Of a stretch of 64,000 nt of DNA, positions 1-64,000 are shown piece after piece. A program made the translations under genes and the position numbers. Every line of letters starts with the position of its first letter. Position 1 is the stretch's first letter. Below the pieces are notes generated by a model that searched no databases, had not been told where the DNA came from, and worked only from the letters and a program-made list of their open reading frames with translations. This DNA is from Paraburkholderia hospita (GTDB taxonomy: Bacteria > Pseudomonadota > Gammaproteobacteria > Burkholderiales > Burkholderiaceae): contig NZ_CP026106.1 of assembly GCF_002902965.1 (NCBI RefSeq), positions 310,001 through 374,000 on the forward strand, read 5' to 3'.

Positions 1-1
1 C

Positions 2-643
2 TTGATCAACGTCGGCATATCGGTGCCCGTCGCGTTCGCGCTGCGCCGTCCGTCGCCGTATCAGAAATTCATTACGACGCTGCTCGTGATTCCCATCACG
101 CTCGGCACCGTGCTGATCGCGGATGGCATGCTCACTTACTTCGGTCCGAACGGCTGGTTTCCGCAAGCGCTGCAAGGGCTGCACCTTTATACCGACGAAG
201 TGCGCCTCACGCACAACTTCTGGGGCGTGCTGATCTCGCTGGTGGTGTCGGGCTTTCCGTTCGCGTTTCTGTTGACGCTGTCGTACGTGACGGGCATCGA
301 TCCGACGCTCGCAAGCGCCGCCGCGACGCTTGGCGCAAACCCCTGGCAGCAGTTCCGGCAGATCTATCTGCCGCTGCTCGTGCCGGGCTTGACGATGGCC
401 GCATGTCTGTCATTCGTGCAGGCGTTTTCGGTGTTTCCATCGGCAGTGCTGCTCGGCGCGCCTGCGGGGCCGACGCGCGTGATGTCGATTGCCGCCGCGG
501 AGGCCGCGTTCGAGAGCTACGATTACTCGCTTGCGTCGGCGATTGCGATCGTGATGGGTTTCGTGCAACTGGTGATCGTCGCCGCGATGCTCGGCGCGCG
601 CCGCTTCTTCTACAGTGGACCGGCGACGGGAGGTAAGGGCTGA
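2..643 (+). CDS. ABC transporter permease, PotB-like (5' truncated by window edge)
   Basis: This is the C-terminal part (about 213 residues) of an inner-membrane permease of the spermidine/putrescine (PotB) type. Several hydrophobic helices are visible. The ATPase-docking EAA loop lies near residues 100-125 and contains GANPWQQFRQIYLPLLVPG. The true start is upstream of base 1; the first codons continue an open frame and should not be read as a natural start. The stop overlaps the start of the next permease by one base (TGATG), so the two are translationally coupled and probably form a heterodimer. The binding protein and ATPase are presumably upstream, outside the window. The substrate is unknown; the downstream sugar-acid dehydratase hints at an organic or sugar acid. 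Confidence 0.88.
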   Translation: MINVGISVPVAFALRRPSPYQKFITTLLVIPITLGTVLIADGMLTYFGPNGWFPQALQGLHLYTDEVRLTHNFWGVLISLVVSGFPFAFLLTLSYVTGIDPTLASAAATLGANPWQQFRQIYLPLLVPGLTMAACLSFVQAFSVFPSAVLLGAPAGPTRVMSIAAAEAAFESYDYSLASAIAIVMGFVQLVIVAAMLGARRFFYSGPATGGKG

Positions 644-1548
644 TGGCAACCGATCATCAAGTCGCGCATCCGTGGCCCGCTGCGCCGCAAGGGCAAACGG
701 TGAAATCGATGAAACCGCACGTCAGTTTGCGTGACCGCGTGTACAAGGCGCTCGTCTGGGGCGCGATGATTTTCTTCCTGCTGAACATCGTGCTGCTGAT
801 CGCAACCGTCGCCGTCAATTCGATCGCGACGCGCTGGTTCGGCACGCTACTGCCGCAGGGCTTCACGCTGCACTGGTATGCGCAGGCGTGGAGCGACTTC
901 CAGCTCGCGGCGGTGTTGTGGGTGACGGTCGAAGTGGTCGGCGCGGTCGTGCTGCTGTCTATTCTGCTCGGTGTGCCCGCTGCATATGCGCTCGCACGCG
1001 TGCAGTTTCGCGGCAAGCGTTTCGCGATGCTCGTGTTCCTGCTGCCGTTGATGGTGCCGCCTGTCACATACGGCATTCCGATGGCGACCGTGATGTACAA
1101 GATCGGGCTGGCGGGAACACTGTCCGGCGTGATTCTCGCGAACCTGGTGCCCGCGTTGCCGTTCGTCATTCTCGTGATGACACCGTTCATCGAGCAGATC
1201 GATCCAAATCTGGAGTCGGCGGCGCGTATCTTCGGCGCGAATACGTTCCGCTATTTCCGCTATATCCTGCTGCCCTTGCTGGTGCCCGGCATGCTTGCCG
1301 CCGGTCTGCTGGTGCTGGTTCGTACCATCGGCATGTTCGAACTGACGTTCTTTACGGCGGGGCCGGCGACGCAGACGCTCGTCGTCGCGTTGTACTACGC
1401 TGTATTTTCAACGGGCGTGCGCGCGCCGCAGTCGATCGACGCAATGGCGATGATCTACATGGCGATCACGCTGATCTGGGTATTGATTGCGCTGCAGTTC
1501 GTGAGCCCGACGCAGATCGTGTCGCGGGTAAAGGAGCAGCGCCGGTAG
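643..1548 (+). CDS. ABC transporter permease, PotC-like
   Basis: A 301-residue integral membrane permease, partner of the preceding gene. After a hydrophilic N-terminus of about 35 residues there are about six hydrophobic helices. The EAA loop near residues 190-215 contains [19 protein letters not shown], the site that contacts the ABC ATPase. The length is usual for PotC-type subunits. The ATG overlaps the upstream TGA, and the dehydratase gene begins 9 bases downstream, so all three look like one transcript. A shorter start at a later Met is possible. Substrate specificity cannot be read from the permease. Confidence 0.9.
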
Positions 1549-1556
1549 GAGTCGAA

Positions 1557-3308
1557 GTGTCGAACGATCAGACGAAGAAACGCAAGTCCCCCGACGAACT
1601 GCGCAGCCACCGCTGGTATGGCGTGAACGATCTGCGCTCGTTCGGCCATCGCTCGCGCACGGCGCAAATGGGCTATAGCCGCGAGGAGTATGCGGGCAAG
1701 CCCGTCATCGCGATCCTCAACACGTGGAGCGAGATGAACCCGTGTCACACGCACTTCAAGCAGCGTGTGGAAGAGGTCAAGCGCGGCATCTGGCAGGCGG
1801 GCGGCTTTCCGATCGAGTTGCCGGTGCAGACCCTGTCGGAGCCGTTCCAGAAGCCCACGACAATGCTCTACCGAAACTTCCTCGCGATGGAAGCGGAAGA
1901 GACGCTGCGCTCGTATCCCGCTGACGGTGTCGTGCTGATGGGCGGCTGCGACAAGACCACGCCCGCGCTGCTGATGGGTGCGATCAGCATGGACCTGCCA
2001 ACCATCTTCCTGCCCGCCGGCCCGATGCTGCGCGGCAACTGGAATGGCGCGACGCTCGGCTCCGGTTCGGACACGTGGAAATACTGGGCCGACCTGCGCG
2101 CGGGCAAGATCACGGAAGAGGACTGGCAGGGCGTTGAAGGCGGCATTGCGCGCTCGCCGGGCCATTGCATGACGATGGGCACGGCGTCCACCATGACGAG
2201 CGCCGCTGAAGCGCTTGGCTTCACGCTGCCGGGTTTCGCGTCGATCCCCGCGCCGGATTCGCGCCACGCGCAGATGTCCGCAAAAACGGGCATGCGTATC
2301 GTCGAGATGGTGTGGGAAGACCTGAAGCCATCGGACATCCTCACCGTGAAGTCAATCGACAACGCGGTGACGACGTGCCTCGCGCTCTCAGGTTCGACGA
2401 ACGCGATCGTGCATATGATTGCGCTCGCGCGCCGCGCCGGGATCGAACTGACGCTCGATCGCTACGACAGCATTTCGCGCCGCACGCCTGTGCTCGCGAA
2501 CATCCGGCCGACGGGCGCGTATCTGATGGAAGACTTCTATTACGCGGGCGGCCTGCAGGCGATGCTCGCGGAACTGGGCGACCTGATCGACGGCTCGCAG
2601 AAGACGGTGAATGGCAAAACGCTTGGCGAGAACCTCGAAGGCGTGCGGATCTTCAACGACGACGTGATCCGCCGCCGCAATAACCCGCTGATGCCGGACA
2701 ACGGTCTGGCTGTCCTGCGCGGCAACATCGCGCCCGATGGCGCCGTCATCAAACCGGGCGCGGCCGAGCCGCATCTGATGGTGCACACGGGCCGAGCGGT
2801 GGTGTTCAAGGACTACAACGACATGGCCGCGCGCATCGACGACGACGCGCTCGATATCGACGAGAACTGCGTGATCGTGTTGCAGCACGCGGGGCCCGTT
2901 GGCGCGCCGGGCATGCCTGAATGGGGCCAGCTGCCGCTGCCGAAGAAGGTGCTGCAAAAGGGCGTGCGCGACATGCTGCGCATTTCCGATGCACGCATGA
3001 GCGGCACGAGCTATGGCGCCTGCGTGCTGCACGTGGCGCCGGAGTCGTTTATCGGCGGGCCGTTTGCGCTGGTGCGCGACGGCGACATGATCGAACTCGA
3101 CGTGCCGCAGCGCAAGCTGAACGTGCTGGTATCGGATGAAGAACTCGCTCGCCGCAAGGCGGAGTGGGTCGCGCCCGCGCCGAGATTCTCGCGCGGCTAC
3201 GGCGCGATGCATCAGGTGCATGTGCTGCAGGCCGACAAGGGCTGCGACTTCGACTTCCTGCAGCGCGGTGGCGCAAGCACTGCAACGGGTGAGCCGGAGA
3301 TTCACTGA
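1557..3308 (+). CDS. IlvD/Edd-family dehydratase (sugar-acid dehydratase, arabinonate/xylonate type)
   Basis: A 583-residue dehydratase that removes water from a (di)hydroxy acid using an Fe-S cluster and Mg2+. The GTG start at 1557 was chosen because it follows the permease stop by 9 bases; the open frame extends upstream only inside the permease gene. Three cluster-ligand Cys are visible: C63 (NTWSEMNPC), C131 (GGCDKTTPA) and C204 (SPGHCMTMG). K133 in the CDKTTPA motif is the probable Mg site. The length and an N-terminus rich in Trp/Arg fit the pentonate dehydratase branch better than IlvD of valine synthesis, but the exact substrate is inferred. It shares an operon with the two ABC permeases, suggesting uptake and dehydration of a sugar acid. 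Confidence 0.85.
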
Positions 3309-3334
3309 AGCGACAAGCGCCGCGCAATGAAAAA

Positions 3335-3358
3335 CGAGCGCACGACAACGTGCGCTCG
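3335..3358 (-). terminator. Intrinsic terminator of the SDR gene
   Basis: A perfect 10-bp stem (CGAGCGCACG / CGTGCGCTCG) with a 4-base loop. Read on the minus strand it is followed by a run of five T (3330-3334), the standard rho-independent layout. It lies 24 bases past the stop of the minus-strand SDR gene. On the plus strand it could also block read-through from the dehydratase operon, though the U-run is absent there. Confidence 0.8.
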
Positions 3359-3381
3359 CTAACAGACGTCAATCGAACGTT

Positions 3382-3987
3382 CTAGTATCCAACGCGATAC
3401 ACGCGTCCCGTCTGCGCGCCCTCGACGCTGCGCAGATAGGCCTGCGCAGCCTTCTTCGCATCGACAGGTTCGAAGCCGCGGAAGAACGGCGCATAGCTTT
3501 CCATCGATTCCGTCAGCACAGTCGGGCTCACGACATTGATGCGAATACCGCGCGGCAGTTCGATCGCCGCGCCGCGCACGAAGCCTTCGAGCGCGAGATT
3601 CACCGTCGTCGCACTGACGCCCAGGTTGATCGGCTCGTCGGCGAGAATGCCGCTCGTCAGCGTGAACGAGCCGCCGTCGTTCACATACTTCTGCGCGGCG
3701 AGCACGACATTGATCTGTCCCATCAGCTTGTCACGCAGACCGACCCAGAACTGCTCTACGGTCATCTCGGGCAACGGGCCGAAGTGGACCTTGCCCGTCG
3801 TCGTGACGACGCCATCCACCTTGCCGATTGTTTGAAACAGCCGTTCGACGCTCGCCGGGTCCGTGCTGTCGACCTGATGCGCGCCACGCGTTGCGCCGAC
3901 TTCGATCACTTCATGCCGCGCTTTCAGTTCGGCGGCGACGGCCTGGCCGAGTGTGCCCGTTGCGCCGATCACGACGATTTTGCTCAT
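3382..3987 (-). CDS. Short-chain dehydrogenase/reductase-like protein lacking the YxxxK pair
   Basis: A 201-residue Rossmann-fold protein. The N-terminal VIGATGTLG carries the nucleotide-binding glycine pattern and TTTGK resembles the NNAG-type segment. At the usual catalytic YxxxK position the sequence reads GVSATTVNLALEGFVRG, so neither Tyr nor Lys is present, while the following INVVSP segment is normal. It is therefore probably an atypical SDR, as found in many proteobacteria, and oxidoreductase activity cannot be assumed. It is convergent with the dehydratase operon, with a terminator between them. The gene upstream on this strand (start 4626) is 190 bases away. Substrate unknown. Confidence 0.8.
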   Translation of the reverse strand: MSKIVVIGATGTLGQAVAAELKARHEVIEVGATRGAHQVDSTDPASVERLFQTIGKVDGVVTTTGKVHFGPLPEMTVEQFWVGLRDKLMGQINVVLAAQKYVNDGGSFTLTSGILADEPINLGVSATTVNLALEGFVRGAAIELPRGIRINVVSPTVLTESMESYAPFFRGFEPVDAKKAAQAYLRSVEGAQTGRVYRVGY

Positions 3988-4098
3988 CTGCTGCTCCGTG
4001 GATGGAATTGCGCTGATTGTGCTGATCGTTTCAAACGCGAAAAAGATGTGCGTGCGACGAAGTCATGAAACCAGCAGTTTCGAATCGCATCTACATTC

Positions 4099-4128
4099 GT
4101 ACAAACGCGAAGGGTACAAACGCGAAGG
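4099..4128. repeat. 15-bp perfect tandem duplication
   Basis: GTACAAACGCGAAGG occurs twice in direct succession, with a related AAACGCGAA piece about 65 bases earlier. It lies between the SDR start and the end of the next minus-strand gene, so it could be part of the SDR promoter region. No function can be read from it. Confidence 0.6.
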
Positions 4129-4176
4129 CGCACGACGCGCCAACCGACGACGCATCGTGCGAAAGGGACACGGCGC

Positions 4177-4626
4177 TCACTTGACGCGCTCGAGTTCGAT
4201 CACGCGCATCGGCCGCTGATGATTGAGCGCGAAATGCACGCGCCCGCGCGTGCGTTGGCCCGCTTGCGTGCTGGGTTCATGAAAGCGGTCGTCGAAGTGC
4301 TCGACGGGCTCGGGCACCGTCATGCCCTTGTCAATCACGCGGTAGCCCGGTTCCAGCGCGAGCAGCAGATGGTTTCCGCCGATGCGGCTGTCGAATCCCG
4401 CCAGTTCCGCATACGGGTTGTCGGGCACGCTGTTGACGAGCGATGCGTTGCTGGTCGTGATCTCATCGGGGCCGATCGGCGCGTGTCCTGCGATGCGCGC
4501 GGCTTCGTGGTTCTTGCTGTCGGTATCCACCGTGCTGTCGTGCGTGCGGTCGTTGTGCATTTCGGCGCTGCGCGCGACGTCGGTTCCTGTTTGTGTCGCC
4601 GGTATCTTGCGGGTGTTGAGGCTCAT
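4177..4626 (-). CDS. Hypothetical protein, resembles DUF3005 family
   Basis: A 149-residue soluble, polar protein without a signal peptide or membrane segment. It contains STVDTDSKNHEAARIA near residue 35 and the block AGFDSRIGGNHLLLALEPGY in the centre. This resembles the Burkholderiales family DUF3005, recalled from memory and not searched. The start is supported by a strong AAGGAGGG ribosome site 6 bases before ATG. It stands alone, with its own promoter region on the far side. Function unknown. Confidence 0.7.
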   Translation of the reverse strand: MSLNTRKIPATQTGTDVARSAEMHNDRTHDSTVDTDSKNHEAARIAGHAPIGPDEITTSNASLVNSVPDNPYAELAGFDSRIGGNHLLLALEPGYRVIDKGMTVPEPVEHFDDRFHEPSTQAGQRTRGRVHFALNHQRPMRVIELERVK

Positions 4627-4910
4627 TTTTACGCCCTCCTTGACTCATGCCTTCAAAGCATTCGGAGCGAGCAAAACTCGTTCCGCGTGAGCGCCCAATC
4701 ACGTTGGAATCCACGTGCGACGGCGCTTAGGGCAACCCGCGAATTTTTACTATTTTTTTGATGGACGCCCTTTTCCTACAGAGTATGATTCTGGTTCGAG
4801 TGTAGCAACGCACACAAGAGCATGACCGCTGCAGTCTCATGGACTGCCACGACACACGGCATCGCACTCGCAAAAGGACCATCTATGAGGCAGTCAGGGG
4901 CGGGTGACTC

Positions 4911-5144
4911 ATGCACGTTGATGCTGCATTCACACATCGTGGCTACTTGCTTAACTGCGCGCCAGCGCGCGCGGGCGATGGGACTTGGCAACCGTATGTG
5001 GTCGTGTCGCGCTCCAGCGATGGCGAACTCGTCGCCAACCGCTTCTTTCCCACCGACCTCCGCTTCACTGACGAAGCAGCTGCTATCGCGCATGCCCGCG
5101 ACTGGGCCGTGCGCTGGATCGATGCAAGCAGTATGACCGTATAG
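4911..5144 (+). CDS. Small hypothetical protein (77 aa)
   Basis: A 77-residue protein beginning MHVDAAFTHRGYLLNCAP and ending with an ARDWAVRWID segment. The alternation of beta-like and helix-like stretches, with Glu/Ala-rich EAAAIAHARDWA near the end, resembles a group of small Burkholderia proteins that I know only as hypothetical. It starts inside a region with several overlapping small frames; this frame is preferred for its balanced composition, whereas the others are Arg/Cys rich. Function unknown. Confidence 0.55.
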   Translation: MHVDAAFTHRGYLLNCAPARAGDGTWQPYVVVSRSSDGELVANRFFPTDLRFTDEAAAIAHARDWAVRWIDASSMTV

Positions 5145-5315
5145 CACGTCATTTGCTACGCACTCCCGCACATGCAACGGCCGGCACTGCATGAGCTGTT
5201 CCGTATGCGTTCATTATGCAATCCGCACCGGCGCCCGGCGGCGCGCGCCGAAACGCGGTAATCTCTGGGGACAATTCACTATCGTCGCGCTTCACGCGCG
5301 ACTGCCGTCCTCGCC

Positions 5316-6248
5316 ATGTCAAATGTTTCCTCCCACAACTGGGGCCTCGAACAGATCGTCGCCGAACTGCGCGCGTCGCGTGAGGAACTGCATCGCACGC
5401 GCCATCCGCGCGGCATCCGCGAGCTGCCTTCTCGCGATGGCGTGATCAACATCGTCGCGGGATTACGCGCCGCGCTTTTCCCGACGCACTATGGCGCGCC
5501 CGATCTGACCGACGAGAGCGTCGATTATTACGTAGGTCATACGCTCGAAAGCACGCTGCGCCTGCTGGCCGAGCAGATTCGCCGCGCGTTGCGCTTCTTG
5601 CCGGAGCACGCGGAGACGCCGGACGCCGATCTGAGCGCGCTCGCATTCGATGTCGCGCGCCAGTTCGGCAAGCAGTTGCCGGGCATTCGCGCATTGCTGG
5701 TCAGCGATATCCAGGCGGCGTACGTCGGCGATCCTGCCGCGCAGCACATCACGGAAATCCTGCTCTGCTATCCGGGCGTATGGGCGATGACGCATCACCG
5801 GCTCGCGCATGCGTTGCACCGGCTCGGCGTGCCGCTGCTCGCGCGGTTCATCAACGAGATCGCGCACTCGGCGACGGGTATCGACATTCACCCTGGCGCG
5901 CAGATCGGCCCGAGTTTCTTCATCGATCACGGTACGGGCGTCGTGATCGGCGAAACGGCGATCATCGGCGAGCGCGTGCGTGTCTATCAGGCGGTGACGC
6001 TCGGCGCGAAGAGTTTTGCTGCGGATGAAGACGGCACGCTCGTGAAGGGCAATGCGCGTCACCCGATCGTCGAAGACGATGTTGTGATTTACGCGGGCGC
6101 GACCATTCTGGGGCGCGTGACGATCGGGCGCGGCTCGGTGATCGGCGGCAACGTGTGGCTCACGCATAGCGTGCCGCCGGGCAGCAGCGTGTCGCAGGGC
6201 AAGATCCGCGAAGGCGAGCGCGGGCGCAACGACGAAGGGCGGCGCTGA
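5316..6248 (+). CDS. epsC: Serine O-acetyltransferase (EpsC/CysE family)
   Basis: Transfers acetyl from acetyl-CoA to L-serine, giving O-acetylserine, the first committed step of cysteine synthesis in the cytoplasm. The 310-residue protein has a helical N-terminal half and a C-terminal left-handed beta-helix of hexapeptide repeats from about residue 190 (HPGAQIGPSFFIDHGTGVVI, then IIGERVRVYQAVTLGA). The HPGA and DHGTG motifs with catalytic Asp/His are intact. It is longer than E. coli CysE (273 aa), as is usual for the EpsC-like form. The stop overlaps the next start, so an AraC regulator is cotranslated with it. Confidence 0.9.
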   Translation: MSNVSSHNWGLEQIVAELRASREELHRTRHPRGIRELPSRDGVINIVAGLRAALFPTHYGAPDLTDESVDYYVGHTLESTLRLLAEQIRRALRFLPEHAETPDADLSALAFDVARQFGKQLPGIRALLVSDIQAAYVGDPAAQHITEILLCYPGVWAMTHHRLAHALHRLGVPLLARFINEIAHSATGIDIHPGAQIGPSFFIDHGTGVVIGETAIIGERVRVYQAVTLGAKSFAADEDGTLVKGNARHPIVEDDVVIYAGATILGRVTIGRGSVIGGNVWLTHSVPPGSSVSQGKIREGERGRNDEGRR

Positions 6249-7123
6249 TGCGTGGGCGTGTTTCATCTGTGCGGGCGCCTGAGACGATGAAGCCGCGTGG
6301 GCGCGTCCAGATGCTGCGTTGCGCGCTCGGCGGCGTCGAAGCGACCGTCGCGCATACGACGCACGCGTTCGCGCGTCATTCGCACGATCGCTTTGGCATC
6401 GGCATCGTCGTCGCTGGCGGGCAGCGTTCGGCAAGCGGGCGCGGCCCTGTCGAAGCGCGCGTGAACGATGTCATCACCGTCAATCCCGGCGAAGTGCATG
6501 ACGGCAGTCCGCTCGACGAACACGGACGCGCCTGGCGGATGCTGTATTTCGAGCCGTCGCTGGTGATCGGCACGGTCGCCGAATGCGCGGAGTCGCCGCT
6601 GCGGGAAGTGGAGTTGACGCGCCCCGTGTTGAACGACGCGGAACTGTCGCTGCGTTTTGCGCGACTTTTCTCGGTTGCAGTGAACGAGGCAAACGAGGGC
6701 GTGTCGCCCGACAATCTCGCTTGCGAAGAAGCGTTGGTCGCGTTGTTTTCGTACGTCGCCCAATACCACGCGACGTCATTGCCGCACAGACCCGGGCATA
6801 TTGGTCCTGTAGGTCCCGTAGCGCGCGCAAAAAACCGTATCGACGACGATCCCGCGTCGGCATCGACGCTCGCCGATCTCGCCGCCGAAGCCGGTATGAG
6901 CCGTTTTCAGCTGCTGCGCAGTTTCGCGCATGAAGTCGGTTTGCCGCCGCATGCCTACCGGATGCAGCGCCGTGTCTTGCTGGCGCGGCAACTGATCGCC
7001 AGCGGTTCCACGCTGGCGGATTCCGCCGTCTCGGCGGGCTTCTCCGATCAAAGCCATATGACGCGCGCTTTCGTGCGGCTTCTCGGTGTCACGCCCGCGA
7101 GCTACGCGGCCGCTGTCCGCTGA
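6248..7123 (+). CDS. AraC-family transcriptional regulator
   Basis: A 291-residue regulator with an N-terminal cupin-like sensor domain. FARHSHDRFGIGIVVAGG and the NPGEVHDG turn mark the beta-barrel. Two helix-turn-helix motifs form the C-terminal 95 residues (STLADLAAEAGMSRFQLLRS and STLADSAVSAGFSDQSHMTR). It overlaps the acetyltransferase gene by one base and lies 80 bases before an EamA exporter. Regulators of this architecture often control a neighbouring amino-acid or metabolite exporter, so the EamA gene is the likely target. The effector is unknown. Confidence 0.88.
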   Translation: MRGRVSSVRAPETMKPRGRVQMLRCALGGVEATVAHTTHAFARHSHDRFGIGIVVAGGQRSASGRGPVEARVNDVITVNPGEVHDGSPLDEHGRAWRMLYFEPSLVIGTVAECAESPLREVELTRPVLNDAELSLRFARLFSVAVNEANEGVSPDNLACEEALVALFSYVAQYHATSLPHRPGHIGPVGPVARAKNRIDDDPASASTLADLAAEAGMSRFQLLRSFAHEVGLPPHAYRMQRRVLLARQLIASGSTLADSAVSAGFSDQSHMTRAFVRLLGVTPASYAAAVR

Positions 7124-7203
7124 TCCTCTGCAATAACGTTCAAGACCGCGCGTGGGCGTGGGCCGTACGCTCGCCTCATCGTTCGATACGAGGAGGCAGT
7201 GGC

Positions 7204-8124
7204 ATGAACGCGCGTTACGTCGGTTATTCCTTTTGCGCGCTGGCGATGATCGGCGTGGGCAGCACGGTCGTCGTCAGCAAGGCGATAGCGGGCGGCTTGC
7301 CGCCGTTCGCGGCGACGGCTTTGCGCTTTGCGATTGCGTTTCCCGTCTTTGTCGCAATGATGCGCGTGCGAAAAGTCCGCTGGCCGAAGCTCGACGCGCA
7401 CGATGCGTTGCTCGTGATCGCGCAGGCGGGCGCGGGAAGCGTCGGCTATACGGTTTGTCTGATCGGCGGGATGCGGCTCGCGTCGGCCGCCGATGCGGGT
7501 GTGATCGCGGGGACCTTGCCTGCGGTGTCGGCGGGTTTCGCGGCGCTCGCGCTCGGCGAGCGTCCGTCACCCGCGCTGCTTGGCGCGATTGCGCTCGCGA
7601 CGCTGGGCGTGCTCGCCTGCACGGTGCGCCTCGACGACGTGGCGGCCGCGAGCGGCGCGCATTCCCTCGCAGGTAATGCGCTGGTATTCGCCGCAATTGT
7701 GTGCGAAGCGCTCTTCATCTTGCTCAACCGCAAGCTGCGCACGCCTGTGCCGGCTTTGCCGCTGTCGGCGCTGATGAGCGGGATCGGCTTGCTTGTCGCG
7801 ATCGTGCCCGCCTGTTTCGAGCAGCCGTGGCGTCTGCCATTCGATGCGAACGTTGTTGCCGCGCTCGCGGGCGTCGTCTATTACGCGCTCGTGCCGACGG
7901 TGCTTGGCTTCGTGCTGTGGTACGCGGGCGCTTCGCGCCTGAGCGGCGCGGAAGCGGGCCTCGTGACGGCGCTCGTGCCCGTGTCGACGCTCGCGCTTGC
8001 GGCGGGCGTGCTGCATGAGCCGATCAGCCATGCGCAGGTGGTGGGCGTCGCGTGTGTGCTGGCAGCGGTGCTGCTCGCGACGTTCGGACGGTTTCGGTCG
8101 ATGAGGATGCGCGCGGAAGCGTGA
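7204..8124 (+). CDS. EamA/DMT-family transporter
   Basis: A 306-residue inner-membrane protein with about ten hydrophobic helices in two EamA repeats (roughly residues 5-140 and 155-295). It is probably an exporter of amino acids or related metabolites; members such as RhtA and YdcZ-like proteins do this, but the substrate cannot be read here. A GAGGAGG ribosome site lies 8 bases before ATG. It follows an AraC regulator and a serine acetyltransferase, a context compatible with cysteine or O-acetylserine export. Confidence 0.85.
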   Translation: MNARYVGYSFCALAMIGVGSTVVVSKAIAGGLPPFAATALRFAIAFPVFVAMMRVRKVRWPKLDAHDALLVIAQAGAGSVGYTVCLIGGMRLASAADAGVIAGTLPAVSAGFAALALGERPSPALLGAIALATLGVLACTVRLDDVAAASGAHSLAGNALVFAAIVCEALFILLNRKLRTPVPALPLSALMSGIGLLVAIVPACFEQPWRLPFDANVVAALAGVVYYALVPTVLGFVLWYAGASRLSGAEAGLVTALVPVSTLALAAGVLHEPISHAQVVGVACVLAAVLLATFGRFRSMRMRAEA

Positions 8125-8211
8125 TTGAGCCGATCCTGGCCTTGCTCGGACTGCTTCAGATATCAGACTTTTTCTATTCGACTGATTTCAGTCAGAACCA
8201 CTAAGCTTGTT

Positions 8212-8299
8212 TTGAGAGTTGAGACTCTGACCAGACCGCTGGGGCAACCACGCGCTATCCGGCGCGTGGCTAAAGCAGGCCAATAATCCCGACTCTCAA
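8212..8299. other. Structured intergenic element closed by an 8-bp stem
   Basis: Between the convergent EamA and folE genes, TTGAGAGT (8212-8219) pairs perfectly with ACTCTCAA (8292-8299). Inside sits a second perfect 8-bp hairpin, CCACGCGC / GCGCGTGG (8248-8269), and the joining strands contain GGGG and CCC that could also pair. The two-level fold resembles a structured RNA or 3' UTR element more than a plain terminator, since no U-run follows on either strand. I could not match it to a known riboswitch class. Confidence 0.5.
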
Positions 8300-8314
8300 C
8301 AAATCCTCGACAAA

Positions 8315-8944
8315 TCAGGTATTCGCCACGCTAACGGAAGTCGGACCGTGGACGATCGACAGAAACTCGCGGCGCGTCGACGGGTCGGTGCGGAACGTCC
8401 CGAGCATGCGCGACGTCACCATTTCGACGCCGGCCTTGTGCACGCCGCGCGTCGACATGCATTGATGCGATGCTTCGAGAATCACGCCTACACCCTTCGG
8501 CTGCAATACTTCGTTGAGCGTATCGGCGATCTGCACGGTCATCTTTTCCTGAATCTGCAGACGCTTGGCGAACGCATCGACGAGCCGCGCGAGCTTCGAG
8601 ATGCCTACCACGCGATGCTCCGGCAGATAAGCGACATGCGCGCGCCCGATGATGGGCACCATGTGATGTTCGCAATAGCTTTCGAAGCGGATGTCCTTAA
8701 GCACGATCATTTCGTCGTAGCCGTCCACTTCGGAGAACGTACGGGCCAGAATCTCGCGCGGATCGACGTCATAGCCCGCGAAAAATTCTTCATACGCTCG
8801 CACGACGCGCGCGGGCGTGTCGAGCAGCCCTTCACGCTGAGGATTGTCGCCGGCCCAGCGCAGCAGCACGCGCACGGCTTCTTCGGCCTCGTCGCGGGAC
8901 GGCCGGCCGGGTGCGTCGGCGGACGTTGTGTTCTTCGTATTCAT
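8315..8944 (-). CDS. folE: GTP cyclohydrolase I
   Basis: Converts GTP to 7,8-dihydroneopterin triphosphate, the entry step of folate and pterin synthesis. The 209-residue protein has the zinc ligands C91 and H94 (SYCEHHMVP) and C162 (SHQCMSTRG), plus the [14 protein letters not shown] core. The start at 8944 is preferred over an in-frame Met 15 codons upstream because GGAGCG lies 5 bases before it and the length matches the family. The gene is monocistronic as seen. A LysR gene follows on the same strand 77 bases lower, upstream of nothing related. Confidence 0.95.
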
Positions 8945-9088
8945 CCTTCGCTCCAGTTCCAGTAAAACGCGCATCGCACGTTGCGGCATTGTTCCATGTT
9001 TCCCGGCCCTACGCCGAACAGGGATATGCGTCGCGGGCTCGTGCGGGCGTTACAGGTGGGCCTTATATGCGTGCCTTATTTGCGTAAA

Positions 9089-10012
9089 TTACTTCGGCCA
9101 CTCGTCCTTCGCATCGTTGAACAGCTCGGCGACCACGCCGCGCAGCCAGCTTGCGCGCGGATCATTGTGGAACTTGCGATGCCAGTGCTGGCGCAAGTCG
9201 AAGCGGGGCAACGGCAAAGGCGGTTCGACGAGCGTGATCGACGCGTGTTCCGACACGTACGCGAAGCCGATCGCGTGCGGCACGGTTGCGATCAGATCGG
9301 TGCGCGCGAGGATGAACGGCAGGCTCATGAAGTGCGGCGTCTCCAGCACGGCGCGCCGGCGGATGCGTTTTTTCTCCAGATACTGCTCGAGCACTTCCTG
9401 GCTGCGTCCTTCCGCACGCACGACGGCATGCCCAAGGCCGATGAACTGATCGAGCGTGAGCGGCGCGCCCGCGAGCGGATGATCGCTGCGCATCAGACAG
9501 ATGAACCGGTGCGTGAACAGACGCTGCTGGAAGAAGTTGTTACCGGAAAGATCGGGAAAGTAGCCGACGGCGAGATCGACATCGCCCGATTCCAGCCCGC
9601 GCTCGACATGTGCGGGCGGCAGCGATACCGAACGCAGATTCGCATGCGGCGCGCGCTCGGCGAAGAGCTGCAACAGCCGCGGCAGGAACACGATCTCGCC
9701 GACGTCGGACAACGCCAGTGAGAACGTATGCGTCGACGTCGTGGGATCGAAATCCTGCGAGTCGAGCATGCCTTTCTCGATGCGAGCGAGCGCCTCGCGG
9801 GCAGCGGGAATCAGCGCGAGCGCGCGCGGCGTCGGCTCCATGCCGCGCGACGTGCGAACGAACAGCGGGTCGTTGAAATACTCGCGCAAGCGGCCGAGCG
9901 CGGTGCTCACGCGCGGCTGGCTCACGCCGAGACGTTCGGCGGCGCGGCTCACGTTGCGCATGTCTTCGAGCGCGACGAGGTAGGGAATCAGGTTGAGATC
10001 GAGTTCGGCCAT
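9089..10012 (-). CDS. LysR-family transcriptional regulator, divergent to pobA
   Basis: A 307-residue LysR protein. The N-terminal winged helix reads LVALEDMRNVSRAAERLGVS then QPRVSTALGRLREYF; the effector-binding domain follows from about residue 90. It is transcribed away from pobA with 141 bases between them, and a palindrome with the LysR T-N11-A core lies in that gap. It is therefore the likely activator of pobA, responding to 4-hydroxybenzoate or protocatechuate. This is inferred from position; in other bacteria PobR belongs to the AraC or IclR families, so the name pobR is not assigned. Confidence 0.87.
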   Translation of the reverse strand: MAELDLNLIPYLVALEDMRNVSRAAERLGVSQPRVSTALGRLREYFNDPLFVRTSRGMEPTPRALALIPAAREALARIEKGMLDSQDFDPTTSTHTFSLALSDVGEIVFLPRLLQLFAERAPHANLRSVSLPPAHVERGLESGDVDLAVGYFPDLSGNNFFQQRLFTHRFICLMRSDHPLAGAPLTLDQFIGLGHAVVRAEGRSQEVLEQYLEKKRIRRRAVLETPHFMSLPFILARTDLIATVPHAIGFAYVSEHASITLVEPPLPLPRFDLRQHWHRKFHNDPRASWLRGVVAELFNDAKDEWPK

Positions 10013-10052
10013 GCTGGGGTGCGCGGGCGCGGGAAGACGCTCGCGCAGTATC

Positions 10053-10070
10053 GGTTATGCGTATACAACC
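10053..10070. promoter_or_regulatory. Candidate LysR-binding palindrome before pobA
   Basis: GGTT...AACC arms enclose a T-N11-A core (GGTTATGCGTATACAACC) 40 bases from the LysR start and 83 bases before pobA. Position and pattern suit a LysR activation site. It is inferred from sequence only. Confidence 0.45.
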
Positions 10071-10153
10071 TATCCTAAAAATCGCGTTGTCGCATATTCG
10101 GGAAAGCGCCGAGAATCGTTTGAATACCCGAACAAAAGACTCGGAGACGAACG

Positions 10154-11332
10154 ATGCGCACTCAAGTTGCCATTATTGGCGCGGGTCCCGCCGGTCTGCT
10201 GCTGTCGCATCTGCTGCGGCTGGCGGGCGTTGAATCGGTGGTGCTGGAAAGCCGGTCGCGCGAACATTGCGAGCATCGGATACGCGCGGGCGTGCTCGAA
10301 CAGGGCACCGTCGATACGCTCAACGAAGCCGGCCTCGGCGCGCGGATGCAGCGCGAAGGGCTCGTGCATCACGGCATTGAGCTGCTGTTCGAGCGCAAGC
10401 GGCATCGAATCGATCTGACGGCGCTGACGGGCGGCCGCGCGATCACCGTGTATGGTCAGCATGAGGTGGTGTGCGACATGATCGCCGCTGCTGTCGAGCA
10501 CCAGCAACAGCTGTATTTCGACGTGTCCGAAGTGTCGCTGCACGATCTGACGAGCGACAAACCTTGGATTCAGTTCACGCACGATGGCGCAGTGCAGCGT
10601 ATCGACTGCGACTATGTGGCAGGCTGCGACGGCTTTCACGGCGTTGCGCGCGAGTCGATTCCCGCCGATGCGCTGCAAAACTTCGAACGTATCTACCCCT
10701 ACGCATGGCTCGGCATCCTCGCCCACGCCGCGCCGACCTGCGACGAACTCGTCTACGCGCATCACGAGCGCGGCTTCGCGCTCTTCAGCATGCGTTCGCC
10801 GGAGGTGACGCGTCTCTACCTGCAATGCCGTCCCGACGAAGACCTCGCGCAATGGCCCGACGAGCGCATCTGGGCCGAGCTTCACGCGCGCTTCGAGAAT
10901 GACGAAGGCTGGCTGCCCGCCGTCGGCGACATCACGCAGAAGGGCGTGACGCCGATGCGCAGCTTCGTGTGCGAGCCGATGCAGTACGGCCGCCTCTATC
11001 TTGCCGGCGACGCCGCGCACATCGTTCCACCGACGGGCGCAAAAGGCATGAACCTCGCCGTCGCCGACGTGCGCATGCTGTCGAAGGCGCTCGCGGCGCG
11101 CTATCGCGAAGGCCGCGACGATCTGCTCGCCGCTTATTCGGCGACCTGCCTGGAACGCGTCTGGCGCGCCGAGCATTTCTCGTATTTCATGACAAACATG
11201 CTGCATCCGTCGTTCGATGACACGCCGTTCATCAACCGGCTGAAGATGGCCGAGCTGCGGTACGTCGCCCATTCCGATGCGGCGTCGCGGATGCTGGCAG
11301 AGAATTACGTGGGGCTGCCGTTTCGCGATTGA
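10154..11332 (+). CDS. pobA: 4-hydroxybenzoate 3-monooxygenase
   Basis: FAD-dependent hydroxylase converting 4-hydroxybenzoate to protocatechuate with NAD(P)H and O2. The 392-residue length is typical. The N-terminal dinucleotide motif GAGPAGLLLSHLL is followed by RIRAGVLEQGTVDTL, a hallmark of PobA. The FAD-ribityl GD motif (YLAGDAAHIVPPTGAKGMNL) is near residue 280. A GGAGACGA ribosome site precedes the ATG. It supplies protocatechuate to the pca genes 308 bases downstream, which have their own promoter. Confidence 0.96.
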   Translation: MRTQVAIIGAGPAGLLLSHLLRLAGVESVVLESRSREHCEHRIRAGVLEQGTVDTLNEAGLGARMQREGLVHHGIELLFERKRHRIDLTALTGGRAITVYGQHEVVCDMIAAAVEHQQQLYFDVSEVSLHDLTSDKPWIQFTHDGAVQRIDCDYVAGCDGFHGVARESIPADALQNFERIYPYAWLGILAHAAPTCDELVYAHHERGFALFSMRSPEVTRLYLQCRPDEDLAQWPDERIWAELHARFENDEGWLPAVGDITQKGVTPMRSFVCEPMQYGRLYLAGDAAHIVPPTGAKGMNLAVADVRMLSKALAARYREGRDDLLAAYSATCLERVWRAEHFSYFMTNMLHPSFDDTPFINRLKMAELRYVAHSDAASRMLAENYVGLPFRD

Positions 11333-11387
11333 TTTGCGGGCCCGGCGGCAGGCGGAGCGGCATAGGGCAAACCACGAAACCGTTGCC

Positions 11388-11417
11388 TTGACAAGAGACG
11401 CAGGCGCAAACCATAAT
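11388..11417 (+). promoter_or_regulatory. Sigma-70 promoter of the pca operon
   Basis: TTGACA (11388-11393) and CATAAT (11412-11417) are separated by 18 bases, a near-consensus promoter about 225 bases before pcaI. Transcription would start near 11424, placing the inverted motifs at 11428-11461 directly at the start site, a repressor-like position. Confidence 0.65.
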
Positions 11418-11427
11418 GCGCCGGTAC

Positions 11428-11461
11428 GTTCGCTAAACGAAACTGTGTTCGCATTAAGAAC
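11428..11461. promoter_or_regulatory. Tandem IclR/PcaR-like operator candidates
   Basis: Two imperfect palindromes, GTTCGCTAAACGAAAC (11428-11443) and GTTCGCATTAAGAAC (11447-11461), follow the -10 box. They resemble the 15-bp GTTCG-N5-CGNAC type site known for the IclR-family regulator PcaR of Pseudomonas putida pca genes. No IclR gene is in the window, so the regulator would be encoded elsewhere. Confidence 0.5.
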
Positions 11462-11639
11462 TTTTCGCAAGTTCGACGGGCGATAGGGATTGAAGGGCGA
11501 GCCAAACACGCAGGTCTGCATTCCGTCGTCAGCAGACTATGAAGGACGAAAGCGGACGTGGAGACCGTCCGGCGCGCGTTTCGCCAGTTATCTGGTGGAT
11601 CGTGCGGCGCGGATCGACGCGTTTCAGAGGATATTCGAC

Positions 11640-12341
11640 ATGATCAACAAGATTTTCGAGTCACTCCAGTCGGCGGTTGCCGACGTGCATGACGGCGCGA
11701 CCGTCATGATCGGCGGCTTCGGCACGGCGGGCATGCCTTCCGAACTGATCGACGCGCTCATCGAACAGGGCGCGAAAGAGCTCACGATCGTCAACAACAA
11801 CGCCGGCAACGGCGACACAGGCCTCGCCGCGCTGCTCAACGCGAAGCGCGTGCGCAAGATCATCTGCTCGTTCCCCCGTCAGACCGACTCGTACGTGTTC
11901 GACGCGCTCTATCGCGCGGGCGAAATCGAACTGGAACTCGTGCCGCAGGGCAACCTGGCCGAGCGCATCCGCGCTGCGGGCGCAGGCATCGGCGGCTTTT
12001 TCACGCCGACGGGCTACGGTACGAAGCTCGCCGAAGGCAAGGAAACGCGCGAGATCGACGGCAAGCATTACGTGCTGGAAGCGCCGCTGCACGCGGACTT
12101 CGCGCTGATCAAGGCGTACAAGGGCGACCGTTGGGGCAATCTGGTGTATCGCAAGACGGCGCGCAACTTCGGCCCGATCATGGCGAGCGCGGCGAAGACG
12201 GCAATCGTGCAGGTGTCGGAAGTGGTGCCGCTTGGCGCGCTCGACCCGGAAGTGATCGTCACGCCGGGCATCTTCGTGCAGCGTATCGTCGAAGTGCCGC
12301 AGGCGGCCCACGCCTCGCAACGCCCCGAACAAGCCGCCTGA
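11640..12341 (+). CDS. pcaI: 3-oxoadipate CoA-transferase subunit A
   Basis: With PcaJ it transfers CoA from succinyl-CoA to 3-oxoadipate in the beta-ketoadipate pathway. The 233-residue alpha subunit shows the Gly-rich GATVMIGGFGTAGMP near residue 20 and the GFFTPTGYGTKLAEGKE loop near residue 125. The ATG at 11640 matches the family N-terminus MINKIFES; the frame is open 150 bases upstream, but that part has no family similarity. The pcaJ start follows 12 bases after its stop. Confidence 0.95.
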   Translation: MINKIFESLQSAVADVHDGATVMIGGFGTAGMPSELIDALIEQGAKELTIVNNNAGNGDTGLAALLNAKRVRKIICSFPRQTDSYVFDALYRAGEIELELVPQGNLAERIRAAGAGIGGFFTPTGYGTKLAEGKETREIDGKHYVLEAPLHADFALIKAYKGDRWGNLVYRKTARNFGPIMASAAKTAIVQVSEVVPLGALDPEVIVTPGIFVQRIVEVPQAAHASQRPEQAA

Positions 12342-12353
12342 AGGAGACCCGAC

Positions 12354-13013
12354 ATGAAACGACTGACCCGCGATGAAATGGCGAAGCGCGTCGCGCAGGA
12401 CATTCCTGAAGGCGCTTACGTGAACCTCGGCATCGGCGTGCCGACGCTGGTGGCCAACCACCTCGACGCGAGCAAGGAAATCTTCCTGCACAGCGAGAAC
12501 GGCCTGCTCGGCATGGGCCCCGCGCCCGCGAAAGGCGAGGAAGACGACGAACTGATCAACGCCGGCAAGCAGCACGTCACGCTGCTGACGGGCGGCGCGT
12601 TCTTCCACCATTCCGATTCGTTCGCGATGATGCGCGGCGGCCATCTCGACTACTGCGTGCTCGGCGCGTTCCAGGTGTCGTCGAAGGGTGACCTTGCGAA
12701 CTGGCACACGGGCGCACCCGATGCGATTCCCGCTGTCGGCGGCGCGATGGATCTGGCTATCGGCGCGAAGCAGGTGTTCGTGATGATGGAGCATCAGACC
12801 AAGCAGGGCGAAAGCAAGATCGTCGCCGAATGCTCGTACCCGGTGACGGGCGTCGGTTGCGTGGACCGCATCTACACCGACCTCGCGATGATCGACGTGA
12901 CGAAGGACGGCCTCGTCGTGCGCGAAATCTTCTCGGATATCGACTTCGCGGAACTGGAGAAGCTGACGGGCGTCGCGCTGATCGACGGCACGCAGCAGGC
13001 TCGCGCGGCTTGA
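12354..13013 (+). CDS. pcaJ: 3-oxoadipate CoA-transferase subunit B
   Basis: Beta subunit of the 3-oxoadipate:succinyl-CoA transferase. The 219-residue protein carries the catalytic glutamate E48 in FLHSENGLLGMGP, the residue that forms the CoA-thioester intermediate. GGAG lies 8 bases before ATG. It is followed by 143 non-coding bases holding two strong hairpins before pcaB, so expression of pcaIJ and the rest of the operon may be uncoupled. Confidence 0.95.
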   Translation: MKRLTRDEMAKRVAQDIPEGAYVNLGIGVPTLVANHLDASKEIFLHSENGLLGMGPAPAKGEEDDELINAGKQHVTLLTGGAFFHHSDSFAMMRGGHLDYCVLGAFQVSSKGDLANWHTGAPDAIPAVGGAMDLAIGAKQVFVMMEHQTKQGESKIVAECSYPVTGVGCVDRIYTDLAMIDVTKDGLVVREIFSDIDFAELEKLTGVALIDGTQQARAA

Positions 13014-13041
13014 GGCTTGCTCAGGCTGGACACGTAGCAGC

Positions 13042-13108
13042 CACGCGCGCGCAAATGCGCGCGTGACCTCGGCGCGGCGTTCGGCGACAATGAAGCCGAA
13101 CGCCGCGC
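13042..13108 (+). terminator. Two successive stem-loops between pcaJ and pcaB
   Basis: First hairpin: CACGCGCGC / GCGCGCGTG (9-bp stem, 13042-13065). Second: a 14-bp perfect stem at 13072-13085 and 13095-13108 with a 9-base loop. Only a short CTTTC follows, so this may be an attenuator or an mRNA processing/stability element within the operon rather than a full terminator. Confidence 0.55.
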
Positions 13109-13156
13109 GCTTTCAGGCGCGACTCAACGCGCATTCATCCCAACGCACAGAACATC

Positions 13157-14539
13157 ATGCTAGAAGCTAGCGCTCGCTTGACTGGCCTGATCTGCGGCAC
13201 GCAGCCGATGAACGACATCTGGTCGCCGCGCGCGACGCTGCAACGGATGCTCGACGTCGAAGCGGCGCTGGCGCGCGCATCGGCGGCACATGGCGTGATT
13301 CCGCAATCGGCCGTTGCCGCCATCGAGGCAACCTGCCGCGCCGACAAGCTCGATGCCGACGCGCTCGGCCGCGACGCCGCGCTCGGCGGCAATCTCGCGA
13401 TTCCCCTCGTCAAGCAACTGACCGCGCGCGTCAAGGACGCCGATGCGGAAGCGTCGAAATTCGTCCATTGGGGCGCGACGAGCCAGGACATCATCGATAC
13501 GGCGACCGTGCTGCAACTGCGCGATTCGTTCGATCTGCTCGACGGCGCCTTGTCATCCACCTGCGATGCGATTGGCGCGCTCGCGCACCAGCATCGCGCG
13601 ACGCCGATGATCGGCCGCACATGGCTGCAACAGGCGCTGCCCATCACGCTCGGTTTGAAGTTCGCGCAGTGGCTCGATGCGCTGCTGCGCCATCGCGAGC
13701 GGCTCGACACGTTGCGCGAGCGCGTGCTCGTGCTGCAATTCGGTGGCGCGGCCGGGACGCTCGCGAGTTTGCGCGACAAGGGCGGCATGGTTGCCGCCGC
13801 GCTGGCGAAAGAATTGAGTCTGCAAATGCCCGCTGTGCCGTGGCACACGCAGCGCGACCGCATCGCCGAAACGGCGTCGTTCTTCGGCATGTTGATCGGC
13901 ACACTCGGCAAGATTGCGCGCGATATCTCGCTGCAAATGCAGACCGAACTCGGTGAACTCGGCGAGCCGGTTGCCGCCGGCAAAGGCGGCTCGTCGACGA
14001 TGCCGCACAAGCGCAACCCGGTCGGCTGCGCAGCCGTGCTGACGGCGGCGGCGCGCGCGCCTGGCCTCGTCGCAACGGTGTTCGGTGGCATGGTGCAGGA
14101 GCACGAGCGCGCGCTCGGCGGCTGGCAGGCCGAATGGGACGCGCTGCCCGATCTCGCGCGTCTCGCGGGCGGTGCGCTGGCGAACATCGAACAGATCGCG
14201 CAGGGACTCGAAGTGAACGTCGAGCGGCTCGCGGCGAATCTCGAGGTGACGCATGGGCTGATTCTCGGCGAAGCGGTGATGCTCGCGCTCGGCGACAGAA
14301 TCGGCCGGATGGACGCGCATCATCTCGTCGAGCATGCGTCGAAAGAGGCTGTGAAGAGCGGCAAGACGCTCTTCGACGTGCTGGCTGCCGATGCGGCCGT
14401 CACTCAACATCTGCCCGTCGAGCAACTCAGGCGTCTGCTCGATCCGGCGCATTACGTGGGCAGCGCGCACGCTTTCGTGGACGCCGTGCTGGCTCTTCAT
14501 ACCGCGCGCAAAGCACGCGTGAACCAACATCAGGAGTAA
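13157..14539 (+). CDS. pcaB: 3-carboxy-cis,cis-muconate cycloisomerase
   Basis: Converts 3-carboxy-cis,cis-muconate to 4-carboxymuconolactone. The 460-residue protein belongs to the fumarase/aspartase superfamily: GSSTMPHKRNPVG near residue 280 is the superfamily signature with the catalytic loop Ser, and VHWGATSQDIIDTA near residue 105 is the second conserved block. It lies 4 bases before pcaD. Its start is close to the intergenic hairpins and has only a weak ribosome site. Confidence 0.95.
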   Translation: MLEASARLTGLICGTQPMNDIWSPRATLQRMLDVEAALARASAAHGVIPQSAVAAIEATCRADKLDADALGRDAALGGNLAIPLVKQLTARVKDADAEASKFVHWGATSQDIIDTATVLQLRDSFDLLDGALSSTCDAIGALAHQHRATPMIGRTWLQQALPITLGLKFAQWLDALLRHRERLDTLRERVLVLQFGGAAGTLASLRDKGGMVAAALAKELSLQMPAVPWHTQRDRIAETASFFGMLIGTLGKIARDISLQMQTELGELGEPVAAGKGGSSTMPHKRNPVGCAAVLTAAARAPGLVATVFGGMVQEHERALGGWQAEWDALPDLARLAGGALANIEQIAQGLEVNVERLAANLEVTHGLILGEAVMLALGDRIGRMDAHHLVEHASKEAVKSGKTLFDVLAADAAVTQHLPVEQLRRLLDPAHYVGSAHAFVDAVLALHTARKARVNQHQE

Positions 14540-14543
14540 AGGA

Positions 14544-15335
14544 ATGCCTTACGCCGCAGTCAATGGCATCGAGCTTCACTACCGGATCGACGGCGACCGG
14601 CACGGCAACGCGCCGTGGCTCGTGCTGTCGAATTCGCTCGGCACCGACCTGTCGATGTGGACGCCGCAGGTTGCCGAATTCGCGAAGCACTTTCGCGTGC
14701 TGCGTTACGACACGCGCGGCCACGGCCATTCGGAAGCGCCGAAGGGACCGTATTCGATCGAGCAATTGACGGGCGATGTGATCGGCCTGCTCGATACGCT
14801 GAAGATCGCACGCGCGAATTTCTGCGGCATTTCGATGGGCGGGTTGACGGGCGTCGGCCTGGCGGCGCGCCACGCGGACCGTATCGATCGTGTCGTGCTG
14901 TGCAATACGGCGGCGCGCATCGGCTCGCCGGAAGTCTGGGTGCCGCGCGCGGCGCGTGCGCGCACGGAAGGCATGCTCGCGTTGTCGGATGCTGTGTTGC
15001 CGCGCTGGTTCACGGCGGAGTTCATTGCACGCGAGCCGATCGTGTTCAATTATGTGCGCGACGTTTTTGTGCACACCGATAGGGAAGGCTACGCGCTGAA
15101 CTGCGAAGCGATCAATGCGACGGATCTGCGGCCCGAGACGCCTGGCATCAAGGCGCCCGCGCTTGTGATTTCGGGTACGCATGATCTCGCCGCGACGCCA
15201 GCTCAAGGCCGCGAACTGGCGGCGGCGATTCCGGGCGCGCGGTATGTCGAACTGGATGCGTCGCATATCTCGAACATCGAAGTTTCCGACATGTTCACGA
15301 AGACCGTGCTCGATTTTCTGAAGGGGCAGCGATGA
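14544..15335 (+). CDS. pcaD: 3-oxoadipate enol-lactonase
   Basis: Alpha/beta hydrolase that opens 3-oxoadipate enol-lactone to 3-oxoadipate. The 263-residue protein has the nucleophile elbow GISMGG (S97), an acid residue in VISGTHDLA and the catalytic His in DASHISNIE near residue 242. It starts 4 bases after pcaB and overlaps pcaC by 4 bases (ATGA). It is separate from PcaC, unlike the PcaL fusions of actinobacteria. Confidence 0.95.
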   Translation: MPYAAVNGIELHYRIDGDRHGNAPWLVLSNSLGTDLSMWTPQVAEFAKHFRVLRYDTRGHGHSEAPKGPYSIEQLTGDVIGLLDTLKIARANFCGISMGGLTGVGLAARHADRIDRVVLCNTAARIGSPEVWVPRAARARTEGMLALSDAVLPRWFTAEFIAREPIVFNYVRDVFVHTDREGYALNCEAINATDLRPETPGIKAPALVISGTHDLAATPAQGRELAAAIPGARYVELDASHISNIEVSDMFTKTVLDFLKGQR

Positions 15336-15730
15336 ACGACGATCAACGATACGAAGCAGGCATGGGCGTGCGCCGCGCGGTGCTGGGCGATGCGCATGTG
15401 GACCGGTCGCTGGTGAATCGCACGGAAGTGACGGAAGAGTTTCAGAATTTCATCACGCGGTATGCGTGGGGTGAGATCTGGACTCGCGACGGGTTGCCGC
15501 GGCATACGCGTAGTTTGCTGACTATTGCGATGATGGTCGCGCTGAATCGCAGCGAGGAGCTTGCTCTGCATTTGCGCGCTGCGCGGAATAATGGGGTGAC
15601 GCGGGAGCAGGTTAAAGAAGTTCTGTTGCAGACTGCTATTTATTGTGGGGTGCCTGCGGCGAATTCTGCTTTTCATCTGGCTGATAAGGTTTTTAAGGAG
15701 CAGGATGAGCAGGATGCCGGGAAGGGTTAG
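15332..15730 (+). CDS. pcaC: 4-carboxymuconolactone decarboxylase
   Basis: Decarboxylates 4-carboxymuconolactone to 3-oxoadipate enol-lactone. The 132-residue AhpD-fold protein contains NRTEVTEEFQNFITRYAWG near the N-terminus and the helix pair HLRAARNNGVTREQVKEVL then TAIYCGVPAANSAF. It is the last gene of the pcaIJBDC run. Codon usage becomes visibly less GC-biased towards its end (ttt, aat, ggg codons), just before the repeat-rich intergenic region. Confidence 0.95.
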   Translation: MNDDQRYEAGMGVRRAVLGDAHVDRSLVNRTEVTEEFQNFITRYAWGEIWTRDGLPRHTRSLLTIAMMVALNRSEELALHLRAARNNGVTREQVKEVLLQTAIYCGVPAANSAFHLADKVFKEQDEQDAGKG

Positions 15731-15859
15731 TCTCGGGTAGTGGTTTTTTTTGGCGAAGCCGTTGTGATTGTGGGTCACGCGGCTTTTGTTTTTTTAACCG
15801 GTGCATGTGATGCGCCTATGCGGCGCGGGCGGTTTGGTTTCGGTTTGCTCGTGGTTGCG

Positions 15860-16516
15860 CTGGCATCCGCGTTATGCCTTCGTGCTTCAAGCGTCGCCCC
15901 TGTGCGGGGCGGCACCTACTTTTCTTTGCCGCCGCAAAGAAAAGTAGGCAAAAGAAAGCGGCTAACACCGCCAGATCTTCTTCTTGCCTGAGGGCCCCCA
16001 AGGGCCCCGTATTTCACACGGCAACGTATCTGTACGCGTGCGTTGCGAACGCTCTCTCCATACGCCTCACCCGCTTCATGTGCCCGCGTCGCAGCACGCC
16101 GTGCCAGATAGACCTCGGCCGCCCAGGTGGCAAACTGTGTGTAGGCTTTCGCGCCGTACGCGCATCACTCCGGACTGAATCGCAAGGTTGGTGTTTCTGG
16201 TAAGAGCACTAACCTGTGCGGTGCGACAACCTACACACAGTTTGCCACCTGGGCGGCACAAACCATTCGCTGCTGCTGGCCCTTGTACGGGTGTCTGAAG
16301 TGGGTGAGGCATCAGTTCGAAGCGTTGGCAACGGGCAGGCGATAGCGCGTTACCGCGTGGAGCGCGGGGCCGCCGGGGGCCCTCAGGCAAGAATAAATGT
16401 TGGCGGTGTTAGCCGCTTTCTTTTGCCTACTTTTCTTTGCGGCGGCAAAGAAAAGTAGGTGCCGCCCCGCACAGGGGCGACGCTTGAAGCACGAAGGCAT
16501 AGCGCGGATGCCAGCG
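15860..16516. repeat. Long inverted-repeat intergenic element, copy 1
   Basis: A 657-bp palindromic element fills most of the 994-base gap between pcaC and the liv operon. Outer arms 15860-16001 and 16375-16516 (142 bp each) are inverted copies. An inner 28-bp pair (16118-16145 / 16230-16257, containing CAGGTGGCAAACTGTGTG) is also inverted. Each arm holds a perfect 15-bp stem with a CGCC loop (left arm 15915-15948) and a CCCC-TGTGC-GGGG hairpin. Sequence between these blocks is poorly conserved with copy 2. The small open frames here are on both strands and follow the repeat, so they are not counted as genes. Flanks 15731-15859 and 16517-16724 hold degenerate GGCATCCGCG-type fragments and no gene. 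Confidence 0.85.
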
Positions 16517-16724
16517 AAAACGCAAACATACCGACCGGCAACTCCTGCACACAGAAAGCACACCGCGGATGCCCACCGCAAAGACAGACAGACCACCCCC
16601 ACCGCCCCGCGGCTGCAAACAAAAAACCAAACCGCAGATCAAAAACCCCTGCAAACCAAAAACATTTCCGGTATACCTGTCGCCCGACACAACCTAACCC
16701 CAACCCACCCGCCGCCAGGCAAAA

Positions 16725-18626
16725 ATGCTTCCCAACCTGCTAGTCCAATTGATCAACGGACTCGCCGACGCCTCGGCGCTCTTTCTCGTCGCGGCGGGCC
16801 TGTCGCTGATCTTCGGCGTCACGCGCATCGTCAACTTCGCGCATGGATCGTTCTACATGCTGGGTGTCTACGTTGCCTACAGCATCGCGAGCCGCTTCGG
16901 CACGAGCAGCGTCATCGGCTTCTGGCTGTCGATGCTCGCCTCTGCGCTGGTGATCGGCATACTCGGCGCGCTCGTCGAGTTCGTCGTGCTGAGGCGCATC
17001 TACAAGGCACCCGAACTGTTCCATCTGCTAGCGACATTCGCGCTCGTGCTGATCTTCCGCGACGCCGCACTCGCGATATGGGGACCGCAGGACCTGTTCG
17101 GCCCGCGCGCGCCGCGTCTGTCCGGTGCCGTCGAACTGCTCGGTCATCAACTGCCCACGTGGGACATCGCGTTGATCGTAATCGGGCCGCTCGTGCTCCT
17201 GTTGCTGTGGTACGCGTTGACGCGCACGCGCTGGGGCACGCTCGTGCGCGCGGCGACGCAGGATCGCGAGATGCTCGGCGCGCTCGGCATCAACCAGGCG
17301 TGGCTGTTCACGGGCGTGTTCTTCGTAGGCGCGTTTCTCGCGGGGCTTGGCGGCGCATTGCAGGGACCTCGCATGTCGGCGAATCTGTCGCTCGATATCG
17401 AAACGATCGGCAACGCGTTCGTCGTCGTCGTGGTCGGCGGGATGGGTTCGATTCCGGGTGCGTTCATCGCGGCGCTGCTGATCGCGGAGATCAAGGCGCT
17501 GTGCATTGGCATCGGACATGTGTCGTTGTTCGGCGTCGACCTGTCGTTGAGCCGATTCACGCTCGTCGCGGAGTTTGTCGTGATGGCCGTCGTGCTCGTC
17601 GTGCGACCGTGGGGCCTGTTGGGACGCGCGACGTCGACGGTTCGCGCGGCGGCGCCCGCGGAAATGCCATTGAAGCCCGCAGGCAAGCAGCTCAGGTGGC
17701 TCGCGGCATGCGTGCTGGCCGTGCTCGTGCTCGCGCCGCTCGCCGCCGGCGCATTTCCGTACATGCCCGTGCTGCTCGTCGAAATTCTGATTGCCGTGCT
17801 GTTCGCGGCAAGCCTGCACTTCATCATGGGACCGGGAGGCATGCATTCGTTCGGTCATGCCGCGTACTTCGGCCTGGGCGCGTACGGCGCAGCGCTCTTT
17901 CTGAAAGTGGTCGATCTGCCGATGGAAGCCGCGCTCGTTCTCGGGCCGCTCCTCGCGGTGCTCGGCGCGCTGGTGTTCGGCTGGTTCTGCGTGCGACTGT
18001 CGGGCGTGTATCTGGCGATGCTCACGCTCGCGTTCGCGCAGATCGTCTGGTCCGTCGTGTATCAGTGGGACGACGTGACGGGCGGCAGCAACGGCATCCT
18101 TGGGCTATGGCCGTCGAACTGGCTGTCGTCGCCCGTCGCCTACTACTACCTGACGCTCGCGTTCGCCGTGCTCGGCGTGTGGCTGTTGCGCCGCATGCTG
18201 TTCTCGCCGCTTGGATTTGCGATGCGCGCGTCCCGCGATTCGGCGTTGCGCGCGGAAGCCATCGGCATCGACACGAAACGCGTGCAATGGGCCGCGTTCG
18301 TGATTGCGTCGCTGTTCTGCGGGCTTGCTGGCTCGCTGTACGCATTTTCCAAAGGCACGATTTCGCCGGAAGTGATCAGCGTGAGCCGTTCCGTCGACGG
18401 ACTCGTGATGGTGCTGCTCGGCGGCATCCAGACGTTGACGGGGCCCGTCGCGGGCGCGGCGCTGTTCACGTGGCTGCAGGACACCGTCGCGCGTCAGACC
18501 GACTACTGGCAGGCGCTGCTAGGCATCGCGATCCTGTTGCTGGTGATTGCGTTTCCGCAAGGCATCGTGGGGTTCGTCCGCGAGCGCTTCGAGCGCGATG
18601 AAGCACAAGCAGGAGGCCGCCAATGA
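16725..18626 (+). CDS. Branched-chain amino acid-type ABC permease, LivH-LivM fusion
   Basis: A 633-residue inner-membrane protein that joins both permease subunits of a HAAT-family importer. Residues 1-290 are LivH-like (start LINGLADASALFLVAAGLSL, FGVTRIVNFAHGSF, and NAFVVVVVGGMGSIPGAF). Residues 310-625 are LivM-like (GPGGMHSFGHAAYFGLGAYG, VYLAMLTLAFAQIVW, GSLYAFSKGTISPE). In E. coli these are separate genes; fusions are known in Burkholderiales. It overlaps the livG-like gene by 4 bases (ATGA). The ATG at 16725 directly follows repeat-derived DNA and has a poor ribosome site. The substrate may be an aromatic acid given the adjacent pca operon, but this is inference. Confidence 0.92.
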   Translation: MLPNLLVQLINGLADASALFLVAAGLSLIFGVTRIVNFAHGSFYMLGVYVAYSIASRFGTSSVIGFWLSMLASALVIGILGALVEFVVLRRIYKAPELFHLLATFALVLIFRDAALAIWGPQDLFGPRAPRLSGAVELLGHQLPTWDIALIVIGPLVLLLLWYALTRTRWGTLVRAATQDREMLGALGINQAWLFTGVFFVGAFLAGLGGALQGPRMSANLSLDIETIGNAFVVVVVGGMGSIPGAFIAALLIAEIKALCIGIGHVSLFGVDLSLSRFTLVAEFVVMAVVLVVRPWGLLGRATSTVRAAAPAEMPLKPAGKQLRWLAACVLAVLVLAPLAAGAFPYMPVLLVEILIAVLFAASLHFIMGPGGMHSFGHAAYFGLGAYGAALFLKVVDLPMEAALVLGPLLAVLGALVFGWFCVRLSGVYLAMLTLAFAQIVWSVVYQWDDVTGGSNGILGLWPSNWLSSPVAYYYLTLAFAVLGVWLLRRMLFSPLGFAMRASRDSALRAEAIGIDTKRVQWAAFVIASLFCGLAGSLYAFSKGTISPEVISVSRSVDGLVMVLLGGIQTLTGPVAGAALFTWLQDTVARQTDYWQALLGIAILLLVIAFPQGIVGFVRERFERDEAQAGGRQ

Positions 18627-19429
18627 GCCTTCTGCGCGTATCGAATCTGTCGATGTCATTCGGCGGCGTGAAAGCCGTCGACGACGTTTCGTTCGACGTG
18701 AAGCCCGGCGAACTGCTCGCCTTGATCGGCCCGAACGGCGCTGGCAAATCGACGTGTTTCAACATCGTCAACGGACAACTGCGTCCGACGCACGGCTCGG
18801 TGATGCTCGACGGACACGAACTCGTCGGCATGCGGCCGCGTGATATCTGGCGACGCGGCGTCGGCCGCACGTTCCAGGTCGCGGCGACCTTCAACTCGAT
18901 GACCGTACTTGAAAACGTGCAGATTGCGCTCGTATCGCGCGAAAAGCGTCTATACGGATTGTGGAAACCGGCAGCGTCGCACTTCGAGGATGAAGCGCTT
19001 GCGCTGCTCGAGCAGGTCGGCATGACGGCGCATGCGCAACGCGCGTGCAGCGTGCTTGCCTATGGCGACGTGAAGCGTGTCGAGATGGCCATTGCGCTCG
19101 CGAACCGACCGAAGCTGCTGCTGATGGACGAGCCGACGGCGGGCATGGCGCCGCAGGAACGCACTGAGCTGATGGCGCTGACGAAGCGTCTTTCCGCCGA
19201 GCGCAATATCGGCGTGCTGTTCACCGAGCACAGCATGGACGTCGTATTTTCCACTGCGGACCGGATCATCGTGCTTGCGCGCGGCAAGCTGATTGCGCAG
19301 GGCGACGCGGAAACGATACGCAACGACGCCAACGTGCAGGCCGTCTACTTCGGCACGGGCAAGACGTTCCAGCCGCGCGCGGCGTTATCGCACGATGGCG
19401 GCGAGCCACACACGGAGCCGCGCACATGA
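18623..19429 (+). CDS. ABC transporter ATP-binding protein, LivG-like
   Basis: A 268-residue cytoplasmic ATPase of the HAAT importer. Walker A is GPNGAGKST near residue 37 and Walker B is LLLMDEPTAGMAP near residue 168. The ABC signature is LAYGDVKRVE, the LivG-type variant of LSGGQ. The H-loop His is in FTEHSMDVVF. A Lys/Arg-poor C-terminal tail of about 25 residues extends past the usual end. It overlaps both neighbours by 4 bases, so the three genes are coupled. Confidence 0.93.
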   Translation: MSLLRVSNLSMSFGGVKAVDDVSFDVKPGELLALIGPNGAGKSTCFNIVNGQLRPTHGSVMLDGHELVGMRPRDIWRRGVGRTFQVAATFNSMTVLENVQIALVSREKRLYGLWKPAASHFEDEALALLEQVGMTAHAQRACSVLAYGDVKRVEMAIALANRPKLLLMDEPTAGMAPQERTELMALTKRLSAERNIGVLFTEHSMDVVFSTADRIIVLARGKLIAQGDAETIRNDANVQAVYFGTGKTFQPRAALSHDGGEPHTEPRT

Positions 19430-20139
19430 ACGCACCACTGCTGAAAGTCGACGGACTGAATGCGTTCTACGGGCGCGCGCAAATCCTCTTCGACGTGAGC
19501 CTCGAAGTGGGGCGCGGCGAAGTTGTCGCGCTGATGGGCCGTAACGGTGCGGGCAAATCGACGACGATGAAGTCGATCATGGGGTTGATGGCGCGTCGTG
19601 AAGGCGCGATTCATTTCGACGGGGCCGATATCTCTGCGTTGCCGCCGCATCGGATTGCCCGGATGGGGCTCGGTTATGTGCCTGAAGATCGTCGGGTGTT
19701 CTCTGGTCTCACTGTGATGGAGAATCTCGACACGGGGCGGCAGCCCGAGCGCGCGGGGGCGCCTGCGTGGACGCCCGACAAGCTCTTCCAGCTGTTTCCG
19801 AATCTCGGTGAGATGCCGCAGCGTCTCGGCGGGCAGATGAGCGGTGGCGAGCAGCAGATGCTCACTGTGTCGCGGACGCTGATGGGGAATCCGTATCTGG
19901 TGTTGCTCGACGAGCCGTCGGAAGGCGTCGCGCCTTTGATCGTCGAGCAGATGGCTAATATGATTCTTGAGCTCAAGCGCGAGGGGTTGTCCATTCTTCT
20001 GTCTGAGCAGAACTTTCATTTTGCCGAGCTGGTCAGTGACCGCGCGTATGTGCTCGAAAAAGGTCAGATTCGGTATGGTGGGGCGATGCACGAACTCGCG
20101 CGGGATGATGGTGTGCGGCGGGCGTATCTGGGGGTTTGA
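19426..20139 (+). CDS. ABC transporter ATP-binding protein, LivF-like
   Basis: A 237-residue ATPase, second motor subunit of the importer. Walker A is GRNGAGKST, the signature is QMSGGEQQML and Walker B is YLVLLDEPSEGVAP. LGYVPEDRRVF is the typical LivF segment. The gene overlaps the LivG-like gene by 4 bases. The binding-protein gene comes 994 bases later, beyond the second repeat element, and probably has its own transcript or is joined by read-through. Base composition drops slightly in the last 200 bases. Confidence 0.93.
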   Translation: MNAPLLKVDGLNAFYGRAQILFDVSLEVGRGEVVALMGRNGAGKSTTMKSIMGLMARREGAIHFDGADISALPPHRIARMGLGYVPEDRRVFSGLTVMENLDTGRQPERAGAPAWTPDKLFQLFPNLGEMPQRLGGQMSGGEQQMLTVSRTLMGNPYLVLLDEPSEGVAPLIVEQMANMILELKREGLSILLSEQNFHFAELVSDRAYVLEKGQIRYGGAMHELARDDGVRRAYLGV

Positions 20140-20149
20140 TGTCTGCGAC

Positions 20150-20359
20150 GCTGGGGGTTGGGGTTTGGTTTTCGCTCGCATCCGCGAGGGGGTGGTTGCT
20201 GCGCATGCCTTGTTTTGTGGTGTTTTGTCTTTGCGCTGGCATTCGCGTTTAGGCCTTCGTGGTAAGGGCGTTGCCGGTTGGTTTGGTTGTTCTAGCCTTT
20301 GCGGTGGCATCCGGGATTTGTCTTCGTGGCGCGGGCGGTTTGGTTTGCTGGTTTTGTCG
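20150..20359. repeat. Degenerate tandem repeats around GGCATCCGCG
   Basis: Pieces of a unit resembling TTTGCGCTGGCATCCGCG followed by GCCTTCGTG recur about every 65-75 bases (near 20165, 20235, 20305 and 20360). The last copy is the start of the conserved arm of repeat element 2. Related fragments occur in inverted orientation at 16500-16600 beside element 1. This looks like decayed copies of the element's end. Confidence 0.55.
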
Positions 20360-21017
20360 CTGGCATCCGCGCTATGCCTTCGTGCTTCAAGCGTCGCCCC
20401 TGTGCGGGGCGGCACCTACTTTTCTTTGCCGCCGCAAAGAAAAGTAGGCAAAAGAAAGCGGCTAACACCGCCAACATTTCTTCTTGCCTGAGGGCCCCCA
20501 ACCGGTCCCACGCTTCACACGGCAATCACGTGACGCATGCTTGTTGCCATCGCTCTGAATTGACGCCTCACCCACTTCACGCGCCCGCGTCGCAGCATGC
20601 CGTGCCAGATATTCCACCGCCGCCCAGGTGGCAAACTGTGTGTAGGCTGTAGCGCTGCACACGCTTCACTTCGGACCAATAGCGCACGCGTCCCACCATG
20701 TAAGAGCGCCAAGCTATACGACGCGACAACCTACACACAGTTTGCCACCTGGGCGGCGCAAACCATTCGCTACCGCTAGCTCTTGTTCGGGTGTTTGAAG
20801 TGGGTGAGGCGGTCATTCGAAGCGTTGGCAACGAACGCGAACAGAAATGCTGCCGTGTGAAGCGTAAGACCCTTTGGGGGCCCTCAGGCAGGAAGAAATG
20901 TTGGCGGTGTGAGCCGCTTTCTTTTGCCTACTTTTCTTTGCGGCGGCAAAGAAAAGTAGGTGCCGCCCCGCACAGGGGCGACGCTTGAAGCACGAAGGCA
21001 AAACGCGGATGCCAGCG
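20360..21017. repeat. Long inverted-repeat intergenic element, copy 2
   Basis: A 658-bp element of the same build as copy 1. The outer arms are near identical to those of copy 1 for about 140 bp each, and the inner 28-bp inverted pair lies at 20619-20646 and 20730-20757. Shared inner words include GCCTCACCCACTTCA and its complement. The linker sequences differ from copy 1 while arm pairing is kept. It separates the ATPase genes from the binding-protein gene. The remaining bases to 21133 hold no gene other than the next ribosome site. Confidence 0.85.
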
Positions 21018-21133
21018 CAACCACGAGCAAACCAAAACCAACGCCCGCACCGCGAACGCAAAGAACCGGTACGATTCAACCTTCACCCATCCCACCCGCA
21101 CCCTTGAACGGATAAATAAAACGGAGCCACCGC

Positions 21134-22342
21134 ATGACCTCGCGCGCAGCATGGATTTCCCGCATTGCCGCTTCACTAGCCGTCTCGCTGACGGCCCTCA
21201 GCGCTTCCGCGCAACAGACCATCAAAATCGGCGAAATCAACAGCTACAAGGCACAGCCCGCCTTCCTGATGCCCTATAAAAACGGCTGGAATCTCGCGTT
21301 AGATCAGGTAAACGCAACCGGCGGCGTGCTAGGCAAAAAGCTCGAAGTAATCTCACGCGACGACAACGCGAACCCCGGCGACACGATCCGCGTAGCGCAA
21401 GAACTCATCGCCCGCGAGCAGGTGCAACTGCTGTTCGGCGGCTATCTGTCGAACACGGGCCTCGCTCTAACGGACTTCGCGAAACAGAAGCGCATGTTCT
21501 TCCTCGCCGCCGAGCCGCTCACCGACAAGATCGTCTGGGCCGACGGCAACAAGTACACGTACCGCCTGCGTCCTTCCACGTACATGCAGGTCGCGATGCT
21601 CGTGCCCGAAGCGGCAAAGCTGAAGAAAAAGCGCTGGGCACTCGTGTACCCGAACTATGAATACGGCCAGTCGGCGGTGGCCACGTTCAAGAAGCTGCTG
21701 AAGGCCGCGCAGCCCGACGTCGAGTTCGTCACCGAACAGGCAACCCCGCTCGGCAACCTGGACGCCGGCTCGACCGTGCAGGCCCTCGCCGACGCGAAGC
21801 CCGACGCGATCTTCAACGTGCTGTTCAGCGCAGACCTCGGCAAGTTCGTTCGCGAAGGCAATACGCGCGGGCTATTCAAGGACCGCAGCGTCGTGTCGCT
21901 GCTGACGGGCGAGCCGGATTATCTCGACACACTCGGCGCAGAAGCGCCCGTCGGCTGGATCGTGACGGGCTACCCGTGGTATTCCATCGATACACCCGCG
22001 AACAAGAAGTTCGTCGCGGACTACGAAGCGAAGTATCACGACTATCCGCGCCTCGGTTCGGTGGTCGGCTATGCGGCGCTGATGTCGATTGCAAACGGCA
22101 TCAAGAAGGCGGGCTCAACCGATCCCGACAAGCTCGCGGCCGCGTTCAAGGGCTTGAATGTCGATACGCCGTTCGGGCCGATCATGTATCGCCCGCAGGA
22201 CAACCAGTCGACGATGGGTGCGTTCGTCGGTGTGACCGCGTTGAAGGACGGCAAGGGTGTGATGACGTCGTATCGCTATATCGACGGCGCGAGCGTGCAG
22301 CCGTCCGACGCCGAAGTGAAGAAACTGCGTCCCGCGGACTGA
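21134..22342 (+). CDS. ABC transporter substrate-binding protein (LivJ-like, periplasmic)
   Basis: A 402-residue periplasmic ligand-binding protein. The signal peptide is about residues 1-26, with cleavage after ALSASA before QQTIKIGEI. The mature part follows the type I periplasmic-binding fold: IKIGEINSYKAQPAF, LFGGYLSNTGLALTDFA, WALVYPNYEYGQSAVATFK and GYPWYSIDTPANKKFVADY. GGAG lies 7 bases before the ATG. The LivHM/G/F genes upstream are its partners. The ligand is not evident; binding proteins beside pca genes often bind aromatic acids, but amino acids are equally possible. Confidence 0.92.
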   Translation: MTSRAAWISRIAASLAVSLTALSASAQQTIKIGEINSYKAQPAFLMPYKNGWNLALDQVNATGGVLGKKLEVISRDDNANPGDTIRVAQELIAREQVQLLFGGYLSNTGLALTDFAKQKRMFFLAAEPLTDKIVWADGNKYTYRLRPSTYMQVAMLVPEAAKLKKKRWALVYPNYEYGQSAVATFKKLLKAAQPDVEFVTEQATPLGNLDAGSTVQALADAKPDAIFNVLFSADLGKFVREGNTRGLFKDRSVVSLLTGEPDYLDTLGAEAPVGWIVTGYPWYSIDTPANKKFVADYEAKYHDYPRLGSVVGYAALMSIANGIKKAGSTDPDKLAAAFKGLNVDTPFGPIMYRPQDNQSTMGAFVGVTALKDGKGVMTSYRYIDGASVQPSDAEVKKLRPAD

Positions 22343-22370
22343 TTCCGCGAACAGGTAAGACGCGTCCGGA

Positions 22371-22396
22371 AGGCCAGCCGCGCGGCTGGCCTTTTT
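22371..22396 (+). terminator. Intrinsic terminator after the binding-protein gene
   Basis: A perfect 20-base palindrome, GGCCAGCCGCGCGGCTGGCC (22372-22391), is followed by TTTTTATT. It lies 29 bases after the stop and is the clearest rho-independent terminator in the window. Confidence 0.92.
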
Positions 22397-22408
22397 ATTC
22401 GCGCGCCA

Positions 22409-22660
22409 TCATTCCTCGGCGTCGTGCTCGGCCACGAAATGGCGCAGATACGCGAGCACGGCCGCTTCCGCCGCGCGATGGTCCGCGCAGCTTTTCGAAC
22501 CGGCGTTCTCTTCGTCGCCGAACAGCGTCGATGGCGCATTGTGCACGTCCACTTCCTGGCCTTCGCGGAAGATGCGGATCTCGTGCATCGTCTCCGCGTA
22601 TTCCGCCACCCAGTGAATCCCTTCGATATGGGCGCCTGCCCTGACTGTCTGTGTGTTCAT
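22409..22660 (-). CDS. Small hypothetical protein (83 aa)
   Basis: An 83-residue acidic protein (MNTQTVRAGAHIEGIHW...) with no signal peptide or membrane segment. AGGAG lies 7 bases before the ATG at 22660, so this start is preferred to longer in-frame ones that add Arg-rich, non-protein-like sequence. It contains a W near residue 17 and AEAAVLAYLRHFVAE near the end, suggesting a small beta then helix domain. It converges with the transporter gene. Function not recognised. Confidence 0.6.
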   Translation of the reverse strand: MNTQTVRAGAHIEGIHWVAEYAETMHEIRIFREGQEVDVHNAPSTLFGDEENAGSKSCADHRAAEAAVLAYLRHFVAEHDAEE

Positions 22661-22916
22661 GAGGCGTCTCCTGACGGTTGCATCGCCGCCTTTGACGTAA
22701 ACCATAGACGCTATCGGCGCATTGCGCAGCCTTCGTTGTGCATCGAGGCCGCCTGCGTCGTGATTGCCAGGCAGCGCGAATCGAAGCATCCCTTCGCTTG
22801 GCGAGCGGGCGGAGGACCGCAAAAACGCAGGGCTTTCAAGCCAGGACAGGCGTCGGCGAGGGCAAGGCACACCCGTTGCTGCGTATGGCAGGCCACCATT
22901 CAACGGGAGCACTGTC

Positions 22917-23498
22917 ATGCCTGATAAAGCAACCCTCAAGCGTGCCGCCGCCGACAAGCGCGCCGGCAAGTCGTCGAGCACTCAAGCGGGCGAATTCGTG
23001 AAGGAAGAAATCGACCACGTACGCGAGGGCAAGCACGGCGTCAAATCGGCGAAGCAGGCGATCGCGATCGGTCTGTCGAAGGCTCGCCGCGCAGGCGTCG
23101 CGCTGAAGAAGCCGAAGGCGGGAACGACGAGCGCGGCCACGCGCAAGAAAGCCGCGAAGGACACGGCTGCGGGACCGAAGAAGACGCCTGCCGCAAAGCA
23201 CTCAGCCGCGAAGAAGGCTACGGCGAAAACAGCCTCGAAGACCACGGCCGCACGCCGTCCGAGCAGCGAATCGACGGCGAAACGCTCGCGCGTTGCCAAG
23301 GCCGTGCTGAAACGCGAAAGCGGACAAGGCGCATCGAAGGAAGCGTTGTCGAAGCAGACCAAGGCAGCGGCAGCGCGTCGTCCGGCCGCAAGCCGCTCGG
23401 CTGCGGCGAAGAAGGCGGCTGCGACGAAGGGCGCGGCGGGCCGGTCGGCGGCCGCGAAGAAGGCTGCGCATACGCGGGCCGCGCGTGCGCATCACTGA
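22917..23498 (+). CDS. Lys/Ala-rich histone H1-like protein
   Basis: A 193-residue very basic, low-complexity protein. The first 65 residues are more complex (TQAGEFVKEEIDHVREGKHG, then SAKQAIAIGLSKARRAGV) and resemble the DUF6496-like N-terminal part seen in Burkholderia proteins. The rest is Lys/Ala/Ser/Thr-rich with AAKK and ARR runs, as in bacterial histone H1 homologues and AlgP-type proteins. It probably binds DNA non-specifically. The start has a GGGAGC ribosome site. It is alone, divergent from the preceding small gene. Confidence 0.75.
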   Translation: MPDKATLKRAAADKRAGKSSSTQAGEFVKEEIDHVREGKHGVKSAKQAIAIGLSKARRAGVALKKPKAGTTSAATRKKAAKDTAAGPKKTPAAKHSAAKKATAKTASKTTAARRPSSESTAKRSRVAKAVLKRESGQGASKEALSKQTKAAAARRPAASRSAAAKKAAATKGAAGRSAAAKKAAHTRAARAHH

Positions 23499-23523
23499 AG
23501 GTCAGCGGGAGAACCGCCTCCGC

Positions 23524-23552
23524 GCTCGCCGCCGATTAAACGATCGGCGAGC
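23524..23552. terminator. Hairpin between convergent genes
   Basis: GCTCGCCG and CGGCGAGC flank a 13-base A/T-containing loop, 26 bases after the histone-like gene and 21 bases before the end of the aminotransferase gene. No long T-run, so a bidirectional terminator is only a suggestion. Confidence 0.4.
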
Positions 23553-23572
23553 AGCAGCGGCGTGCAAGACGC

Positions 23573-24901
23573 TTACTGGATCGAAGCCAGCGCGTTGCGG
23601 ACGGTCTGGAAGATCTGGTCGATCTGCGCTTCGTCGATGATCAGCGGCGGCGAGAAAGCCAGAATGTCGCCCGTGAAGCGGATCAGCATGCCCGCCTCGA
23701 AGCACTTGACGAACGCCTCGTAAGCGCGCGCGCCAGGCGCGCCGTCGCGCGGCTCCAGTTCGACGCCTGCGACCATGCCGAGATTGCGGATGTCCTTCAC
23801 GTACTTCGCGTCGCGCAGCGCGTGAACGGCGGCTTCGAACTTCGGCGCTATCGATGCCGCGCGCTCGAACAGCCCTTCGCTGCGATACAGGTCGAGCGTC
23901 GCCACGCAGGCGGCGGCGGCCAGCGGGTGCGCGGAGTACGTATAGCCGTGGAACAGCTCGATCGCGCCTTGCGCGCCGGCGTTGACGATCGTGTCGTGCA
24001 CCGTGCGGCTCGCCGCGACGGCGCCCATCGGCACGGAGGCGTTATTGATCGCCTTGGCCATCGTCAGCAGATCGGGCTTCACACCGAAATATTCGCTGGC
24101 CGTTGCTGCGCCCAGACGCCCAAAGCCCGTGATCACCTCGTCGAAAATCAGCAGGATGCCGTGCTTCGTGCAGATGTCGCGCAGCTTCTGCAGATAGCCT
24201 TGCGGCGGGATCAGCACGCCCGTCGAGCCCGCGACGGGTTCGACGATCACCGCGGCGATCGTCGACGCGTCGTGCAGCGTGACGATGCGCTCCAGTTCGT
24301 CCGCGAGATGCGCGCCCCAGGCCGGCTGGCCCTTCGAGAACGCATTGTGTTCGAGGTTGTGCGTATGCGGCAGATGATCGATGGACGGCAATAGCGCGCC
24401 CGAGAACGTCTTGCGGTTCGGCGCAATGCCGCCAACCGAAATGCCGCCAAAGCCGACGCCGTGATAGCCGCGCTCGCGGCCGATCAGGCGCGTGCGCTGT
24501 CCTTCGCCGCGCGCGCGGTGATAGGCGAGTGCGATCTTCAGCGCGGTATCGACTGACTCCGAGCCGGAGTTCGTGAAGAACACGCGGTCGAGCCCTTCGG
24601 GCATCAGTTCCGCGACTTTCGACGCCGCTTCGAACGCGAGCGGGTGACCCATCTGGAAGGTCGGCGCGAAGTCGAGCGTGGCGGCCTGCTTCTGGACGGC
24701 AGCGACGATCTCATCGCGGCCGTGACCCGCGTTCACGCACCACAGGCCCGCGCATGCGTCGAGCACGTCGCGCCCGTCGGTCGAACGGTAGTACATGCCT
24801 TTCGCCGATTCCAGCAGGCGCGGCGCCGACTTGAACTGGCGGTTGGCGGTGAAAGGCATCCAGAAGTTCGACAGATCGTCGATTACAGGGCGCGAAGTCA
24901 T
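23573..24901 (-). CDS. Omega-amino acid--pyruvate aminotransferase (beta-alanine:pyruvate type)
   Basis: A 442-residue class III PLP aminotransferase that moves the amino group of beta-alanine or other omega-amines to pyruvate. Visible features are SNFWMPFTANRQF at the N-terminus (typical of this branch), NSGSESVDTALKIA for the phosphate cup, FDEVITGFGRLG with the PLP-contacting Asp, and the Schiff-base Lys in LLTMAKAINNASVPMG. The divergent MocR gene is its likely regulator, with direct repeats in the shared promoter region. A dedicated metabolic partner is not adjacent. Confidence 0.92.
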   Translation of the reverse strand: MTSRPVIDDLSNFWMPFTANRQFKSAPRLLESAKGMYYRSTDGRDVLDACAGLWCVNAGHGRDEIVAAVQKQAATLDFAPTFQMGHPLAFEAASKVAELMPEGLDRVFFTNSGSESVDTALKIALAYHRARGEGQRTRLIGRERGYHGVGFGGISVGGIAPNRKTFSGALLPSIDHLPHTHNLEHNAFSKGQPAWGAHLADELERIVTLHDASTIAAVIVEPVAGSTGVLIPPQGYLQKLRDICTKHGILLIFDEVITGFGRLGAATASEYFGVKPDLLTMAKAINNASVPMGAVAASRTVHDTIVNAGAQGAIELFHGYTYSAHPLAAAACVATLDLYRSEGLFERAASIAPKFEAAVHALRDAKYVKDIRNLGMVAGVELEPRDGAPGARAYEAFVKCFEAGMLIRFTGDILAFSPPLIIDEAQIDQIFQTVRNALASIQ

Positions 24902-24982
24902 GAGTTTCTCCTCGAATGGATAGCGAAACTGTAGCGTCCGAGGTTAAATGGCGGACATAAACAGTTCACTCACTGCGCTGCT

Positions 24983-25016
24983 AACTGTGCTGGTCGAATC
25001 GGACCAACTGTGCTGG
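24983..25016. promoter_or_regulatory. Direct-repeat operator candidate of the MocR regulator
   Basis: AACTGTGCTGG occurs at 24983-24993 and 25006-25016, 23 bases apart start to start, in the divergent aminotransferase/mocR region. Two further AACTGT-like half-sites lie nearer the aminotransferase gene. MocR proteins commonly bind direct repeats in such regions. Confidence 0.55.
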
Positions 25017-25054
25017 AATTGACGCGGTATCTGTTGCCGTCTGGATTAACCCTG

Positions 25055-26464
25055 ATGATCGAACTCGAACTGGATCGTGACCGCCGTTTAGCGCCGACGC
25101 TCGTCGAGCAGGTGGTGCAAGGCTTCGCGCATGCAATCGACAGCCAGGCGCTGCGCGCCGGCGCGCTGTTGCCGTCGGTGCGGCAGCTTGCGCAATCGCA
25201 TTCGCTGAGCACGTTCACGGTGACGGAGGCGTACAACCGGCTCGTGTCGATGGGCCTCGTGACGGCACGGCGCGGCTCCGGCTATCGCGTCGCGCCGCGC
25301 GCGCGGGCCGCGCATGCGAATACCGTCGACTGGCAGCCGCCCAGCCTCACGGCGACCTGGCTGCTGTCCGACGTGTTCGCCGACCATTCCATGCCGATCA
25401 AGGCGGGCGGCGGCTGGCTGCCCAACGAGTGGATCAACGAAACGGGCATGCAGCACGCATTTCGCGCGATGAGCCGCGTGCCCGCCGCGCGTCTCGGCGA
25501 CTACGGGCATCCGTACGGCTTCGCGCCGCTGCGGGCGAAGATCGCCGAGCAGATGGACCGGCGCGGCCTGCCCGTCGAGGTGTCGAACGTGCTGCTGACG
25601 CAGGGCGCGACCCAGGCGCTCGACCTGATCGTGCGCACGCTGCTGCGCGCGGGCGATACCGTCGTCGTCGAAGATCCGGGCTACTGCAACCTGCTGCAAA
25701 TTCTGAAGCTCGCCGGGCTGAACGTGATCGGCGTGCCGCGCACCCCGGCGGGCATCGATACGGACGTGCTGGAGCAAATCGTCGACGCGCATCATCCGAA
25801 GGCGATCTTCGTCAACACGACCTTGCAGAATCCGACGGGAGCGACCTACGGCATGGCGTCCGCGTTCCGACTGCTGCAGATCGCCGAGCGCAATCGCATG
25901 TGGGTGATCGAGGACGACGTGAGCCGCGAGCTTGGCTCCCCCGGCGCGCCGATTTTCGCGGCAATGGAGGGCTTACGCCGCGTGCTGTACATCAGCGGCT
26001 TTTCGAAGACGGTGACGCCCGCGTTGCGGTGCGGCTATGTCGTCGCCGAGCGCGACGTGCTGCGCGAGCTGGCGCGCACGAAGATGGCAGTTGGGCTGAC
26101 GTCGTCGGAGGCGATCGAGCGGATCGTCGACAAGGTGTTGAACGAAGGGCGCTACGCGCGGCATGTCGAGCAGGTCAATGAGAGGCTGCGCGCGGCGCAC
26201 GCGATCGTCGAGGAACGGCTGGATGCGCTGGGGCTCGAAGCGTTTCACCGGCCGCGCGCGGGGCTGTTCCTGTTCGCCCGCTTGCCCGTGGAGCCGGAGC
26301 GCGCGGGCGAGATCGCGACGGCGGCACTATCCGACGGCATCTGGCTCGCGCCAGGTTCCTATTTCCGTCCCGACGATGCGCCGAGCGCGTGGTTCCGCTT
26401 CAACGTCCCGCATTCGACCGATGACGCGTTGTGGCGCTTCATCGAGCGAATCGGCCGGGGCTGA
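25055..26464 (+). CDS. MocR-type (GntR-aminotransferase fusion) regulator
   Basis: A 469-residue regulator with an N-terminal GntR winged helix (about residues 10-80: LVEQVVQGFAHAIDSQALRAG, LPSVRQLAQSHSLS, TVTEAYNRLVSMGLV) and a fold-I aminotransferase-like domain. The PLP Lys is in YISGFSKTVTPALRCGY. The frame opens with a GTG at 25010, but that codon lies inside the AACTGTGCTGG direct repeat; the ATG at 25055 gives the usual MocR N-terminus (MIELELDRD), so it is preferred. It probably activates the divergent aminotransferase gene in response to PLP or a PLP-amino acid adduct. Confidence 0.88.
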   Translation: MIELELDRDRRLAPTLVEQVVQGFAHAIDSQALRAGALLPSVRQLAQSHSLSTFTVTEAYNRLVSMGLVTARRGSGYRVAPRARAAHANTVDWQPPSLTATWLLSDVFADHSMPIKAGGGWLPNEWINETGMQHAFRAMSRVPAARLGDYGHPYGFAPLRAKIAEQMDRRGLPVEVSNVLLTQGATQALDLIVRTLLRAGDTVVVEDPGYCNLLQILKLAGLNVIGVPRTPAGIDTDVLEQIVDAHHPKAIFVNTTLQNPTGATYGMASAFRLLQIAERNRMWVIEDDVSRELGSPGAPIFAAMEGLRRVLYISGFSKTVTPALRCGYVVAERDVLRELARTKMAVGLTSSEAIERIVDKVLNEGRYARHVEQVNERLRAAHAIVEERLDALGLEAFHRPRAGLFLFARLPVEPERAGEIATAALSDGIWLAPGSYFRPDDAPSAWFRFNVPHSTDDALWRFIERIGRG

Positions 26465-26488
26465 GCACGGGAGGCGCGACAGGTAACG

Positions 26489-26680
26489 TCAGGGCCTGGC
26501 AAGCGAGTCGATCAGTTCGCCGATGTTTGCCGCGCCGACATTATCTTCCAGCAGCCCGATGAACACGCGGCTGTACAGCTGATCCCGCTGGACTTCGAGC
26601 AGATCCGCGCGGGCGTTCGCGATCGCTTCTGCCGCGCGGTGCGCCGAACTGACGATGCGTTGTGCAAGTTTCTTTTCCAT
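26489..26680 (-). CDS. Small hypothetical protein (63 aa)
   Basis: A 63-residue helical-looking protein, MEKKLAQRIVSSAHRAAEA at the start and EDNVGAANIGELIDSLARP at the end. The ATG at 26680 has no clear ribosome site; a longer frame to 26758 exists. Composition looks like protein rather than a shadow, but there is no recognised family. It converges with mocR. Confidence 0.4.
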   Translation of the reverse strand: MEKKLAQRIVSSAHRAAEAIANARADLLEVQRDQLYSRVFIGLLEDNVGAANIGELIDSLARP

Positions 26681-26806
26681 ACACTGCGCTAACGACAGCA
26701 AGCCGCAAAGCTTGAGCCGGTTTCCCTGTTTTAGAAGCATTCGTTGCGCCGCGACCAAACTGTGGGCCGAACGCGTTGTATGGCTCTGCCCCGAGTTGTC
26801 CGCGTA

Positions 26807-28327
26807 TCACGCGACGAGCGCATTTTTTGCCCTTGGCGCGCGGTTCGCGCGGCTGAGTTCCTTTGCGTCGTACATCACCCGGTCCGCGCTTTTCACCAGA
26901 TCCTCCGCGCGTTCGCCGGGTTGCAGCACCGCGATGCCGAGGCTCGCGCACACGCGGTACGCATTGCCGTGCACGCTGACGGGCACCTCCAGCGCCGCCG
27001 TGATCGCGGCGGCGACCTCGGGCGCCAGCGCCGCGTCGTCCTCGATCACGACCAGGAACTCGTCGCCGCCCAGCCGTCCGACCTGCGCTCGGCCCTGCGC
27101 AACATCCGTCAGGCGCCGCGCGATCTCAGCAAGAATCGTGTCGCCCAGATGGTGGCCAAACGTATCGTTGAGCTCCTTGAAGCGGTCCAGGTCGACGAAA
27201 ATCACGGCCACGCGGCCAGCGGCGTCCGGCGCGGCGACGGCTTCATCGAGCAGATCCATGATGCAGCCGCGATTGGACAGACCCGTCAGGCGGTCGGTAT
27301 GCGCGAGCCGGTGCAACTGCTCCCGGCCCTTCAGCAGTTTCAGGATCAGCGCGGCGATCCACGTGGACAGTCCGACCAGAATCGCCGAAATCACGCTTGC
27401 CATCGTCACGTAGACACGGCGCATCCGGTAGTAGTCGTCGAGCGTCTCGGCGACGGACAGGCCCGCCATCACCGTGAGCCCGTACCGCTTGACCTCGCGG
27501 CGCGCGATGATGCGCTCCACGCGGTCGATCGGGTCGGTGAACATTTCGTCGTTCGCACGCGGATCGACGTAGCCCGTCGGCAGCGACTCGCCCGTGCGGC
27601 TCGGCGCGTCGCCTGCGCGGCGCGACAGCATCGAGCCTCGGCCCGACAGCACCGCGATCATGCCGTGCTCGCCGAGCGCGGCGCTCGTGTAAAAGCCGTC
27701 GGTGAGCCAGGCGGGATTCTCCGACACGATCACGACGCCGCCGAAGCTGCCGTCCGGACGGTTGATGCGCCGCGTCGCCTGAATCGACCATTGCCGCGAG
27801 ATGCGGCCAATCAGCGGTTCACTGAGGAACAGCCCGACATCGGCTCGCTCGCGATGCACGCGAAAGTGCTTGCGGTCGCTGAGGTCGATCGCGCCGGAAA
27901 ACGGAATCGTCGACGCGATCACATGGCCGTCCGCGCCGGCTAATGTGACTTGCAGCGCCGTGTCGGCGGTGATGAGGCCGTAAGCCTGGTATTTCTTGAG
28001 GTCGAAGGTGTCGGGCGAGCTTTCGTAGCCGTATTTGACCAGCAGCGCAATCGTGTCGACGTCGTGAATCGTTTTCAGCGTGTGCGTGTCGAGCGCGCCC
28101 GCGACGGTGCCGGCCGCGACACGCGCGTCGTGCAGCACGGCTGTCTTTTCGACGCGCAGGCGCATCAGGATCGTGACCCACAAAACAGCGAGGATCAGCA
28201 CGGTCAGCGCGGGCAACAGAATGAACGCGCGATGCGGCGCGTTGCCGTGACCGCGGGGCCGCAAGCGCTTGATGGATGTGCGAAGTCTGCCTGTCAACGA
28301 CCTCATTACGGACGCGATGTTCTTCAC
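26807..28327 (-). CDS. Membrane diguanylate cyclase with periplasmic sensor (degenerate I-site)
   Basis: A 506-residue c-di-GMP synthase. Two membrane helices, about residues 32-52 and 335-360, enclose a ~280-residue periplasmic domain of the dCache/PDC type (GVVIVSENPAWLTDGFYTSA resembles PDC sensor segments). The cytoplasmic GGDEF domain starts with RLAHTDRLTGLSNRG and has the catalytic motif RLGGDEFLVV. The inhibitory I-site RxxD, expected five residues before the motif, reads QGRA, so product inhibition through that site is unlikely. A second cyclase gene lies on the same strand at lower coordinates of its upstream flank, 209 bases away. Confidence 0.88.
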   Translation of the reverse strand: MKNIASVMRSLTGRLRTSIKRLRPRGHGNAPHRAFILLPALTVLILAVLWVTILMRLRVEKTAVLHDARVAAGTVAGALDTHTLKTIHDVDTIALLVKYGYESSPDTFDLKKYQAYGLITADTALQVTLAGADGHVIASTIPFSGAIDLSDRKHFRVHRERADVGLFLSEPLIGRISRQWSIQATRRINRPDGSFGGVVIVSENPAWLTDGFYTSAALGEHGMIAVLSGRGSMLSRRAGDAPSRTGESLPTGYVDPRANDEMFTDPIDRVERIIARREVKRYGLTVMAGLSVAETLDDYYRMRRVYVTMASVISAILVGLSTWIAALILKLLKGREQLHRLAHTDRLTGLSNRGCIMDLLDEAVAAPDAAGRVAVIFVDLDRFKELNDTFGHHLGDTILAEIARRLTDVAQGRAQVGRLGGDEFLVVIEDDAALAPEVAAAITAALEVPVSVHGNAYRVCASLGIAVLQPGERAEDLVKSADRVMYDAKELSRANRAPRAKNALVA

Positions 28328-28536
28328 TGGCTGATGGTTGACGCGTGAGGCACTTCAACTCGACCGTTCATAGGAGACGGCGCGCATGCTGCCGCGCCTT
28401 GCTGAACCCTTATAACGGCAGCGCCGGACGGAAGTTGATTGTGTTTCTCAGATTCGATTGAAACAGCATGGACGTGCTGAACTGGCGGCGTTGATCGCTG
28501 GAATCGACTCGATGGAAGCGGTGCCTCGCGTCGAAA

Positions 28537-29625
28537 TCATGCGGGCGGAATGGGGCTGACGGCGAACGCGTAGCCATTCTTGCCGTGGCGTTTGACTTCG
28601 TACATCGCGCCGTCGGCGGCGGCGACGAGCAGCCGGTGATCGGCGACGCGATCGGGATAGGTCGCGATGCCGACGCTCGCGCGCACGAAGCCGAGGCCCA
28701 TTTGCGTGTCGGTTTCGCCGACACAGTTCATCAGCCGCGCGGCGATGCCCGCGAGTTCCGTGTCGTTGCCGAAGCCGGAGACGAGCGCCGCGAATTCGTC
28801 GCCGCCCATGCGCGCGACCATATCGCTGGGCCGCAGCGACTGGCGAAAGCGCTGCGCGAGCACGATTAGAAATTCGTCGCCGATGGCGTGACCCAGGGTG
28901 TCGTTGACCTGCTTGAAGCCGTCGAGGTCGACATACAGCACCGCGCATTTGCCGGGCGCGCGCTCGGCTGCGATGCGGTCGAGCCGCGCGAGCAGTTGCT
29001 GGCGGTTGGGCAGGCCCGTCATCGCGTCATGCTGGGCGGCGTGGCGGAACTGATGCGTGAGACCCGCGAGCCGCCGATGCCGCCGCGCAAACACGACGAG
29101 CGCCGCGAACAGCGCGCCCGTCACCACGACGGTCAGCACGGCGAGCACGCTCGCGACGCGCAGCGTGCGCCGGCGGACATCGTGACTGACGGCGTCGCGT
29201 CGCGCGTGCCAGTAGTCCGCCGTGGCCGCGAGCGACTGCTTCAGTTCGTCAAGACTTTTTGCTGTTGCATTGGCTTGCGGCAAGCGCGGCGCGGGAACGG
29301 GGCTCGATCCGATCAGCGCGTCGAGTTCGGTGACGCGTGCGCCCAGTTCGTCGAGCGCTTGCTGGTATGTCGCGTTAGCGCCATTCGAAGGCGCGTTGCG
29401 CTTCAGCAGGCTCGCGACGTTGAGCGCGCTGTCGGCCCGCCCGACGGCTTCCAGCACGAGCGTTGCGTATTGCTGCTGGAAGTGATCGGAGAATAGCGCC
29501 TTGACCTGCACGGCGACATAGAGCAGCCCGACCACGAGGCATGCGAGCGCGAGCGCGCCGACCACGATCGGCTGCGGGCGCCATCGCGGGCTGAGCGGGC
29601 GGATCGGCGTGACGGTTTGCTTCAC
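28537..29625 (-). CDS. Membrane diguanylate cyclase
   Basis: A 362-residue GGDEF protein. Membrane helices at about residues 19-45 and 155-180 enclose a ~110-residue extracytoplasmic helical segment that could be a small four-helix sensor. The GGDEF domain has HDAMTGLPNRQQLLARLDR, the catalytic RMGGDEFAALV, and an intact RPSD I-site for feedback inhibition. It lies 9 bases below a gene for a single-pass membrane protein on the same strand, so the two are probably cotranscribed. Confidence 0.88.
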   Translation of the reverse strand: MKQTVTPIRPLSPRWRPQPIVVGALALACLVVGLLYVAVQVKALFSDHFQQQYATLVLEAVGRADSALNVASLLKRNAPSNGANATYQQALDELGARVTELDALIGSSPVPAPRLPQANATAKSLDELKQSLAATADYWHARRDAVSHDVRRRTLRVASVLAVLTVVVTGALFAALVVFARRHRRLAGLTHQFRHAAQHDAMTGLPNRQQLLARLDRIAAERAPGKCAVLYVDLDGFKQVNDTLGHAIGDEFLIVLAQRFRQSLRPSDMVARMGGDEFAALVSGFGNDTELAGIAARLMNCVGETDTQMGLGFVRASVGIATYPDRVADHRLLVAAADGAMYEVKRHGKNGYAFAVSPIPPA

Positions 29626-29634
29626 GCCGGTGGG

Positions 29635-30282
29635 CTAGGGGTGCGAATACGGATCGGGGTTGTTGCCGGGCTCTCGGGTGCGGCGGTGGTAGCCGACCTT
29701 GCGGAACATCGCGGTCAGCCGCGACACGAACGTTTCCTTCGGTTTCGCCCGTTGCGCATGGCGCGCGGCGTTGCCCTGCTGCTTGCCACGGTCGGCGCGA
29801 GCGGCGGCGGAATTGTTTGGCCCGGGCGCGGTGCGCGCGGCTTGCGACGAGTCGTCCGGGTCCGCGTCTGCGTCCGTGTTGTCGTCGGCTGTCTGCGCTG
29901 CGGCGAGCGAGTCGGTGTTGGTGGGCGCGGGCTTTTGCGTCGGCGGTGCCGGTATCACGCGGCCCGACACTGAACTCGTCGGCACAGCTGCAGTTGCATG
30001 GCTCGGGATGCGCAGATCGCCGTTCGCGCTGGTTGCCGTTGTGGGCAGCGGGCGCCGGGCTGATTCGACGGCTTCGGCGTAGGCCACCTGGTCGCGGTTG
30101 AACCAGATCACATACGCAGCCGTGCCCATCACGCCGACGGCGAGACCCATCGCCGAGATCAGACAGATCTGCACCCAGCTGTAATGCCGTGCCTGCGGAT
30201 CGTCGCTATCCGGCAGAGGCGCGCTGTCGTACTGCTGCTGCCGGCCGCCGCGCTCGCGGTCCGGAGATTCCTGTGCGTCCAT
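29635..30282 (-). CDS. Hypothetical single-pass membrane protein
   Basis: A 215-residue protein. About 35 polar N-terminal residues lead into one membrane helix (about residues 38-60: CLISAMGLAVGVMGTAAYVI). A Pro/Thr/Ala-rich, low-complexity region follows, then a basic C-terminus (FVSRLTAMFRKVGYHRRTRE). It is probably anchored with the long tail outside or inside; topology is not certain. It precedes the diguanylate cyclase by 9 bases. No family recognised. Confidence 0.6.
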   Translation of the reverse strand: MDAQESPDRERGGRQQQYDSAPLPDSDDPQARHYSWVQICLISAMGLAVGVMGTAAYVIWFNRDQVAYAEAVESARRPLPTTATSANGDLRIPSHATAAVPTSSVSGRVIPAPPTQKPAPTNTDSLAAAQTADDNTDADADPDDSSQAARTAPGPNNSAAARADRGKQQGNAARHAQRAKPKETFVSRLTAMFRKVGYHRRTREPGNNPDPYSHP

Positions 30283-30592
30283 GTGTGCAACGCCTCCGAC
30301 CCTTGCGGTCTGCGTCTGTCAATGGCGGGACTGGCGCGTCGCGTACGCGCCGGTGAAATCTGCTCGGAGATAACCGTGGTCTTGGAGCAATTATCGAGCC
30401 CGTCAAATGCCGCAATCCGGCGATGATGCCGGCGAGGACAGCGTTGAGCCCGCTCGCGAGAACAGGGTTATGTGTTGGCTATTCTACTTTCAATTCGCGA
30501 GACGGGCCGTGGCGGAAAACGGACATTTGAAGCGCGCCGCGGCTGGCCAAAATGGCGTGCAAGGCGAGAAAAATTTCCAGACTGTCCGCGCG
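30283..30592. other. Intergenic region, no gene seen
   Basis: Between the end of the LysE-type gene and the start of the single-pass membrane protein gene, both on the minus strand. Small open frames on the plus strand are Arg/Cys rich and unsupported. The promoter of the membrane protein/cyclase pair is expected here, but no clear -35/-10 pair stood out. Confidence 0.5.
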
Positions 30593-31213
30593 TCACGCGA
30601 GCAGGCGCAACACGATGGGATAAAGCGTCGCGACGAGCATCAACGCCATCGCGATGTTGAACGTGCGCAGCCACACAGGGTTCGACAACGCGCGGCGCAT
30701 CGCAGTGCCGAACGCGGCCCACAGGCAGATGCACGGCAAGCCGATCACATAGAACAGCACGGCCATCAACAGCGCGTTGATGCCGAAGTCGGCGCTCAGA
30801 TGAATCGTCGTCGCGGCCGTGAGCACCATCATCCACGCCTTCGGATTGACCCACTGGAAGGCGATCGCTTCATGAAAGCGCATCGGGCGGCGCTCGCCCT
30901 TCTTGACCTGCATCTCGCCCGACGTGCCGATTTTCCACGCGAGGTACAGCAGATACACGACGCTCAGCACTTCGAGCACCGTGTACAGCACCTCGAAGCG
31001 GCGGAACGCTTCGCCAAGCCCGAATCCCACTGACAGCATCAGCAACGCGACGCCCGCGCTGATCCCGAGAATATGCGGCAGCGTGCGGCGAAAACCGAAA
31101 TTGACGCCGGATGCGAGCAGCATCGTATTGTTCGGTCCGGGCGTGATGGTCGTGACGAGCGCGAACAGGATGCCGGCGGGCAGGGCGCCGGCGCTCAGGA
31201 TGTCGAGGGTCAT
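30593..31213 (-). CDS. LysE-family amino-acid exporter
   Basis: A 206-residue inner-membrane protein with about six helices. The diagnostic TTITPGPNNTML motif is at residues 20-32 and NPKAWMMVLTA at about residue 123. RhtB/LysE proteins export amino acids or homoserine; the exact substrate is unknown. The start faces the SulP gene across a region holding several GTACCG/CGGTAC half-sites, suggesting tight regulation by a dedicated regulator that is not adjacent. Confidence 0.88.
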   Translation of the reverse strand: MTLDILSAGALPAGILFALVTTITPGPNNTMLLASGVNFGFRRTLPHILGISAGVALLMLSVGFGLGEAFRRFEVLYTVLEVLSVVYLLYLAWKIGTSGEMQVKKGERRPMRFHEAIAFQWVNPKAWMMVLTAATTIHLSADFGINALLMAVLFYVIGLPCICLWAAFGTAMRRALSNPVWLRTFNIAMALMLVATLYPIVLRLLA

Positions 31214-31250
31214 GGTCGGCTCCGCAAACTATTTCGAGATTGGCGACAGT

Positions 31251-31305
31251 GTACCGATCGGAGCCGGTACAGTACCGGTACAGATGTGTGAATGATTTCC
31301 GGTAC
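31251..31305. promoter_or_regulatory. Cluster of GTACCG half-sites between lysE-like and sulP-like genes
   Basis: GTACCG/CGGTAC half-sites occur at 31251-31256, around 31265-31280 (where GGTACAGTACCGGTACAG, 31266-31283, contains two overlapping palindromes and a direct repeat of GGTACAG), and at 31300-31305. They lie 38 to 92 bases upstream of the exporter start. The density suggests a binding site for a dimeric regulator such as a GntR/MocR protein. Confidence 0.5.
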
Positions 31306-31390
31306 GGAGCGCGGATATGCGCCGAGGCTCCTTGCCACAGCGCAAGCATTCAGGGCAGGATGCGTGGATAGCACTCCAACGTACTTGAGC

Positions 31391-33106
31391 ATGCATAACT
31401 CAAAAGAAAAATCTTCAGCATCCCTGAGCCTTCTGAAAGGCATCCTTCCGATCGGCCGGGCGAGCGCATGGCGCGACGTGTTCTCCGGCATCTCGCTCGC
31501 GTCGATGGACATACCGCAGGTGCTCGGCTACGCGCGCATCGCCGGCATGCCCGCCGTGACGGGGCTGTACACCGTATTTCTGCCGCTCGTGGCGTTCGCG
31601 TTCTTCGGCGCGTCGCGCCACCTCGTGGTCGCCGCCGACTCGGCCACGGCGACCATCTTCGCCAGCCGCGCGTCGACCATTGCGCCGATGGGCAGTGTCG
31701 AGTATGTCGCGCTGGCGGGCATGGTCGCATTGCTGACGGCGGCGCTCCTGTTGGTTGCCCGCATCTTCAGGCTCGGCTTTCTCGCCGATTTCCTCTCGCG
31801 TACCGTGCTGGTCGGCTTCCTGACGGGCGTGGGCATACAGGTATCGATTGCGATGCTGGGCGACATGTTCGGCATGACCGTGCCGTATCCTTCGTCGCGG
31901 AGTCTTGCGCAACTGGTTTATGTGATCGGGCATGTCGTGCATGCGCAACTGCCGACGCTCGCGCTCACCGTGCTGGTGGTGGGCGCGATTCTCGTCGGCA
32001 AGCGCTTCTTGCCGCGCGTGCCGATTCCCCTCTTCGCCGTGATAGGCAGCATCGCCGCGAGCAAGACCTACGATTTCGCCGGGCACGGCATTACCATCCT
32101 CGGCCCGATCAGCGGCGGTCTGCCGCCGTTCGCGTTTCCGGCTGTCACGTGGCAACAGTTTCTCGACCTCGTGCCCGTGGCGGCGTCGTGCTTCGTAATG
32201 ATCATTGCGCAAAGCGCTGCCGCGGCTCGCGTGTTCGCGCAGCAGTATCACGAAGAAGTGGACACCAACGCGGACATCCTCGGGCTGGCCGCGGCCAATG
32301 CAGCTGCCGCATTCAGCGGCACGTTCGTCGTCAACGGCAGTCCGACGCAGACAGCGATGGCCGAACGCGCCGGCACGCGCAGCCAGATCGGGCAATTGGC
32401 GTTCGCGGGTGTGGTCGTCGTCGTGCTGCTGTTTCTGAGCTCGTATCTGCAATACCTGCCGCATTGCGTGCTCGCCGGGATCGTGTTCACGATCGCGGTC
32501 GGTCTCGTCAACGTGCCGAGCCTCGCGGCGATCCGCGCCGAAAGCCCCGGCGAGTTCACGCTCGCGCTCATCACGGCGGCAGCCGTCGTGATGGTCGGCG
32601 TCGAGCATGGCATTCTGCTCGCCGTCGCGTTGTCGCTGCTGCGGCATGTGCGGCACAGCTATCGCCCGCATACGATGGTGATGGAACCGTCGCCCGCCAG
32701 CGGAAGATGGCAGCCCGTGCCCGCGAAGCCGGGCATCATGACCGCGCCGGGACTCATCGTGTACCGCTTCGGCTCCGATCTGTTCTTCGCCAACGATCAT
32801 GTCTTCACAGCGGAAGTGATCGAACTCGTCGATGCGGCATCAGGCGACCTCCATTCGCTGGTCATCGATGCCGGCGCGATCACCGCACTCGACTATTCGG
32901 CGGCCCTCACGCTGAGCGATCTGATTGCGGATCTGCAGGAGCGCAAGGTGGCTGTCATCTTCGGGCGAGTGAATCCTTATCTGCGCGCCGATATGGACCG
33001 GCATCGTATAACGCAGGTCGTCGGCGAGTCGAACGTATTCGACACGCTGCATGAAGCGCTCGCGCATGCGGGCATCAGCCCGCCGCACGAGGTGAACGCT
33101 TTATAG
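31391..33106 (+). CDS. SulP-family anion transporter with STAS domain
   Basis: A 571-residue inner-membrane transporter of the SLC26/SulP family for sulfate, bicarbonate or an organic acid. The N-terminal block AWRDVFSGISLASMDIPQVLGYARIAGMPAVTG is the SulP signature region; about 11-14 hydrophobic segments follow. A cytoplasmic STAS domain occupies residues from about 455 to the end (LIVYRFGSDLFFANDHVF, LVIDAGAITALDYSAALTL). The ATG at 31391 gives a normal SulP N-terminus; the frame opens 99 bases earlier in the operator region. The ribosome site is weak. Substrate not determinable. Confidence 0.9.
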   Translation: MHNSKEKSSASLSLLKGILPIGRASAWRDVFSGISLASMDIPQVLGYARIAGMPAVTGLYTVFLPLVAFAFFGASRHLVVAADSATATIFASRASTIAPMGSVEYVALAGMVALLTAALLLVARIFRLGFLADFLSRTVLVGFLTGVGIQVSIAMLGDMFGMTVPYPSSRSLAQLVYVIGHVVHAQLPTLALTVLVVGAILVGKRFLPRVPIPLFAVIGSIAASKTYDFAGHGITILGPISGGLPPFAFPAVTWQQFLDLVPVAASCFVMIIAQSAAAARVFAQQYHEEVDTNADILGLAAANAAAAFSGTFVVNGSPTQTAMAERAGTRSQIGQLAFAGVVVVVLLFLSSYLQYLPHCVLAGIVFTIAVGLVNVPSLAAIRAESPGEFTLALITAAAVVMVGVEHGILLAVALSLLRHVRHSYRPHTMVMEPSPASGRWQPVPAKPGIMTAPGLIVYRFGSDLFFANDHVFTAEVIELVDAASGDLHSLVIDAGAITALDYSAALTLSDLIADLQERKVAVIFGRVNPYLRADMDRHRITQVVGESNVFDTLHEALAHAGISPPHEVNAL

Positions 33107-33197
33107 GCTCGCGGTCATCCAGCAGATGGCGCATCGCAGCAGCCACGCTGCGACATTCGCACGGGCCTATCGCTTACCCTGGATCGTGCGTCGAACA

Positions 33198-33224
33198 GCA
33201 GCATGCGCCGTGCGCGCATGCTGC
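33198..33224 (+). terminator. Strong hairpin downstream of sulP-like gene
   Basis: GCAGCATGCGC and GCGCATGCTGC form a perfect 11-bp stem with a 5-base loop, 92 bases after the stop. No T-run follows. It may be a 3' stability element or factor-dependent stop. The rest of 33107-33401 has no supported gene. Confidence 0.45.
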
Positions 33225-33401
33225 GCCGCACTTCATTGCCCGACGGCGCATCGCATCGTCTTCACACTCGAAGACACCTTCCGATCCCATCGCACCCGCA
33301 CGCATCTGCAGCATAGGGCAAGTCCCTAAGCGCATTTAGCCCTGCATTACCACGGCGCACATTGCCCTCCTACACTCAGCATCAAACGGAGGAGGGACGA
33401 C

Positions 33402-33800
33402 ATGGCCAAGATGATCCACACGATGGTCCGCATTCAGGATCTCGACCGCTCGCTGAAGTTCTATCAGCGTGCGTTCGGGCTCGAGCCTTCGCATCGGCTC
33501 GATTTTCCGGATTTCTCGCTTGTCTATCTGCGCAACGACGAATCCGACAACGAGATCGAACTCACCTGGAACAAGGGACGCGAAGACGCGTACTCGCATG
33601 GCGACGGTTACGGGCACGTCGCGTTCGTCGTCGACGACGTGAAGCGGGAGCGCGAGCGTCTCCTTCAACTCGGCATGACGCCGAACGACGTGCGCGAATT
33701 CAAGAACGACGACGGCGCGTTGCTCGCGCGTTACTTCTTCATTCAGGACCCGGACGGCTACAAGATCGAAGTGCTCGAACGGCACGGACATTACCAATAG
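33402..33800 (+). CDS. gloA: Lactoylglutathione lyase (glyoxalase I)
   Basis: Isomerises the hemithioacetal of methylglyoxal and glutathione to S-lactoylglutathione. The 132-residue protein is a two-module VOC fold with all four metal ligands: H6, E53, H72 and E123. The MIHTMVRIQDLDRSLKFY start and FIQDPDGYKIEVLER end match the family. GGAGGAGGGA precedes the ATG. It is followed by the GMC dehydrogenase pair, 52 bases on, perhaps cotranscribed. Confidence 0.95.
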   Translation: MAKMIHTMVRIQDLDRSLKFYQRAFGLEPSHRLDFPDFSLVYLRNDESDNEIELTWNKGREDAYSHGDGYGHVAFVVDDVKRERERLLQLGMTPNDVREFKNDDGALLARYFFIQDPDGYKIEVLERHGHYQ

Positions 33801-33852
33801 AAAGCCGCGCATGACGCGGTACCCCCACAACACAACCATCAAGGAGACAGGC

Positions 33853-34473
33853 ATGAGTCACAGAGTGATTCCAATCGCCGCAACGTCTGCCACGGCTCAT
33901 GAGCCGGATGCACCGCATGCGCCGCGCTCGCTGGCGAGGCGCGAGTGGCTCAAGGGCACGGGTGTGCTGATCGGCACGCTCGCGTTCCCGTCGATCCTCG
34001 CGACGCTTGCGCCCAGCCGCGTATGGGCGCTCGAAATGCAGGCGCTCGATACGCATCAAGGCGCGGTGCTGCTCGCCTTCGTCAAGCAGCAATACCCGCA
34101 CAAGACGCTCGACGACGCGGTCTATGCGCTCGTCGTCAAGGACCTCGACGCGAAGGCGCAGAAAGACCCGGCCGTGCGTCAGCAACTCGCCGACGGCGTG
34201 AAGCAGCTCGACGCGCTCAACGGTTCGGACTGGACCAAACGCACGCCCGCCGAGCAGGCGCGCGATGTCGCCGCGATGCAGAAAACGCCGTTCTTCACGA
34301 CCGTGCGCACGACGGCCATCGTCTCGCTGTACAGCAACGACATGGCGTATGCGCACTTCGGCTACGGCGCGGCGCAAGGCGACGGCGGCTATCTGACCAA
34401 GGGCTTCAACGATCTGGCGTGGCTGCCGAATCCGCCCGCCGCCGCGAGCGGTCCGATTCCCACCGACAGCTGA
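33853..34473 (+). CDS. Tat-exported small subunit of a GMC dehydrogenase (sorbitol/gluconate DH gamma-like)
   Basis: A 206-residue protein with a twin-arginine signal: ARREWLKGTGVLIGTLAF near residues 32-50. The mature part is helical and resembles the gluconate 2-dehydrogenase subunit 3 / sorbitol dehydrogenase small subunit family (KTLDDAVYALVVKDLDAKA). These proteins accompany a flavin GMC subunit to the periplasm. The start at 33853 has GGAG 6 bases upstream; 14 extra upstream codons are not used. The GMC gene follows after 16 bases. Confidence 0.8.
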   Translation: MSHRVIPIAATSATAHEPDAPHAPRSLARREWLKGTGVLIGTLAFPSILATLAPSRVWALEMQALDTHQGAVLLAFVKQQYPHKTLDDAVYALVVKDLDAKAQKDPAVRQQLADGVKQLDALNGSDWTKRTPAEQARDVAAMQKTPFFTTVRTTAIVSLYSNDMAYAHFGYGAAQGDGGYLTKGFNDLAWLPNPPAAASGPIPTDS

Positions 34474-34489
34474 GCAACGGAGACCTGAC

Positions 34490-36073
34490 ATGGACGACAA
34501 CAACAAGGTGCATTTCTCGCACAACGATGCGCGCGCCGTGGTCATCATCGGCTCCGGCGCGGGCGGCGGCACGCTGGCGAACGAGCTGGCGCAAAAGGGC
34601 ATCGACGTGATCGTGCTCGAAGCGGGCAAGATGCATACGCAAGGCGACTTCACCACAGACGAATGGGGCTCGTTCTCGATGCTGTCGTGGCTCGACAAGC
34701 GTACGACGTCGGGCACGTGGCGCGTTGCCACCGACTTCCCGAACCTGCCCGCGTGGATCTGCAAGACAGTCGGCGGCACGACGACACACTGGGCGGGCGC
34801 GAGCCTGCGCATCAAGCCCCACGAATTCAAGGCGAAAACGAACTACGGCACGATCAAGGACGCGAACCTGCTCGACTGGCCCGTGACGGGCGAGGAGATG
34901 GCGCCGTGGTACGACCGCGCCGAAAAGAAAATGGGCGTGACGCGCACGAACGGTTTGCCTGGGCTGCCTGGCAACAACAACTTCAAGGTGATGTACAACG
35001 GCGCAACGAAGGTCGGCTACAAGGAATGCAACACCGGCCACATGGCGACCAACAGCATCGCGCGCGACGACCGCGCGCATTGCTTCCAACGCGGCTTCTG
35101 CTTCCAGGGCTGCCGCACAGGTGCGAAATGGTCGACGCTCTACACGGAGATTCCGCGCGCGCAAGCCACGGGTCACATGGAATTGCGCACCCAGGCGCAG
35201 GTCGTGAAGATCGAAACGGATGCGAAGGGCAAGGCAAGCGCCGTCGTCTATTACGACGCCGCCGGCAAGCTGCAACGCCAGAAGGCGCGGATCGTCGCGG
35301 TGGCGGGCAATGCGATCGAAACGCCACGTCTCTTGCTGAATTCGCATTCGAGCCGCTTCCCTGACGGGCTGGCGAATTCGTCGGGACAGGTGGGACGCAA
35401 CTACATGCGTCACACGACGGGCTCCGTCTATGCCGTGTTCAACGACAAGGTCGACATGTACAAGGGCACGACGATGGCGGGCATCATCGAAGACGAAGCG
35501 CGCTTCGATACGTCGCGTGGTTTCGCGGGCGGCTATCACATGGAGACGGTGTCGCTGGGGCTGTCTTTCTATGCGGCGTTTCTCGATCCCGGCGCATGGG
35601 GCTCGGACTTCACCCAGGCGATGGACGCGTATCCGTACACGGCAGGCATGTGGATCGTCGGCGAAGACATGCCGCGCGAAACCAACCGCATCACGCTGAA
35701 TACCGACGTGAAGGACCAGTACGGCCTGCCTGTGCCCAATGTGCATTTCGACGACCATCCGAACGACGAAGCGATGCGCGAGCACGGCTTCAAACAGGGC
35801 AGCGCCGTGTATCAGGCGGCGGGCGCGAAGACCGTGTATAAGGTGCCGCCCTATCCGTCGACGCACAACCTCGGCACCGCGCGCATGAGCGCGAAAGCGC
35901 AGGATGGCGTGTGCAACCGTTTCGGCCAGACGCATGACGTGCCGAACCTGTTCATCTCCGACGGCAGCCAGTTCACGACGGGCGCGGCGGAAAACCCGAC
36001 CTTGACCATCGTGACGCTGGCGATCCGTCAGGCCGACTACATCGCAGGGCAGATGAACAGGCGCACAATCTGA
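34490..36073 (+). CDS. GMC-family FAD-dependent dehydrogenase large subunit
   Basis: A 527-residue flavoprotein oxidising an alcohol or sugar. The FAD motif VVIIGSGAGGGTLANELA is at residues 17-35. The catalytic His is in YPSTHNLGTARMS and the Asn in TGAAENPTLTIVTLAIRQ near the C-terminus. FCFQGCRTGAKWSTL is typical of the gluconate/2-keto-gluconate/sorbitol dehydrogenase branch. It has no signal of its own, so it would be exported in complex with the Tat-signal subunit. The cytochrome c subunit usual for this complex is absent from the neighbourhood. Substrate unknown. Confidence 0.88.
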   Translation: MDDNNKVHFSHNDARAVVIIGSGAGGGTLANELAQKGIDVIVLEAGKMHTQGDFTTDEWGSFSMLSWLDKRTTSGTWRVATDFPNLPAWICKTVGGTTTHWAGASLRIKPHEFKAKTNYGTIKDANLLDWPVTGEEMAPWYDRAEKKMGVTRTNGLPGLPGNNNFKVMYNGATKVGYKECNTGHMATNSIARDDRAHCFQRGFCFQGCRTGAKWSTLYTEIPRAQATGHMELRTQAQVVKIETDAKGKASAVVYYDAAGKLQRQKARIVAVAGNAIETPRLLLNSHSSRFPDGLANSSGQVGRNYMRHTTGSVYAVFNDKVDMYKGTTMAGIIEDEARFDTSRGFAGGYHMETVSLGLSFYAAFLDPGAWGSDFTQAMDAYPYTAGMWIVGEDMPRETNRITLNTDVKDQYGLPVPNVHFDDHPNDEAMREHGFKQGSAVYQAAGAKTVYKVPPYPSTHNLGTARMSAKAQDGVCNRFGQTHDVPNLFISDGSQFTTGAAENPTLTIVTLAIRQADYIAGQMNRRTI

Positions 36074-36153
36074 TCGACGCACGTGAACTCATCGAGTGCG
36101 GCAGGCGGACGCGATGAACGCCGCCGCACTCATACGAACAATGGAGACAAACC

Positions 36154-36501
36154 ATGTGCAATGTCTACGTGAACGCGGACCCGATCCTGTACGAATCGCG
36201 CACGCGTTCGCTGCGCATCCACGGCGTGATTACGACTGTGCGTCTGGAGAATCTCTTCTGGGACGTGCTGCATGAAATCGCGTCGCGCGAGAACATGACG
36301 ACCACGCAATTCGCCGTCAAGCTCTACGACGAACTCATCGCGCTGCGCGGTGAAGTGCCGAGCAATTTCGCATCGTTCCTGCGCGTGTGTTGCTTGAGGT
36401 ATCTGTCGATCGTCGCGGGCAAAAGCGAGTTAACCAGCTTTCCCGTCCCCGTCCCCATTCCCGTGCCCGAGGTGAAACCGCGTGTGCTGAAGACGGTGTG
36501 A
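36154..36501 (+). CDS. Ribbon-helix-helix domain protein
   Basis: A 115-residue protein starting MCNVYVNADPILYESRTRSL. A beta strand then two helices (RIHGVITTVRLENLFWDVLHE, then NMTTTQFAVKLYDELIA) fit the RHH_4-type ribbon-helix-helix fold found in small DNA-binding proteins. The C-terminus is Pro/Val rich. GGAG precedes the ATG by 8 bases. It follows the GMC gene by 80 bases, possibly in the same transcript. Regulatory target unknown. Confidence 0.7.
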   Translation: MCNVYVNADPILYESRTRSLRIHGVITTVRLENLFWDVLHEIASRENMTTTQFAVKLYDELIALRGEVPSNFASFLRVCCLRYLSIVAGKSELTSFPVPVPIPVPEVKPRVLKTV

Positions 36502-36544
36502 TCCCGTCGCGCTGTTTCTTTCAAAGTGCATGTGAACGCGCGCC

Positions 36545-37606
36545 TCAGCGCGAGTGCGTGCGGAACGCCTCGCCACCCAGACCCGCGCGATCGACGGCGA
36601 CGATGCGGTTGCGGCCGTTGTCCTTCGCCTGATACAGCTGCGCGTCGATCAGGTTGATGAACGCGGTCGTGTCCATTCCGCCGGACAAATCATTCGGCAC
36701 GATGGTGCCTACGCCGAAACTCGCCGTCACGCGCTGCTGATGCGGCGAGCGCACATGCGCGATCGCCTCGGCATCGATCAGATCGCGGCAGCGTTCGGCC
36801 ATTTTCACGGCCATATCCGCGTCCGTGTCCGGCAGCACCAGCACAAATTCCTCGCCGCCGAATCGTCCGAGAAAATCGCCGTCACGCGCGGCCTGTGCGA
36901 GCACGCCAGCGACGCGCTTCAGGCATTCATCGCCCTGGAGGTGGCCGTAGTAGTCGTTGTAGGCCTTGAAGAAGTCGATATCGATCATGATCAGCGACAG
37001 CGGCTTGCCGCTTTCCTGACCCGCAGCCCACTCGCGCTGCATCACGGCGTCGAACATGCGGCGGTTGCCCGCGCCCGTCAGTCCGTCCTTGAACGACAGG
37101 TCTTCGAGTTCCTTCTGCAGACGCGCGAGCTTTTCTTCCGTGCGCTTGCGTTCGCTGATGTCGAACATGAAGCCGATCAGCGAATCGACGCCGCCATCGG
37201 GCGTGCGCACTACATGCACGACGTCGCGCAGCCACACGTAGCCGCCGTCTTTCGTCAGCGCGCGATAGTCCGCTTCGTGATCGGTGCCCGCCTGCGACTG
37301 CGCGACGCAAAACTCGACCACCTTCTGCCGGTCATCGGGATGCATCCGTTCGGCCCAGTCGTTGACCGTTTTCCACGACGACGGCGCCCAGCCGAGCAGC
37401 GCCTCGATCTGCGGGCCGATGTAGGTGAAAGCCATCGTCGCCCAGTCGATCTTCCACGGAATCGCTTTGGTCGATTCGAGCAGCGTGCGATACACGGCGC
37501 TGTCGTGTTCGAGCCGCTCGCCTTCGGCGCGCATGCTGGCACTGGCATCGTCATGGCGCAGAAACGCGGCGCCGAGCATGTCTTGCGTGTCGTCGATGTT
37601 TTTCAT
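36545..37606 (-). CDS. PAS-GGDEF diguanylate cyclase (soluble)
   Basis: A 353-residue cytoplasmic protein. The PAS domain spans about residues 35-165 (WKTVNDWAERMHPDDRQKVV and YVWLRDVVHVVRTPDGGV, a PAS_3/PAC type). The GGDEF domain begins LSFKDGLTGAGNRRMFDAVM. The catalytic motif reads RFGGEEFVLVLPD and the I-site RDGD is intact, so it should be an active, feedback-inhibited c-di-GMP synthase. The ATG at 37606 (MKNIDDTQ) is chosen; 20 more codons upstream are open but do not look like protein. It converges with the RHH gene. Confidence 0.85.
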   Translation of the reverse strand: MKNIDDTQDMLGAAFLRHDDASASMRAEGERLEHDSAVYRTLLESTKAIPWKIDWATMAFTYIGPQIEALLGWAPSSWKTVNDWAERMHPDDRQKVVEFCVAQSQAGTDHEADYRALTKDGGYVWLRDVVHVVRTPDGGVDSLIGFMFDISERKRTEEKLARLQKELEDLSFKDGLTGAGNRRMFDAVMQREWAAGQESGKPLSLIMIDIDFFKAYNDYYGHLQGDECLKRVAGVLAQAARDGDFLGRFGGEEFVLVLPDTDADMAVKMAERCRDLIDAEAIAHVRSPHQQRVTASFGVGTIVPNDLSGGMDTTAFINLIDAQLYQAKDNGRNRIVAVDRAGLGGEAFRTHSR

Positions 37607-37720
37607 GGTCGCTTCGTGTTGGTCGCTTTGTGTTGGTCGATTACGCACAACGGGGTATCTCGTCACGTCAACGGCACGGCAACACCGCCGCTTGATCGGC
37701 TGAAACCCGGACGGACAATT

Positions 37721-38644
37721 CTACTGATGCAGTGGCGCCGCGTCGCGCGCGAGGTACGTCCTGAACGTCTCGATCAGCGCACGGACCTTGGACGGCGTGT
37801 GCTGCGTCGGCGGAAATACGGCCTGAATGCCCGCCGGTTCCGTCGACCATTCGGGCAGCAGCCGAACGAGGCGTCCCGCCGCGACGTCGTTGCCGATCGA
37901 AAAGTCCGTCAACAGCCCCAGTCCGCCGCCCGCGAGCGTCGCCGCGCGCGCGGCTGCCGCCGTGTTCACGAGAAACGCGTTCTCGCAACGGACGCTTTCC
38001 GTCGCGCCTTTCGTGTGGCGCATGTCGAGCGTGTGCGGGTGCGGCAAAACCGTCAGCGCGACGAAAGGCATTGCAGGGAGATCGGCGGGCGTCTGCGGCT
38101 CGCCCCAGGTCTCGATGAACGCGGGACTCGCGACGACCCATTTCTCGTAGCGCCCCAGCATCACTGCGCGATAGTTCGAATCCGCGAGACGACCGAGCCG
38201 GATCGCGACGTCGATGCCGTCCGCGATCAGATCGACAACGTGGTCGCTACACAGCAGTTCGATATCGAGCCGTGGATGCGTGCGGCGCAGTTCGACCAGC
38301 ACGGGGGCGACCACGAGCGTGCCGTAGTCGATCGGGCAACTCACGCGCAGCGTGCCGCGCACGGGCGCTTCCTCGCCGCCGATTTCAGCCAGCGCTTCCT
38401 CTGCGGCGCGCAGGATCTTCACGCTCGCGTCGTAGAACGCGCGGCCTGCCTCGGTGATGCCGAGACGGCGCGTTGTGCGTACCAGCAGGCTCGCGCCCAC
38501 TTCCGCTTCGAGCCGCTGCATGTGCGTGCTGACCATCGTCTTCGCGAGCCCGAGCCGCGTGGCGGCCGCCGTCAGCGAACCCGCTTCGACCACGGCGACG
38601 AAGACGGCCAGCCGGTTCAGGTTCACGTCGCGCACGTCGGCCAT
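37721..38644 (-). CDS. LysR-family transcriptional regulator
   Basis: A 307-residue LysR protein of the CrgA/AaeR-like branch: winged helix NRLAVFVAVVEAGSLTAAAT, RLGLAKTMVSTHMQRLEAEV, LLVRTTRRLGITEAG. It is divergent from the glutathione S-transferase gene with 111 bases between the starts, so it probably regulates that gene, the flavoprotein beyond it, and itself. Effector unknown. Confidence 0.88.
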   Translation of the reverse strand: MADVRDVNLNRLAVFVAVVEAGSLTAAATRLGLAKTMVSTHMQRLEAEVGASLLVRTTRRLGITEAGRAFYDASVKILRAAEEALAEIGGEEAPVRGTLRVSCPIDYGTLVVAPVLVELRRTHPRLDIELLCSDHVVDLIADGIDVAIRLGRLADSNYRAVMLGRYEKWVVASPAFIETWGEPQTPADLPAMPFVALTVLPHPHTLDMRHTKGATESVRCENAFLVNTAAAARAATLAGGGLGLLTDFSIGNDVAAGRLVRLLPEWSTEPAGIQAVFPPTQHTPSKVRALIETFRTYLARDAAPLHQ

Positions 38645-38755
38645 GTCGATTGTCCACTTTCAGATGATTGTGTTTTCAAGGTTATCAGGCTTCTGCGGCC
38701 GTGCGCCGCACATTAAGCTTCGTATTGTCCAATATGACTGAACCCGGAGAGACGA

Positions 38756-39397
38756 ATGCCCGCAGCCAAGCCCGCCCAGCCGATCCGCCTGTACACGACC
38801 CTGCTATCGGGTCATGGGCATCGCGTGAAGCTGTTCCTGACTTTGCTCGAGCTGCCGTTCGAAGTGACCGAACTGGACATGCGCGCCGGTAACAACCGCA
38901 AGCCCGAGTATCTGGCGTTGAATCCGTTCGGCCAGGTGCCCACCATCCAGGACGGCGATGTGACGCTGTTCGATTCGAACGCGATTCTGGTGTACCTGGC
39001 AAAGCGCTACGGTGACCCGTCGTGGCTGCCGGAAGACCCGCTCGGCGCGGCGGCCGTACAGCGCTGGCTGTCGCTGGCGGCGGGGCAGATCGCGTTTGGC
39101 CCGTGCTCCGCACGGCTCGTCACCGTGTTCGGTGCGCCGCTGAATCATGAGACGGCGAAGGGCATCGCGGTGAAGCTGTTCGACGTGATCGACCGCGAAT
39201 TGGCCGCGAAGCCGTTCGCAGCAGGCGAGCACGTGACGATCGCCGATATCGCCGCGCACACGTATATCGCGCACGCGCCGGAAGGCGGCGTGTCGCTGGA
39301 GCCGTATCCGAACATTCGCGCGTGGCTGCGTCGCGTGGAGGCGCTGCCGCGCTTCATCGCGATGCCGGCGACGAAAGCGGGGCTGCTCGCCGAGTAG
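38756..39397 (+). CDS. Glutathione S-transferase
   Basis: A 213-residue GST. The thioredoxin-like N-terminal domain (RLYTTLLSGHGHRVKLFLTL, ALNPFGQVPTIQDGD, FDSNAILVYLAKRYGD) has the cis-Pro and the glutathione-binding Asp-Ser. The all-helical C-terminal domain has ITIADIAAHTYIAHAPEGG-type sequence near residue 160. The catalytic residue is probably Ser in the LLSGHGHR stretch, as in beta/theta-like classes. Divergent to a LysR gene. A detoxification role is likely; substrate unknown. Confidence 0.9.
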   Translation: MPAAKPAQPIRLYTTLLSGHGHRVKLFLTLLELPFEVTELDMRAGNNRKPEYLALNPFGQVPTIQDGDVTLFDSNAILVYLAKRYGDPSWLPEDPLGAAAVQRWLSLAAGQIAFGPCSARLVTVFGAPLNHETAKGIAVKLFDVIDRELAAKPFAAGEHVTIADIAAHTYIAHAPEGGVSLEPYPNIRAWLRRVEALPRFIAMPATKAGLLAE

Positions 39398-39457
39398 TCA
39401 GCGACGAGCGGTTCCGTACGACGCAACACGCTGACGTATTGCCTGCAGGAGCCTGAC

Positions 39458-41503
39458 ATGTCCGATTTCATTCCTCTGAACGGCTGGGGCCTCGACACCT
39501 CGCCGTTTCACGCCGACGAACTCGCCGCGCAGCGGCTCGCAGGCGTGGACAGTCAGGCGAACTCGTCGGGGCGGCGCAGCATTCGCCGCTACATGCCGGA
39601 CCAGCACCGCGAGTTCTTCGCGCAGCAGCCGTTCATGGTGTTCGGCGGCGTCGATGCGAGCGGGCAGCCGTGGGCGACGATTCGCACGGGCGAACCGGGC
39701 TTCGTGTCGTCGCCGGATGCGCGCACGCTGCGCATCGACAGCCGCGCGCTGCCCGGCGATCCGCTCGGCCCGCGCTGGCAGACGGGCGCGATGATCGGCG
39801 GCCTCGGCATTCAGCCGCATACGCGGCGGCGCAACCGGATCAATGGCGTCGTGACGGGCGTGGACGGCGATATGGTTACGCTCGAAGTGACCCAGAGCTT
39901 CGGGAACTGCGCGAAGTACATTCAGGGGCGTGTGCCGACTTTCATCGACCGTGCTGAAGGTGGCCTTTTAGTGCCGCAGGAAATCTCGACGCACTTGAGC
40001 GACGCGGACCGCGCATTCCTCGCACGCGCCGACACGTTCTTCATCGCGAGCGCGAATGTGGCGGATGACGCAGGCTTTGCGCGCGGCGTCGACGTGTCGC
40101 ATCGCGGCGGCGCGCCGGGCTTCGTGCACATCGACGACGCGGCGACGCTCACTACGCCCGACTTCACGGGCAACAAGTTCTTCAACACGATCGGCAATCT
40201 GCTGCACGATCCGCGCGCGGGCCTGCTGTTCATCGACTTCGCGAGCGGTGATCTGCTGTATCTCGCCGTGCGCGCCGAGATCATCTGGCAGGGCGCCGAA
40301 CTGGCCGCTTTCGAAGGCGCCGAAAGGTTGATGCGTTTCCATGTGCAGGAAGTGCGGCGCAGCAAGGGCGTGCTGCCGTTTCGCTGGTCCGATGTCGAAT
40401 ACGCGCCGCAGTTCGCAGCAGCAATTCGCAAGGCGGCTGCCGCGTCGCCGTGGCACAAGCTGAAGGTGGCGGCTGTCGTCGAAGAGACGGCTTCGATTCG
40501 CTCGTTCTATTTCGAATCCACCGACGGCGCGCCGTTGCCTGCGTATCAGCCGGGCCAGTATTTGCCGATTCGCGTGCCCGTCGAAGGACACGATGCGCCG
40601 CTGACGCGCACTTATACGCTGTCTGACGCGCACGATCCGCACCATTACCGGATCAGCGTGAAGCGCGAGGGCATTGCGTCGAACTGGCTGCACGGCCATC
40701 TCGTGGCGGGCATGGAGATCGAGGCGATGGCGCCGCGCGGCGCATTCGCCTTCGACGCGCACAGCCCGCGGCCGGCGGTGTTCATTTCCGCCGGCATCGG
40801 CATCACGCCGATGATCGCGATGCTCCATCACGAACTGAACACGCGCGTCGCGGACGATAGTCAGGCAAAACGTCTGTTCTTCTTTCATGGCGCGCGCAGC
40901 GATCGCGATCGTCCGTTCAGCGCGCATCTGAAAGACGTGGCGGCGCGTTATCCGTCGGTGTCGCTGAATCTATTCGACAGCGCAGGGAGTGGGCCTGCCG
41001 AAGGCATCACGCAAGGGCGCGTGGACATCGCCGCGTTGAAGCGCGCGCTGTCGTTCGACGACTACGATTTCTATCTATGCGGTCCCGAGCAGTTCATGCG
41101 CGACCTGTATGAAGGTTTGCGCGCGCTGAACGTCGCTGACGAGCGCATCCGTTTCGAAGCATTCGGGCCTGCCAGCGTGAAGCGCACGCCGATGCTTGCC
41201 GAACCCGCCGCGGAAGAAAAGGCCGAAGCAGGCGGCGCGCAAGTGACATTCGCGCGCTCGCAACGCACCGTCCAATGGCTGCCGAAGCATGGCAGCCTGC
41301 TCGACTTCGCGGAAAAACACGGCATCGAAGCGCAATCGAGTTGCCGTTCAGGCATGTGCGGCACGTGTTCGACGAAAGTGTTGTCGGGACAGGTCGCGTA
41401 CGACGGCGAAATCGAAGTGGAAGTCGCGGACGGTTGCGCGTTGATTTGTATGGCGCATCCCGTTGTGGAAGGGGAGCGTGCGAGCCTGACGCTGGACCTG
41501 TGA
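39458..41503 (+). CDS. Trifunctional redox protein: PNPOx-like + ferredoxin reductase + [2Fe-2S] ferredoxin
   Basis: A 681-residue soluble oxidoreductase. Residues 1-325 form a pyridoxamine-5'-phosphate-oxidase-like FMN domain (FMVFGGVDASGQPWATIRTG, NKFFNTIGNLLHDPRAGLLF). Residues 330-575 form an FAD/NAD(P)H ferredoxin-reductase module (LTRTYTLSDAHDPHHYRISV, FISAGIGITPMIAML, YLCGPEQFMRDL). Residues 590-681 form a plant-type [2Fe-2S] domain with CRSGMCGTC (C-x4-C-x2-C) and the fourth Cys in ALICMAHP. Electrons could run NAD(P)H-FAD-FeS-FMN inside one chain. It follows the GST gene by 60 bases, perhaps under the same LysR control. Substrate unknown. Confidence 0.85.
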   Translation: MSDFIPLNGWGLDTSPFHADELAAQRLAGVDSQANSSGRRSIRRYMPDQHREFFAQQPFMVFGGVDASGQPWATIRTGEPGFVSSPDARTLRIDSRALPGDPLGPRWQTGAMIGGLGIQPHTRRRNRINGVVTGVDGDMVTLEVTQSFGNCAKYIQGRVPTFIDRAEGGLLVPQEISTHLSDADRAFLARADTFFIASANVADDAGFARGVDVSHRGGAPGFVHIDDAATLTTPDFTGNKFFNTIGNLLHDPRAGLLFIDFASGDLLYLAVRAEIIWQGAELAAFEGAERLMRFHVQEVRRSKGVLPFRWSDVEYAPQFAAAIRKAAAASPWHKLKVAAVVEETASIRSFYFESTDGAPLPAYQPGQYLPIRVPVEGHDAPLTRTYTLSDAHDPHHYRISVKREGIASNWLHGHLVAGMEIEAMAPRGAFAFDAHSPRPAVFISAGIGITPMIAMLHHELNTRVADDSQAKRLFFFHGARSDRDRPFSAHLKDVAARYPSVSLNLFDSAGSGPAEGITQGRVDIAALKRALSFDDYDFYLCGPEQFMRDLYEGLRALNVADERIRFEAFGPASVKRTPMLAEPAAEEKAEAGGAQVTFARSQRTVQWLPKHGSLLDFAEKHGIEAQSSCRSGMCGTCSTKVLSGQVAYDGEIEVEVADGCALICMAHPVVEGERASLTLDL

Positions 41504-41518
41504 GCCTGACTGTCCAGA

Positions 41519-41872
41519 TCACTTGCCTGCGCCCGTCGAAGGTACGCATGTGAGGACCAGCGAGCTGCCGTTGCCCGCTTCGGCACTCAACCTCGCGCGA
41601 TGAAACTCACGGTGATCGCAGGTCCATTCTGCGGTGAAATCGCGCGCGCATGACGCTCGCTGCGTTGCAGAGAGCCGCGTGTTCACGATGTAGCGACAGG
41701 TCGCGCGATCGTTACAGTGCTTGGCGAGATCGCGCGTGGCGTTACCTGTTGCCGCGCCGCAATTCGCGCCGTACGTGCCTGATTCGATACGGATGCCTTG
41801 CGCTTGCGCTGCGATGCCGAAGACGGAAGCGGCGAAAGCGATGCTCACAAGCAAGCCGACTCTTCGCGCCAT
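41519..41872 (-). CDS. Small secreted Cys-rich protein (SUEL-lectin-like pattern)
   Basis: A 117-residue protein with a signal peptide at about residues 1-25 (cleavage after AAQAQ region). The mature ~92 residues have six Cys and the order GTYGANCG, CNDRATCRY, SCARDFTAEWTCD, LVLTC. This resembles the galactose/rhamnose-binding SUEL lectin pattern, though I am not certain. GGGAG lies 8 bases before the ATG. The gene begins 13 bases after the ECF sigma factor stop and is probably the last gene of that operon. Confidence 0.7.
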   Translation of the reverse strand: MARRVGLLVSIAFAASVFGIAAQAQGIRIESGTYGANCGAATGNATRDLAKHCNDRATCRYIVNTRLSATQRASCARDFTAEWTCDHREFHRARLSAEAGNGSSLVLTCVPSTGAGK

Positions 41873-41885
41873 GATGTGTCTCCCG

Positions 41886-42608
41886 CTATTCATTGCGCAA
41901 TCGCGCCAGCACCGAAGCGACGATACGATCGCAATGCGCGCCGCCGAACTCGAATAGCGCCGGTCCCAACTTTTCCACTTCGTCCGCAAGCGATTCGCGC
42001 AACAGCAGTTTCGCCCTGAAATGACGGCTGCGCACCGTGGCTTCGGGAATATCGAGGCATTGCGCCGTTTCTTCGACGCTCATCTCTTCAACCGAACGCA
42101 GCACGAATACGGTGCGAAAGCCGGAAGGCAGCGCATCGAGCTTTCGTTCGAGCAGCGCGCGAATTTCCGCGCGTGCCGCCGCCTGGTCGGGCGCGTGGTG
42201 GTCGTGGGCGTTCAGCGTGTCCATGATGGATGACATGTGCTCGTCGTCGGGACAATCGTGGAGCATCGGCAGCACGTTCTGGCGTCGCGCTTCGCGGCGC
42301 ATCCGCCCGAAGCATTCGTTCAGCACGAGACGCGAGAGCCATGTGAAGAGCCGTGCATCGCCGCGAAACTGCGCGATGGACCGGTAGGCGTTCAGATACG
42401 CGTCCTGCAATGCGTCTTCTGCTTCGGCATCGTTGCGCAGCGTGGCGCGCGCAAGACGATAGAGACGCCGGTTGTGGCGGCGCATCAGCAATTCGAATGC
42501 GGTGCGGTCGCCCGCCACGATGCGGCGCACGATCTCCGCGTCGTCATCGTCGGAACGTGGTGTAGAAGCGGCTCGCGCCGTCATGCCGTTCATCGTGTCG
42601 CTCTTCAT
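41886..42608 (-). CDS. ECF-type RNA polymerase sigma factor
   Basis: A 240-residue sigma-70 family protein. Region 2 reads LMRRHNRRLYRLARATLRND then AEDALQDAYLNAYRSIAQF. Region 4 reads ALPSGFRTVFVLRSVEEMSV, EETAQCLDIPEATVRSRHFR. After region 4 there is an extra ~35-residue tail with EFGGAHCDRIVASVLARL. It follows the cupredoxin gene by 4 bases. No anti-sigma factor gene is next to it; the downstream gene encodes a small secreted protein instead. Related sigma factors occur in stress and copper-linked operons. Confidence 0.9.
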   Translation of the reverse strand: MKSDTMNGMTARAASTPRSDDDDAEIVRRIVAGDRTAFELLMRRHNRRLYRLARATLRNDAEAEDALQDAYLNAYRSIAQFRGDARLFTWLSRLVLNECFGRMRREARRQNVLPMLHDCPDDEHMSSIMDTLNAHDHHAPDQAAARAEIRALLERKLDALPSGFRTVFVLRSVEEMSVEETAQCLDIPEATVRSRHFRAKLLLRESLADEVEKLGPALFEFGGAHCDRIVASVLARLRNE

Positions 42609-42612
42609 GTCG

Positions 42613-42945
42613 TCATGGTGCCGGTTCGACGATCAGTGTGCCATGCATTGTCGGATGAAAGATGCAGCGGTACGTATAGCGTCCCGGCGTGCTGACCCGG
42701 TAGCGCCATGCTGCGTCGGGCGCGATGCTGCGGGAGTCGAAACCTTTTGCGTCGGTACTTGCCGTGTGCGCAACGAGATCCTTGTTGACCCACACGACCT
42801 CGTCGCCGCGATGCACGGTCAGCGTGGGCGGGTCGAAGCGCATCTGCTCGATCGTCACGACATAAGCGCCGGCAAACGCGGGCACTGCAAACGCACACGA
42901 GGCCATTGCGAACCCGTGCAGCACAGCGTTGCGCACGCGGTTCAT
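42613..42945 (-). CDS. Periplasmic cupredoxin
   Basis: A 110-residue type I copper protein of the plastocyanin/amicyanin kind. The signal peptide covers residues 1-25 (AVPAFAGA). All copper ligands are present: H60 (LVAHTAS), C94, H97 and M100 (YRCIFHPTMHG). It overlaps the DUF4142 gene by 4 bases and precedes the sigma factor gene by 4 bases. Probably an electron carrier or copper-handling protein of the envelope. Confidence 0.9.
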   Translation of the reverse strand: MNRVRNAVLHGFAMASCAFAVPAFAGAYVVTIEQMRFDPPTLTVHRGDEVVWVNKDLVAHTASTDAKGFDSRSIAPDAAWRYRVSTPGRYTYRCIFHPTMHGTLIVEPAP

Positions 42946-43472
42946 TGCGCTTGGGGCAGCGATGCCTGCACCATCTTCGCGTGTTCGAGATGGGCGACGA
43001 ACGCAGGCCTGACCTTCACTAGCAGCGCTTTCAGTTCGGCGTTCTGCGCGGACGGAATCAGCGTCTTGTCGAGCGCATCGATCACGTTCTGGTGATACGT
43101 GACTTCATGATCGATATACGCGCGATCGAATGTCGCGCCCTGCAGCGGCTTCAGATTTGCGATGTTCGCTTCGCCGCCCTTTTTGAGGCTGTCGCTGGTC
43201 GGGTTCGTTTCTGGTTTGACGCCGAGCTTGTGCACGAGATCGACGGCCGCCTTGTTGACGCCCGTATGGTCCGTGACCATTTGCTGCGCGAACGCTTTTA
43301 CGTCCTTCGAATGCGTCTTCGATTCGGCAAGCTTGCCCGCGTCGATGTCGGCCTGATTCGCGGCGACGACGATGGCGGCGATTTGCGGATCGGTCGGACC
43401 TGAGCCTTGGGACCAGGCGGGAGCGCCTGCGAGCGCAAGTGCGGTGAGCAGGAACCAGCGTGCGGATTTCAT
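42942..43472 (-). CDS. DUF4142 family periplasmic protein
   Basis: A 176-residue protein with signal peptide MKSARWFLLTALALAGAPAWS. The mature region is helical with two ferritin-like helix pairs (IVVAANQADIDAGKLAESK, VKAFAQQMVTDHTGVNKAAV, YIDHEVTYHQNVIDAL), typical of DUF4142. His and Glu residues in these helices might bind metal. GGAGG lies 6 bases before the ATG at 43472; an upstream in-frame Met is ignored. It is the first gene of the four-gene run ending with the secreted Cys-rich protein. Function unknown. Confidence 0.85.
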   Translation of the reverse strand: MKSARWFLLTALALAGAPAWSQGSGPTDPQIAAIVVAANQADIDAGKLAESKTHSKDVKAFAQQMVTDHTGVNKAAVDLVHKLGVKPETNPTSDSLKKGGEANIANLKPLQGATFDRAYIDHEVTYHQNVIDALDKTLIPSAQNAELKALLVKVRPAFVAHLEHAKMVQASLPQAQ

Positions 43473-43554
43473 CTGAAGCCTCCAGGAAGATGTGCGGCCT
43501 GCCTTCTTCAGGAACGGCAGGCGCTCGGGCACGATTCGAGGAGTTAGATGTCAC

Positions 43555-43579
43555 GAGCCGGAAGGCTGTTCCGGCTCGC
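43555..43579. terminator. Hairpin between ClC gene and DUF4142 operon
   Basis: CGAGCCGGAA and TTCCGGCTCG form a perfect 10-bp stem with a 5-base loop, 39 bases past the ClC stop (minus strand) and upstream of the DUF4142 gene. There is no T-run, so a terminator role is only likely by position. Confidence 0.5.
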
Positions 43580-43617
43580 GGGTTTCACTGGCGTTGCTGT
43601 AGAACTTTGTTCAACGT

Positions 43618-45429
43618 TCAGCCGTGCGTGCGCGTTTTGCGCACGGGCGGGAAATGCTTTTTGCCCGACGTAAAGCTCAGACGCCGAAAGCGCTCGCGTT
43701 TGTGCTCCTCCTCGAAGTGCGCGACAGAAGGCTTCACGAGATCGCTACGCGACACGACGCCGAGCAGTTGCATCGAATCGCGATCGACGACGACAGGCAG
43801 CCGCTCAAGATCGTGCACGGCCAGACGCGTCGCGACGAGGCGGCAGGTTTCGTCGGGCAGCGCGACGAGCGGCGACCCGCCTTTCAGCACGTCGGCGAGC
43901 GGCGTATCGAGCGTGTGTTGCGTCGAGCCTTCGCGCACGGCATCGAGCATCGCGCGGTCGACGATGCCGAGCACCGCGCCGTTCGCGCGCACGACGGGAT
44001 ACGCACGCCGTTTCTGCGTCGCGCCGAAATACGCGGCGAGCGCGTCGCGCACGCTGAGCGTGCCGTCGATCGAATCGACCTTTTGCGTCATCACTTCATC
44101 GACGTAATGCCGTTCGAGCGGATCGACGCCATACTCGCGATAGATGTGATAACCGCGCCGCGCGATCTTCTCGGTCATGATCGAACGCTTCATCACGACG
44201 GTCGCGAATCCGTGCGCGACCAGCGTCGCGGCGAGCAGCGGCAGCAGCGCGTTGCTGTCGTGCGTGAGGCCGAAGGCGAACACGATGGCCGTCAGCGGCG
44301 CGCCGAGCGTGGCGCCGAGCGTCGCGGCCATGCAGACGAGCGGCCACAGCGCGGGCTCGTTGCCGGGCAGCACGTGACCAAGCACGGTGCCGAGTCCCGC
44401 GCCGAGCATCAGCAGCGGCGCGAGCACGCCGCCCGATGTGCCGGAGCCGAGCGCGATCACCCAGATCACCGCCTTCACGACGAGAATCGCCACCGCGACC
44501 TGTAACGCGATATGTTGATGCAGCAGATCGCCGATCACGTCATAGCCGACGCCGAGCGCACGCGGCTCGATAAATCCGCCAATACCCACCGCCAGGCCGC
44601 CGATGGCAGGCCACCACATCCAGTGCAGCGGCAGCTTGTGAAAGAGGTCTTCCGTCTTGTAGAGCGCCGCCGACAGGCCCGATGCGAGCGCGCCCGACAA
44701 CAGCCCCGCGATCACGCAAGACACGAGCGAAATGGCCGTGGGCGGTGCGGTCTGGAGCGCAAACAGGGGATCGGTACCGAAGAAGATCGCGCGCGCGAAA
44801 CCGGCCACAGCGCAGGCCAGCGCGACAGGCAAAAAGCTGCGCGGCCGCCATTCGAACAGCAGCAATTCGACGGCGAGCAGCACGGCGGCGACGGGCGTGC
44901 CGAACACGGCCGTCATGCCCGCGGCGGCGCCCGCGACGAGCAGCGTCTTGCGCTCCGCAGAGGTAACCTTCACGCACTGCGCGATCAGCGAGCCGAGCGC
45001 GCCGCCCGTCATGATGATCGGGCCTTCCGCGCCGAACGGGCCGCCGCTGCCGATCACGATGCCCGACGACAAGGGCTTGAGCACGGCGACCTTCGGCGAC
45101 ATGCGGCTCTTGCCGAACAGGATGGCTTCGATCGCTTCGGGAATGCCGTGCCCGCGAATCTTCTCCGAGCCGAAGCGCGCCATCATGCCGACGATCAATC
45201 CGCCGATCACGGGAATCACGATCACCCACGCGCCGAGCGTATTCGTGGCAGGCGACCGGTCGGCGAACGAAAAGCTGCCGAAGAAGAACAGGTTGGTGAA
45301 CAGATGAATCAGGCTCAGCAGCACGTATGCGGCAAGCGTGCTGAGCAGACCGATGCCTGCAGCCAGCGCGGAAATGCCGGGCAACCGCGAGTTGCTGGAA
45401 AAGTCCCGCTTGTGAGAGTTGTCGCTCAT
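43618..45429 (-). CDS. ClC-type chloride transporter/channel with CBS pair
   Basis: A 603-residue ClC membrane protein. Conserved blocks: GHGIPEAIEA near residue 93, SGGPFGAEGPI with the gating Glu E135, and the GTSGGVLAPLLMLG selectivity segment. Two CBS domains fill about residues 475-590 (DEVMTQKVDSIDG..., LKGGSPLVALPDET...). Against the E. coli exchanger, the Ser of GSGIP is His, and the inner proton-path Glu (IIEEM) aligns with Leu in AVELL. This suggests channel-like or differently coupled transport. The ATG at 45429 is chosen because the longer frame runs into marR. It follows marR by 46 bases. Confidence 0.88.
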   Translation of the reverse strand: MSDNSHKRDFSSNSRLPGISALAAGIGLLSTLAAYVLLSLIHLFTNLFFFGSFSFADRSPATNTLGAWVIVIPVIGGLIVGMMARFGSEKIRGHGIPEAIEAILFGKSRMSPKVAVLKPLSSGIVIGSGGPFGAEGPIIMTGGALGSLIAQCVKVTSAERKTLLVAGAAAGMTAVFGTPVAAVLLAVELLLFEWRPRSFLPVALACAVAGFARAIFFGTDPLFALQTAPPTAISLVSCVIAGLLSGALASGLSAALYKTEDLFHKLPLHWMWWPAIGGLAVGIGGFIEPRALGVGYDVIGDLLHQHIALQVAVAILVVKAVIWVIALGSGTSGGVLAPLLMLGAGLGTVLGHVLPGNEPALWPLVCMAATLGATLGAPLTAIVFAFGLTHDSNALLPLLAATLVAHGFATVVMKRSIMTEKIARRGYHIYREYGVDPLERHYVDEVMTQKVDSIDGTLSVRDALAAYFGATQKRRAYPVVRANGAVLGIVDRAMLDAVREGSTQHTLDTPLADVLKGGSPLVALPDETCRLVATRLAVHDLERLPVVVDRDSMQLLGVVSRSDLVKPSVAHFEEEHKRERFRRLSFTSGKKHFPPVRKTRTHG

Positions 45430-45475
45430 GAGTGGTGTGTCGAATGCGGTGTCGCTTTCAAGCTGGAGGCCGGAA

Positions 45476-45889
45476 TCAGAGATCGATTTGCGGAATCGTG
45501 AACGCGCCCTTGAGCGAGCGCAACTCGGCGCGATGCAGTTCCGCAAGCCGCGCCAGCACCTTTTCTCCTGCTTTCAGCAGATGCACTTCCACCTGGCGGC
45601 GGTCGGTCTCGCTGACCTTGCGCTTGACCAGTTCCAGCGCTTCGCAGCGCGACACCAGCGCGACCACGCCGTGATGCTGCGCCTGCAGCCGCTCCGCCAG
45701 TTCGCCGATGGTGGCCCATTCGCGATCGGGATAGCCCTTGATATGCAGCAGCAACAGATATTGCAGCGGCGTAATGCCTTCGCCCTGCGCGGCCTGCTCG
45801 GAGAAGCGCTCGAAGCGCCGCATCTGATAGCGAAACTCAGAGAGCTGTTCGTAGTCCGCCTTGTTCAACGTGCGTGTAAGAACTTTCAT
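45476..45889 (-). CDS. MarR-family regulator
   Basis: A 137-residue winged-helix regulator: ITPLQYLLLLHIKGYPDREW, TIGELAERLQAQHHGVVALV, RKVSETDRRQVEVHLLKAGE. It is the first gene before the ClC transporter on the same strand. A TATCA-N5-TGATA palindrome lies 33 bases upstream of its start, probably its own operator. It likely represses itself and the transporter. Confidence 0.88.
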   Translation of the reverse strand: MKVLTRTLNKADYEQLSEFRYQMRRFERFSEQAAQGEGITPLQYLLLLHIKGYPDREWATIGELAERLQAQHHGVVALVSRCEALELVKRKVSETDRRQVEVHLLKAGEKVLARLAELHRAELRSLKGAFTIPQIDL

Positions 45890-45921
45890 GTCGATGGCCG
45901 CGCAAGGGAAAACAAAAAATC

Positions 45922-45936
45922 TATCACAAAATGATA
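45922..45936. promoter_or_regulatory. MarR operator candidate (TATCA-N5-TGATA)
   Basis: A perfect 5+5 inverted repeat in the A/T-rich promoter region of the marR-ClC unit. An ATCA-N5-TGAT match also lies upstream of the HPP gene at 47370-47382. Confidence 0.55.
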
Positions 45937-45938
45937 TA

Positions 45939-45964
45939 AATGGCGATGCCTGCGCATCGCCATT
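45939..45964 (-). terminator. Terminator-like hairpin after the HPP gene
   Basis: AATGGCGATGC and GCATCGCCATT form a perfect 11-bp stem with a CTGC loop. Read on the minus strand it is followed by a T-rich stretch (TATATCATTTTG) and lies 47 bases past the HPP gene stop, so it should end that transcript just before the marR promoter. Confidence 0.65.
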
Positions 45965-46010
45965 CGGTATCTTCAGAACCTTTGGTTCAAGCGGCGCGCG
46001 ATGGCCGCGC

Positions 46011-47186
46011 TCAGGCAGCAGGGCGCTGTTGCGCCTGAGCCTGAGCCTGCATCTGCGTCTGCCTGTACAGACCCGCGATCAGATCGGACTGCGTGATGAT
46101 GCCGACCAGCCTGTCATGCGAGTCGATCACGGGAATGTGATGGTGGCCGTCGTCGGCGAAGAGCGGCACCAGTTCGACGATCGGCGTGCTGGTCGAGACG
46201 GTGCGCACGTGCGTCGTCATGACGGTGCTGACGAGTCGCCCGCGTGTCGCGTCGCGCTTGAAGAGACGCGCCGACAGCGCTTCCATCAGACGCAGGTCTG
46301 CGCTTTTCGGCTTGTTCGCGAGATCGGCGCGCGTGACGATGCCGGCCACGTGTTGACGCTTGTCGACGACGGGCAGCGCCTTGATCGAGTGACGCTGTAA
46401 CAGGTCCGCTGCGGCGCGCAACGTGCTGTCGGGCGTGACGCTGACGACGGGCGCCGACATCACGTCGCGGCATGCCAGTTCGCTGAAGGTGCGCGCGTAG
46501 GCCTGCAACTGCGTTTCGCGAAACAGCGTTTCGAGGTCTTCAGGGTCGATGTCGAGCAGTTCGCCGCGCCGGTTCAACACGGCTTCGAGGTCGGCGCGCG
46601 TGATGCTGTTGCCCGTTGCGGGCGCTTGCGGCACGGAGGGCGCCGCGCGCGTCGCGTGCGGATAGCGGTGGCCCGTCACCGCGTGATAGACGAGCGCCGC
46701 GCCGAGCAGCGCCGCCGACTGGATCAGGATCGGCTCGAGCACGAAGCGAAAGCCGAGCGCATGAATGGCGGGTCCGCCCACCACGGCCGTCAACGCGACG
46801 GCGCCCGATGGCGGGTGCACGCAGCGCAGCGCGAACATCGCGGCGATCGCGACGCCCACCGCGAGCGCCGCCGCTGCGACAGGATCGGAGATCAGCATCG
46901 CGGAGGCCACGCCCACCGTCGCCGACACCAGATTGCCGCCGATGATCGACCACGGTTGTGCAAGCGGACTGGCGGGCACGCCGAACAGCAGCACGGCCGA
47001 CGCGCCCATCGGCGCGACCAGCAGCGGAATGTTCACGTTCGGACCGAGCAGCAGATGCATGCTGCCGCCCGTGAACGCAATGCCGATCAACGCGCCGAGC
47101 GCCGAGCGCATGCGCTCGGGCCATTTGACGTTCATCGCGGCGGGATAAAAGCGAGCCAGCCACTGGAAAAAAGGGGAACGGGTCAA
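46011..47186 (-). CDS. HPP-family membrane protein with tandem CBS domains
   Basis: A 391-residue protein. The N-terminal 170 residues are the HPP domain: about five helices with LVAPMGASAVLLFGVPASPL, QPWSIIGGNLVSA and the name-giving RCVHPPSGAVAL. A CBS pair covers about residues 235-375 (RDVMSAPVVSVTPDSTL, VSTVMTTHVRTVSTST), ending in a Gln/Ala-rich tail. HPP proteins have been linked to nitrite transport in plants and cyanobacteria, but the bacterial role is open. CBS domains suggest adenosine-ligand control. A stop at 46011 is followed by a terminator. Confidence 0.88.
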   Translation of the reverse strand: MTRSPFFQWLARFYPAAMNVKWPERMRSALGALIGIAFTGGSMHLLLGPNVNIPLLVAPMGASAVLLFGVPASPLAQPWSIIGGNLVSATVGVASAMLISDPVAAAALAVGVAIAAMFALRCVHPPSGAVALTAVVGGPAIHALGFRFVLEPILIQSAALLGAALVYHAVTGHRYPHATRAAPSVPQAPATGNSITRADLEAVLNRRGELLDIDPEDLETLFRETQLQAYARTFSELACRDVMSAPVVSVTPDSTLRAAADLLQRHSIKALPVVDKRQHVAGIVTRADLANKPKSADLRLMEALSARLFKRDATRGRLVSTVMTTHVRTVSTSTPIVELVPLFADDGHHHIPVIDSHDRLVGIITQSDLIAGLYRQTQMQAQAQAQQRPAA

Positions 47187-47534
47187 GATATTGTTCTGTT
47201 GAGGGAAACGGGCAGGCGTAAGTTAAGGGAAAAGCTGTCAGAAAGGAAACAATTTGTCGTCATGGATATATGCCAACGTGATATAAATCCCGCGTAACGC
47301 CCGCCCGGCGGACGCTTGTCGGGCCTGTAAATACAGGGAAAACCCGTACGCTGTGCATAGTTGCACTGCATCATAGCGTGATATGAAATGGGCATAGCAA
47401 GGCCGCCATGGCTGCTGGCGTCCGCGTTGGTCGCTGGCACATTGCCGCATTAACGGGCATGATCGTGCCATGTGCCTGCGTCAAGCCTTCGAGGCACATG
47501 CCCAACCCACCGAAGCACCCTGTGGAGATCAAGC
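47187..47534. promoter_or_regulatory. Divergent intergenic region between HPP and phasin genes
   Basis: A 348-base A/T-richer gap with no supported gene. TGATATAAAT at 47279-47288 and TGATATGAAAT at 47379-47389 repeat a word found at the marR operator; the latter is part of ATCA-N5-TGAT (47370-47382). The promoters for both genes should lie here. Confidence 0.45.
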
Positions 47535-47954
47535 ATGGAACCCTTTGACGCCGCCAATCCGTTCGCCGAGTTCAACAAGCTGTTCGAACAGTTCAAGCTG
47601 CCCGGATTCGACGTGCCGGCCGTGATGGAAGCGCGTCGCAAGGACGTCGAGGCCTTGATTGCCGCCAATCAGACGGCCGTGCAGGGCATCCAGGCGCTCG
47701 CGCAGAAGCAGGCCGAAATGCTGCGTTCGACGCTCGCCGAGCTGCAGGATGTCGCGCAGAAGCAGGCAGCCACCGGCGGTGTGCCGTCGGCGCAGACCGC
47801 GGAACTCGTCCAGCAGACGCTGCACAAAGCGCTCGCGGACATGCAGCAGCTCACACAAGCCGCCTATCGCACGCAGGCCGATTCGTATGCGGTGATTGCG
47901 AAGCGCGTCGAAGAGAACGTCGAAGAGCTGAAGACACTGCTGCAGAAGAAGTAG
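47535..47954 (+). CDS. Phasin family protein (PHA granule-associated)
   Basis: A 139-residue amphipathic helical protein. It begins MEPFDAANPFAEFNKLFEQF and has VMEARRKDVEALIAANQTAV, the usual phasin core, then a coiled-coil-like region of Gln/Ala/Glu to the end (VEENVEELKTLLQKK). Phasins coat polyhydroxyalkanoate granules. GGAG is 8 bases before the ATG; 21 additional upstream codons are not protein-like. Length is short of the ~190 residues of PhaP1 but fits smaller Burkholderia phasins. Confidence 0.85.
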   Translation: MEPFDAANPFAEFNKLFEQFKLPGFDVPAVMEARRKDVEALIAANQTAVQGIQALAQKQAEMLRSTLAELQDVAQKQAATGGVPSAQTAELVQQTLHKALADMQQLTQAAYRTQADSYAVIAKRVEENVEELKTLLQKK

Positions 47955-47986
47955 CGCGCGTTCGCGCAGGCTGCAACGCGAGGCTG

Positions 47987-48002
47987 GCCGCGCGTGCGCG
48001 GC
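47987..48002. terminator. Short GC hairpin between convergent genes
   Basis: GCCGCGC-GT-GCGCGGC lies between the phasin stop and the end of the metallopeptidase gene. It has no T-run; weak evidence for a bidirectional stop. Confidence 0.3.
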
Positions 48003-48012
48003 TTGTGCGTGA

Positions 48013-49077
48013 CTACTTGCGCGCCGACGCCTGCGCGATCACACGATGCACGAAACGCAGCTTGTCGACGACAGGCGGCGCCAGCGCGAATGGATAACCG
48101 TCCGGCATGCCGAGACTGCGGTTCAGGCTGTTCAGCACGTCCGTCAGTGGAAACCAGCGCTTCATCAGGTTATCGAAGCTCGCTTCCTCGACGGGCGTCT
48201 GGTCGGTCAGCGACGGCTCGTTCGGCGCGGGCGGCAGCAGCGCAAGCCCGTATGCCGTCGACGTATCTATCACCTCGACGATCATCAGATAGTGCGCCCA
48301 CGTTTCGGCCCAGTCTTCCCACGGATGCATCGTAGCGTACGCGCTGATGAATCTGTTTTCCCAGTCGGCGGGTGCGCCGTTGCGATAGTAGTTGTCCATC
48401 GCTTCGCGATAGTCGGCTTGATCGTCGCCGAAGCGCTCGCGAAACGGCTTGAGCCAGTGCGTCCCCGCAACCAGCTTTTCGAAGTAGTAATGCCCCGACT
48501 CGTGGCGGAAATGCCCCAGGAGCGTTCGATACGGCTCGCGCATGTCGGTGCGGACTTTCTCGCGGTGCGCGTCGTCGGCTTCGGCCACGTTCAGTGTGAT
48601 GCGGCCGTTGTCATGCCCCGTCATCACCGCCTCGCCGTCGCCCGTGTTTTCGCGGAAGTCGAATTCGAGGCCGTTGTCGGGATCGACCTGGCGCGATTCG
48701 ATCGCGAGGCCAAGCGAGTCGAGCGTATAGAGCAGGCGGCGCTTCGCGGTCTCCAGCCGGTACCAGTAAAGCCGGTTGTTCGGTTCCGCGAGATTCGGGA
48801 TCGTGTGCGTGAGACGGCATGAGCGGCACAGCGTTTCGGGATCGTCGGCGGGTAGCATCCAGTTGCAGATGTTCTCGACCGCGTAGTTGTGGCATTGACG
48901 GTACAGCTTGCCTTTGACGTCGGGATGCAGGCTGCGCCACTGGCCATCGCCCGCGTCTTCGAACGCACTGATTTCGGCCAGTTCGGGCACGTAGCCGAGC
49001 AACGCCTCGCAGCGCTCGCACAATACGTTTTCGAAGAACACGCGCTGGTCGCACCGGTTGCAATGGAAGGCTTTCAT
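48013..49077 (-). CDS. Zinc-binding metallopeptidase family protein (COG4307-like)
   Basis: A 354-residue soluble protein. An N-terminal zinc ribbon has C6, C9, C20 and C23, with further Cys at 84 and 87 (ETLCRSCRL). The peptidase-like part has the HExxH motif H192-E193-S-G-H196 (FRHESGHYYFE) and a later DWAETWAHYL helix near residue 267 whose Glu/His could be the third ligand. This matches the Peptidase_Mx-like family often found beside transglutaminase/ATP-grasp/alpha-E genes. It faces the large transglutaminase gene across a 370-base gap. The start at 49077 gives MKAFHCNRC; upstream sequence is not protein-like. Confidence 0.85.
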   Translation of the reverse strand: MKAFHCNRCDQRVFFENVLCERCEALLGYVPELAEISAFEDAGDGQWRSLHPDVKGKLYRQCHNYAVENICNWMLPADDPETLCRSCRLTHTIPNLAEPNNRLYWYRLETAKRRLLYTLDSLGLAIESRQVDPDNGLEFDFRENTGDGEAVMTGHDNGRITLNVAEADDAHREKVRTDMREPYRTLLGHFRHESGHYYFEKLVAGTHWLKPFRERFGDDQADYREAMDNYYRNGAPADWENRFISAYATMHPWEDWAETWAHYLMIVEVIDTSTAYGLALLPPAPNEPSLTDQTPVEEASFDNLMKRWFPLTDVLNSLNRSLGMPDGYPFALAPPVVDKLRFVHRVIAQASARK

Positions 49078-49447
49078 CGCTTCAATCCGTTTACGTTTAT
49101 GTCGTCGTGCAGTGGATGAGAGGTGTGTCAGGCGGACGTGCAGCGCGCCGTTTATAGCAGCATCCGCGCGCGTGGGGTTCCCGCAATCTTCATGCCGCTT
49201 CGCTATAACGTCGTGGGTCTTGCGCACATTACGTGCGCGAATGACCCGCCGCATGCGCCGCTTTGGTGCGTGTGGTCGGTCGCGTGGCACGCGTGCTTTG
49301 TCATTCGAAGTCCTTTGAAGCATGAGGCCGCCACGTGACAATGCGATAGCTGCAAATGCAGCAACGGCTGCGTTTTCACGCTCAACGGCATAGAGCTTGC
49401 TTTTCGCGTCTGCCCCCTTATCGGCCTTTCCCGCCCAGGAGTCCGGA
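49078..49447. other. Divergent intergenic region with a GCGCAC palindrome
   Basis: No gene is supported. GCGCAC-ATTAC-GTGCGC (49222-49238) is a possible operator or hairpin for the divergent metallopeptidase and transglutaminase genes. No near-consensus promoter was recognised. Confidence 0.4.
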
Positions 49448-52400
49448 GTGTCCATACGTGTCGCGCTGAACCATGTCACGCATTACCGCTATGACCGTCT
49501 CGTCGGATTGTCGCCGCAGGTCGTGCGGCTGCGCCCGGCGCCGCATTGCCGCACGCCGATCCTGTCGTACTCGATGCGCGTCGAGCCGGAAGTGCACTTC
49601 ATCAACTGGCAGCAGGACGCCTTCGCGAACTACCAGGCGCGGCTCGTGTTTCCCGAGCGCACGCCTGAGTTCAAGATTACGGTCGATCTCGTCGCGGAAA
49701 TGGCCGTCTACAATCCGTTCGACTTCTTCCTGGAGCCGGCCGCCGAAAAGTTTCCGTTCGAGTACGCGCCCGAGCTTGCGGCCGAATTGGCGCCGTATCT
49801 CGTCAGACGCGAGATGACGCCGCGCTTCAAGGAGTTCGTCGCGAGCATCGACCGTTCGCCGCGTGTCACAGCGGATTTCCTCGTCGAGCTGAACCAGCGT
49901 CTGCAGCACGACATCCGCTATCTGATCCGGATGGAGCCGGGCGTGCAGACGCCTGAGGAAACGCTCGTCAATGGGTCGGGCTCGTGCCGCGATTCGGGCT
50001 GGCTGCTGGTCGAGACGCTGCGCCAGCTGGGGCTGGCGGCGCGCTTCGTGTCGGGTTACCTGCTGCAGCTTGCGCCCGATACCAAGTCGCTCGATGGCCC
50101 GAGCGGCACCGAATACGATTTCACCGACCTGCACGCATGGTGCGAAGTGTTCCTGCCCGGCGCGGGCTGGATCGGCCTCGATCCGACCTCGGGCCTGCTT
50201 GCGGGCGAGGGCCATATTCCCGTCGCGTGCACGCCGGAGCCGGGCAGCGCTGCGCCGATTTCGGGCGCCGTCGACGAGTCCGAAGTCGAGTTCGAGCACG
50301 CGATGTCGATCACGCGCGTGCTCGAAACGCCGCGCGTGACCAAGCCCTATACGGAAGCCGCGTGGGACCGCGTGCTGACGATGGGCGCGCACGTCGACAG
50401 CCAGCTCGGCGCGATGGACGTGCGCCTGACGATGGGCGGCGAACCGACCTTCGTGTCGGTGCGCGACCGCGACGCCGCTGAATGGAACACCGACGCGCTC
50501 GGCCCGACCAAGCGCGGTTATGCCGTCGCGCTGATGGACAAGCTGCGCGGCCACTACGGCGCGAACGGCTTTCTGCATATCGGCCAGGGCAAGTGGTATC
50601 CGGGCGAGCAGTTGCCGCGCTGGGCGCTGTCGCTGTACTGGCGCGCGGACGGCGAGCCGTGCTGGAACGATCCGGCGCTGTTCGCCGACGAGCGCAGCCC
50701 CGGCCGCTATACATCCGACGATGCGCACCGCTTCATCACGCGGCTCGCCGGCAAGCTGTCCGTCGACAGCGAGTACGCGCAGCCTGGTTACGAGGATACG
50801 TGGTACTACCTGTGGCGCGAGCGCCGCTTGCCCGTCAACGTCGATCCGTTCGATTCGCGGCTCGACGACGAGATGGAGCGTGTGCGGCTGCGCCGCGTGT
50901 TCGAGGCGGGGCTGTCGGGCGTAACGGGTTACGTGCTGCCGCTGGCCCGCGCGACGACCGGCCCGGGTTGGACGAGCGGCGCGTGGTTCTTCCGCGACGC
51001 GCGCATGTATCTGATTCCCGGCGACTCGCCGATGGGCTTGCGCCTGCCGCTCGATTCGCTGCCGTGGGTTGCGGAGGAAGATTATCCGTACCAGCATGCG
51101 CACGATCCGTTTGCGGAACCCGCGCCGCTACGCACGTCGGCGCAATTGCGGATGCAGTATGAAGGTGTGTCGTACGACGCTCGTCGCGGTGTCGGATCAG
51201 GCGGTGGACGCGGCGCGGGCTCAAGCGGACACGGCACAGGCACGCTGCCTCAGGACCGCCTTCCCGAGCGCGGCGAATCGGCAGCATCGCTGATCCGCAC
51301 GGCACTGTGCGTCGAGGTGCGCAGTCCGGCGCGCGCGGCGGGCCCGAAAGTGGAGGCCGACGCCTTGGGCGATGGGCGTGCGCTGCTGCACGTCTTCATG
51401 CCGCCGCTCACTGAAGTCGACGACTATCTCGACCTGCTTGCCGCGATCGAAGCCACGGCCGCCGAGCTGAAGATGCCCGTCGTGATCGAAGGCTATCCGC
51501 CGCCGCGCGATCCGCGTCTGCATGTGCTGCAGGTGACACCCGATCCCGGCGTGATCGAAGTCAACATTCATCCGGCGAAGAACTGGAACGAACTCGTCGA
51601 TCACACCGAGTTCCTCTACAACGCTGCGCACGAGACGTATCTGAGCACCGAGAAGTTCATGCTCGACGGCCGCCATGCGGGCACGGGCGGCGGCAATCAC
51701 TTCGTGCTCGGCGGCGCGACGCCTGCCGACAGTCCGTTCCTGCGCCGCCCGGATCTGCTCGCAAGCCTCGTCGCTTACTGGCACAACCATCCGTCGCTGT
51801 CGTACCTGTTTTCCGGGCTGTTCATCGGGCCGACCAGCCAGGCGCCGCGTATCGACGAAGCACGTAACGATCAGGTCTACGAGCTCGAACTGGCGTTCAG
51901 CGAACTGCAACGGCAGATCGATCTGCTCGGCGGCCAGGGTAGCGCGCAACTGCCGCCGTGGATGATCGACCGCGCGCTGCGCAACATCCTGATCGACGTG
52001 ACGGGCAACACGCACCGCGCCGAGTTCTGCATCGACAAGCTCTATTCGCCTGATGGCCCGACGGGCCGCCTCGGCCTGCTCGAACTGCGCGGCTTCGAAA
52101 TGCCGCCGCACTCGCGCATGAGTCTCGTGCAGCAACTGCTGCTGCGCGCGCTGGTCGCGAAGTTCTGGAAGACGCCGTACACCACGCGCCTCACGCGCTG
52201 GGGCACCGGCTTGCACGACCGCTTCCTGCTCGGCACGTTCGTGCAGATGGATTTCGACGATGTGCTTGCCGATCTGCGCGGCGCGGGCTACGCGTTCGAC
52301 AGCGAATGGTTCGCGCCGCACTTCGCGTTCCGCTTCCCGGCCATCGGCGAGATGCACGCGAACGGCATGTCGCTGACGATCAGCGGCGCGCTGGAGCCGT

Positions 52401-52873
52401 GGCACGTGATGGGCGAAGAGGGCGCGGCGGGCGGCACGGTGCGGTATGTCGATTCGTCGGTGGAGCGGCTCGAAGTGAAGGTGCTGGGGCTGAACGACAA
52501 TCGCCATGTCGTGAGCGTCAATGGCGTGTCCCTGCCGCTGCAGCCGACGGGCCGCATCAGCGAATTCGTCGCGGGCGTGCGCTTCCGCGCATGGGAGCAA
52601 TCGTCGTCGCTGCATCCTACGATAGGCGTAGATGCGCCGCTGACGTTCGATGTCGTCGATACCTGGACGGGCCGCTCGATCGGCGGATGCCAGTATCATG
52701 TCGCTCATCCGGGCGGACGCAACTATCAGACGTTCCCGGTGAACGCGTACGAAGCGGAAAGCCGGCGACGCTCGCGCTTCTTCACGACGGGCCACACGCC
52801 GGGGCCGCTCGTGACGCAAGCGCCGCCGCGCAGCGTGGAGTTTCCGTTCACGCTAGATTTGCGGCACTGGTAA
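49448..52873 (+). CDS. Transglutaminase-like + DUF2126 fusion protein
   Basis: A 1141-residue cytoplasmic protein; no signal peptide. Residues 1-80 are the bacterial transglutaminase N-terminal domain (RVALNHVTHYRYDRLVGLSP). The core at about 150-250 has the catalytic triad C180 (NGSGSCRDSGW), H229 (TDLHAWCEVF) and D245 (GLDPTSGL). The remaining ~850 residues are DUF2126 (COG4196), e.g. MGGEPTFVSVRDRDAAEWN and HTEFLYNAAHETYLSTEKFM, a family that has been proposed to be an amide-bond ligase. The GTG start follows GGAG and removes 17 unrelated codons. It leads an apparent operon with the ATP-grasp/alpha-E gene and a second transglutaminase. Confidence 0.9.
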   Translation: MSIRVALNHVTHYRYDRLVGLSPQVVRLRPAPHCRTPILSYSMRVEPEVHFINWQQDAFANYQARLVFPERTPEFKITVDLVAEMAVYNPFDFFLEPAAEKFPFEYAPELAAELAPYLVRREMTPRFKEFVASIDRSPRVTADFLVELNQRLQHDIRYLIRMEPGVQTPEETLVNGSGSCRDSGWLLVETLRQLGLAARFVSGYLLQLAPDTKSLDGPSGTEYDFTDLHAWCEVFLPGAGWIGLDPTSGLLAGEGHIPVACTPEPGSAAPISGAVDESEVEFEHAMSITRVLETPRVTKPYTEAAWDRVLTMGAHVDSQLGAMDVRLTMGGEPTFVSVRDRDAAEWNTDALGPTKRGYAVALMDKLRGHYGANGFLHIGQGKWYPGEQLPRWALSLYWRADGEPCWNDPALFADERSPGRYTSDDAHRFITRLAGKLSVDSEYAQPGYEDTWYYLWRERRLPVNVDPFDSRLDDEMERVRLRRVFEAGLSGVTGYVLPLARATTGPGWTSGAWFFRDARMYLIPGDSPMGLRLPLDSLPWVAEEDYPYQHAHDPFAEPAPLRTSAQLRMQYEGVSYDARRGVGSGGGRGAGSSGHGTGTLPQDRLPERGESAASLIRTALCVEVRSPARAAGPKVEADALGDGRALLHVFMPPLTEVDDYLDLLAAIEATAAELKMPVVIEGYPPPRDPRLHVLQVTPDPGVIEVNIHPAKNWNELVDHTEFLYNAAHETYLSTEKFMLDGRHAGTGGGNHFVLGGATPADSPFLRRPDLLASLVAYWHNHPSLSYLFSGLFIGPTSQAPRIDEARNDQVYELELAFSELQRQIDLLGGQGSAQLPPWMIDRALRNILIDVTGNTHRAEFCIDKLYSPDGPTGRLGLLELRGFEMPPHSRMSLVQQLLLRALVAKFWKTPYTTRLTRWGTGLHDRFLLGTFVQMDFDDVLADLRGAGYAFDSEWFAPHFAFRFPAIGEMHANGMSLTISGALEPWHVMGEEGAAGGTVRYVDSSVERLEVKVLGLNDNRHVVSVNGVSLPLQPTGRISEFVAGVRFRAWEQSSSLHPTIGVDAPLTFDVVDTWTGRSIGGCQYHVAHPGGRNYQTFPVNAYEAESRRRSRFFTTGHTPGPLVTQAPPRSVEFPFTLDLRHW

Positions 52874-52921
52874 GCCGCTGCTTCAACCTTAAGCCCATAA
52901 CGACAGACTCGCGACGACATC

Positions 52922-55534
52922 TTGGCTTTTCAATCGACCTTTCCGTTCGAAGCGGCAGCAGGCCATCCCGACGCGCTGGCCCTGCTGCGCTCGCTGCCGC
53001 TGCTCGACGTGCGCGAAGGCCACTGGGACGAACTGCGCGACGAATCGGGCGCGCTGCGCGAGCCGTGGCGGCGCTTTTTCGAGTTGCTCGGCGAGGAAGG
53101 CATCGCGGGTCTGGAGCCGGGGCGCGCATCGATCGCCCAGCAGGTGCGCGACAACGACATCACGTACAACGTCTACGCGGACAAGGGTGAGCCGCGTCCG
53201 TGGTCGCTCGACCTGCTGCCGTTCATCATCGGTGAAGACGAGTGGGCGCATATCGAGCGCGGCGTGAAGCAGCGCGCGCAGCTGCTCAACGCGATCGTCG
53301 CCGATGTGTACGGTCCGCAGATGTTGCTCCAGCAAGGCAAGCTGCCCCCCGCGCTCGTCTATGGGCACCCGGGCTATCTGCGCGCCGTGAAGGGCTTCGC
53401 GCCGCCGGGCGGCCAGTTCCTGCAGGTGATCGGCGTCGATCTGGCGCGTGCGCCCAGCGGCGAGTGGACGGTCGTGTCGCATCGCACCGAAGTGCCGTCG
53501 GGCCTCGGCTACGCACTGGAAAACCGCATGATCGTGTCGAGCGTATTCGCCGACGCGTTCCGCGAATTGCGCGTGAGCCGCCTTGCGCCGACGTTCTCCA
53601 CGCTGATTGCGACGCTCGCCGAATGGGCGCGCGCGACGATGCGCAACGGCAAGACGGACAGCGCGCCGCATATCGCGCTGCTCACGCCGGGGCCGTTCGC
53701 GGAGACCTATTTCGAGCATGCGTTTCTGGCGCGCTATCTGGGCGTGACGCTCGTCGAAGGCAAGGACCTGACGGTGCGCAACGACATGCTGTATCTGAAG
53801 ACGCTCACGGGTCTGGAGCGCGTGCACGTCGTCGTGCGGCGCCTCGACGACGCGTTCTGCGACCCCGTCGAACTGCGCGCCGATTCGACGATCGGCGTGC
53901 CGGGGCTGTTGCAGGTGATGCGCGCGGGCAATGTGATCGTGTCGAACGTGCCGGGTTCGGGCTTTCTCGAATCGCCGGCGATGCATGGTTTTTTGCCGGG
54001 CATTGCGCAGACCTTGCTGAACGAGCCGCTGTTGCTGAACGGCGTGTCGACGTGGTGGTGTGGCGAGGACGCCGCGCGCGAGCATGCGTTCGCGAACATC
54101 GACGACGCCTTCCTGCAACCGACATGGCCCACGCGCACGCCGGACGGGCCGCCTGGCATCGCACCCGGCGCGCAGCGGCTCGACGCGTGGAAGAGCCGCA
54201 TCGAGCGCGCGCCTGATGCGTTCACGATCCAGCAGCCGCTGCCGTATTCGTGCACGCCGCGCTACGAAGACGGCACGCTCGGCAACCGGCCGAGCGTGCT
54301 GCGCGCCATCGCTGTCGCCGATGCGAACGGCAGCTGGCACGTGCTGCCCGGCGGCTTCACGCGGCTCGCGGGGGAGCGGCAGGCGTCGGTGTCGATGCAG
54401 TTCGGCGGCAGCAGCGTCGATACATGGGTGCTGTCGAGTCATCCGAATTCGACCTTCACGCTGTTGCCGTCGCCGCTCAAGCCCGCGGATCTCGCGCGCA
54501 AGCATCGCACCGTGTCGAGCCGCGCGGCGGAGAACCTGTTCTGGAGCGGCCGCTACGGCGAGCGCGCGGAAAACAACGTGCGGCTGCTGCGGCTGACTCT
54601 CGGCTCGCTGGAAAGCAACGGCGCGGACACCATGTTCGGGACGCTCGCGGAGCTCGCGCTGCAATATGGTCTCGTGCAAGCGGGCGACATCGTGGCGGGC
54701 CAGTCGCTGCGAGCGTTCGAGCGCACGCTGGTCGCGAATCTGCACGAAAACACGGGCGCTTATAGCATCGGCCAGAATCTCGCGAGCCAGGCGCGCGCGA
54801 GCGGCGAGATACGCGGCCGGCTTTCAAACGATCACTGGCGCATCACGCTCGCCGCGCGCAACGACTTCCGCGACGCGCTGCACGAACTGACGCCGGCGGC
54901 GGCCGTGTCGTCGAATGCGTCTTCGCGCGGCAAGGCACGCTACAACCGCGTGTCGCTGATGAACGCGCTCGAACATCTTTCGACGCAGCTCGCGGCGATC
55001 AGCGGCGCACAAGGCGACCGCATGACGCGCGACGAAGCGTGGCGCCTGATGTTCGCGGGCCGGCACATCGAGCGCGTGTGGGCGATGACGTCGATACTGC
55101 GCGTCGTCGCGATGCAGCGCCAGCTGGCAACGCCCGCCGCGTTCGATCTGCTGCTGCAACTGTTCGACAGCACGCTCACGTATCGCTCGCTGTATCCGGG
55201 GCGCCTCGAAGTGCCCGCGCTGATCGATTTGCTCGTGATCGAGCCGACCAATCCGCGCGGACTGTACGGCGTGTATGCGCGACTGTGCTCGAAGCTCGAC
55301 GATATCTCGATGGCGGCGGGCAACACGCGCCATCGGCGTTTCAACGACATGCTGCCGGACGTGAGCACGCTGCCCTCGCTGGAGCAGTTGTGCACGACGG
55401 ACGACAGCGGCATGTACGAGGAACTGATCGCGCTGTGCGACCGCCTCGCGATGAGCATGACGGCAGCGGCGAATGAAATCAGCGCGCGCTATTTCAGCCA
55501 CGCGAACACGCTGGCCCCGCAGGTGTCGTCATGA
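52922..55534 (+). CDS. Circularly permuted ATP-grasp / alpha-E fusion protein
   Basis: An 870-residue protein. Residues about 70-510 are the circularly permuted ATP-grasp type 2 domain (DNDITYNVYADKGEPRPWSL, DRIP-like DLLPFIIGEDEW, YLKTLTGLERVHVVVRRLDD, STWWCGEDAAREHAF). From about residue 530 comes the alpha-E domain (SSRAAENLFWSGRYGERAE, EAWRLMFAGRHIERVWAMTS). In many bacteria these are two genes; here they are fused. The only start candidate after an in-frame stop is TTG at 52922, with no clear ribosome site; translation may depend on the upstream gene ending 48 bases before. Predicted to make an ATP-dependent peptide-like bond. Confidence 0.88.
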   Translation: MAFQSTFPFEAAAGHPDALALLRSLPLLDVREGHWDELRDESGALREPWRRFFELLGEEGIAGLEPGRASIAQQVRDNDITYNVYADKGEPRPWSLDLLPFIIGEDEWAHIERGVKQRAQLLNAIVADVYGPQMLLQQGKLPPALVYGHPGYLRAVKGFAPPGGQFLQVIGVDLARAPSGEWTVVSHRTEVPSGLGYALENRMIVSSVFADAFRELRVSRLAPTFSTLIATLAEWARATMRNGKTDSAPHIALLTPGPFAETYFEHAFLARYLGVTLVEGKDLTVRNDMLYLKTLTGLERVHVVVRRLDDAFCDPVELRADSTIGVPGLLQVMRAGNVIVSNVPGSGFLESPAMHGFLPGIAQTLLNEPLLLNGVSTWWCGEDAAREHAFANIDDAFLQPTWPTRTPDGPPGIAPGAQRLDAWKSRIERAPDAFTIQQPLPYSCTPRYEDGTLGNRPSVLRAIAVADANGSWHVLPGGFTRLAGERQASVSMQFGGSSVDTWVLSSHPNSTFTLLPSPLKPADLARKHRTVSSRAAENLFWSGRYGERAENNVRLLRLTLGSLESNGADTMFGTLAELALQYGLVQAGDIVAGQSLRAFERTLVANLHENTGAYSIGQNLASQARASGEIRGRLSNDHWRITLAARNDFRDALHELTPAAAVSSNASSRGKARYNRVSLMNALEHLSTQLAAISGAQGDRMTRDEAWRLMFAGRHIERVWAMTSILRVVAMQRQLATPAAFDLLLQLFDSTLTYRSLYPGRLEVPALIDLLVIEPTNPRGLYGVYARLCSKLDDISMAAGNTRHRRFNDMLPDVSTLPSLEQLCTTDDSGMYEELIALCDRLAMSMTAAANEISARYFSHANTLAPQVSS

Positions 55535-56421
55535 AGGACGCGCAGACGCTGCTGTCCGTGTCGCATCGCACGACCTATCACTATTCGACGCTCGTCGAAA
55601 CCGCGCAGCATCTCGCGACGATCCGCCCGCTCGCTTGCTCGTGGCAGCGCGTGGTCGCGCATACGGAGCGCATCGAGCCGTCGCCTTCGTATCTGCATAG
55701 CCGCATCGACGCATTCGGTAATGACGTGCTGTATTTCGCGCTCGATGCGCCGCACGAACGCCTGCAAATGGTCAGCGAAACGACCGTGCAGCTCACGCCG
55801 CGCTGGCGCGATCTCGATCCCGACGCGACGCCCGAATGGGAAGAGGTGGCGGACTCGCTGCGGTTTCGCGCGGGCGGCGAGTGTCATCCGCAGGTCGAGT
55901 TCCGTTTCGCGTCGCCCAACGTTGCGCTCAAGCCATCGTTGCGCGACTACGCGCTGCGCAGCTTCCGCCCCGGCACGCCGATCGTCGCGGGCGCGATCGA
56001 TCTGATGCATCGCATTTACGCGGATTTCGACTACAAGCCGTCGGCGACGATGTTCGATACGCCCGCCGAACGTGCGTTCGATATGAAAAGCGGCGTCTGC
56101 CAGGACTTCGCGCAGGTGATGATCGGCTGCCTGCGCGCGCTCGGCCTGCCCGCGCGCTATGTGAGCGGCTATCTGCGCAACGATCCGCCGCCGGGACAGC
56201 CGCGCCTGATCGGCGCCGATGCGTCGCATGCGTGGGTGTCGGTGCATTGCCCGCAAAGCGGCTGGATCGACCTCGACCCGACCAACGACGTGCTCGCCGA
56301 CATGGACCACGTGACGCTCGCGATCGGCCGCGATTACAGCGACGTTTCGCTGCTGCGCGGCATGATTCTTGGCGGCGGCGCGCATCGCGTCGAGGTGGCC
56401 GTCAGCGTGTTGGCGCTGTGA
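55531..56421 (+). CDS. Transglutaminase-like cysteine protein
   Basis: A 296-residue member of the bacterial transglutaminase-like family (COG1305). The N-terminal domain begins LLSVSHRTTYHYSTLVETAQ. The catalytic triad is C190 (KSGVCQDFAQVMIG), H233 (DASHAWVSVH) and D249 (GWIDLDPTND). The usual role in this family is a cysteine protease, amidase or transamidase. It overlaps the ATP-grasp/alpha-E gene by 4 bases, so they are cotranslated. Its gene ends 38 bases before the promoter of marR1. Confidence 0.92.
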   Translation: MKDAQTLLSVSHRTTYHYSTLVETAQHLATIRPLACSWQRVVAHTERIEPSPSYLHSRIDAFGNDVLYFALDAPHERLQMVSETTVQLTPRWRDLDPDATPEWEEVADSLRFRAGGECHPQVEFRFASPNVALKPSLRDYALRSFRPGTPIVAGAIDLMHRIYADFDYKPSATMFDTPAERAFDMKSGVCQDFAQVMIGCLRALGLPARYVSGYLRNDPPPGQPRLIGADASHAWVSVHCPQSGWIDLDPTNDVLADMDHVTLAIGRDYSDVSLLRGMILGGGAHRVEVAVSVLAL

Positions 56422-56458
56422 GCAACAATGAATTTCATCCGGCGTATCACAACGCGAT

Positions 56459-56487
56459 TTGACAGCGTGCATACGCACATATAGACT
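56459..56487 (+). promoter_or_regulatory. marR1 promoter with operator in the spacer
   Basis: TTGACA (56459-56464) and TAGACT (56482-56487) are 17 bases apart. Between them lies the palindrome GTGCATACGCAC (56467-56478). A start near 56494 would leave almost no leader before the ATG at 56496, which fits the lack of a ribosome site. Confidence 0.6.
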
Positions 56488-56495
56488 TCCTTCTC

Positions 56496-56918
56496 ATGAG
56501 CAAGCCCATTTCTCACGACGATTGCAACTGTTTCGCGCTGCGCCAGGCGGCGCGGTTCGTCACGCAGATCTACGAACGCCATCTCGGCCAGGTTGGCCTG
56601 ACGGCGGCGCAGTTCACGATCGTCGCGAAGCTCGCCCGCAAGCCCGGCCTGACCATGGTCGAGCTGGCCGACACGATGGTGATGGAACGCACCACGCTCG
56701 TGCGCGCGCTGAAGCCGTTGCAGCGCGATGGCCTCGTGCTCAGCGAGCCGTCCGAGCACGATGGCCGCACCTATCAGTTCAGCCTGTCGAAAGCGGGCAA
56801 GGAAACGTTCGAGCAGGCCGCCATCGCGTGGCGCGCCGCGCAGGACGAATTCGAAAGCAAGTTCGGTCGCAGCCGCGCCAAGGCATTGCGCGCCGAGCTG
56901 TTCAATCTGACTTCGTAA
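56496..56918 (+). CDS. MarR-family regulator 1 of the efflux operon
   Basis: A 140-residue MarR protein: CFALRQAARFVTQIYERHLG, QFTIVAKLARKPGLTMVELA, MVMERTTLVRALKPLQRDGL. It is about half identical by eye to the next gene, notably the shared DCF/CFAxRQAAR and DTMVMERTTLVRA blocks. The ATG has no good ribosome site and lies 17 bases past an operator-like palindrome. It probably represses this operon and releases it when a hydrophobic drug or phenolic acid binds. Confidence 0.88.
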   Translation: MSKPISHDDCNCFALRQAARFVTQIYERHLGQVGLTAAQFTIVAKLARKPGLTMVELADTMVMERTTLVRALKPLQRDGLVLSEPSEHDGRTYQFSLSKAGKETFEQAAIAWRAAQDEFESKFGRSRAKALRAELFNLTS

Positions 56919-56974
56919 TCCGGTTGTTCTTTTAGCGCGTTGTATCGCGCGCTCGACGAAATCGATTCAATGGT

Positions 56975-56986
56975 GTGCATATGCAC
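56975..56986. promoter_or_regulatory. Operator-like palindrome over marR2 start
   Basis: GTGCATATGCAC is a perfect 12-bp palindrome that contains both candidate start codons of marR2 (GTG 56975 and ATG 56981). Binding here could block both transcription and start-site access. Confidence 0.6.
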
Positions 56987-57424
56987 GTAGAAACTGACAC
57001 TGAAGAAATACAGGTTTCGCCCAACGACGATTGCTTTGCGATCCGCCAGGCGGCGCGCTATGTGACGCAGCTATACGACCGTCATCTCGGTCAGGTGGGG
57101 CTGAAAACCACGCAGTTTTCGATTATGTGCCGGCTGCGCCGCCGCAAGTGGATGACGATGAAGGAGCTCGCCGACTCGATGGTGATGGAACGTACTACGC
57201 TGGTCCGCGCGATCCAGCCGCTGCAGCGCGACGGGCTCCTGTTCACGGAAGCGTCGCGCAGCAATCGCCGCGTGTTGACGGTGATGCTGACGACAGCTGG
57301 CGAAGAACGGTTGCAGGCGGCGCGCGACCACTGGTTCGCGGCGCAGGAAGAATTCGAGCAGCGTTTCGGACCGCAGCGTGCAGCGAGTCTGCGCGAAGAA
57401 TTGTTCGACATGACCCGGCGCTAA
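56975..57424 (+). CDS. MarR-family regulator 2 of the efflux operon
   Basis: A 149-residue (GTG start) or 147-residue (ATG at 56981) MarR paralogue of the preceding gene: CFAIRQAARYVTQLYDRHLG, TMKELADSMVMERTTLVRAI, RRVLTVMLTTAGEERLQAAR. The start lies inside the 12-bp palindrome and has no ribosome site, so the true start is uncertain by two codons. A terminator-like hairpin follows. The two MarR proteins might homo- or heterodimerise and respond to different ligands. Confidence 0.87.
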   Translation: MHMHVETDTEEIQVSPNDDCFAIRQAARYVTQLYDRHLGQVGLKTTQFSIMCRLRRRKWMTMKELADSMVMERTTLVRAIQPLQRDGLLFTEASRSNRRVLTVMLTTAGEERLQAARDHWFAAQEEFEQRFGPQRAASLREELFDMTRR

Positions 57425-57444
57425 CACTCACGTTTTCAGGCAAT

Positions 57445-57472
57445 AAAGCGGGCGCTTCCAGGCGCTTTTTTT
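57445..57472 (+). terminator. Terminator-like hairpin before emrA
   Basis: AAAGCG (57445-57450) pairs with CGCTTT (57463-57468) over an internal GC-rich loop and runs into a stretch of T. It may end the marR transcript before the emrA operator and so give emrAB its own promoter. Confidence 0.5.
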
Positions 57473-57484
57473 CAACGATTCCCA

Positions 57485-57496
57485 GTGCATACGCAC
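57485..57496 (+). promoter_or_regulatory. Operator-like palindrome before emrA
   Basis: GTGCATACGCAC, identical in 12 of 12 bases to the marR1 copy and followed by the same CATA/ATA extension, ends 8 bases before the emrA ATG. Repressor binding here would cover the emrA start region. Confidence 0.6.
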
Positions 57497-57504
57497 ATAG
57501 AGCC

Positions 57505-58620
57505 ATGTCTACAACTCCTTCTATTGCTCCGCCGAGCGTCGTCGGCGCCGCGAAACAGACGCGCAGCATTCCGTGGATGCTGCTGGCGGTGCTCACCGTC
57601 GTCGTCGTTGTTGCGGCGGCCGCATCGTACTGGTTCTTCGTGGCCCGCTTTGTCGAAACCACTGACGATGCCTACGTTGGCGGTGACGTCACCGTGCTTG
57701 CGCCGAAGGTGAACGGCTTCGTCAACGACGTGCTGGTACAGGACAACCAGTATGTGAAAGCGGGGCAGGTACTGATCCGCCTCGACGCGCGCGATTACGA
57801 TGCGCGCCTCGCGCAGGCCAATGCCGAAGTCGCGAGCGCGGAAGCGGCTGTGACGGAGCTCGAAGCGAAGAAGTCGCTACAACTCGCGACGATCAACGAG
57901 CAATCCGCCGAAGTGCGTGCATCGGGTGCGGAACTCACGCGCAGCGCGTCGGACTCGGTGCGTTACCGCCAACTCGTGAAGGACGATGCGGTATCGAACC
58001 AGGTCGTCGAGCGCGCGGATGCGGACCTCGCGAAAGCGCACGCTGCCGTGGATCGCAGCAGCGCCGCGTTGACGGCGGCGCAGCGTCAGTTGCCCGTGCT
58101 CGATGCGCAGATCAACGACGCGCATGCCCGCATCGCGACGGCCGTGGCGGCGCAACGTGTCGCCGCGCTCAACGTCGAGTACACGACGATCCGTTCTCCC
58201 ATCGACGGCTATGTCGGCAATCGCACGGCGCGCGTGGGTGTGCTGGCCAATGTCGGCGTGTCGCTGCTGACGGTGGTGCCCGCTAGCGGACTGTGGATCG
58301 ACGCGAACTTCAAGGAAGACCAGCTGAAGAAGATGAAGGTCGGCGACACCGTCGATGTCGATCTGGATGCGTCGAGCCATCCCATCGAAGGCGTGGTCGA
58401 GAGCCTTGCGCCGGCGACGGGCGCGACCTTCAGCGTGCTGCCCGCGGAGAACGCGACAGGCAACTTCACGAAGATCGTGCAGCGCGTCCCGGTACGTGTG
58501 CGGCTGTCGGTGCCGAAGGAGATGCAAGGCGTGCTGCGCCCCGGCCTCTCGGCAACGGTGAAGGTGCATCTGCGCTCCGACGCAGACGCGAGCCACGACG
58601 CAGCCCGCTCGGCTTCGTAA
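57505..58620 (+). CDS. emrA: Efflux pump membrane-fusion protein (EmrA/HlyD family)
   Basis: A 371-residue periplasmic adaptor. One N-terminal membrane helix (residues about 25-47: MLLAVLTVVVVVAAAASYWF) leads to the biotinyl-lipoyl domain (ETTDDAYVGGDVTVLAPKVN), a coiled-coil hairpin and the beta-barrel (YTTIRSPIDGYVGNRTARVG, LWIDANFKEDQLKKMKVGDT). It links the inner-membrane EmrB pump to the outer-membrane channel. The ATG at 57505 was chosen from the family N-terminus; the frame opens further upstream over marR2. It lacks a strong ribosome site. emrB follows after 21 bases. Confidence 0.92.
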   Translation: MSTTPSIAPPSVVGAAKQTRSIPWMLLAVLTVVVVVAAAASYWFFVARFVETTDDAYVGGDVTVLAPKVNGFVNDVLVQDNQYVKAGQVLIRLDARDYDARLAQANAEVASAEAAVTELEAKKSLQLATINEQSAEVRASGAELTRSASDSVRYRQLVKDDAVSNQVVERADADLAKAHAAVDRSSAALTAAQRQLPVLDAQINDAHARIATAVAAQRVAALNVEYTTIRSPIDGYVGNRTARVGVLANVGVSLLTVVPASGLWIDANFKEDQLKKMKVGDTVDVDLDASSHPIEGVVESLAPATGATFSVLPAENATGNFTKIVQRVPVRVRLSVPKEMQGVLRPGLSATVKVHLRSDADASHDAARSAS

Positions 58621-58641
58621 CCCACGGACGCCGCGACCATC

Positions 58642-60222
58642 ATGAGCAAGACGACATCCGCACCCGCAAACCCGGCCGATCTGCCGACCGCAACCAAAGT
58701 CTTCGCGTTCTCGCTGCTGTGCCTGGGCTTCTTCATGGCGACGCTCGACATCCAGATCGTGGCGTCGTCGCTGAAGGATATCGGCGGCGGCCTGTCGGCG
58801 AGCCAGGATGAACTCTCCTGGGTGCAGACCGCGTATCTGATCGCCGAAATCATGGTGATTCCGATGTCCGGCTGGCTCACGCGCGTGTTTTCGACGCGCT
58901 GGGTGTTCGCGGCCTCCGCGTTGGGCTTCACCATCACGAGCATGCTGTGCGGGCTCGCATGGGACATCAACTCGATGATCCTGTTCCGCGGCCTGCAAGG
59001 CGCAGCGGGCGCCGCGATGATCCCCACCGTGTTCACGACCGCCTTCATGCTGTTTCCGGGCAAGCAGCGGATCATCGCCGCGACGACGATCGGCGCGCTC
59101 GCATCGCTTGCGCCGACGATCGGCCCCGTGATTGGCGGGTGGATCACCGATCAATGGTCGTGGCACTGGCTGTTCTATCTGAACCTCGTGCCGGGCGTGC
59201 TCGTCACGGTGCTCGTGCCGCGCTATGTCAACGTCGATCACGCCGATATCTCGCTGCTAAAGACGGGTGACTATCTGGGCATCGTGCTGATGTCGGGCTT
59301 TCTCGGCTGCCTCGAATATGTGCTCGAAGAAGGGCCGCGCAAGAACTGGTTCGGCGACAACGCGATTCTGTTCTGCGCGTGGATCTGCGCGATCTGCGGC
59401 TTCCTGTTTCTCGTGCATGCGTTCACGGCGAAAGAGCCGATCGTCGATCTGAGGGCGCTCGCAATTCGCAACTTCGGTATCGGCAGCCTGTTGTCGTTCA
59501 TCACGGGCATCGGCCTGTTCTGCACGGTGTTCCTGACACCCGTGTTTCTGTCCCGTGTGCGTGGTTTTGATTCGCTGCAGATCGGTCTCGCGCTGCTGTC
59601 GGTCGGTTGCGCGCAACTGGTCGCGCTGACGGCCTACTCGTTTCTCGCACGCAGGGTCGACATGCGGCTGCTGATGGTGTTCGGCCTGATCTGCTTTGGT
59701 GTTGGCTGCTACCTGTATGTGCCGCTGACGAACCAGTGGGGCTGGCACGAACTGCTGATTCCGCAGGTGCTGCGCGGCGTCGGCCAGCAGTTCTGCGTGC
59801 CGCCCATCGTGACGATGGCGCTCGGTTCGCTGCCGCCTTCGCGGCTCAAGTCGGCGAGCGGCCTGTTCAATCTGATGCGTAACCTGGGCGGCGCGATCGG
59901 CATTGCGGTGTGCAGCACGATGCTCAACGACCGCCTGAACCTGCATTACGAACGGCTCGACGAACACGTGACGGCTGGCCGCCCGGTGATCGAAGCGATG
60001 CTGCGCAATCAGGCCGCGCATTTCTCGGCGGTCGGTGGCGACGTGATCAACGGCGCGTCGGCGGGTCTCGCATCGCTGCATTCGCTGCTGATGCGCGAAG
60101 CGCTCGTGCTGACGTTCTCCGACACGTTCCTCGCGGTCTCGCTGTGCTTCGCAGTGGGCCTGATCAGCGTGCTGTTCTCGCGGCCTTTCGGTCTTACCGC
60201 GCCGCCGCCGGACGCACACTGA
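58642..60222 (+). CDS. emrB: Efflux pump inner-membrane transporter (EmrB/DHA2 MFS)
   Basis: A 526-residue major facilitator with about 14 membrane helices, driven by proton antiport. Motif A-like GWLTRVFSTRWVF and motif C GALASLAPTIGPVIGGWIT are visible, with FMATLDIQIVASSLKDIGGG at the N-terminus as in DHA2 proteins. It exports hydrophobic drugs, phenolics or aromatic acids with EmrA and the NodT-type channel. The outer-membrane gene starts 55 bases later. Confidence 0.92.
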   Translation: MSKTTSAPANPADLPTATKVFAFSLLCLGFFMATLDIQIVASSLKDIGGGLSASQDELSWVQTAYLIAEIMVIPMSGWLTRVFSTRWVFAASALGFTITSMLCGLAWDINSMILFRGLQGAAGAAMIPTVFTTAFMLFPGKQRIIAATTIGALASLAPTIGPVIGGWITDQWSWHWLFYLNLVPGVLVTVLVPRYVNVDHADISLLKTGDYLGIVLMSGFLGCLEYVLEEGPRKNWFGDNAILFCAWICAICGFLFLVHAFTAKEPIVDLRALAIRNFGIGSLLSFITGIGLFCTVFLTPVFLSRVRGFDSLQIGLALLSVGCAQLVALTAYSFLARRVDMRLLMVFGLICFGVGCYLYVPLTNQWGWHELLIPQVLRGVGQQFCVPPIVTMALGSLPPSRLKSASGLFNLMRNLGGAIGIAVCSTMLNDRLNLHYERLDEHVTAGRPVIEAMLRNQAAHFSAVGGDVINGASAGLASLHSLLMREALVLTFSDTFLAVSLCFAVGLISVLFSRPFGLTAPPPDAH

Positions 60223-60277
60223 AGCGCACTGAACCACGCGAAAGCCATCAACACATCCGATGATTGGAAGACCCGAC

Positions 60278-61732
60278 ATGAAAACGATCGTAGCCAAAGC
60301 GCTCGCCGTTGCCGCCGCCATGACGCTCGCCGCGTGCGCCGTGCAGCCCGAGACACATGCGGACTTGCCGCAGACGGTGAAGACCGTCGCCCCGGACGCA
60401 TGGAGCGTCGACGCGCCGAAAGATACCGTGGATGCTGACCAGTGGTGGTCGCAATTCGGCGACCCGGCGATGCATAAGCTCGTGGACATCGTGCTCAACG
60501 ACAACCTCGACGTGAAAGCCGCTGTCGAGCGCGTGAAGCAGGCGCAGCAGGTCACGAAGCAGCAGCGCGCAGCACTCGCGCCGCAACTCGACGCGGGCGC
60601 GACGGCTGCGTATGAGCGGCAGAACACGCCGCCGCCGCTTGGCTATGTGAAGCAGGCGGGTATCGGCTTGACGGCTTCGTGGCAGCCGGATGTATTCGGC
60701 GGCGAACGCCTTGCGGTGCTCGCGGCGCAGGCGCAGGTGTCGGGGCGTCAATCGGCGCTGAACGAATTGCGGCTCGCGCTGGCCGCGAATGCGGCCGCCG
60801 CGTATATCGACTTGCGCTGGGCGCAGTCGCAATTGCAAATCGTCAACGACAACGAGGAAATCCGCGCTCGCGCGCTGAAGCTCACGCAACAGCGGCTCAA
60901 ATACGGGCTGTCGACGCAGCTCGACGTGGCGCGCGCGCAGAACCAGTTGCAGGATTTGCAGGCGCAGCTTCCGAAGATCCGCTCGGACATTCAGCACGAC
61001 ATGAGTCTGATCGCCGTGTACTCGGGACGCACGCCGGAAAGCGTCGACAGCCTGTTGCTCAGCGAGGCGCATCCCATTCCCGTGCCTGCGCAAAGCGTGC
61101 CGCAGACGCTGCCGTCCGAAGCGCTGCTGCGCCGGCCTGATGTGCGCACCGCCTACGCAACCGTCGAGCAGCGCGCGGCCGAAGTGGGCGTCGCTCGAGC
61201 GGACCGCTATCCGAAGTTCAATCTGAGCCTGACCGACGGCATTCTCGCGTCGTCGTATCTCGGCCTGCCGACGTTGACGGACAACCTCTTTAGCGCGGCG
61301 TTGAACGCGACGAGCCCGATCTTCAACGCGGGCCGCATTACCGCGCACATCGAGCAGAACGAGAGCCGCATGCGCGAATCGCAACTCGGCTTGCAGCAGA
61401 CGATGCTGAACGCGCTGAAGGAAATCGAGGACACGCGCAGCGATCTCGTCAACGGCGACGCGCAGGTCGAGAAACTCGGTGGCGCGCTCGGTGCGTCGGG
61501 GCAGGCGCTGAAACTTTCCACTGAGCTGTACAAGGGCGGCGCGTCGAGCTTCCTCGATGTACTCGATGCGCAAGAGGCCTATCTGCGCGACGCGGAATCG
61601 TTGAATCAGGCGAAGCGCGAGCATGCGCAGGCGGCTGTTGCGCTGTATCGGTCGCTCGGCGGTGGCTGGGATGTGCCGGCCAATAGCGATGTTGCGAAGG
61701 CGAAGCCATCGACGGATGTCGCGTCTAACTAA
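60278..61732 (+). CDS. Outer-membrane efflux lipoprotein (NodT family)
   Basis: A 484-residue TolC-like channel. The signal has a lipobox (AMTLAAC) near residue 20, so the mature protein is lipidated. Two OEP repeats follow (about residues 50-240 and 260-460), e.g. QLDVARAQNQLQDLQAQLPK and SSFLDVLDAQEAYLRDAESL. The ATG at 60278 gives MKTIVAKALAVAAAM; a few more upstream codons are open but not needed. Last gene of the emr operon. Confidence 0.92.
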   Translation: MKTIVAKALAVAAAMTLAACAVQPETHADLPQTVKTVAPDAWSVDAPKDTVDADQWWSQFGDPAMHKLVDIVLNDNLDVKAAVERVKQAQQVTKQQRAALAPQLDAGATAAYERQNTPPPLGYVKQAGIGLTASWQPDVFGGERLAVLAAQAQVSGRQSALNELRLALAANAAAAYIDLRWAQSQLQIVNDNEEIRARALKLTQQRLKYGLSTQLDVARAQNQLQDLQAQLPKIRSDIQHDMSLIAVYSGRTPESVDSLLLSEAHPIPVPAQSVPQTLPSEALLRRPDVRTAYATVEQRAAEVGVARADRYPKFNLSLTDGILASSYLGLPTLTDNLFSAALNATSPIFNAGRITAHIEQNESRMRESQLGLQQTMLNALKEIEDTRSDLVNGDAQVEKLGGALGASGQALKLSTELYKGGASSFLDVLDAQEAYLRDAESLNQAKREHAQAAVALYRSLGGGWDVPANSDVAKAKPSTDVASN

Positions 61733-61755
61733 ATCGAAATGAAGCGGAATGAAAG

Positions 61756-61775
61756 TGCCTCGTTTGCGCGAGGCA
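61756..61775. terminator. Weak hairpin after the efflux operon
   Basis: TGCCTCG and CGAGGCA form a 7-bp stem with a 6-base loop, 24 bases past the channel gene stop. No T-run follows. Confidence 0.35.
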
Positions 61776-61808
61776 TCGAAGCGTAGTCCTTCAACCTGAG
61801 GAATAGCG

Positions 61809-62993
61809 ATGAATGCTCGCGATATTGTGATTGCCCATCCCGTCCGCACGCCGATTGGCGCATTCGGCGGGTCGTTGAAAGAAGTGCCTGCCGTGCAGCT
61901 GGGCGCGGCTGTGGTGCGCGAGACGCTGCGGCGCGGCGGGCTCGATGCGAAGGCGTTGTCGTCGGTGGTGATGGGTAACGTCGTGCAGGCGGGGAACAAG
62001 ATGAACCCTGCGCGCCAGGCGGCGATCGGCGGCGGCGTGCCCGTGTCGGTGCCAGCGTTGACGGTGAACCGCGTGTGTGGATCGGGCGCGCAGGCGATCG
62101 TGTCGGCGGCGCAGGAGATCGCGCTCGGACTCGGCGATGTGGCTGTCGCGGGCGGCATGGAGAACATGGACCGCGCGCCGTATCTGCTCGAAAGCGGACG
62201 CTGGGGCAACCGCATGGGTAATGCGCAAGTGCACGACAGCATGCTGCGCGACGGCCTCGTCGATGCGTTCTCGAACGAGCACTCCGGCTGGCACACGGAA
62301 GACCTCGTGAGCAAGGCCGAACTGACGCGCGCCGCGCAGGATGAATGGGCGGCGCGCTCGCAGCAGCGCTTTGCTGCCGCGCAGGAGCGGGGTGTGTTCG
62401 ACGCGGAACTGGTCGCCGTCGAAATCGCGGGGCGCAAGGGCGCGGTGCAGTTCGCGCGCGACGAGCAGCCGCGTCCCGACACGACGATCGAGACGCTCAC
62501 GAAACTGCGCCCCGCGTTTCGTCCCGATGGCACGATCACGGCGGGCAATGCGCCAGGCCTCAATAGCGGTGCAGCGGCGATGATCGTCGCGGGGCGTGAC
62601 TATGCGGAGGTGCATGGCATTGAAGCGTCCGCGCGTCTGGTTTCGTTCGGCATCGCAGCCGTCGAGCCGGGCATGTTCGGTCTCGGTCCTGTGCCCGCCG
62701 TGCAGATCGCGCTCGAACGCGCGGGCTGGAAACTCGGCGACGTGGAACGTGTCGAGATCAACGAGGCGTTTGCTGCCGTGCCGCTTGCCGTTGCGCAGAA
62801 GCTGGGGCTGGCGCTCGACATAGTGAATGTCGAAGGCGGCGCGATTGCGCATGGTCATCCCATCGGCGCAACGGGCGCGGTGCTCACGACGCGCCTCATC
62901 CATTCGATGCGCCGCGATGGCCTCAAGCGCGGCATCGTGACGTTGTGCATCGGCGGCGGGCAGGGCATTGCGCTCGCGCTGGAAATTATCTGA
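61809..62993 (+). CDS. Acetyl-CoA C-acyltransferase (thiolase)
   Basis: A 394-residue thiolase that condenses two acetyl-CoA or cleaves beta-ketoacyl-CoA. All catalytic residues are visible: C90 (VNRVCGSGAQA), H350 (AHGHPIGATG) and C380 (VTLCIGGGQG). The length is normal for PhaA/AtoB/PcaF-type enzymes. It could serve PHA synthesis, fat degradation or the last beta-ketoadipate step; the sequence alone does not decide. It stands about 48 kb from the pca genes, so the name pcaF is not assigned. Confidence 0.92.
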   Translation: MNARDIVIAHPVRTPIGAFGGSLKEVPAVQLGAAVVRETLRRGGLDAKALSSVVMGNVVQAGNKMNPARQAAIGGGVPVSVPALTVNRVCGSGAQAIVSAAQEIALGLGDVAVAGGMENMDRAPYLLESGRWGNRMGNAQVHDSMLRDGLVDAFSNEHSGWHTEDLVSKAELTRAAQDEWAARSQQRFAAAQERGVFDAELVAVEIAGRKGAVQFARDEQPRPDTTIETLTKLRPAFRPDGTITAGNAPGLNSGAAAMIVAGRDYAEVHGIEASARLVSFGIAAVEPGMFGLGPVPAVQIALERAGWKLGDVERVEINEAFAAVPLAVAQKLGLALDIVNVEGGAIAHGHPIGATGAVLTTRLIHSMRRDGLKRGIVTLCIGGGQGIALALEII

Positions 62994-63014
62994 CGCGGTT
63001 TTCGTTGCTGTTCT

Positions 63015-63053
63015 GATGCCCGCAGCGGGACACGCAAGTCCGCTGCGGGCATC
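63015..63053 (+). terminator. Stem-loop after thiolase gene
   Basis: GATGCCCGCAGCGG and CCGCTGCGGGCATC form a perfect 14-bp stem with an 11-base loop, 22 bases after the stop. Only short T content follows, so it may act with Rho or as an mRNA end protector. Confidence 0.6.
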
Positions 63054-63116
63054 GTCGATTTGCGACATACTGCATGCGCATGGCGTACGCCACGCAAACG
63101 GACCAATGGAGGAGCA

Positions 63117-64000
63117 ATGCGAATTCTCGTAGTGGGCGCGGGCGCTGTGGGCGGATACTTCGGCGGACGTCTTGTGCAGGCGGGCCGCGATGTCACATTT
63201 CTCGTGCGCGAAAAGCGCGCTGAAGAACTGCGGCACTTCGGGCTCGTCATTAAAAGTCCGCGCGGCGATGTGACATTGCGCGACGTGAAGACCGTGCTCG
63301 CGGATCAGATCGCGCAGCCATACGATCTCGTGCTGTTGAGCTGCAAGGCGTATAACCTGGACGATGCGATTGAATCGTTCGAATCCGCTGTCGGCGAATC
63401 GACGATGATCCTGCCCGTGCTGAACGGAATGCGTCATATCGATGTGCTCAAGCAGCGATTCGGCGCGACGAAGGTATTGGGCGGGCAGTGCGTGATCGCC
63501 GCGACGCTGAATCGTGAGCGCGAAATCGTGCATCTGAACGACATGCATGCGATCGGCTTCGGCGAGCTCGGCGGTGGGCTGAGCGAGCGCGTGCAAGCGG
63601 TTGCGTCGGCGTTCGATGGTGCGGGCTTCGACTCGACGGCGTCCGACAACATCCTTCAGCAGATGTGGGAAAAGTGGGTGTTCCTCGCGACGCTTGCGGC
63701 CAACACCTGTTTGCACCGTGCCGCGATCGGCGACATTCTGAAGACACCGGATGGGCGGCGTGTGATCGAAGGCATATTGGCCGAATGCAAGGCGGTCGCG
63801 GCGGCGAACGGTTATGCCATCGGCGAGGCGTCCAATGCGCGTGCGCAGACCATTCTGTTTGCGGATGGCTCGGCGTTGACGGCGTCGATGCTGCGCGATA
63901 TCGAAGGGCAGTCGCGGATCGAGGCCGATCATATCGTCGGCGATCTGATTGCGCGTGGCGGCGAGGCGCAGAAGGACGGCGTGTTGTCGCTGCTGCGTAT
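63117..64000 (+). CDS. 2-dehydropantoate 2-reductase-like protein (3' truncated by window edge)
   Basis: At least 294 residues are visible before the window ends. The N-terminal Rossmann motif ILVVGAGAVGGYFGG binds NADPH. VLLSCKAYNLDDAIE holds the catalytic Lys region, and NGMRHIDVL and KWVFLATLAANTCL are typical of the ApbA/PanE fold. GGAGGAG lies 5 bases before the ATG. The family reduces ketopantoate in CoA synthesis, but many paralogues have other substrates; the loose match argues for a paralogue. It may be cotranscribed with genes beyond the edge. Confidence 0.85.
   Translation, partial: MRILVVGAGAVGGYFGGRLVQAGRDVTFLVREKRAEELRHFGLVIKSPRGDVTLRDVKTVLADQIAQPYDLVLLSCKAYNLDDAIESFESAVGESTMILPVLNGMRHIDVLKQRFGATKVLGGQCVIAATLNREREIVHLNDMHAIGFGELGGGLSERVQAVASAFDGAGFDSTASDNILQQMWEKWVFLATLAANTCLHRAAIGDILKTPDGRRVIEGILAECKAVAAANGYAIGEASNARAQTILFADGSALTASMLRDIEGQSRIEADHIVGDLIARGGEAQKDGVLSLLR

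What the first reader, a model, noticed from the sequence alone, without database searches (positions are those of the whole stretch)
48013..56421. Transglutaminase / DUF2126 / ATP-grasp / alpha-E / metallopeptidase system
Seen: a 1141-aa transglutaminase-DUF2126 protein, an ATP-grasp/alpha-E fusion and a second transglutaminase, nearly overlapping, with a divergent HExxH zinc peptidase. All catalytic residues are intact (C180/H229/D245; C190/H233/D249; H192/E193/H196). Known: these families co-occur across bacteria and have been proposed to form amide or peptide bonds, but product and target are undescribed. Inference: a ligase pair builds or attaches a peptide, transamidases move or trim it, and the peptidase processes it. 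No peptide-precursor gene is visible, so the acceptor may be a cellular protein or small metabolite.
Basis: partly seen in the sequence, partly recalled or inferred. Interest (0 to 1): 0.75.

Follow-up and report, generated by a model that had tools for sequence, protein, structure and literature searches.

The report
Nitrogen-starvation amide-ligase and peptidase cluster
A four-gene cluster thought to make or cut amide bonds carries what look like switches of the nitrogen-starvation response, and one of its two presumed bond-making enzymes has lost key residues of its active site; the kind of cluster was already known, but its product is not.

Summary
In 200 sampled genomes of the phylum, DUF2126 comes with alpha-E and with a stand-alone-type ATP-grasp in 63 of 63. 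This kind of system is in print as a predicted peptide-synthesis or tagging system. Added here: (1) divergent sigma-54 promoter-like sites lie in the peptidase/DUF2126 gap in 28 of 30 genus loci (the window's own included), an NtrC-like site in 29 of 30; the genome's second, Anbu-type operon has a sigma-54-like site in 30 of 30. Published RNA-seq shows NtrC dependence of the Burkholderia cluster and nitrogen-limitation induction of the Pseudomonas Anbu operon (there also in an rpoN mutant). (2) None of 223 fused ATP-grasp sequences keeps both E and N of its probable metal motif; 60 of 60 stand-alone copies do. The 'ligase pair' of this operon is therefore probably one ligase plus a pseudo-ligase. 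(3) Intact ATP-grasp, alpha-E, transglutaminase and Anbu lie 19 kb beyond the window.

The parts
48013..49077 (-). Zinc ribbon + Peptidase_Mx metallopeptidase (COG4307 type), 354 aa from ATG; HESGH at residues 192-196
49183..49197 (-). sigma-54 (-24/-12) promoter-like site CGGCATGAAGATTGC, about 106 nt upstream of the peptidase ATG
   Evidence: conserved in 28 of 30 genus loci, the window's own included
49255..49269 (+). NtrC-like inverted repeat GCGCCGCTTTGGTGC, one mismatch to GCACYN4TGGTGC (consensus recalled); not rare in the window by itself
   Evidence: 29 of 30 genus loci; 4 window matches, 3.58 expected
49386..49400 (+). sigma-54 (-24/-12) promoter-like site CGGCATAGAGCTTGC, 62 nt upstream of the DUF2126 gene start
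   Evidence: conserved in 29 of 30 genus loci, the window's own included
49448..52873 (+). Transglutaminase-like domain (C180/H229/D245) + DUF2126 putative amidoligase, 1141 aa, GTG start
52922..55534 (+). Circularly permuted ATP-grasp (E-x-N motif lost) fused to Alpha-E, 870 aa
55531..56421 (+). Second transglutaminase-like protein (C190/H233/D249), 296 aa

Best explanation
A cytosolic amide-bond-making and -breaking system switched on by NtrC and sigma-54 in nitrogen starvation. Shown here: gene order, promoter-like sites and their conservation, linkage, triads, and loss of the ATP-grasp E-x-N motif in the fusion. Inferred: DUF2126 (called GS-like in print) is the ATP-dependent ligase of this operon; the fused ATP-grasp/alpha-E is a retained pseudo-ligase that holds the acceptor or pairs with the intact ATP-grasp of the Anbu operon; the transglutaminase-fold domains transfer or hydrolyse the amide; the zinc peptidase, and Anbu from the second operon, trim the product. 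Together they would attach and strip an amino-acid or peptide unit on a cellular protein or amine so that nitrogen can be recycled.
For: Divergent sigma-54-like sites in 28 of 30 genus loci (window's own included), NtrC-like site in 29 of 30. Anbu operon sigma-54-like site in 30 of 30. Among 80 named loci (L234 dropped for lack of upstream sequence) the site stands upstream of DUF2126 when it leads its run of system genes (54 of 70) but not when it follows another system gene (1 of 9); other leading genes 30 of 403. In print: the B. cenocepacia H111 cluster I35_5080-83 changes by log2 -6.0 to -9.4 in an ntrC mutant (PMC5491218, passages), and its order and domain names match the DUF2126 locus of another strain; P. 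putida PP_2686-2688 induced on N limitation (PMC7801951, passages). DUF2126 with alpha-E 63 of 63 and with stand-alone-type ATP-grasp 63 of 63. None of 223 fused copies keeps both E and N, 60 of 60 stand-alone copies do, while residues aligned to window R202, E265, D282, D314 and N342 are fixed in all 223.
Against: My profile comparisons of DUF2126 with GCS2 are not significant. No substrate is known. In P. putida the rise is also seen in an rpoN mutant, and the proteasome-like gene PP_2685 rises only 1.1- to 4.8-fold (PMC7801951). Tests of the related Anbu operon found no peptidase activity and no stable complex (PMC6376114, passages). Some genomes keep the fusion without DUF2126 (L156, L171) or show DUF2126 without the fusion in the fetched stretch (L152, L166, L168). 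16 of 70 leading loci show no sigma-54-like site; of 18 fetched stretches from other classes of the phylum that had a scored system gene, 6 show one. The peptidase is within 10 kb of DUF2126 in only 8 of 19 genomes holding both.
Confidence: 0.4

Rival explanations
1. Small-molecule pathway: DUF2126 and the intact ATP-grasp join amino acids or amines into a soluble gamma-glutamyl-type or polyamine conjugate used to take up, detoxify or store nitrogen; transglutaminases and peptidases process that metabolite, not proteins.
For: PMC2588565 (passages and section 6) argues for metabolite or peptide synthesis rather than protein tagging because no Pup-like ORF is nearby. The stand-alone ATP-grasp motif resembles that of glutathionylspermidine synthetase (weak) and 3n6x is named after it. 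Marine co-occurrence of these domains with urea-metabolism domains (PMC3597751, passages).
Against: Two peptidase families and several transglutaminase-fold domains per genome are more than a simple conjugate needs (inference). Apart from comEC no unlabelled neighbour family spans more than 6 genus labels, so no common transporter or catabolic gene stood out.
Confidence: 0.3
2. Starvation proteolysis: the transglutaminase-fold and zinc peptidase act as proteases, Anbu degrades, and the ligase domains only mark or cap peptides; the aim is protein turnover for nitrogen.
For: Sigma-54-like site before the Anbu operon too; PMC5666114 and PMC7801951 (passages) suggest protein turnover or proteolysis.
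Against: Anbu tested inactive on standard proteasome substrates (PMC6376114). Proteolysis needs no ligase, yet DUF2126 is well conserved.
Confidence: 0.2
3. The fused ATP-grasp is an active ligase with a rearranged metal site, so the reader's ligase pair stands.
For: Residues aligned to window R202, E265, D282, D314 and N342 are fixed in 223 of 223, so the domain is under constraint and not decaying; K384 is kept in 61 of 103 locus rows.
Against: N is lost in 223 of 223, E in 222 of 223, the lysine aligned to K337 in 222 of 223; the substituting residues at E and K337 vary.
Confidence: 0.2

Closest known systems
Predicted peptide-synthesis/tagging system with ATP-grasp, GS-like ligase, NTN peptidase and alpha-E (Iyer et al. 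2009; paper not held here, content recalled and as quoted in PMC6376114 and PMC5666114)
   Same: Same families: circularly permuted ATP-grasp, alpha-E, transglutaminase, and (19 kb beyond the window) Anbu; DUF2126 as second ligase (recalled).
   Different: Anbu sits in a separate operon; a zinc peptidase stands next to DUF2126; the ATP-grasp copy here lacks the E-x-N motif; sigma-54/NtrC-like sites.
Anbu operon (ATP-grasp, alpha-E, transglutaminase, Anbu)
   Same: Related ATP-grasp, alpha-E and transglutaminase; a sigma-54-like site before both operons.
   Different: Window operon has DUF2126 and a metallopeptidase instead of Anbu; its ATP-grasp and alpha-E are fused and diverged (32% identity to the stand-alone ATP-grasp).
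Rv2566-type transglutaminase + carboxylate-amine ligase proteins (PMC2588565, passages and section 6)
   Same: Same described architecture: N-terminal transglutaminase-like domain and C-terminal putative ligase.
   Different: Rv2566 itself was not compared here; GS-fold kinship not reproduced by my profiles.
B. cenocepacia H111 I35_5080-83 NtrC-regulated transglutaminase cluster (PMC5491218, passages)
   Same: Gene order ATP-grasp, alpha-E, transglutaminase, transglutaminase-DUF2126 found in another B. cenocepacia strain.
   Different: There the genes run in one direction, followed by the fusion and a transglutaminase, and no peptidase was detected in the 23-kb stretch; here they are split into two loci.

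Membership tests
Predicted ATP-grasp / GS-like / alpha-E / peptidase system | Circularly permuted ATP-grasp and alpha-E | tested here: met
   linkage
Predicted ATP-grasp / GS-like / alpha-E / peptidase system | NTN-fold peptidase (Anbu) in the system | tested here: met
   Not in the window operon; in the same genome 19 kb beyond the window. Within 10 kb of DUF2126 in 15 of 35 genomes that hold both; 28 of 63 DUF2126 genomes show no Anbu match
Predicted ATP-grasp / GS-like / alpha-E / peptidase system | ATP-grasp with its usual metal-motif residues | tested here: not met
   Fused copy: none of 223 keeps both E and N. The genome's stand-alone copy keeps them, as do all 60 compared
GS/GCS2-fold amidoligase (DUF2126 domain) | Profile similarity to GCS2 | tested here: inconclusive
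   hhalign not above shuffles (13 to 46 of 60 shuffles reach it; 38 of 60 with a cleaned GCS2 set); best local matches fall on the GCS2 HVHIG and E-L-S segments. Pfam calls it putative amidoligase
GS/GCS2-fold amidoligase (DUF2126 domain) | Fold | not testable with these tools
   structure prediction busy, then switched off
Bacterial transglutaminase-like cysteine enzymes | Cys-His-Asp triad | tested here: met
   32 of 32 and 20 of 20 rows
Zincin metallopeptidase | HExxH plus downstream acidic ligand | tested here: met
   HExxH 12 of 12; E254 and E258 invariant as candidate third ligand. Activity not tested
NtrC/sigma-54 regulon | -24/-12 site and NtrC-like site at an operon-leading position, conserved | tested here: met
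NtrC/sigma-54 regulon | NtrC-dependent transcription in this organism | not testable with these tools
   only relatives in print (PMC5491218, PMC7801951, PMC3325844)
Pupylation | Small Pup-like protein encoded nearby | tested here: inconclusive
   among unlabelled ORFs of 70 aa or more the commonest neighbour family is comEC (11 labels, 17 loci), all others 6 labels or fewer; smaller ORFs not tested

The most novel reading that the evidence does not exclude
The fused ATP-grasp/alpha-E is a maintained pseudo-ligase that works as adaptor or regulatory subunit between two ligases (DUF2126 and the intact stand-alone ATP-grasp), making a two-operon, NtrC-driven, reversible amide-tagging cycle of nitrogen starvation with interchangeable erasers (Anbu and the COG4307 zinc peptidase).
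Probability: 0.2. Interest if true: 0.85.

Novelty: new member of a known kind. Interest (0 to 1): 0.5.

Why it matters
DUF2126 was found in 63 of 200 sampled genomes of its phylum, yet no paper I saw gives the system a product (searches; open-licence library only). Tying it to NtrC names the growth condition in which to look, and the lost ATP-grasp motif says which proteins to assay first (DUF2126 and the stand-alone ATP-grasp, not the fusion). Both turn an old prediction into a direct experiment.

Tried and rejected
Structure prediction of the DUF2126 protein: not obtained. DUF2126 against GCS2 by hhalign with narrow and broad GCS2 sets, with doubled sequences for circular permutation, and on residues 670-925: not significant. 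In some searches five of the 49 GCS2 rows came from loci cut by a contig end or with a shorter flank; four of them were wrong short pieces and one may be misread. One search repeated the comparison without the five: still not significant (38 of 60 shuffles reach the score). PDB search with the DUF2126 profile gave transglutaminases first and otherwise matches of E 0.6 or worse; a single-sequence hit to hREV7 (E 3e-4) was gone with the profile and is taken as chance. Rfam found nothing in 44000-60000. The frequent 825-aa neighbour (17 loci, three looked up) is ComEC: local synteny, not a partner. The NtrC-like pattern with up to one mismatch is not enriched in the window as a whole (4 found, 3.58 expected); it counts only through its conserved place. 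The efflux genes downstream were not taken as part of the system, since apart from comEC no unlabelled neighbour family spans more than 6 labels. Papers: Iyer et al. 2009 not held. Metal-ligand numbers of glutathionylspermidine synthetase are recalled; a search for them gave nothing useful; only the invariance of R, D, E and N columns in 12 GSP_synth sequences was seen (a text pattern for the motif matched 10 of the 12).

Full report
Observation. All four genes stand at the given coordinates with the stated domains. The peptidase's own start is taken as the ATG at 49077 (354 aa), and DUF2126 starts at GTG 49448 (1141 aa); DUF2126 and fusion are 48 nt apart, fusion and second transglutaminase overlap by 4 nt.

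Genome context. The window is G000:C2:310001-374000 of an 11.5-Mb genome. DUF2126 homologues up to 98% identical lie in genomes of the same genus; the nearest database protein in the list is named Paraburkholderia azotifigens, 95%. About 19 kb beyond the window end lies a second locus: stand-alone ATP-grasp, alpha-E, transglutaminase and Anbu. The last was confirmed by its match to solved Anbu chains (E 3e-87). The two operons are about 26 kb apart (33 kb from DUF2126 to Anbu).

Linkage. In one set of 200 genomes of the phylum: DUF2126 in 63, alpha-E in 112, Anbu in 69, peptidase in 29. DUF2126 genomes with alpha-E: 63 of 63; with a stand-alone-type ATP-grasp match at E below 1e-200: 63 of 63 (read by eye from the table). 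Anbu with alpha-E 68 of 69, peptidase with alpha-E 28 of 29. The peptidase lies within 10 kb of DUF2126 in 8 of 19 genomes holding both, and within 10 kb of Anbu in 2 of 22; Anbu lies within 10 kb of DUF2126 in 15 of 35; 28 of 63 DUF2126 genomes show no Anbu match. These genomes are related to one another, so the Fisher values overstate the case. The peptidase lies in the same run of genes in two Achromobacter and two Marinobacter loci. The core also occurs in an acidobacterium (its large protein aligns to the window's over residues 1-1139 at 44.5%). A Bacteroidota plasmid carries a divergent gene annotated as zinc metallopeptidase (in two pieces) beside stand-alone ATP-grasp, alpha-E and transglutaminase. 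Exceptions: L156 and L171 have the fusion without DUF2126; L152, L166 and L168 have DUF2126 without the fusion in the stretch fetched.

Promoters. A scan for TGGCACN5TTGC with fixed GG and GC and up to two mismatches found, in the gap between peptidase and DUF2126, one site on each strand, each pointing at its gene. They are the only exact matches to YGGCATN5TTGC in the 64-kb window (a pattern made after seeing the sites). In 30 genus loci (the 30 best matches, from 58 genomes of which 52 had a match; the window's own locus is one of the 30) the forward site is present in 29, the reverse in 28, both in 28; 3.0% of 86-nt stretches of local DNA hold a forward hit. The blocks are conserved while most of the DNA around them is not (alignment). 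An NtrC-like site with up to two mismatches is present in 29 of 30 (background 0.31 per 500 nt). The one locus without sites at these places (L089) has an ATP-grasp match upstream of DUF2126 in that genome. The Anbu operon has a sigma-54-like site at about -82 in 30 of 30 genus loci, the own one included, with NtrC-like repeats of one to three mismatches upstream. Beyond the genus, among 80 named loci (L234 left out): 54 of 70 when DUF2126 leads, 1 of 9 when it follows a system gene, 30 of 403 for other leading genes; 25 of 35 genus or group labels among the leaders have a hit (Fisher 8e-35 and 2e-4, relatedness not corrected; six of these loci are named Paraburkholderia or Caballeronia). The leader class comes from my ORF caller; some leaders without a site, such as L181 and L182, have ATP-grasp and alpha-E genes beyond the peptidase. 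In the 35 stretches outside the window's genus: 16 of 54 system leading genes against 10 of 157 others. Of 18 stretches from other classes with a scored system gene, 6 show a site (counted).

Expression in print. PMC5491218 (passages): in B. cenocepacia H111 the genes I35_5080 (DUF404/407), 5081 (DUF403), 5082 and 5083 (large transglutaminase protein) change by log2 -8.2, -9.4, -9.4 and -6.0 in an ntrC mutant under nitrogen limitation, and I35_5080-83 is named among common sigma-54 and NtrC targets. Another B. cenocepacia strain shows the order ATP-grasp, alpha-E, transglutaminase, DUF2126, fusion, transglutaminase, so I read I35_5083 as DUF2126; that is an inference by order and name. PMC7801951 (passages): PP_2686-2688 rise 11- to 37-fold on nitrogen limitation in three strains, among them an rpoN mutant, while PP_2685, the proteasome-like gene, rises 1.1- to 4.8-fold; the authors assign the operon to NtrB/NtrC. 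The rise in the rpoN mutant does not fit simple sigma-54 dependence in P. putida. PMC3325844 (passage) lists PP2685-2687 as raised 6.6- to 11.1-fold under nitrogen limitation. These P. putida genes are the Anbu operon, not DUF2126.

The fused ATP-grasp. Against 24 stand-alone copies, 31 fused ones differ at residues that never or hardly vary there (the two-sequence BLAST aligns the LEDN motif stretch without a gap). In a wider set, all 60 stand-alone copies read E and N in LEDNLRxPSG; of 223 fused copies (103 from loci, 120 database proteins that are the best-listed of 7982) none keeps N and one keeps E. The aligned lysine K337 is kept in one of 223. A length filter dropped 1 of 103 fused candidates, and 6 of 65 ATP-grasp-only candidates were left out as short or closer to the fused type. 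Fused and stand-alone copies separate cleanly on a long branch (0.84; 106 fused and 64 stand-alone tips, none mixed, the 120 database proteins left out), so this is probably one old event, not 223. One stand-alone copy each of Bacteroidota, Actinomycetota and Deinococcota keeps the motif; fused copies of an acidobacterium and of Sinorhizobium lack it. A weak profile match (0.6% probability) lays this motif on the R-x-D ... E-x-N-x-D segment of glutathionylspermidine synthetase, whose R, D, E and N columns are invariant in 12 GSP_synth sequences and are, as I recall, its metal and phosphate ligands. Residues aligned to window R202, E265, D282, D314 and N342 stay fixed in all fused rows, so the domain is maintained. 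The Y. bercovieri Anbu-operon ATP-grasp releases phosphate from ATP (PMC6376114, passages).

DUF2126. PMC2588565 (passages and section 6) places Rv2566-type proteins in the carboxylate-amine ligase superfamily. My own profile tests against GCS2 do not reach significance, although best local matches fall on the HVHIG and E-L-S segments of GCS2 and on invariant DUF2126 residues (H751; E704, N706). I treat the GS kinship as reported, not shown.

Conclusion. The kind of system is known; the window holds a member. What is added is a strong sign of control by nitrogen starvation, with the divergent peptidase in the same regulatory gap, and good reason to doubt one of the two ligases. Product and acceptor stay open.

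Noticed in passing
window 50651-50746 (-): ARAGORN calls a tRNA-Tyr (ata) inside the DUF2126 gene, on the other strand; probably a false call.
   Followed up: no
window 57031-61732 (+): EmrA/EmrB/NodT-like efflux genes downstream of the operon; no such family stood out beside the 80 named loci.
   Followed up: partly
window 46011-47186 (-) and 47472-47954 (+): HPP transmembrane + CBS domains, and a phasin-like gene, next to the peptidase.
   Followed up: no
L171 and L170 (G255); G227: Genomes of the genus that keep the fused ATP-grasp/alpha-E and a transglutaminase but gave no DUF2126 match beyond transglutaminase-like hits; in G255 the peptidase is kept too.
   Followed up: partly
L172 (G221): A second DUF2126 locus, 68% identical to the window's, with its own stand-alone ATP-grasp, alpha-E and transglutaminase; G254 has a similar copy, 70%.
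   Followed up: no
L169 (G212), L324 (Caballeronia sp. SL2Y3): In part of the group a stand-alone ATP-grasp lies just beyond the peptidase, so that ATP-grasp and DUF2126 share one locus.
   Followed up: partly
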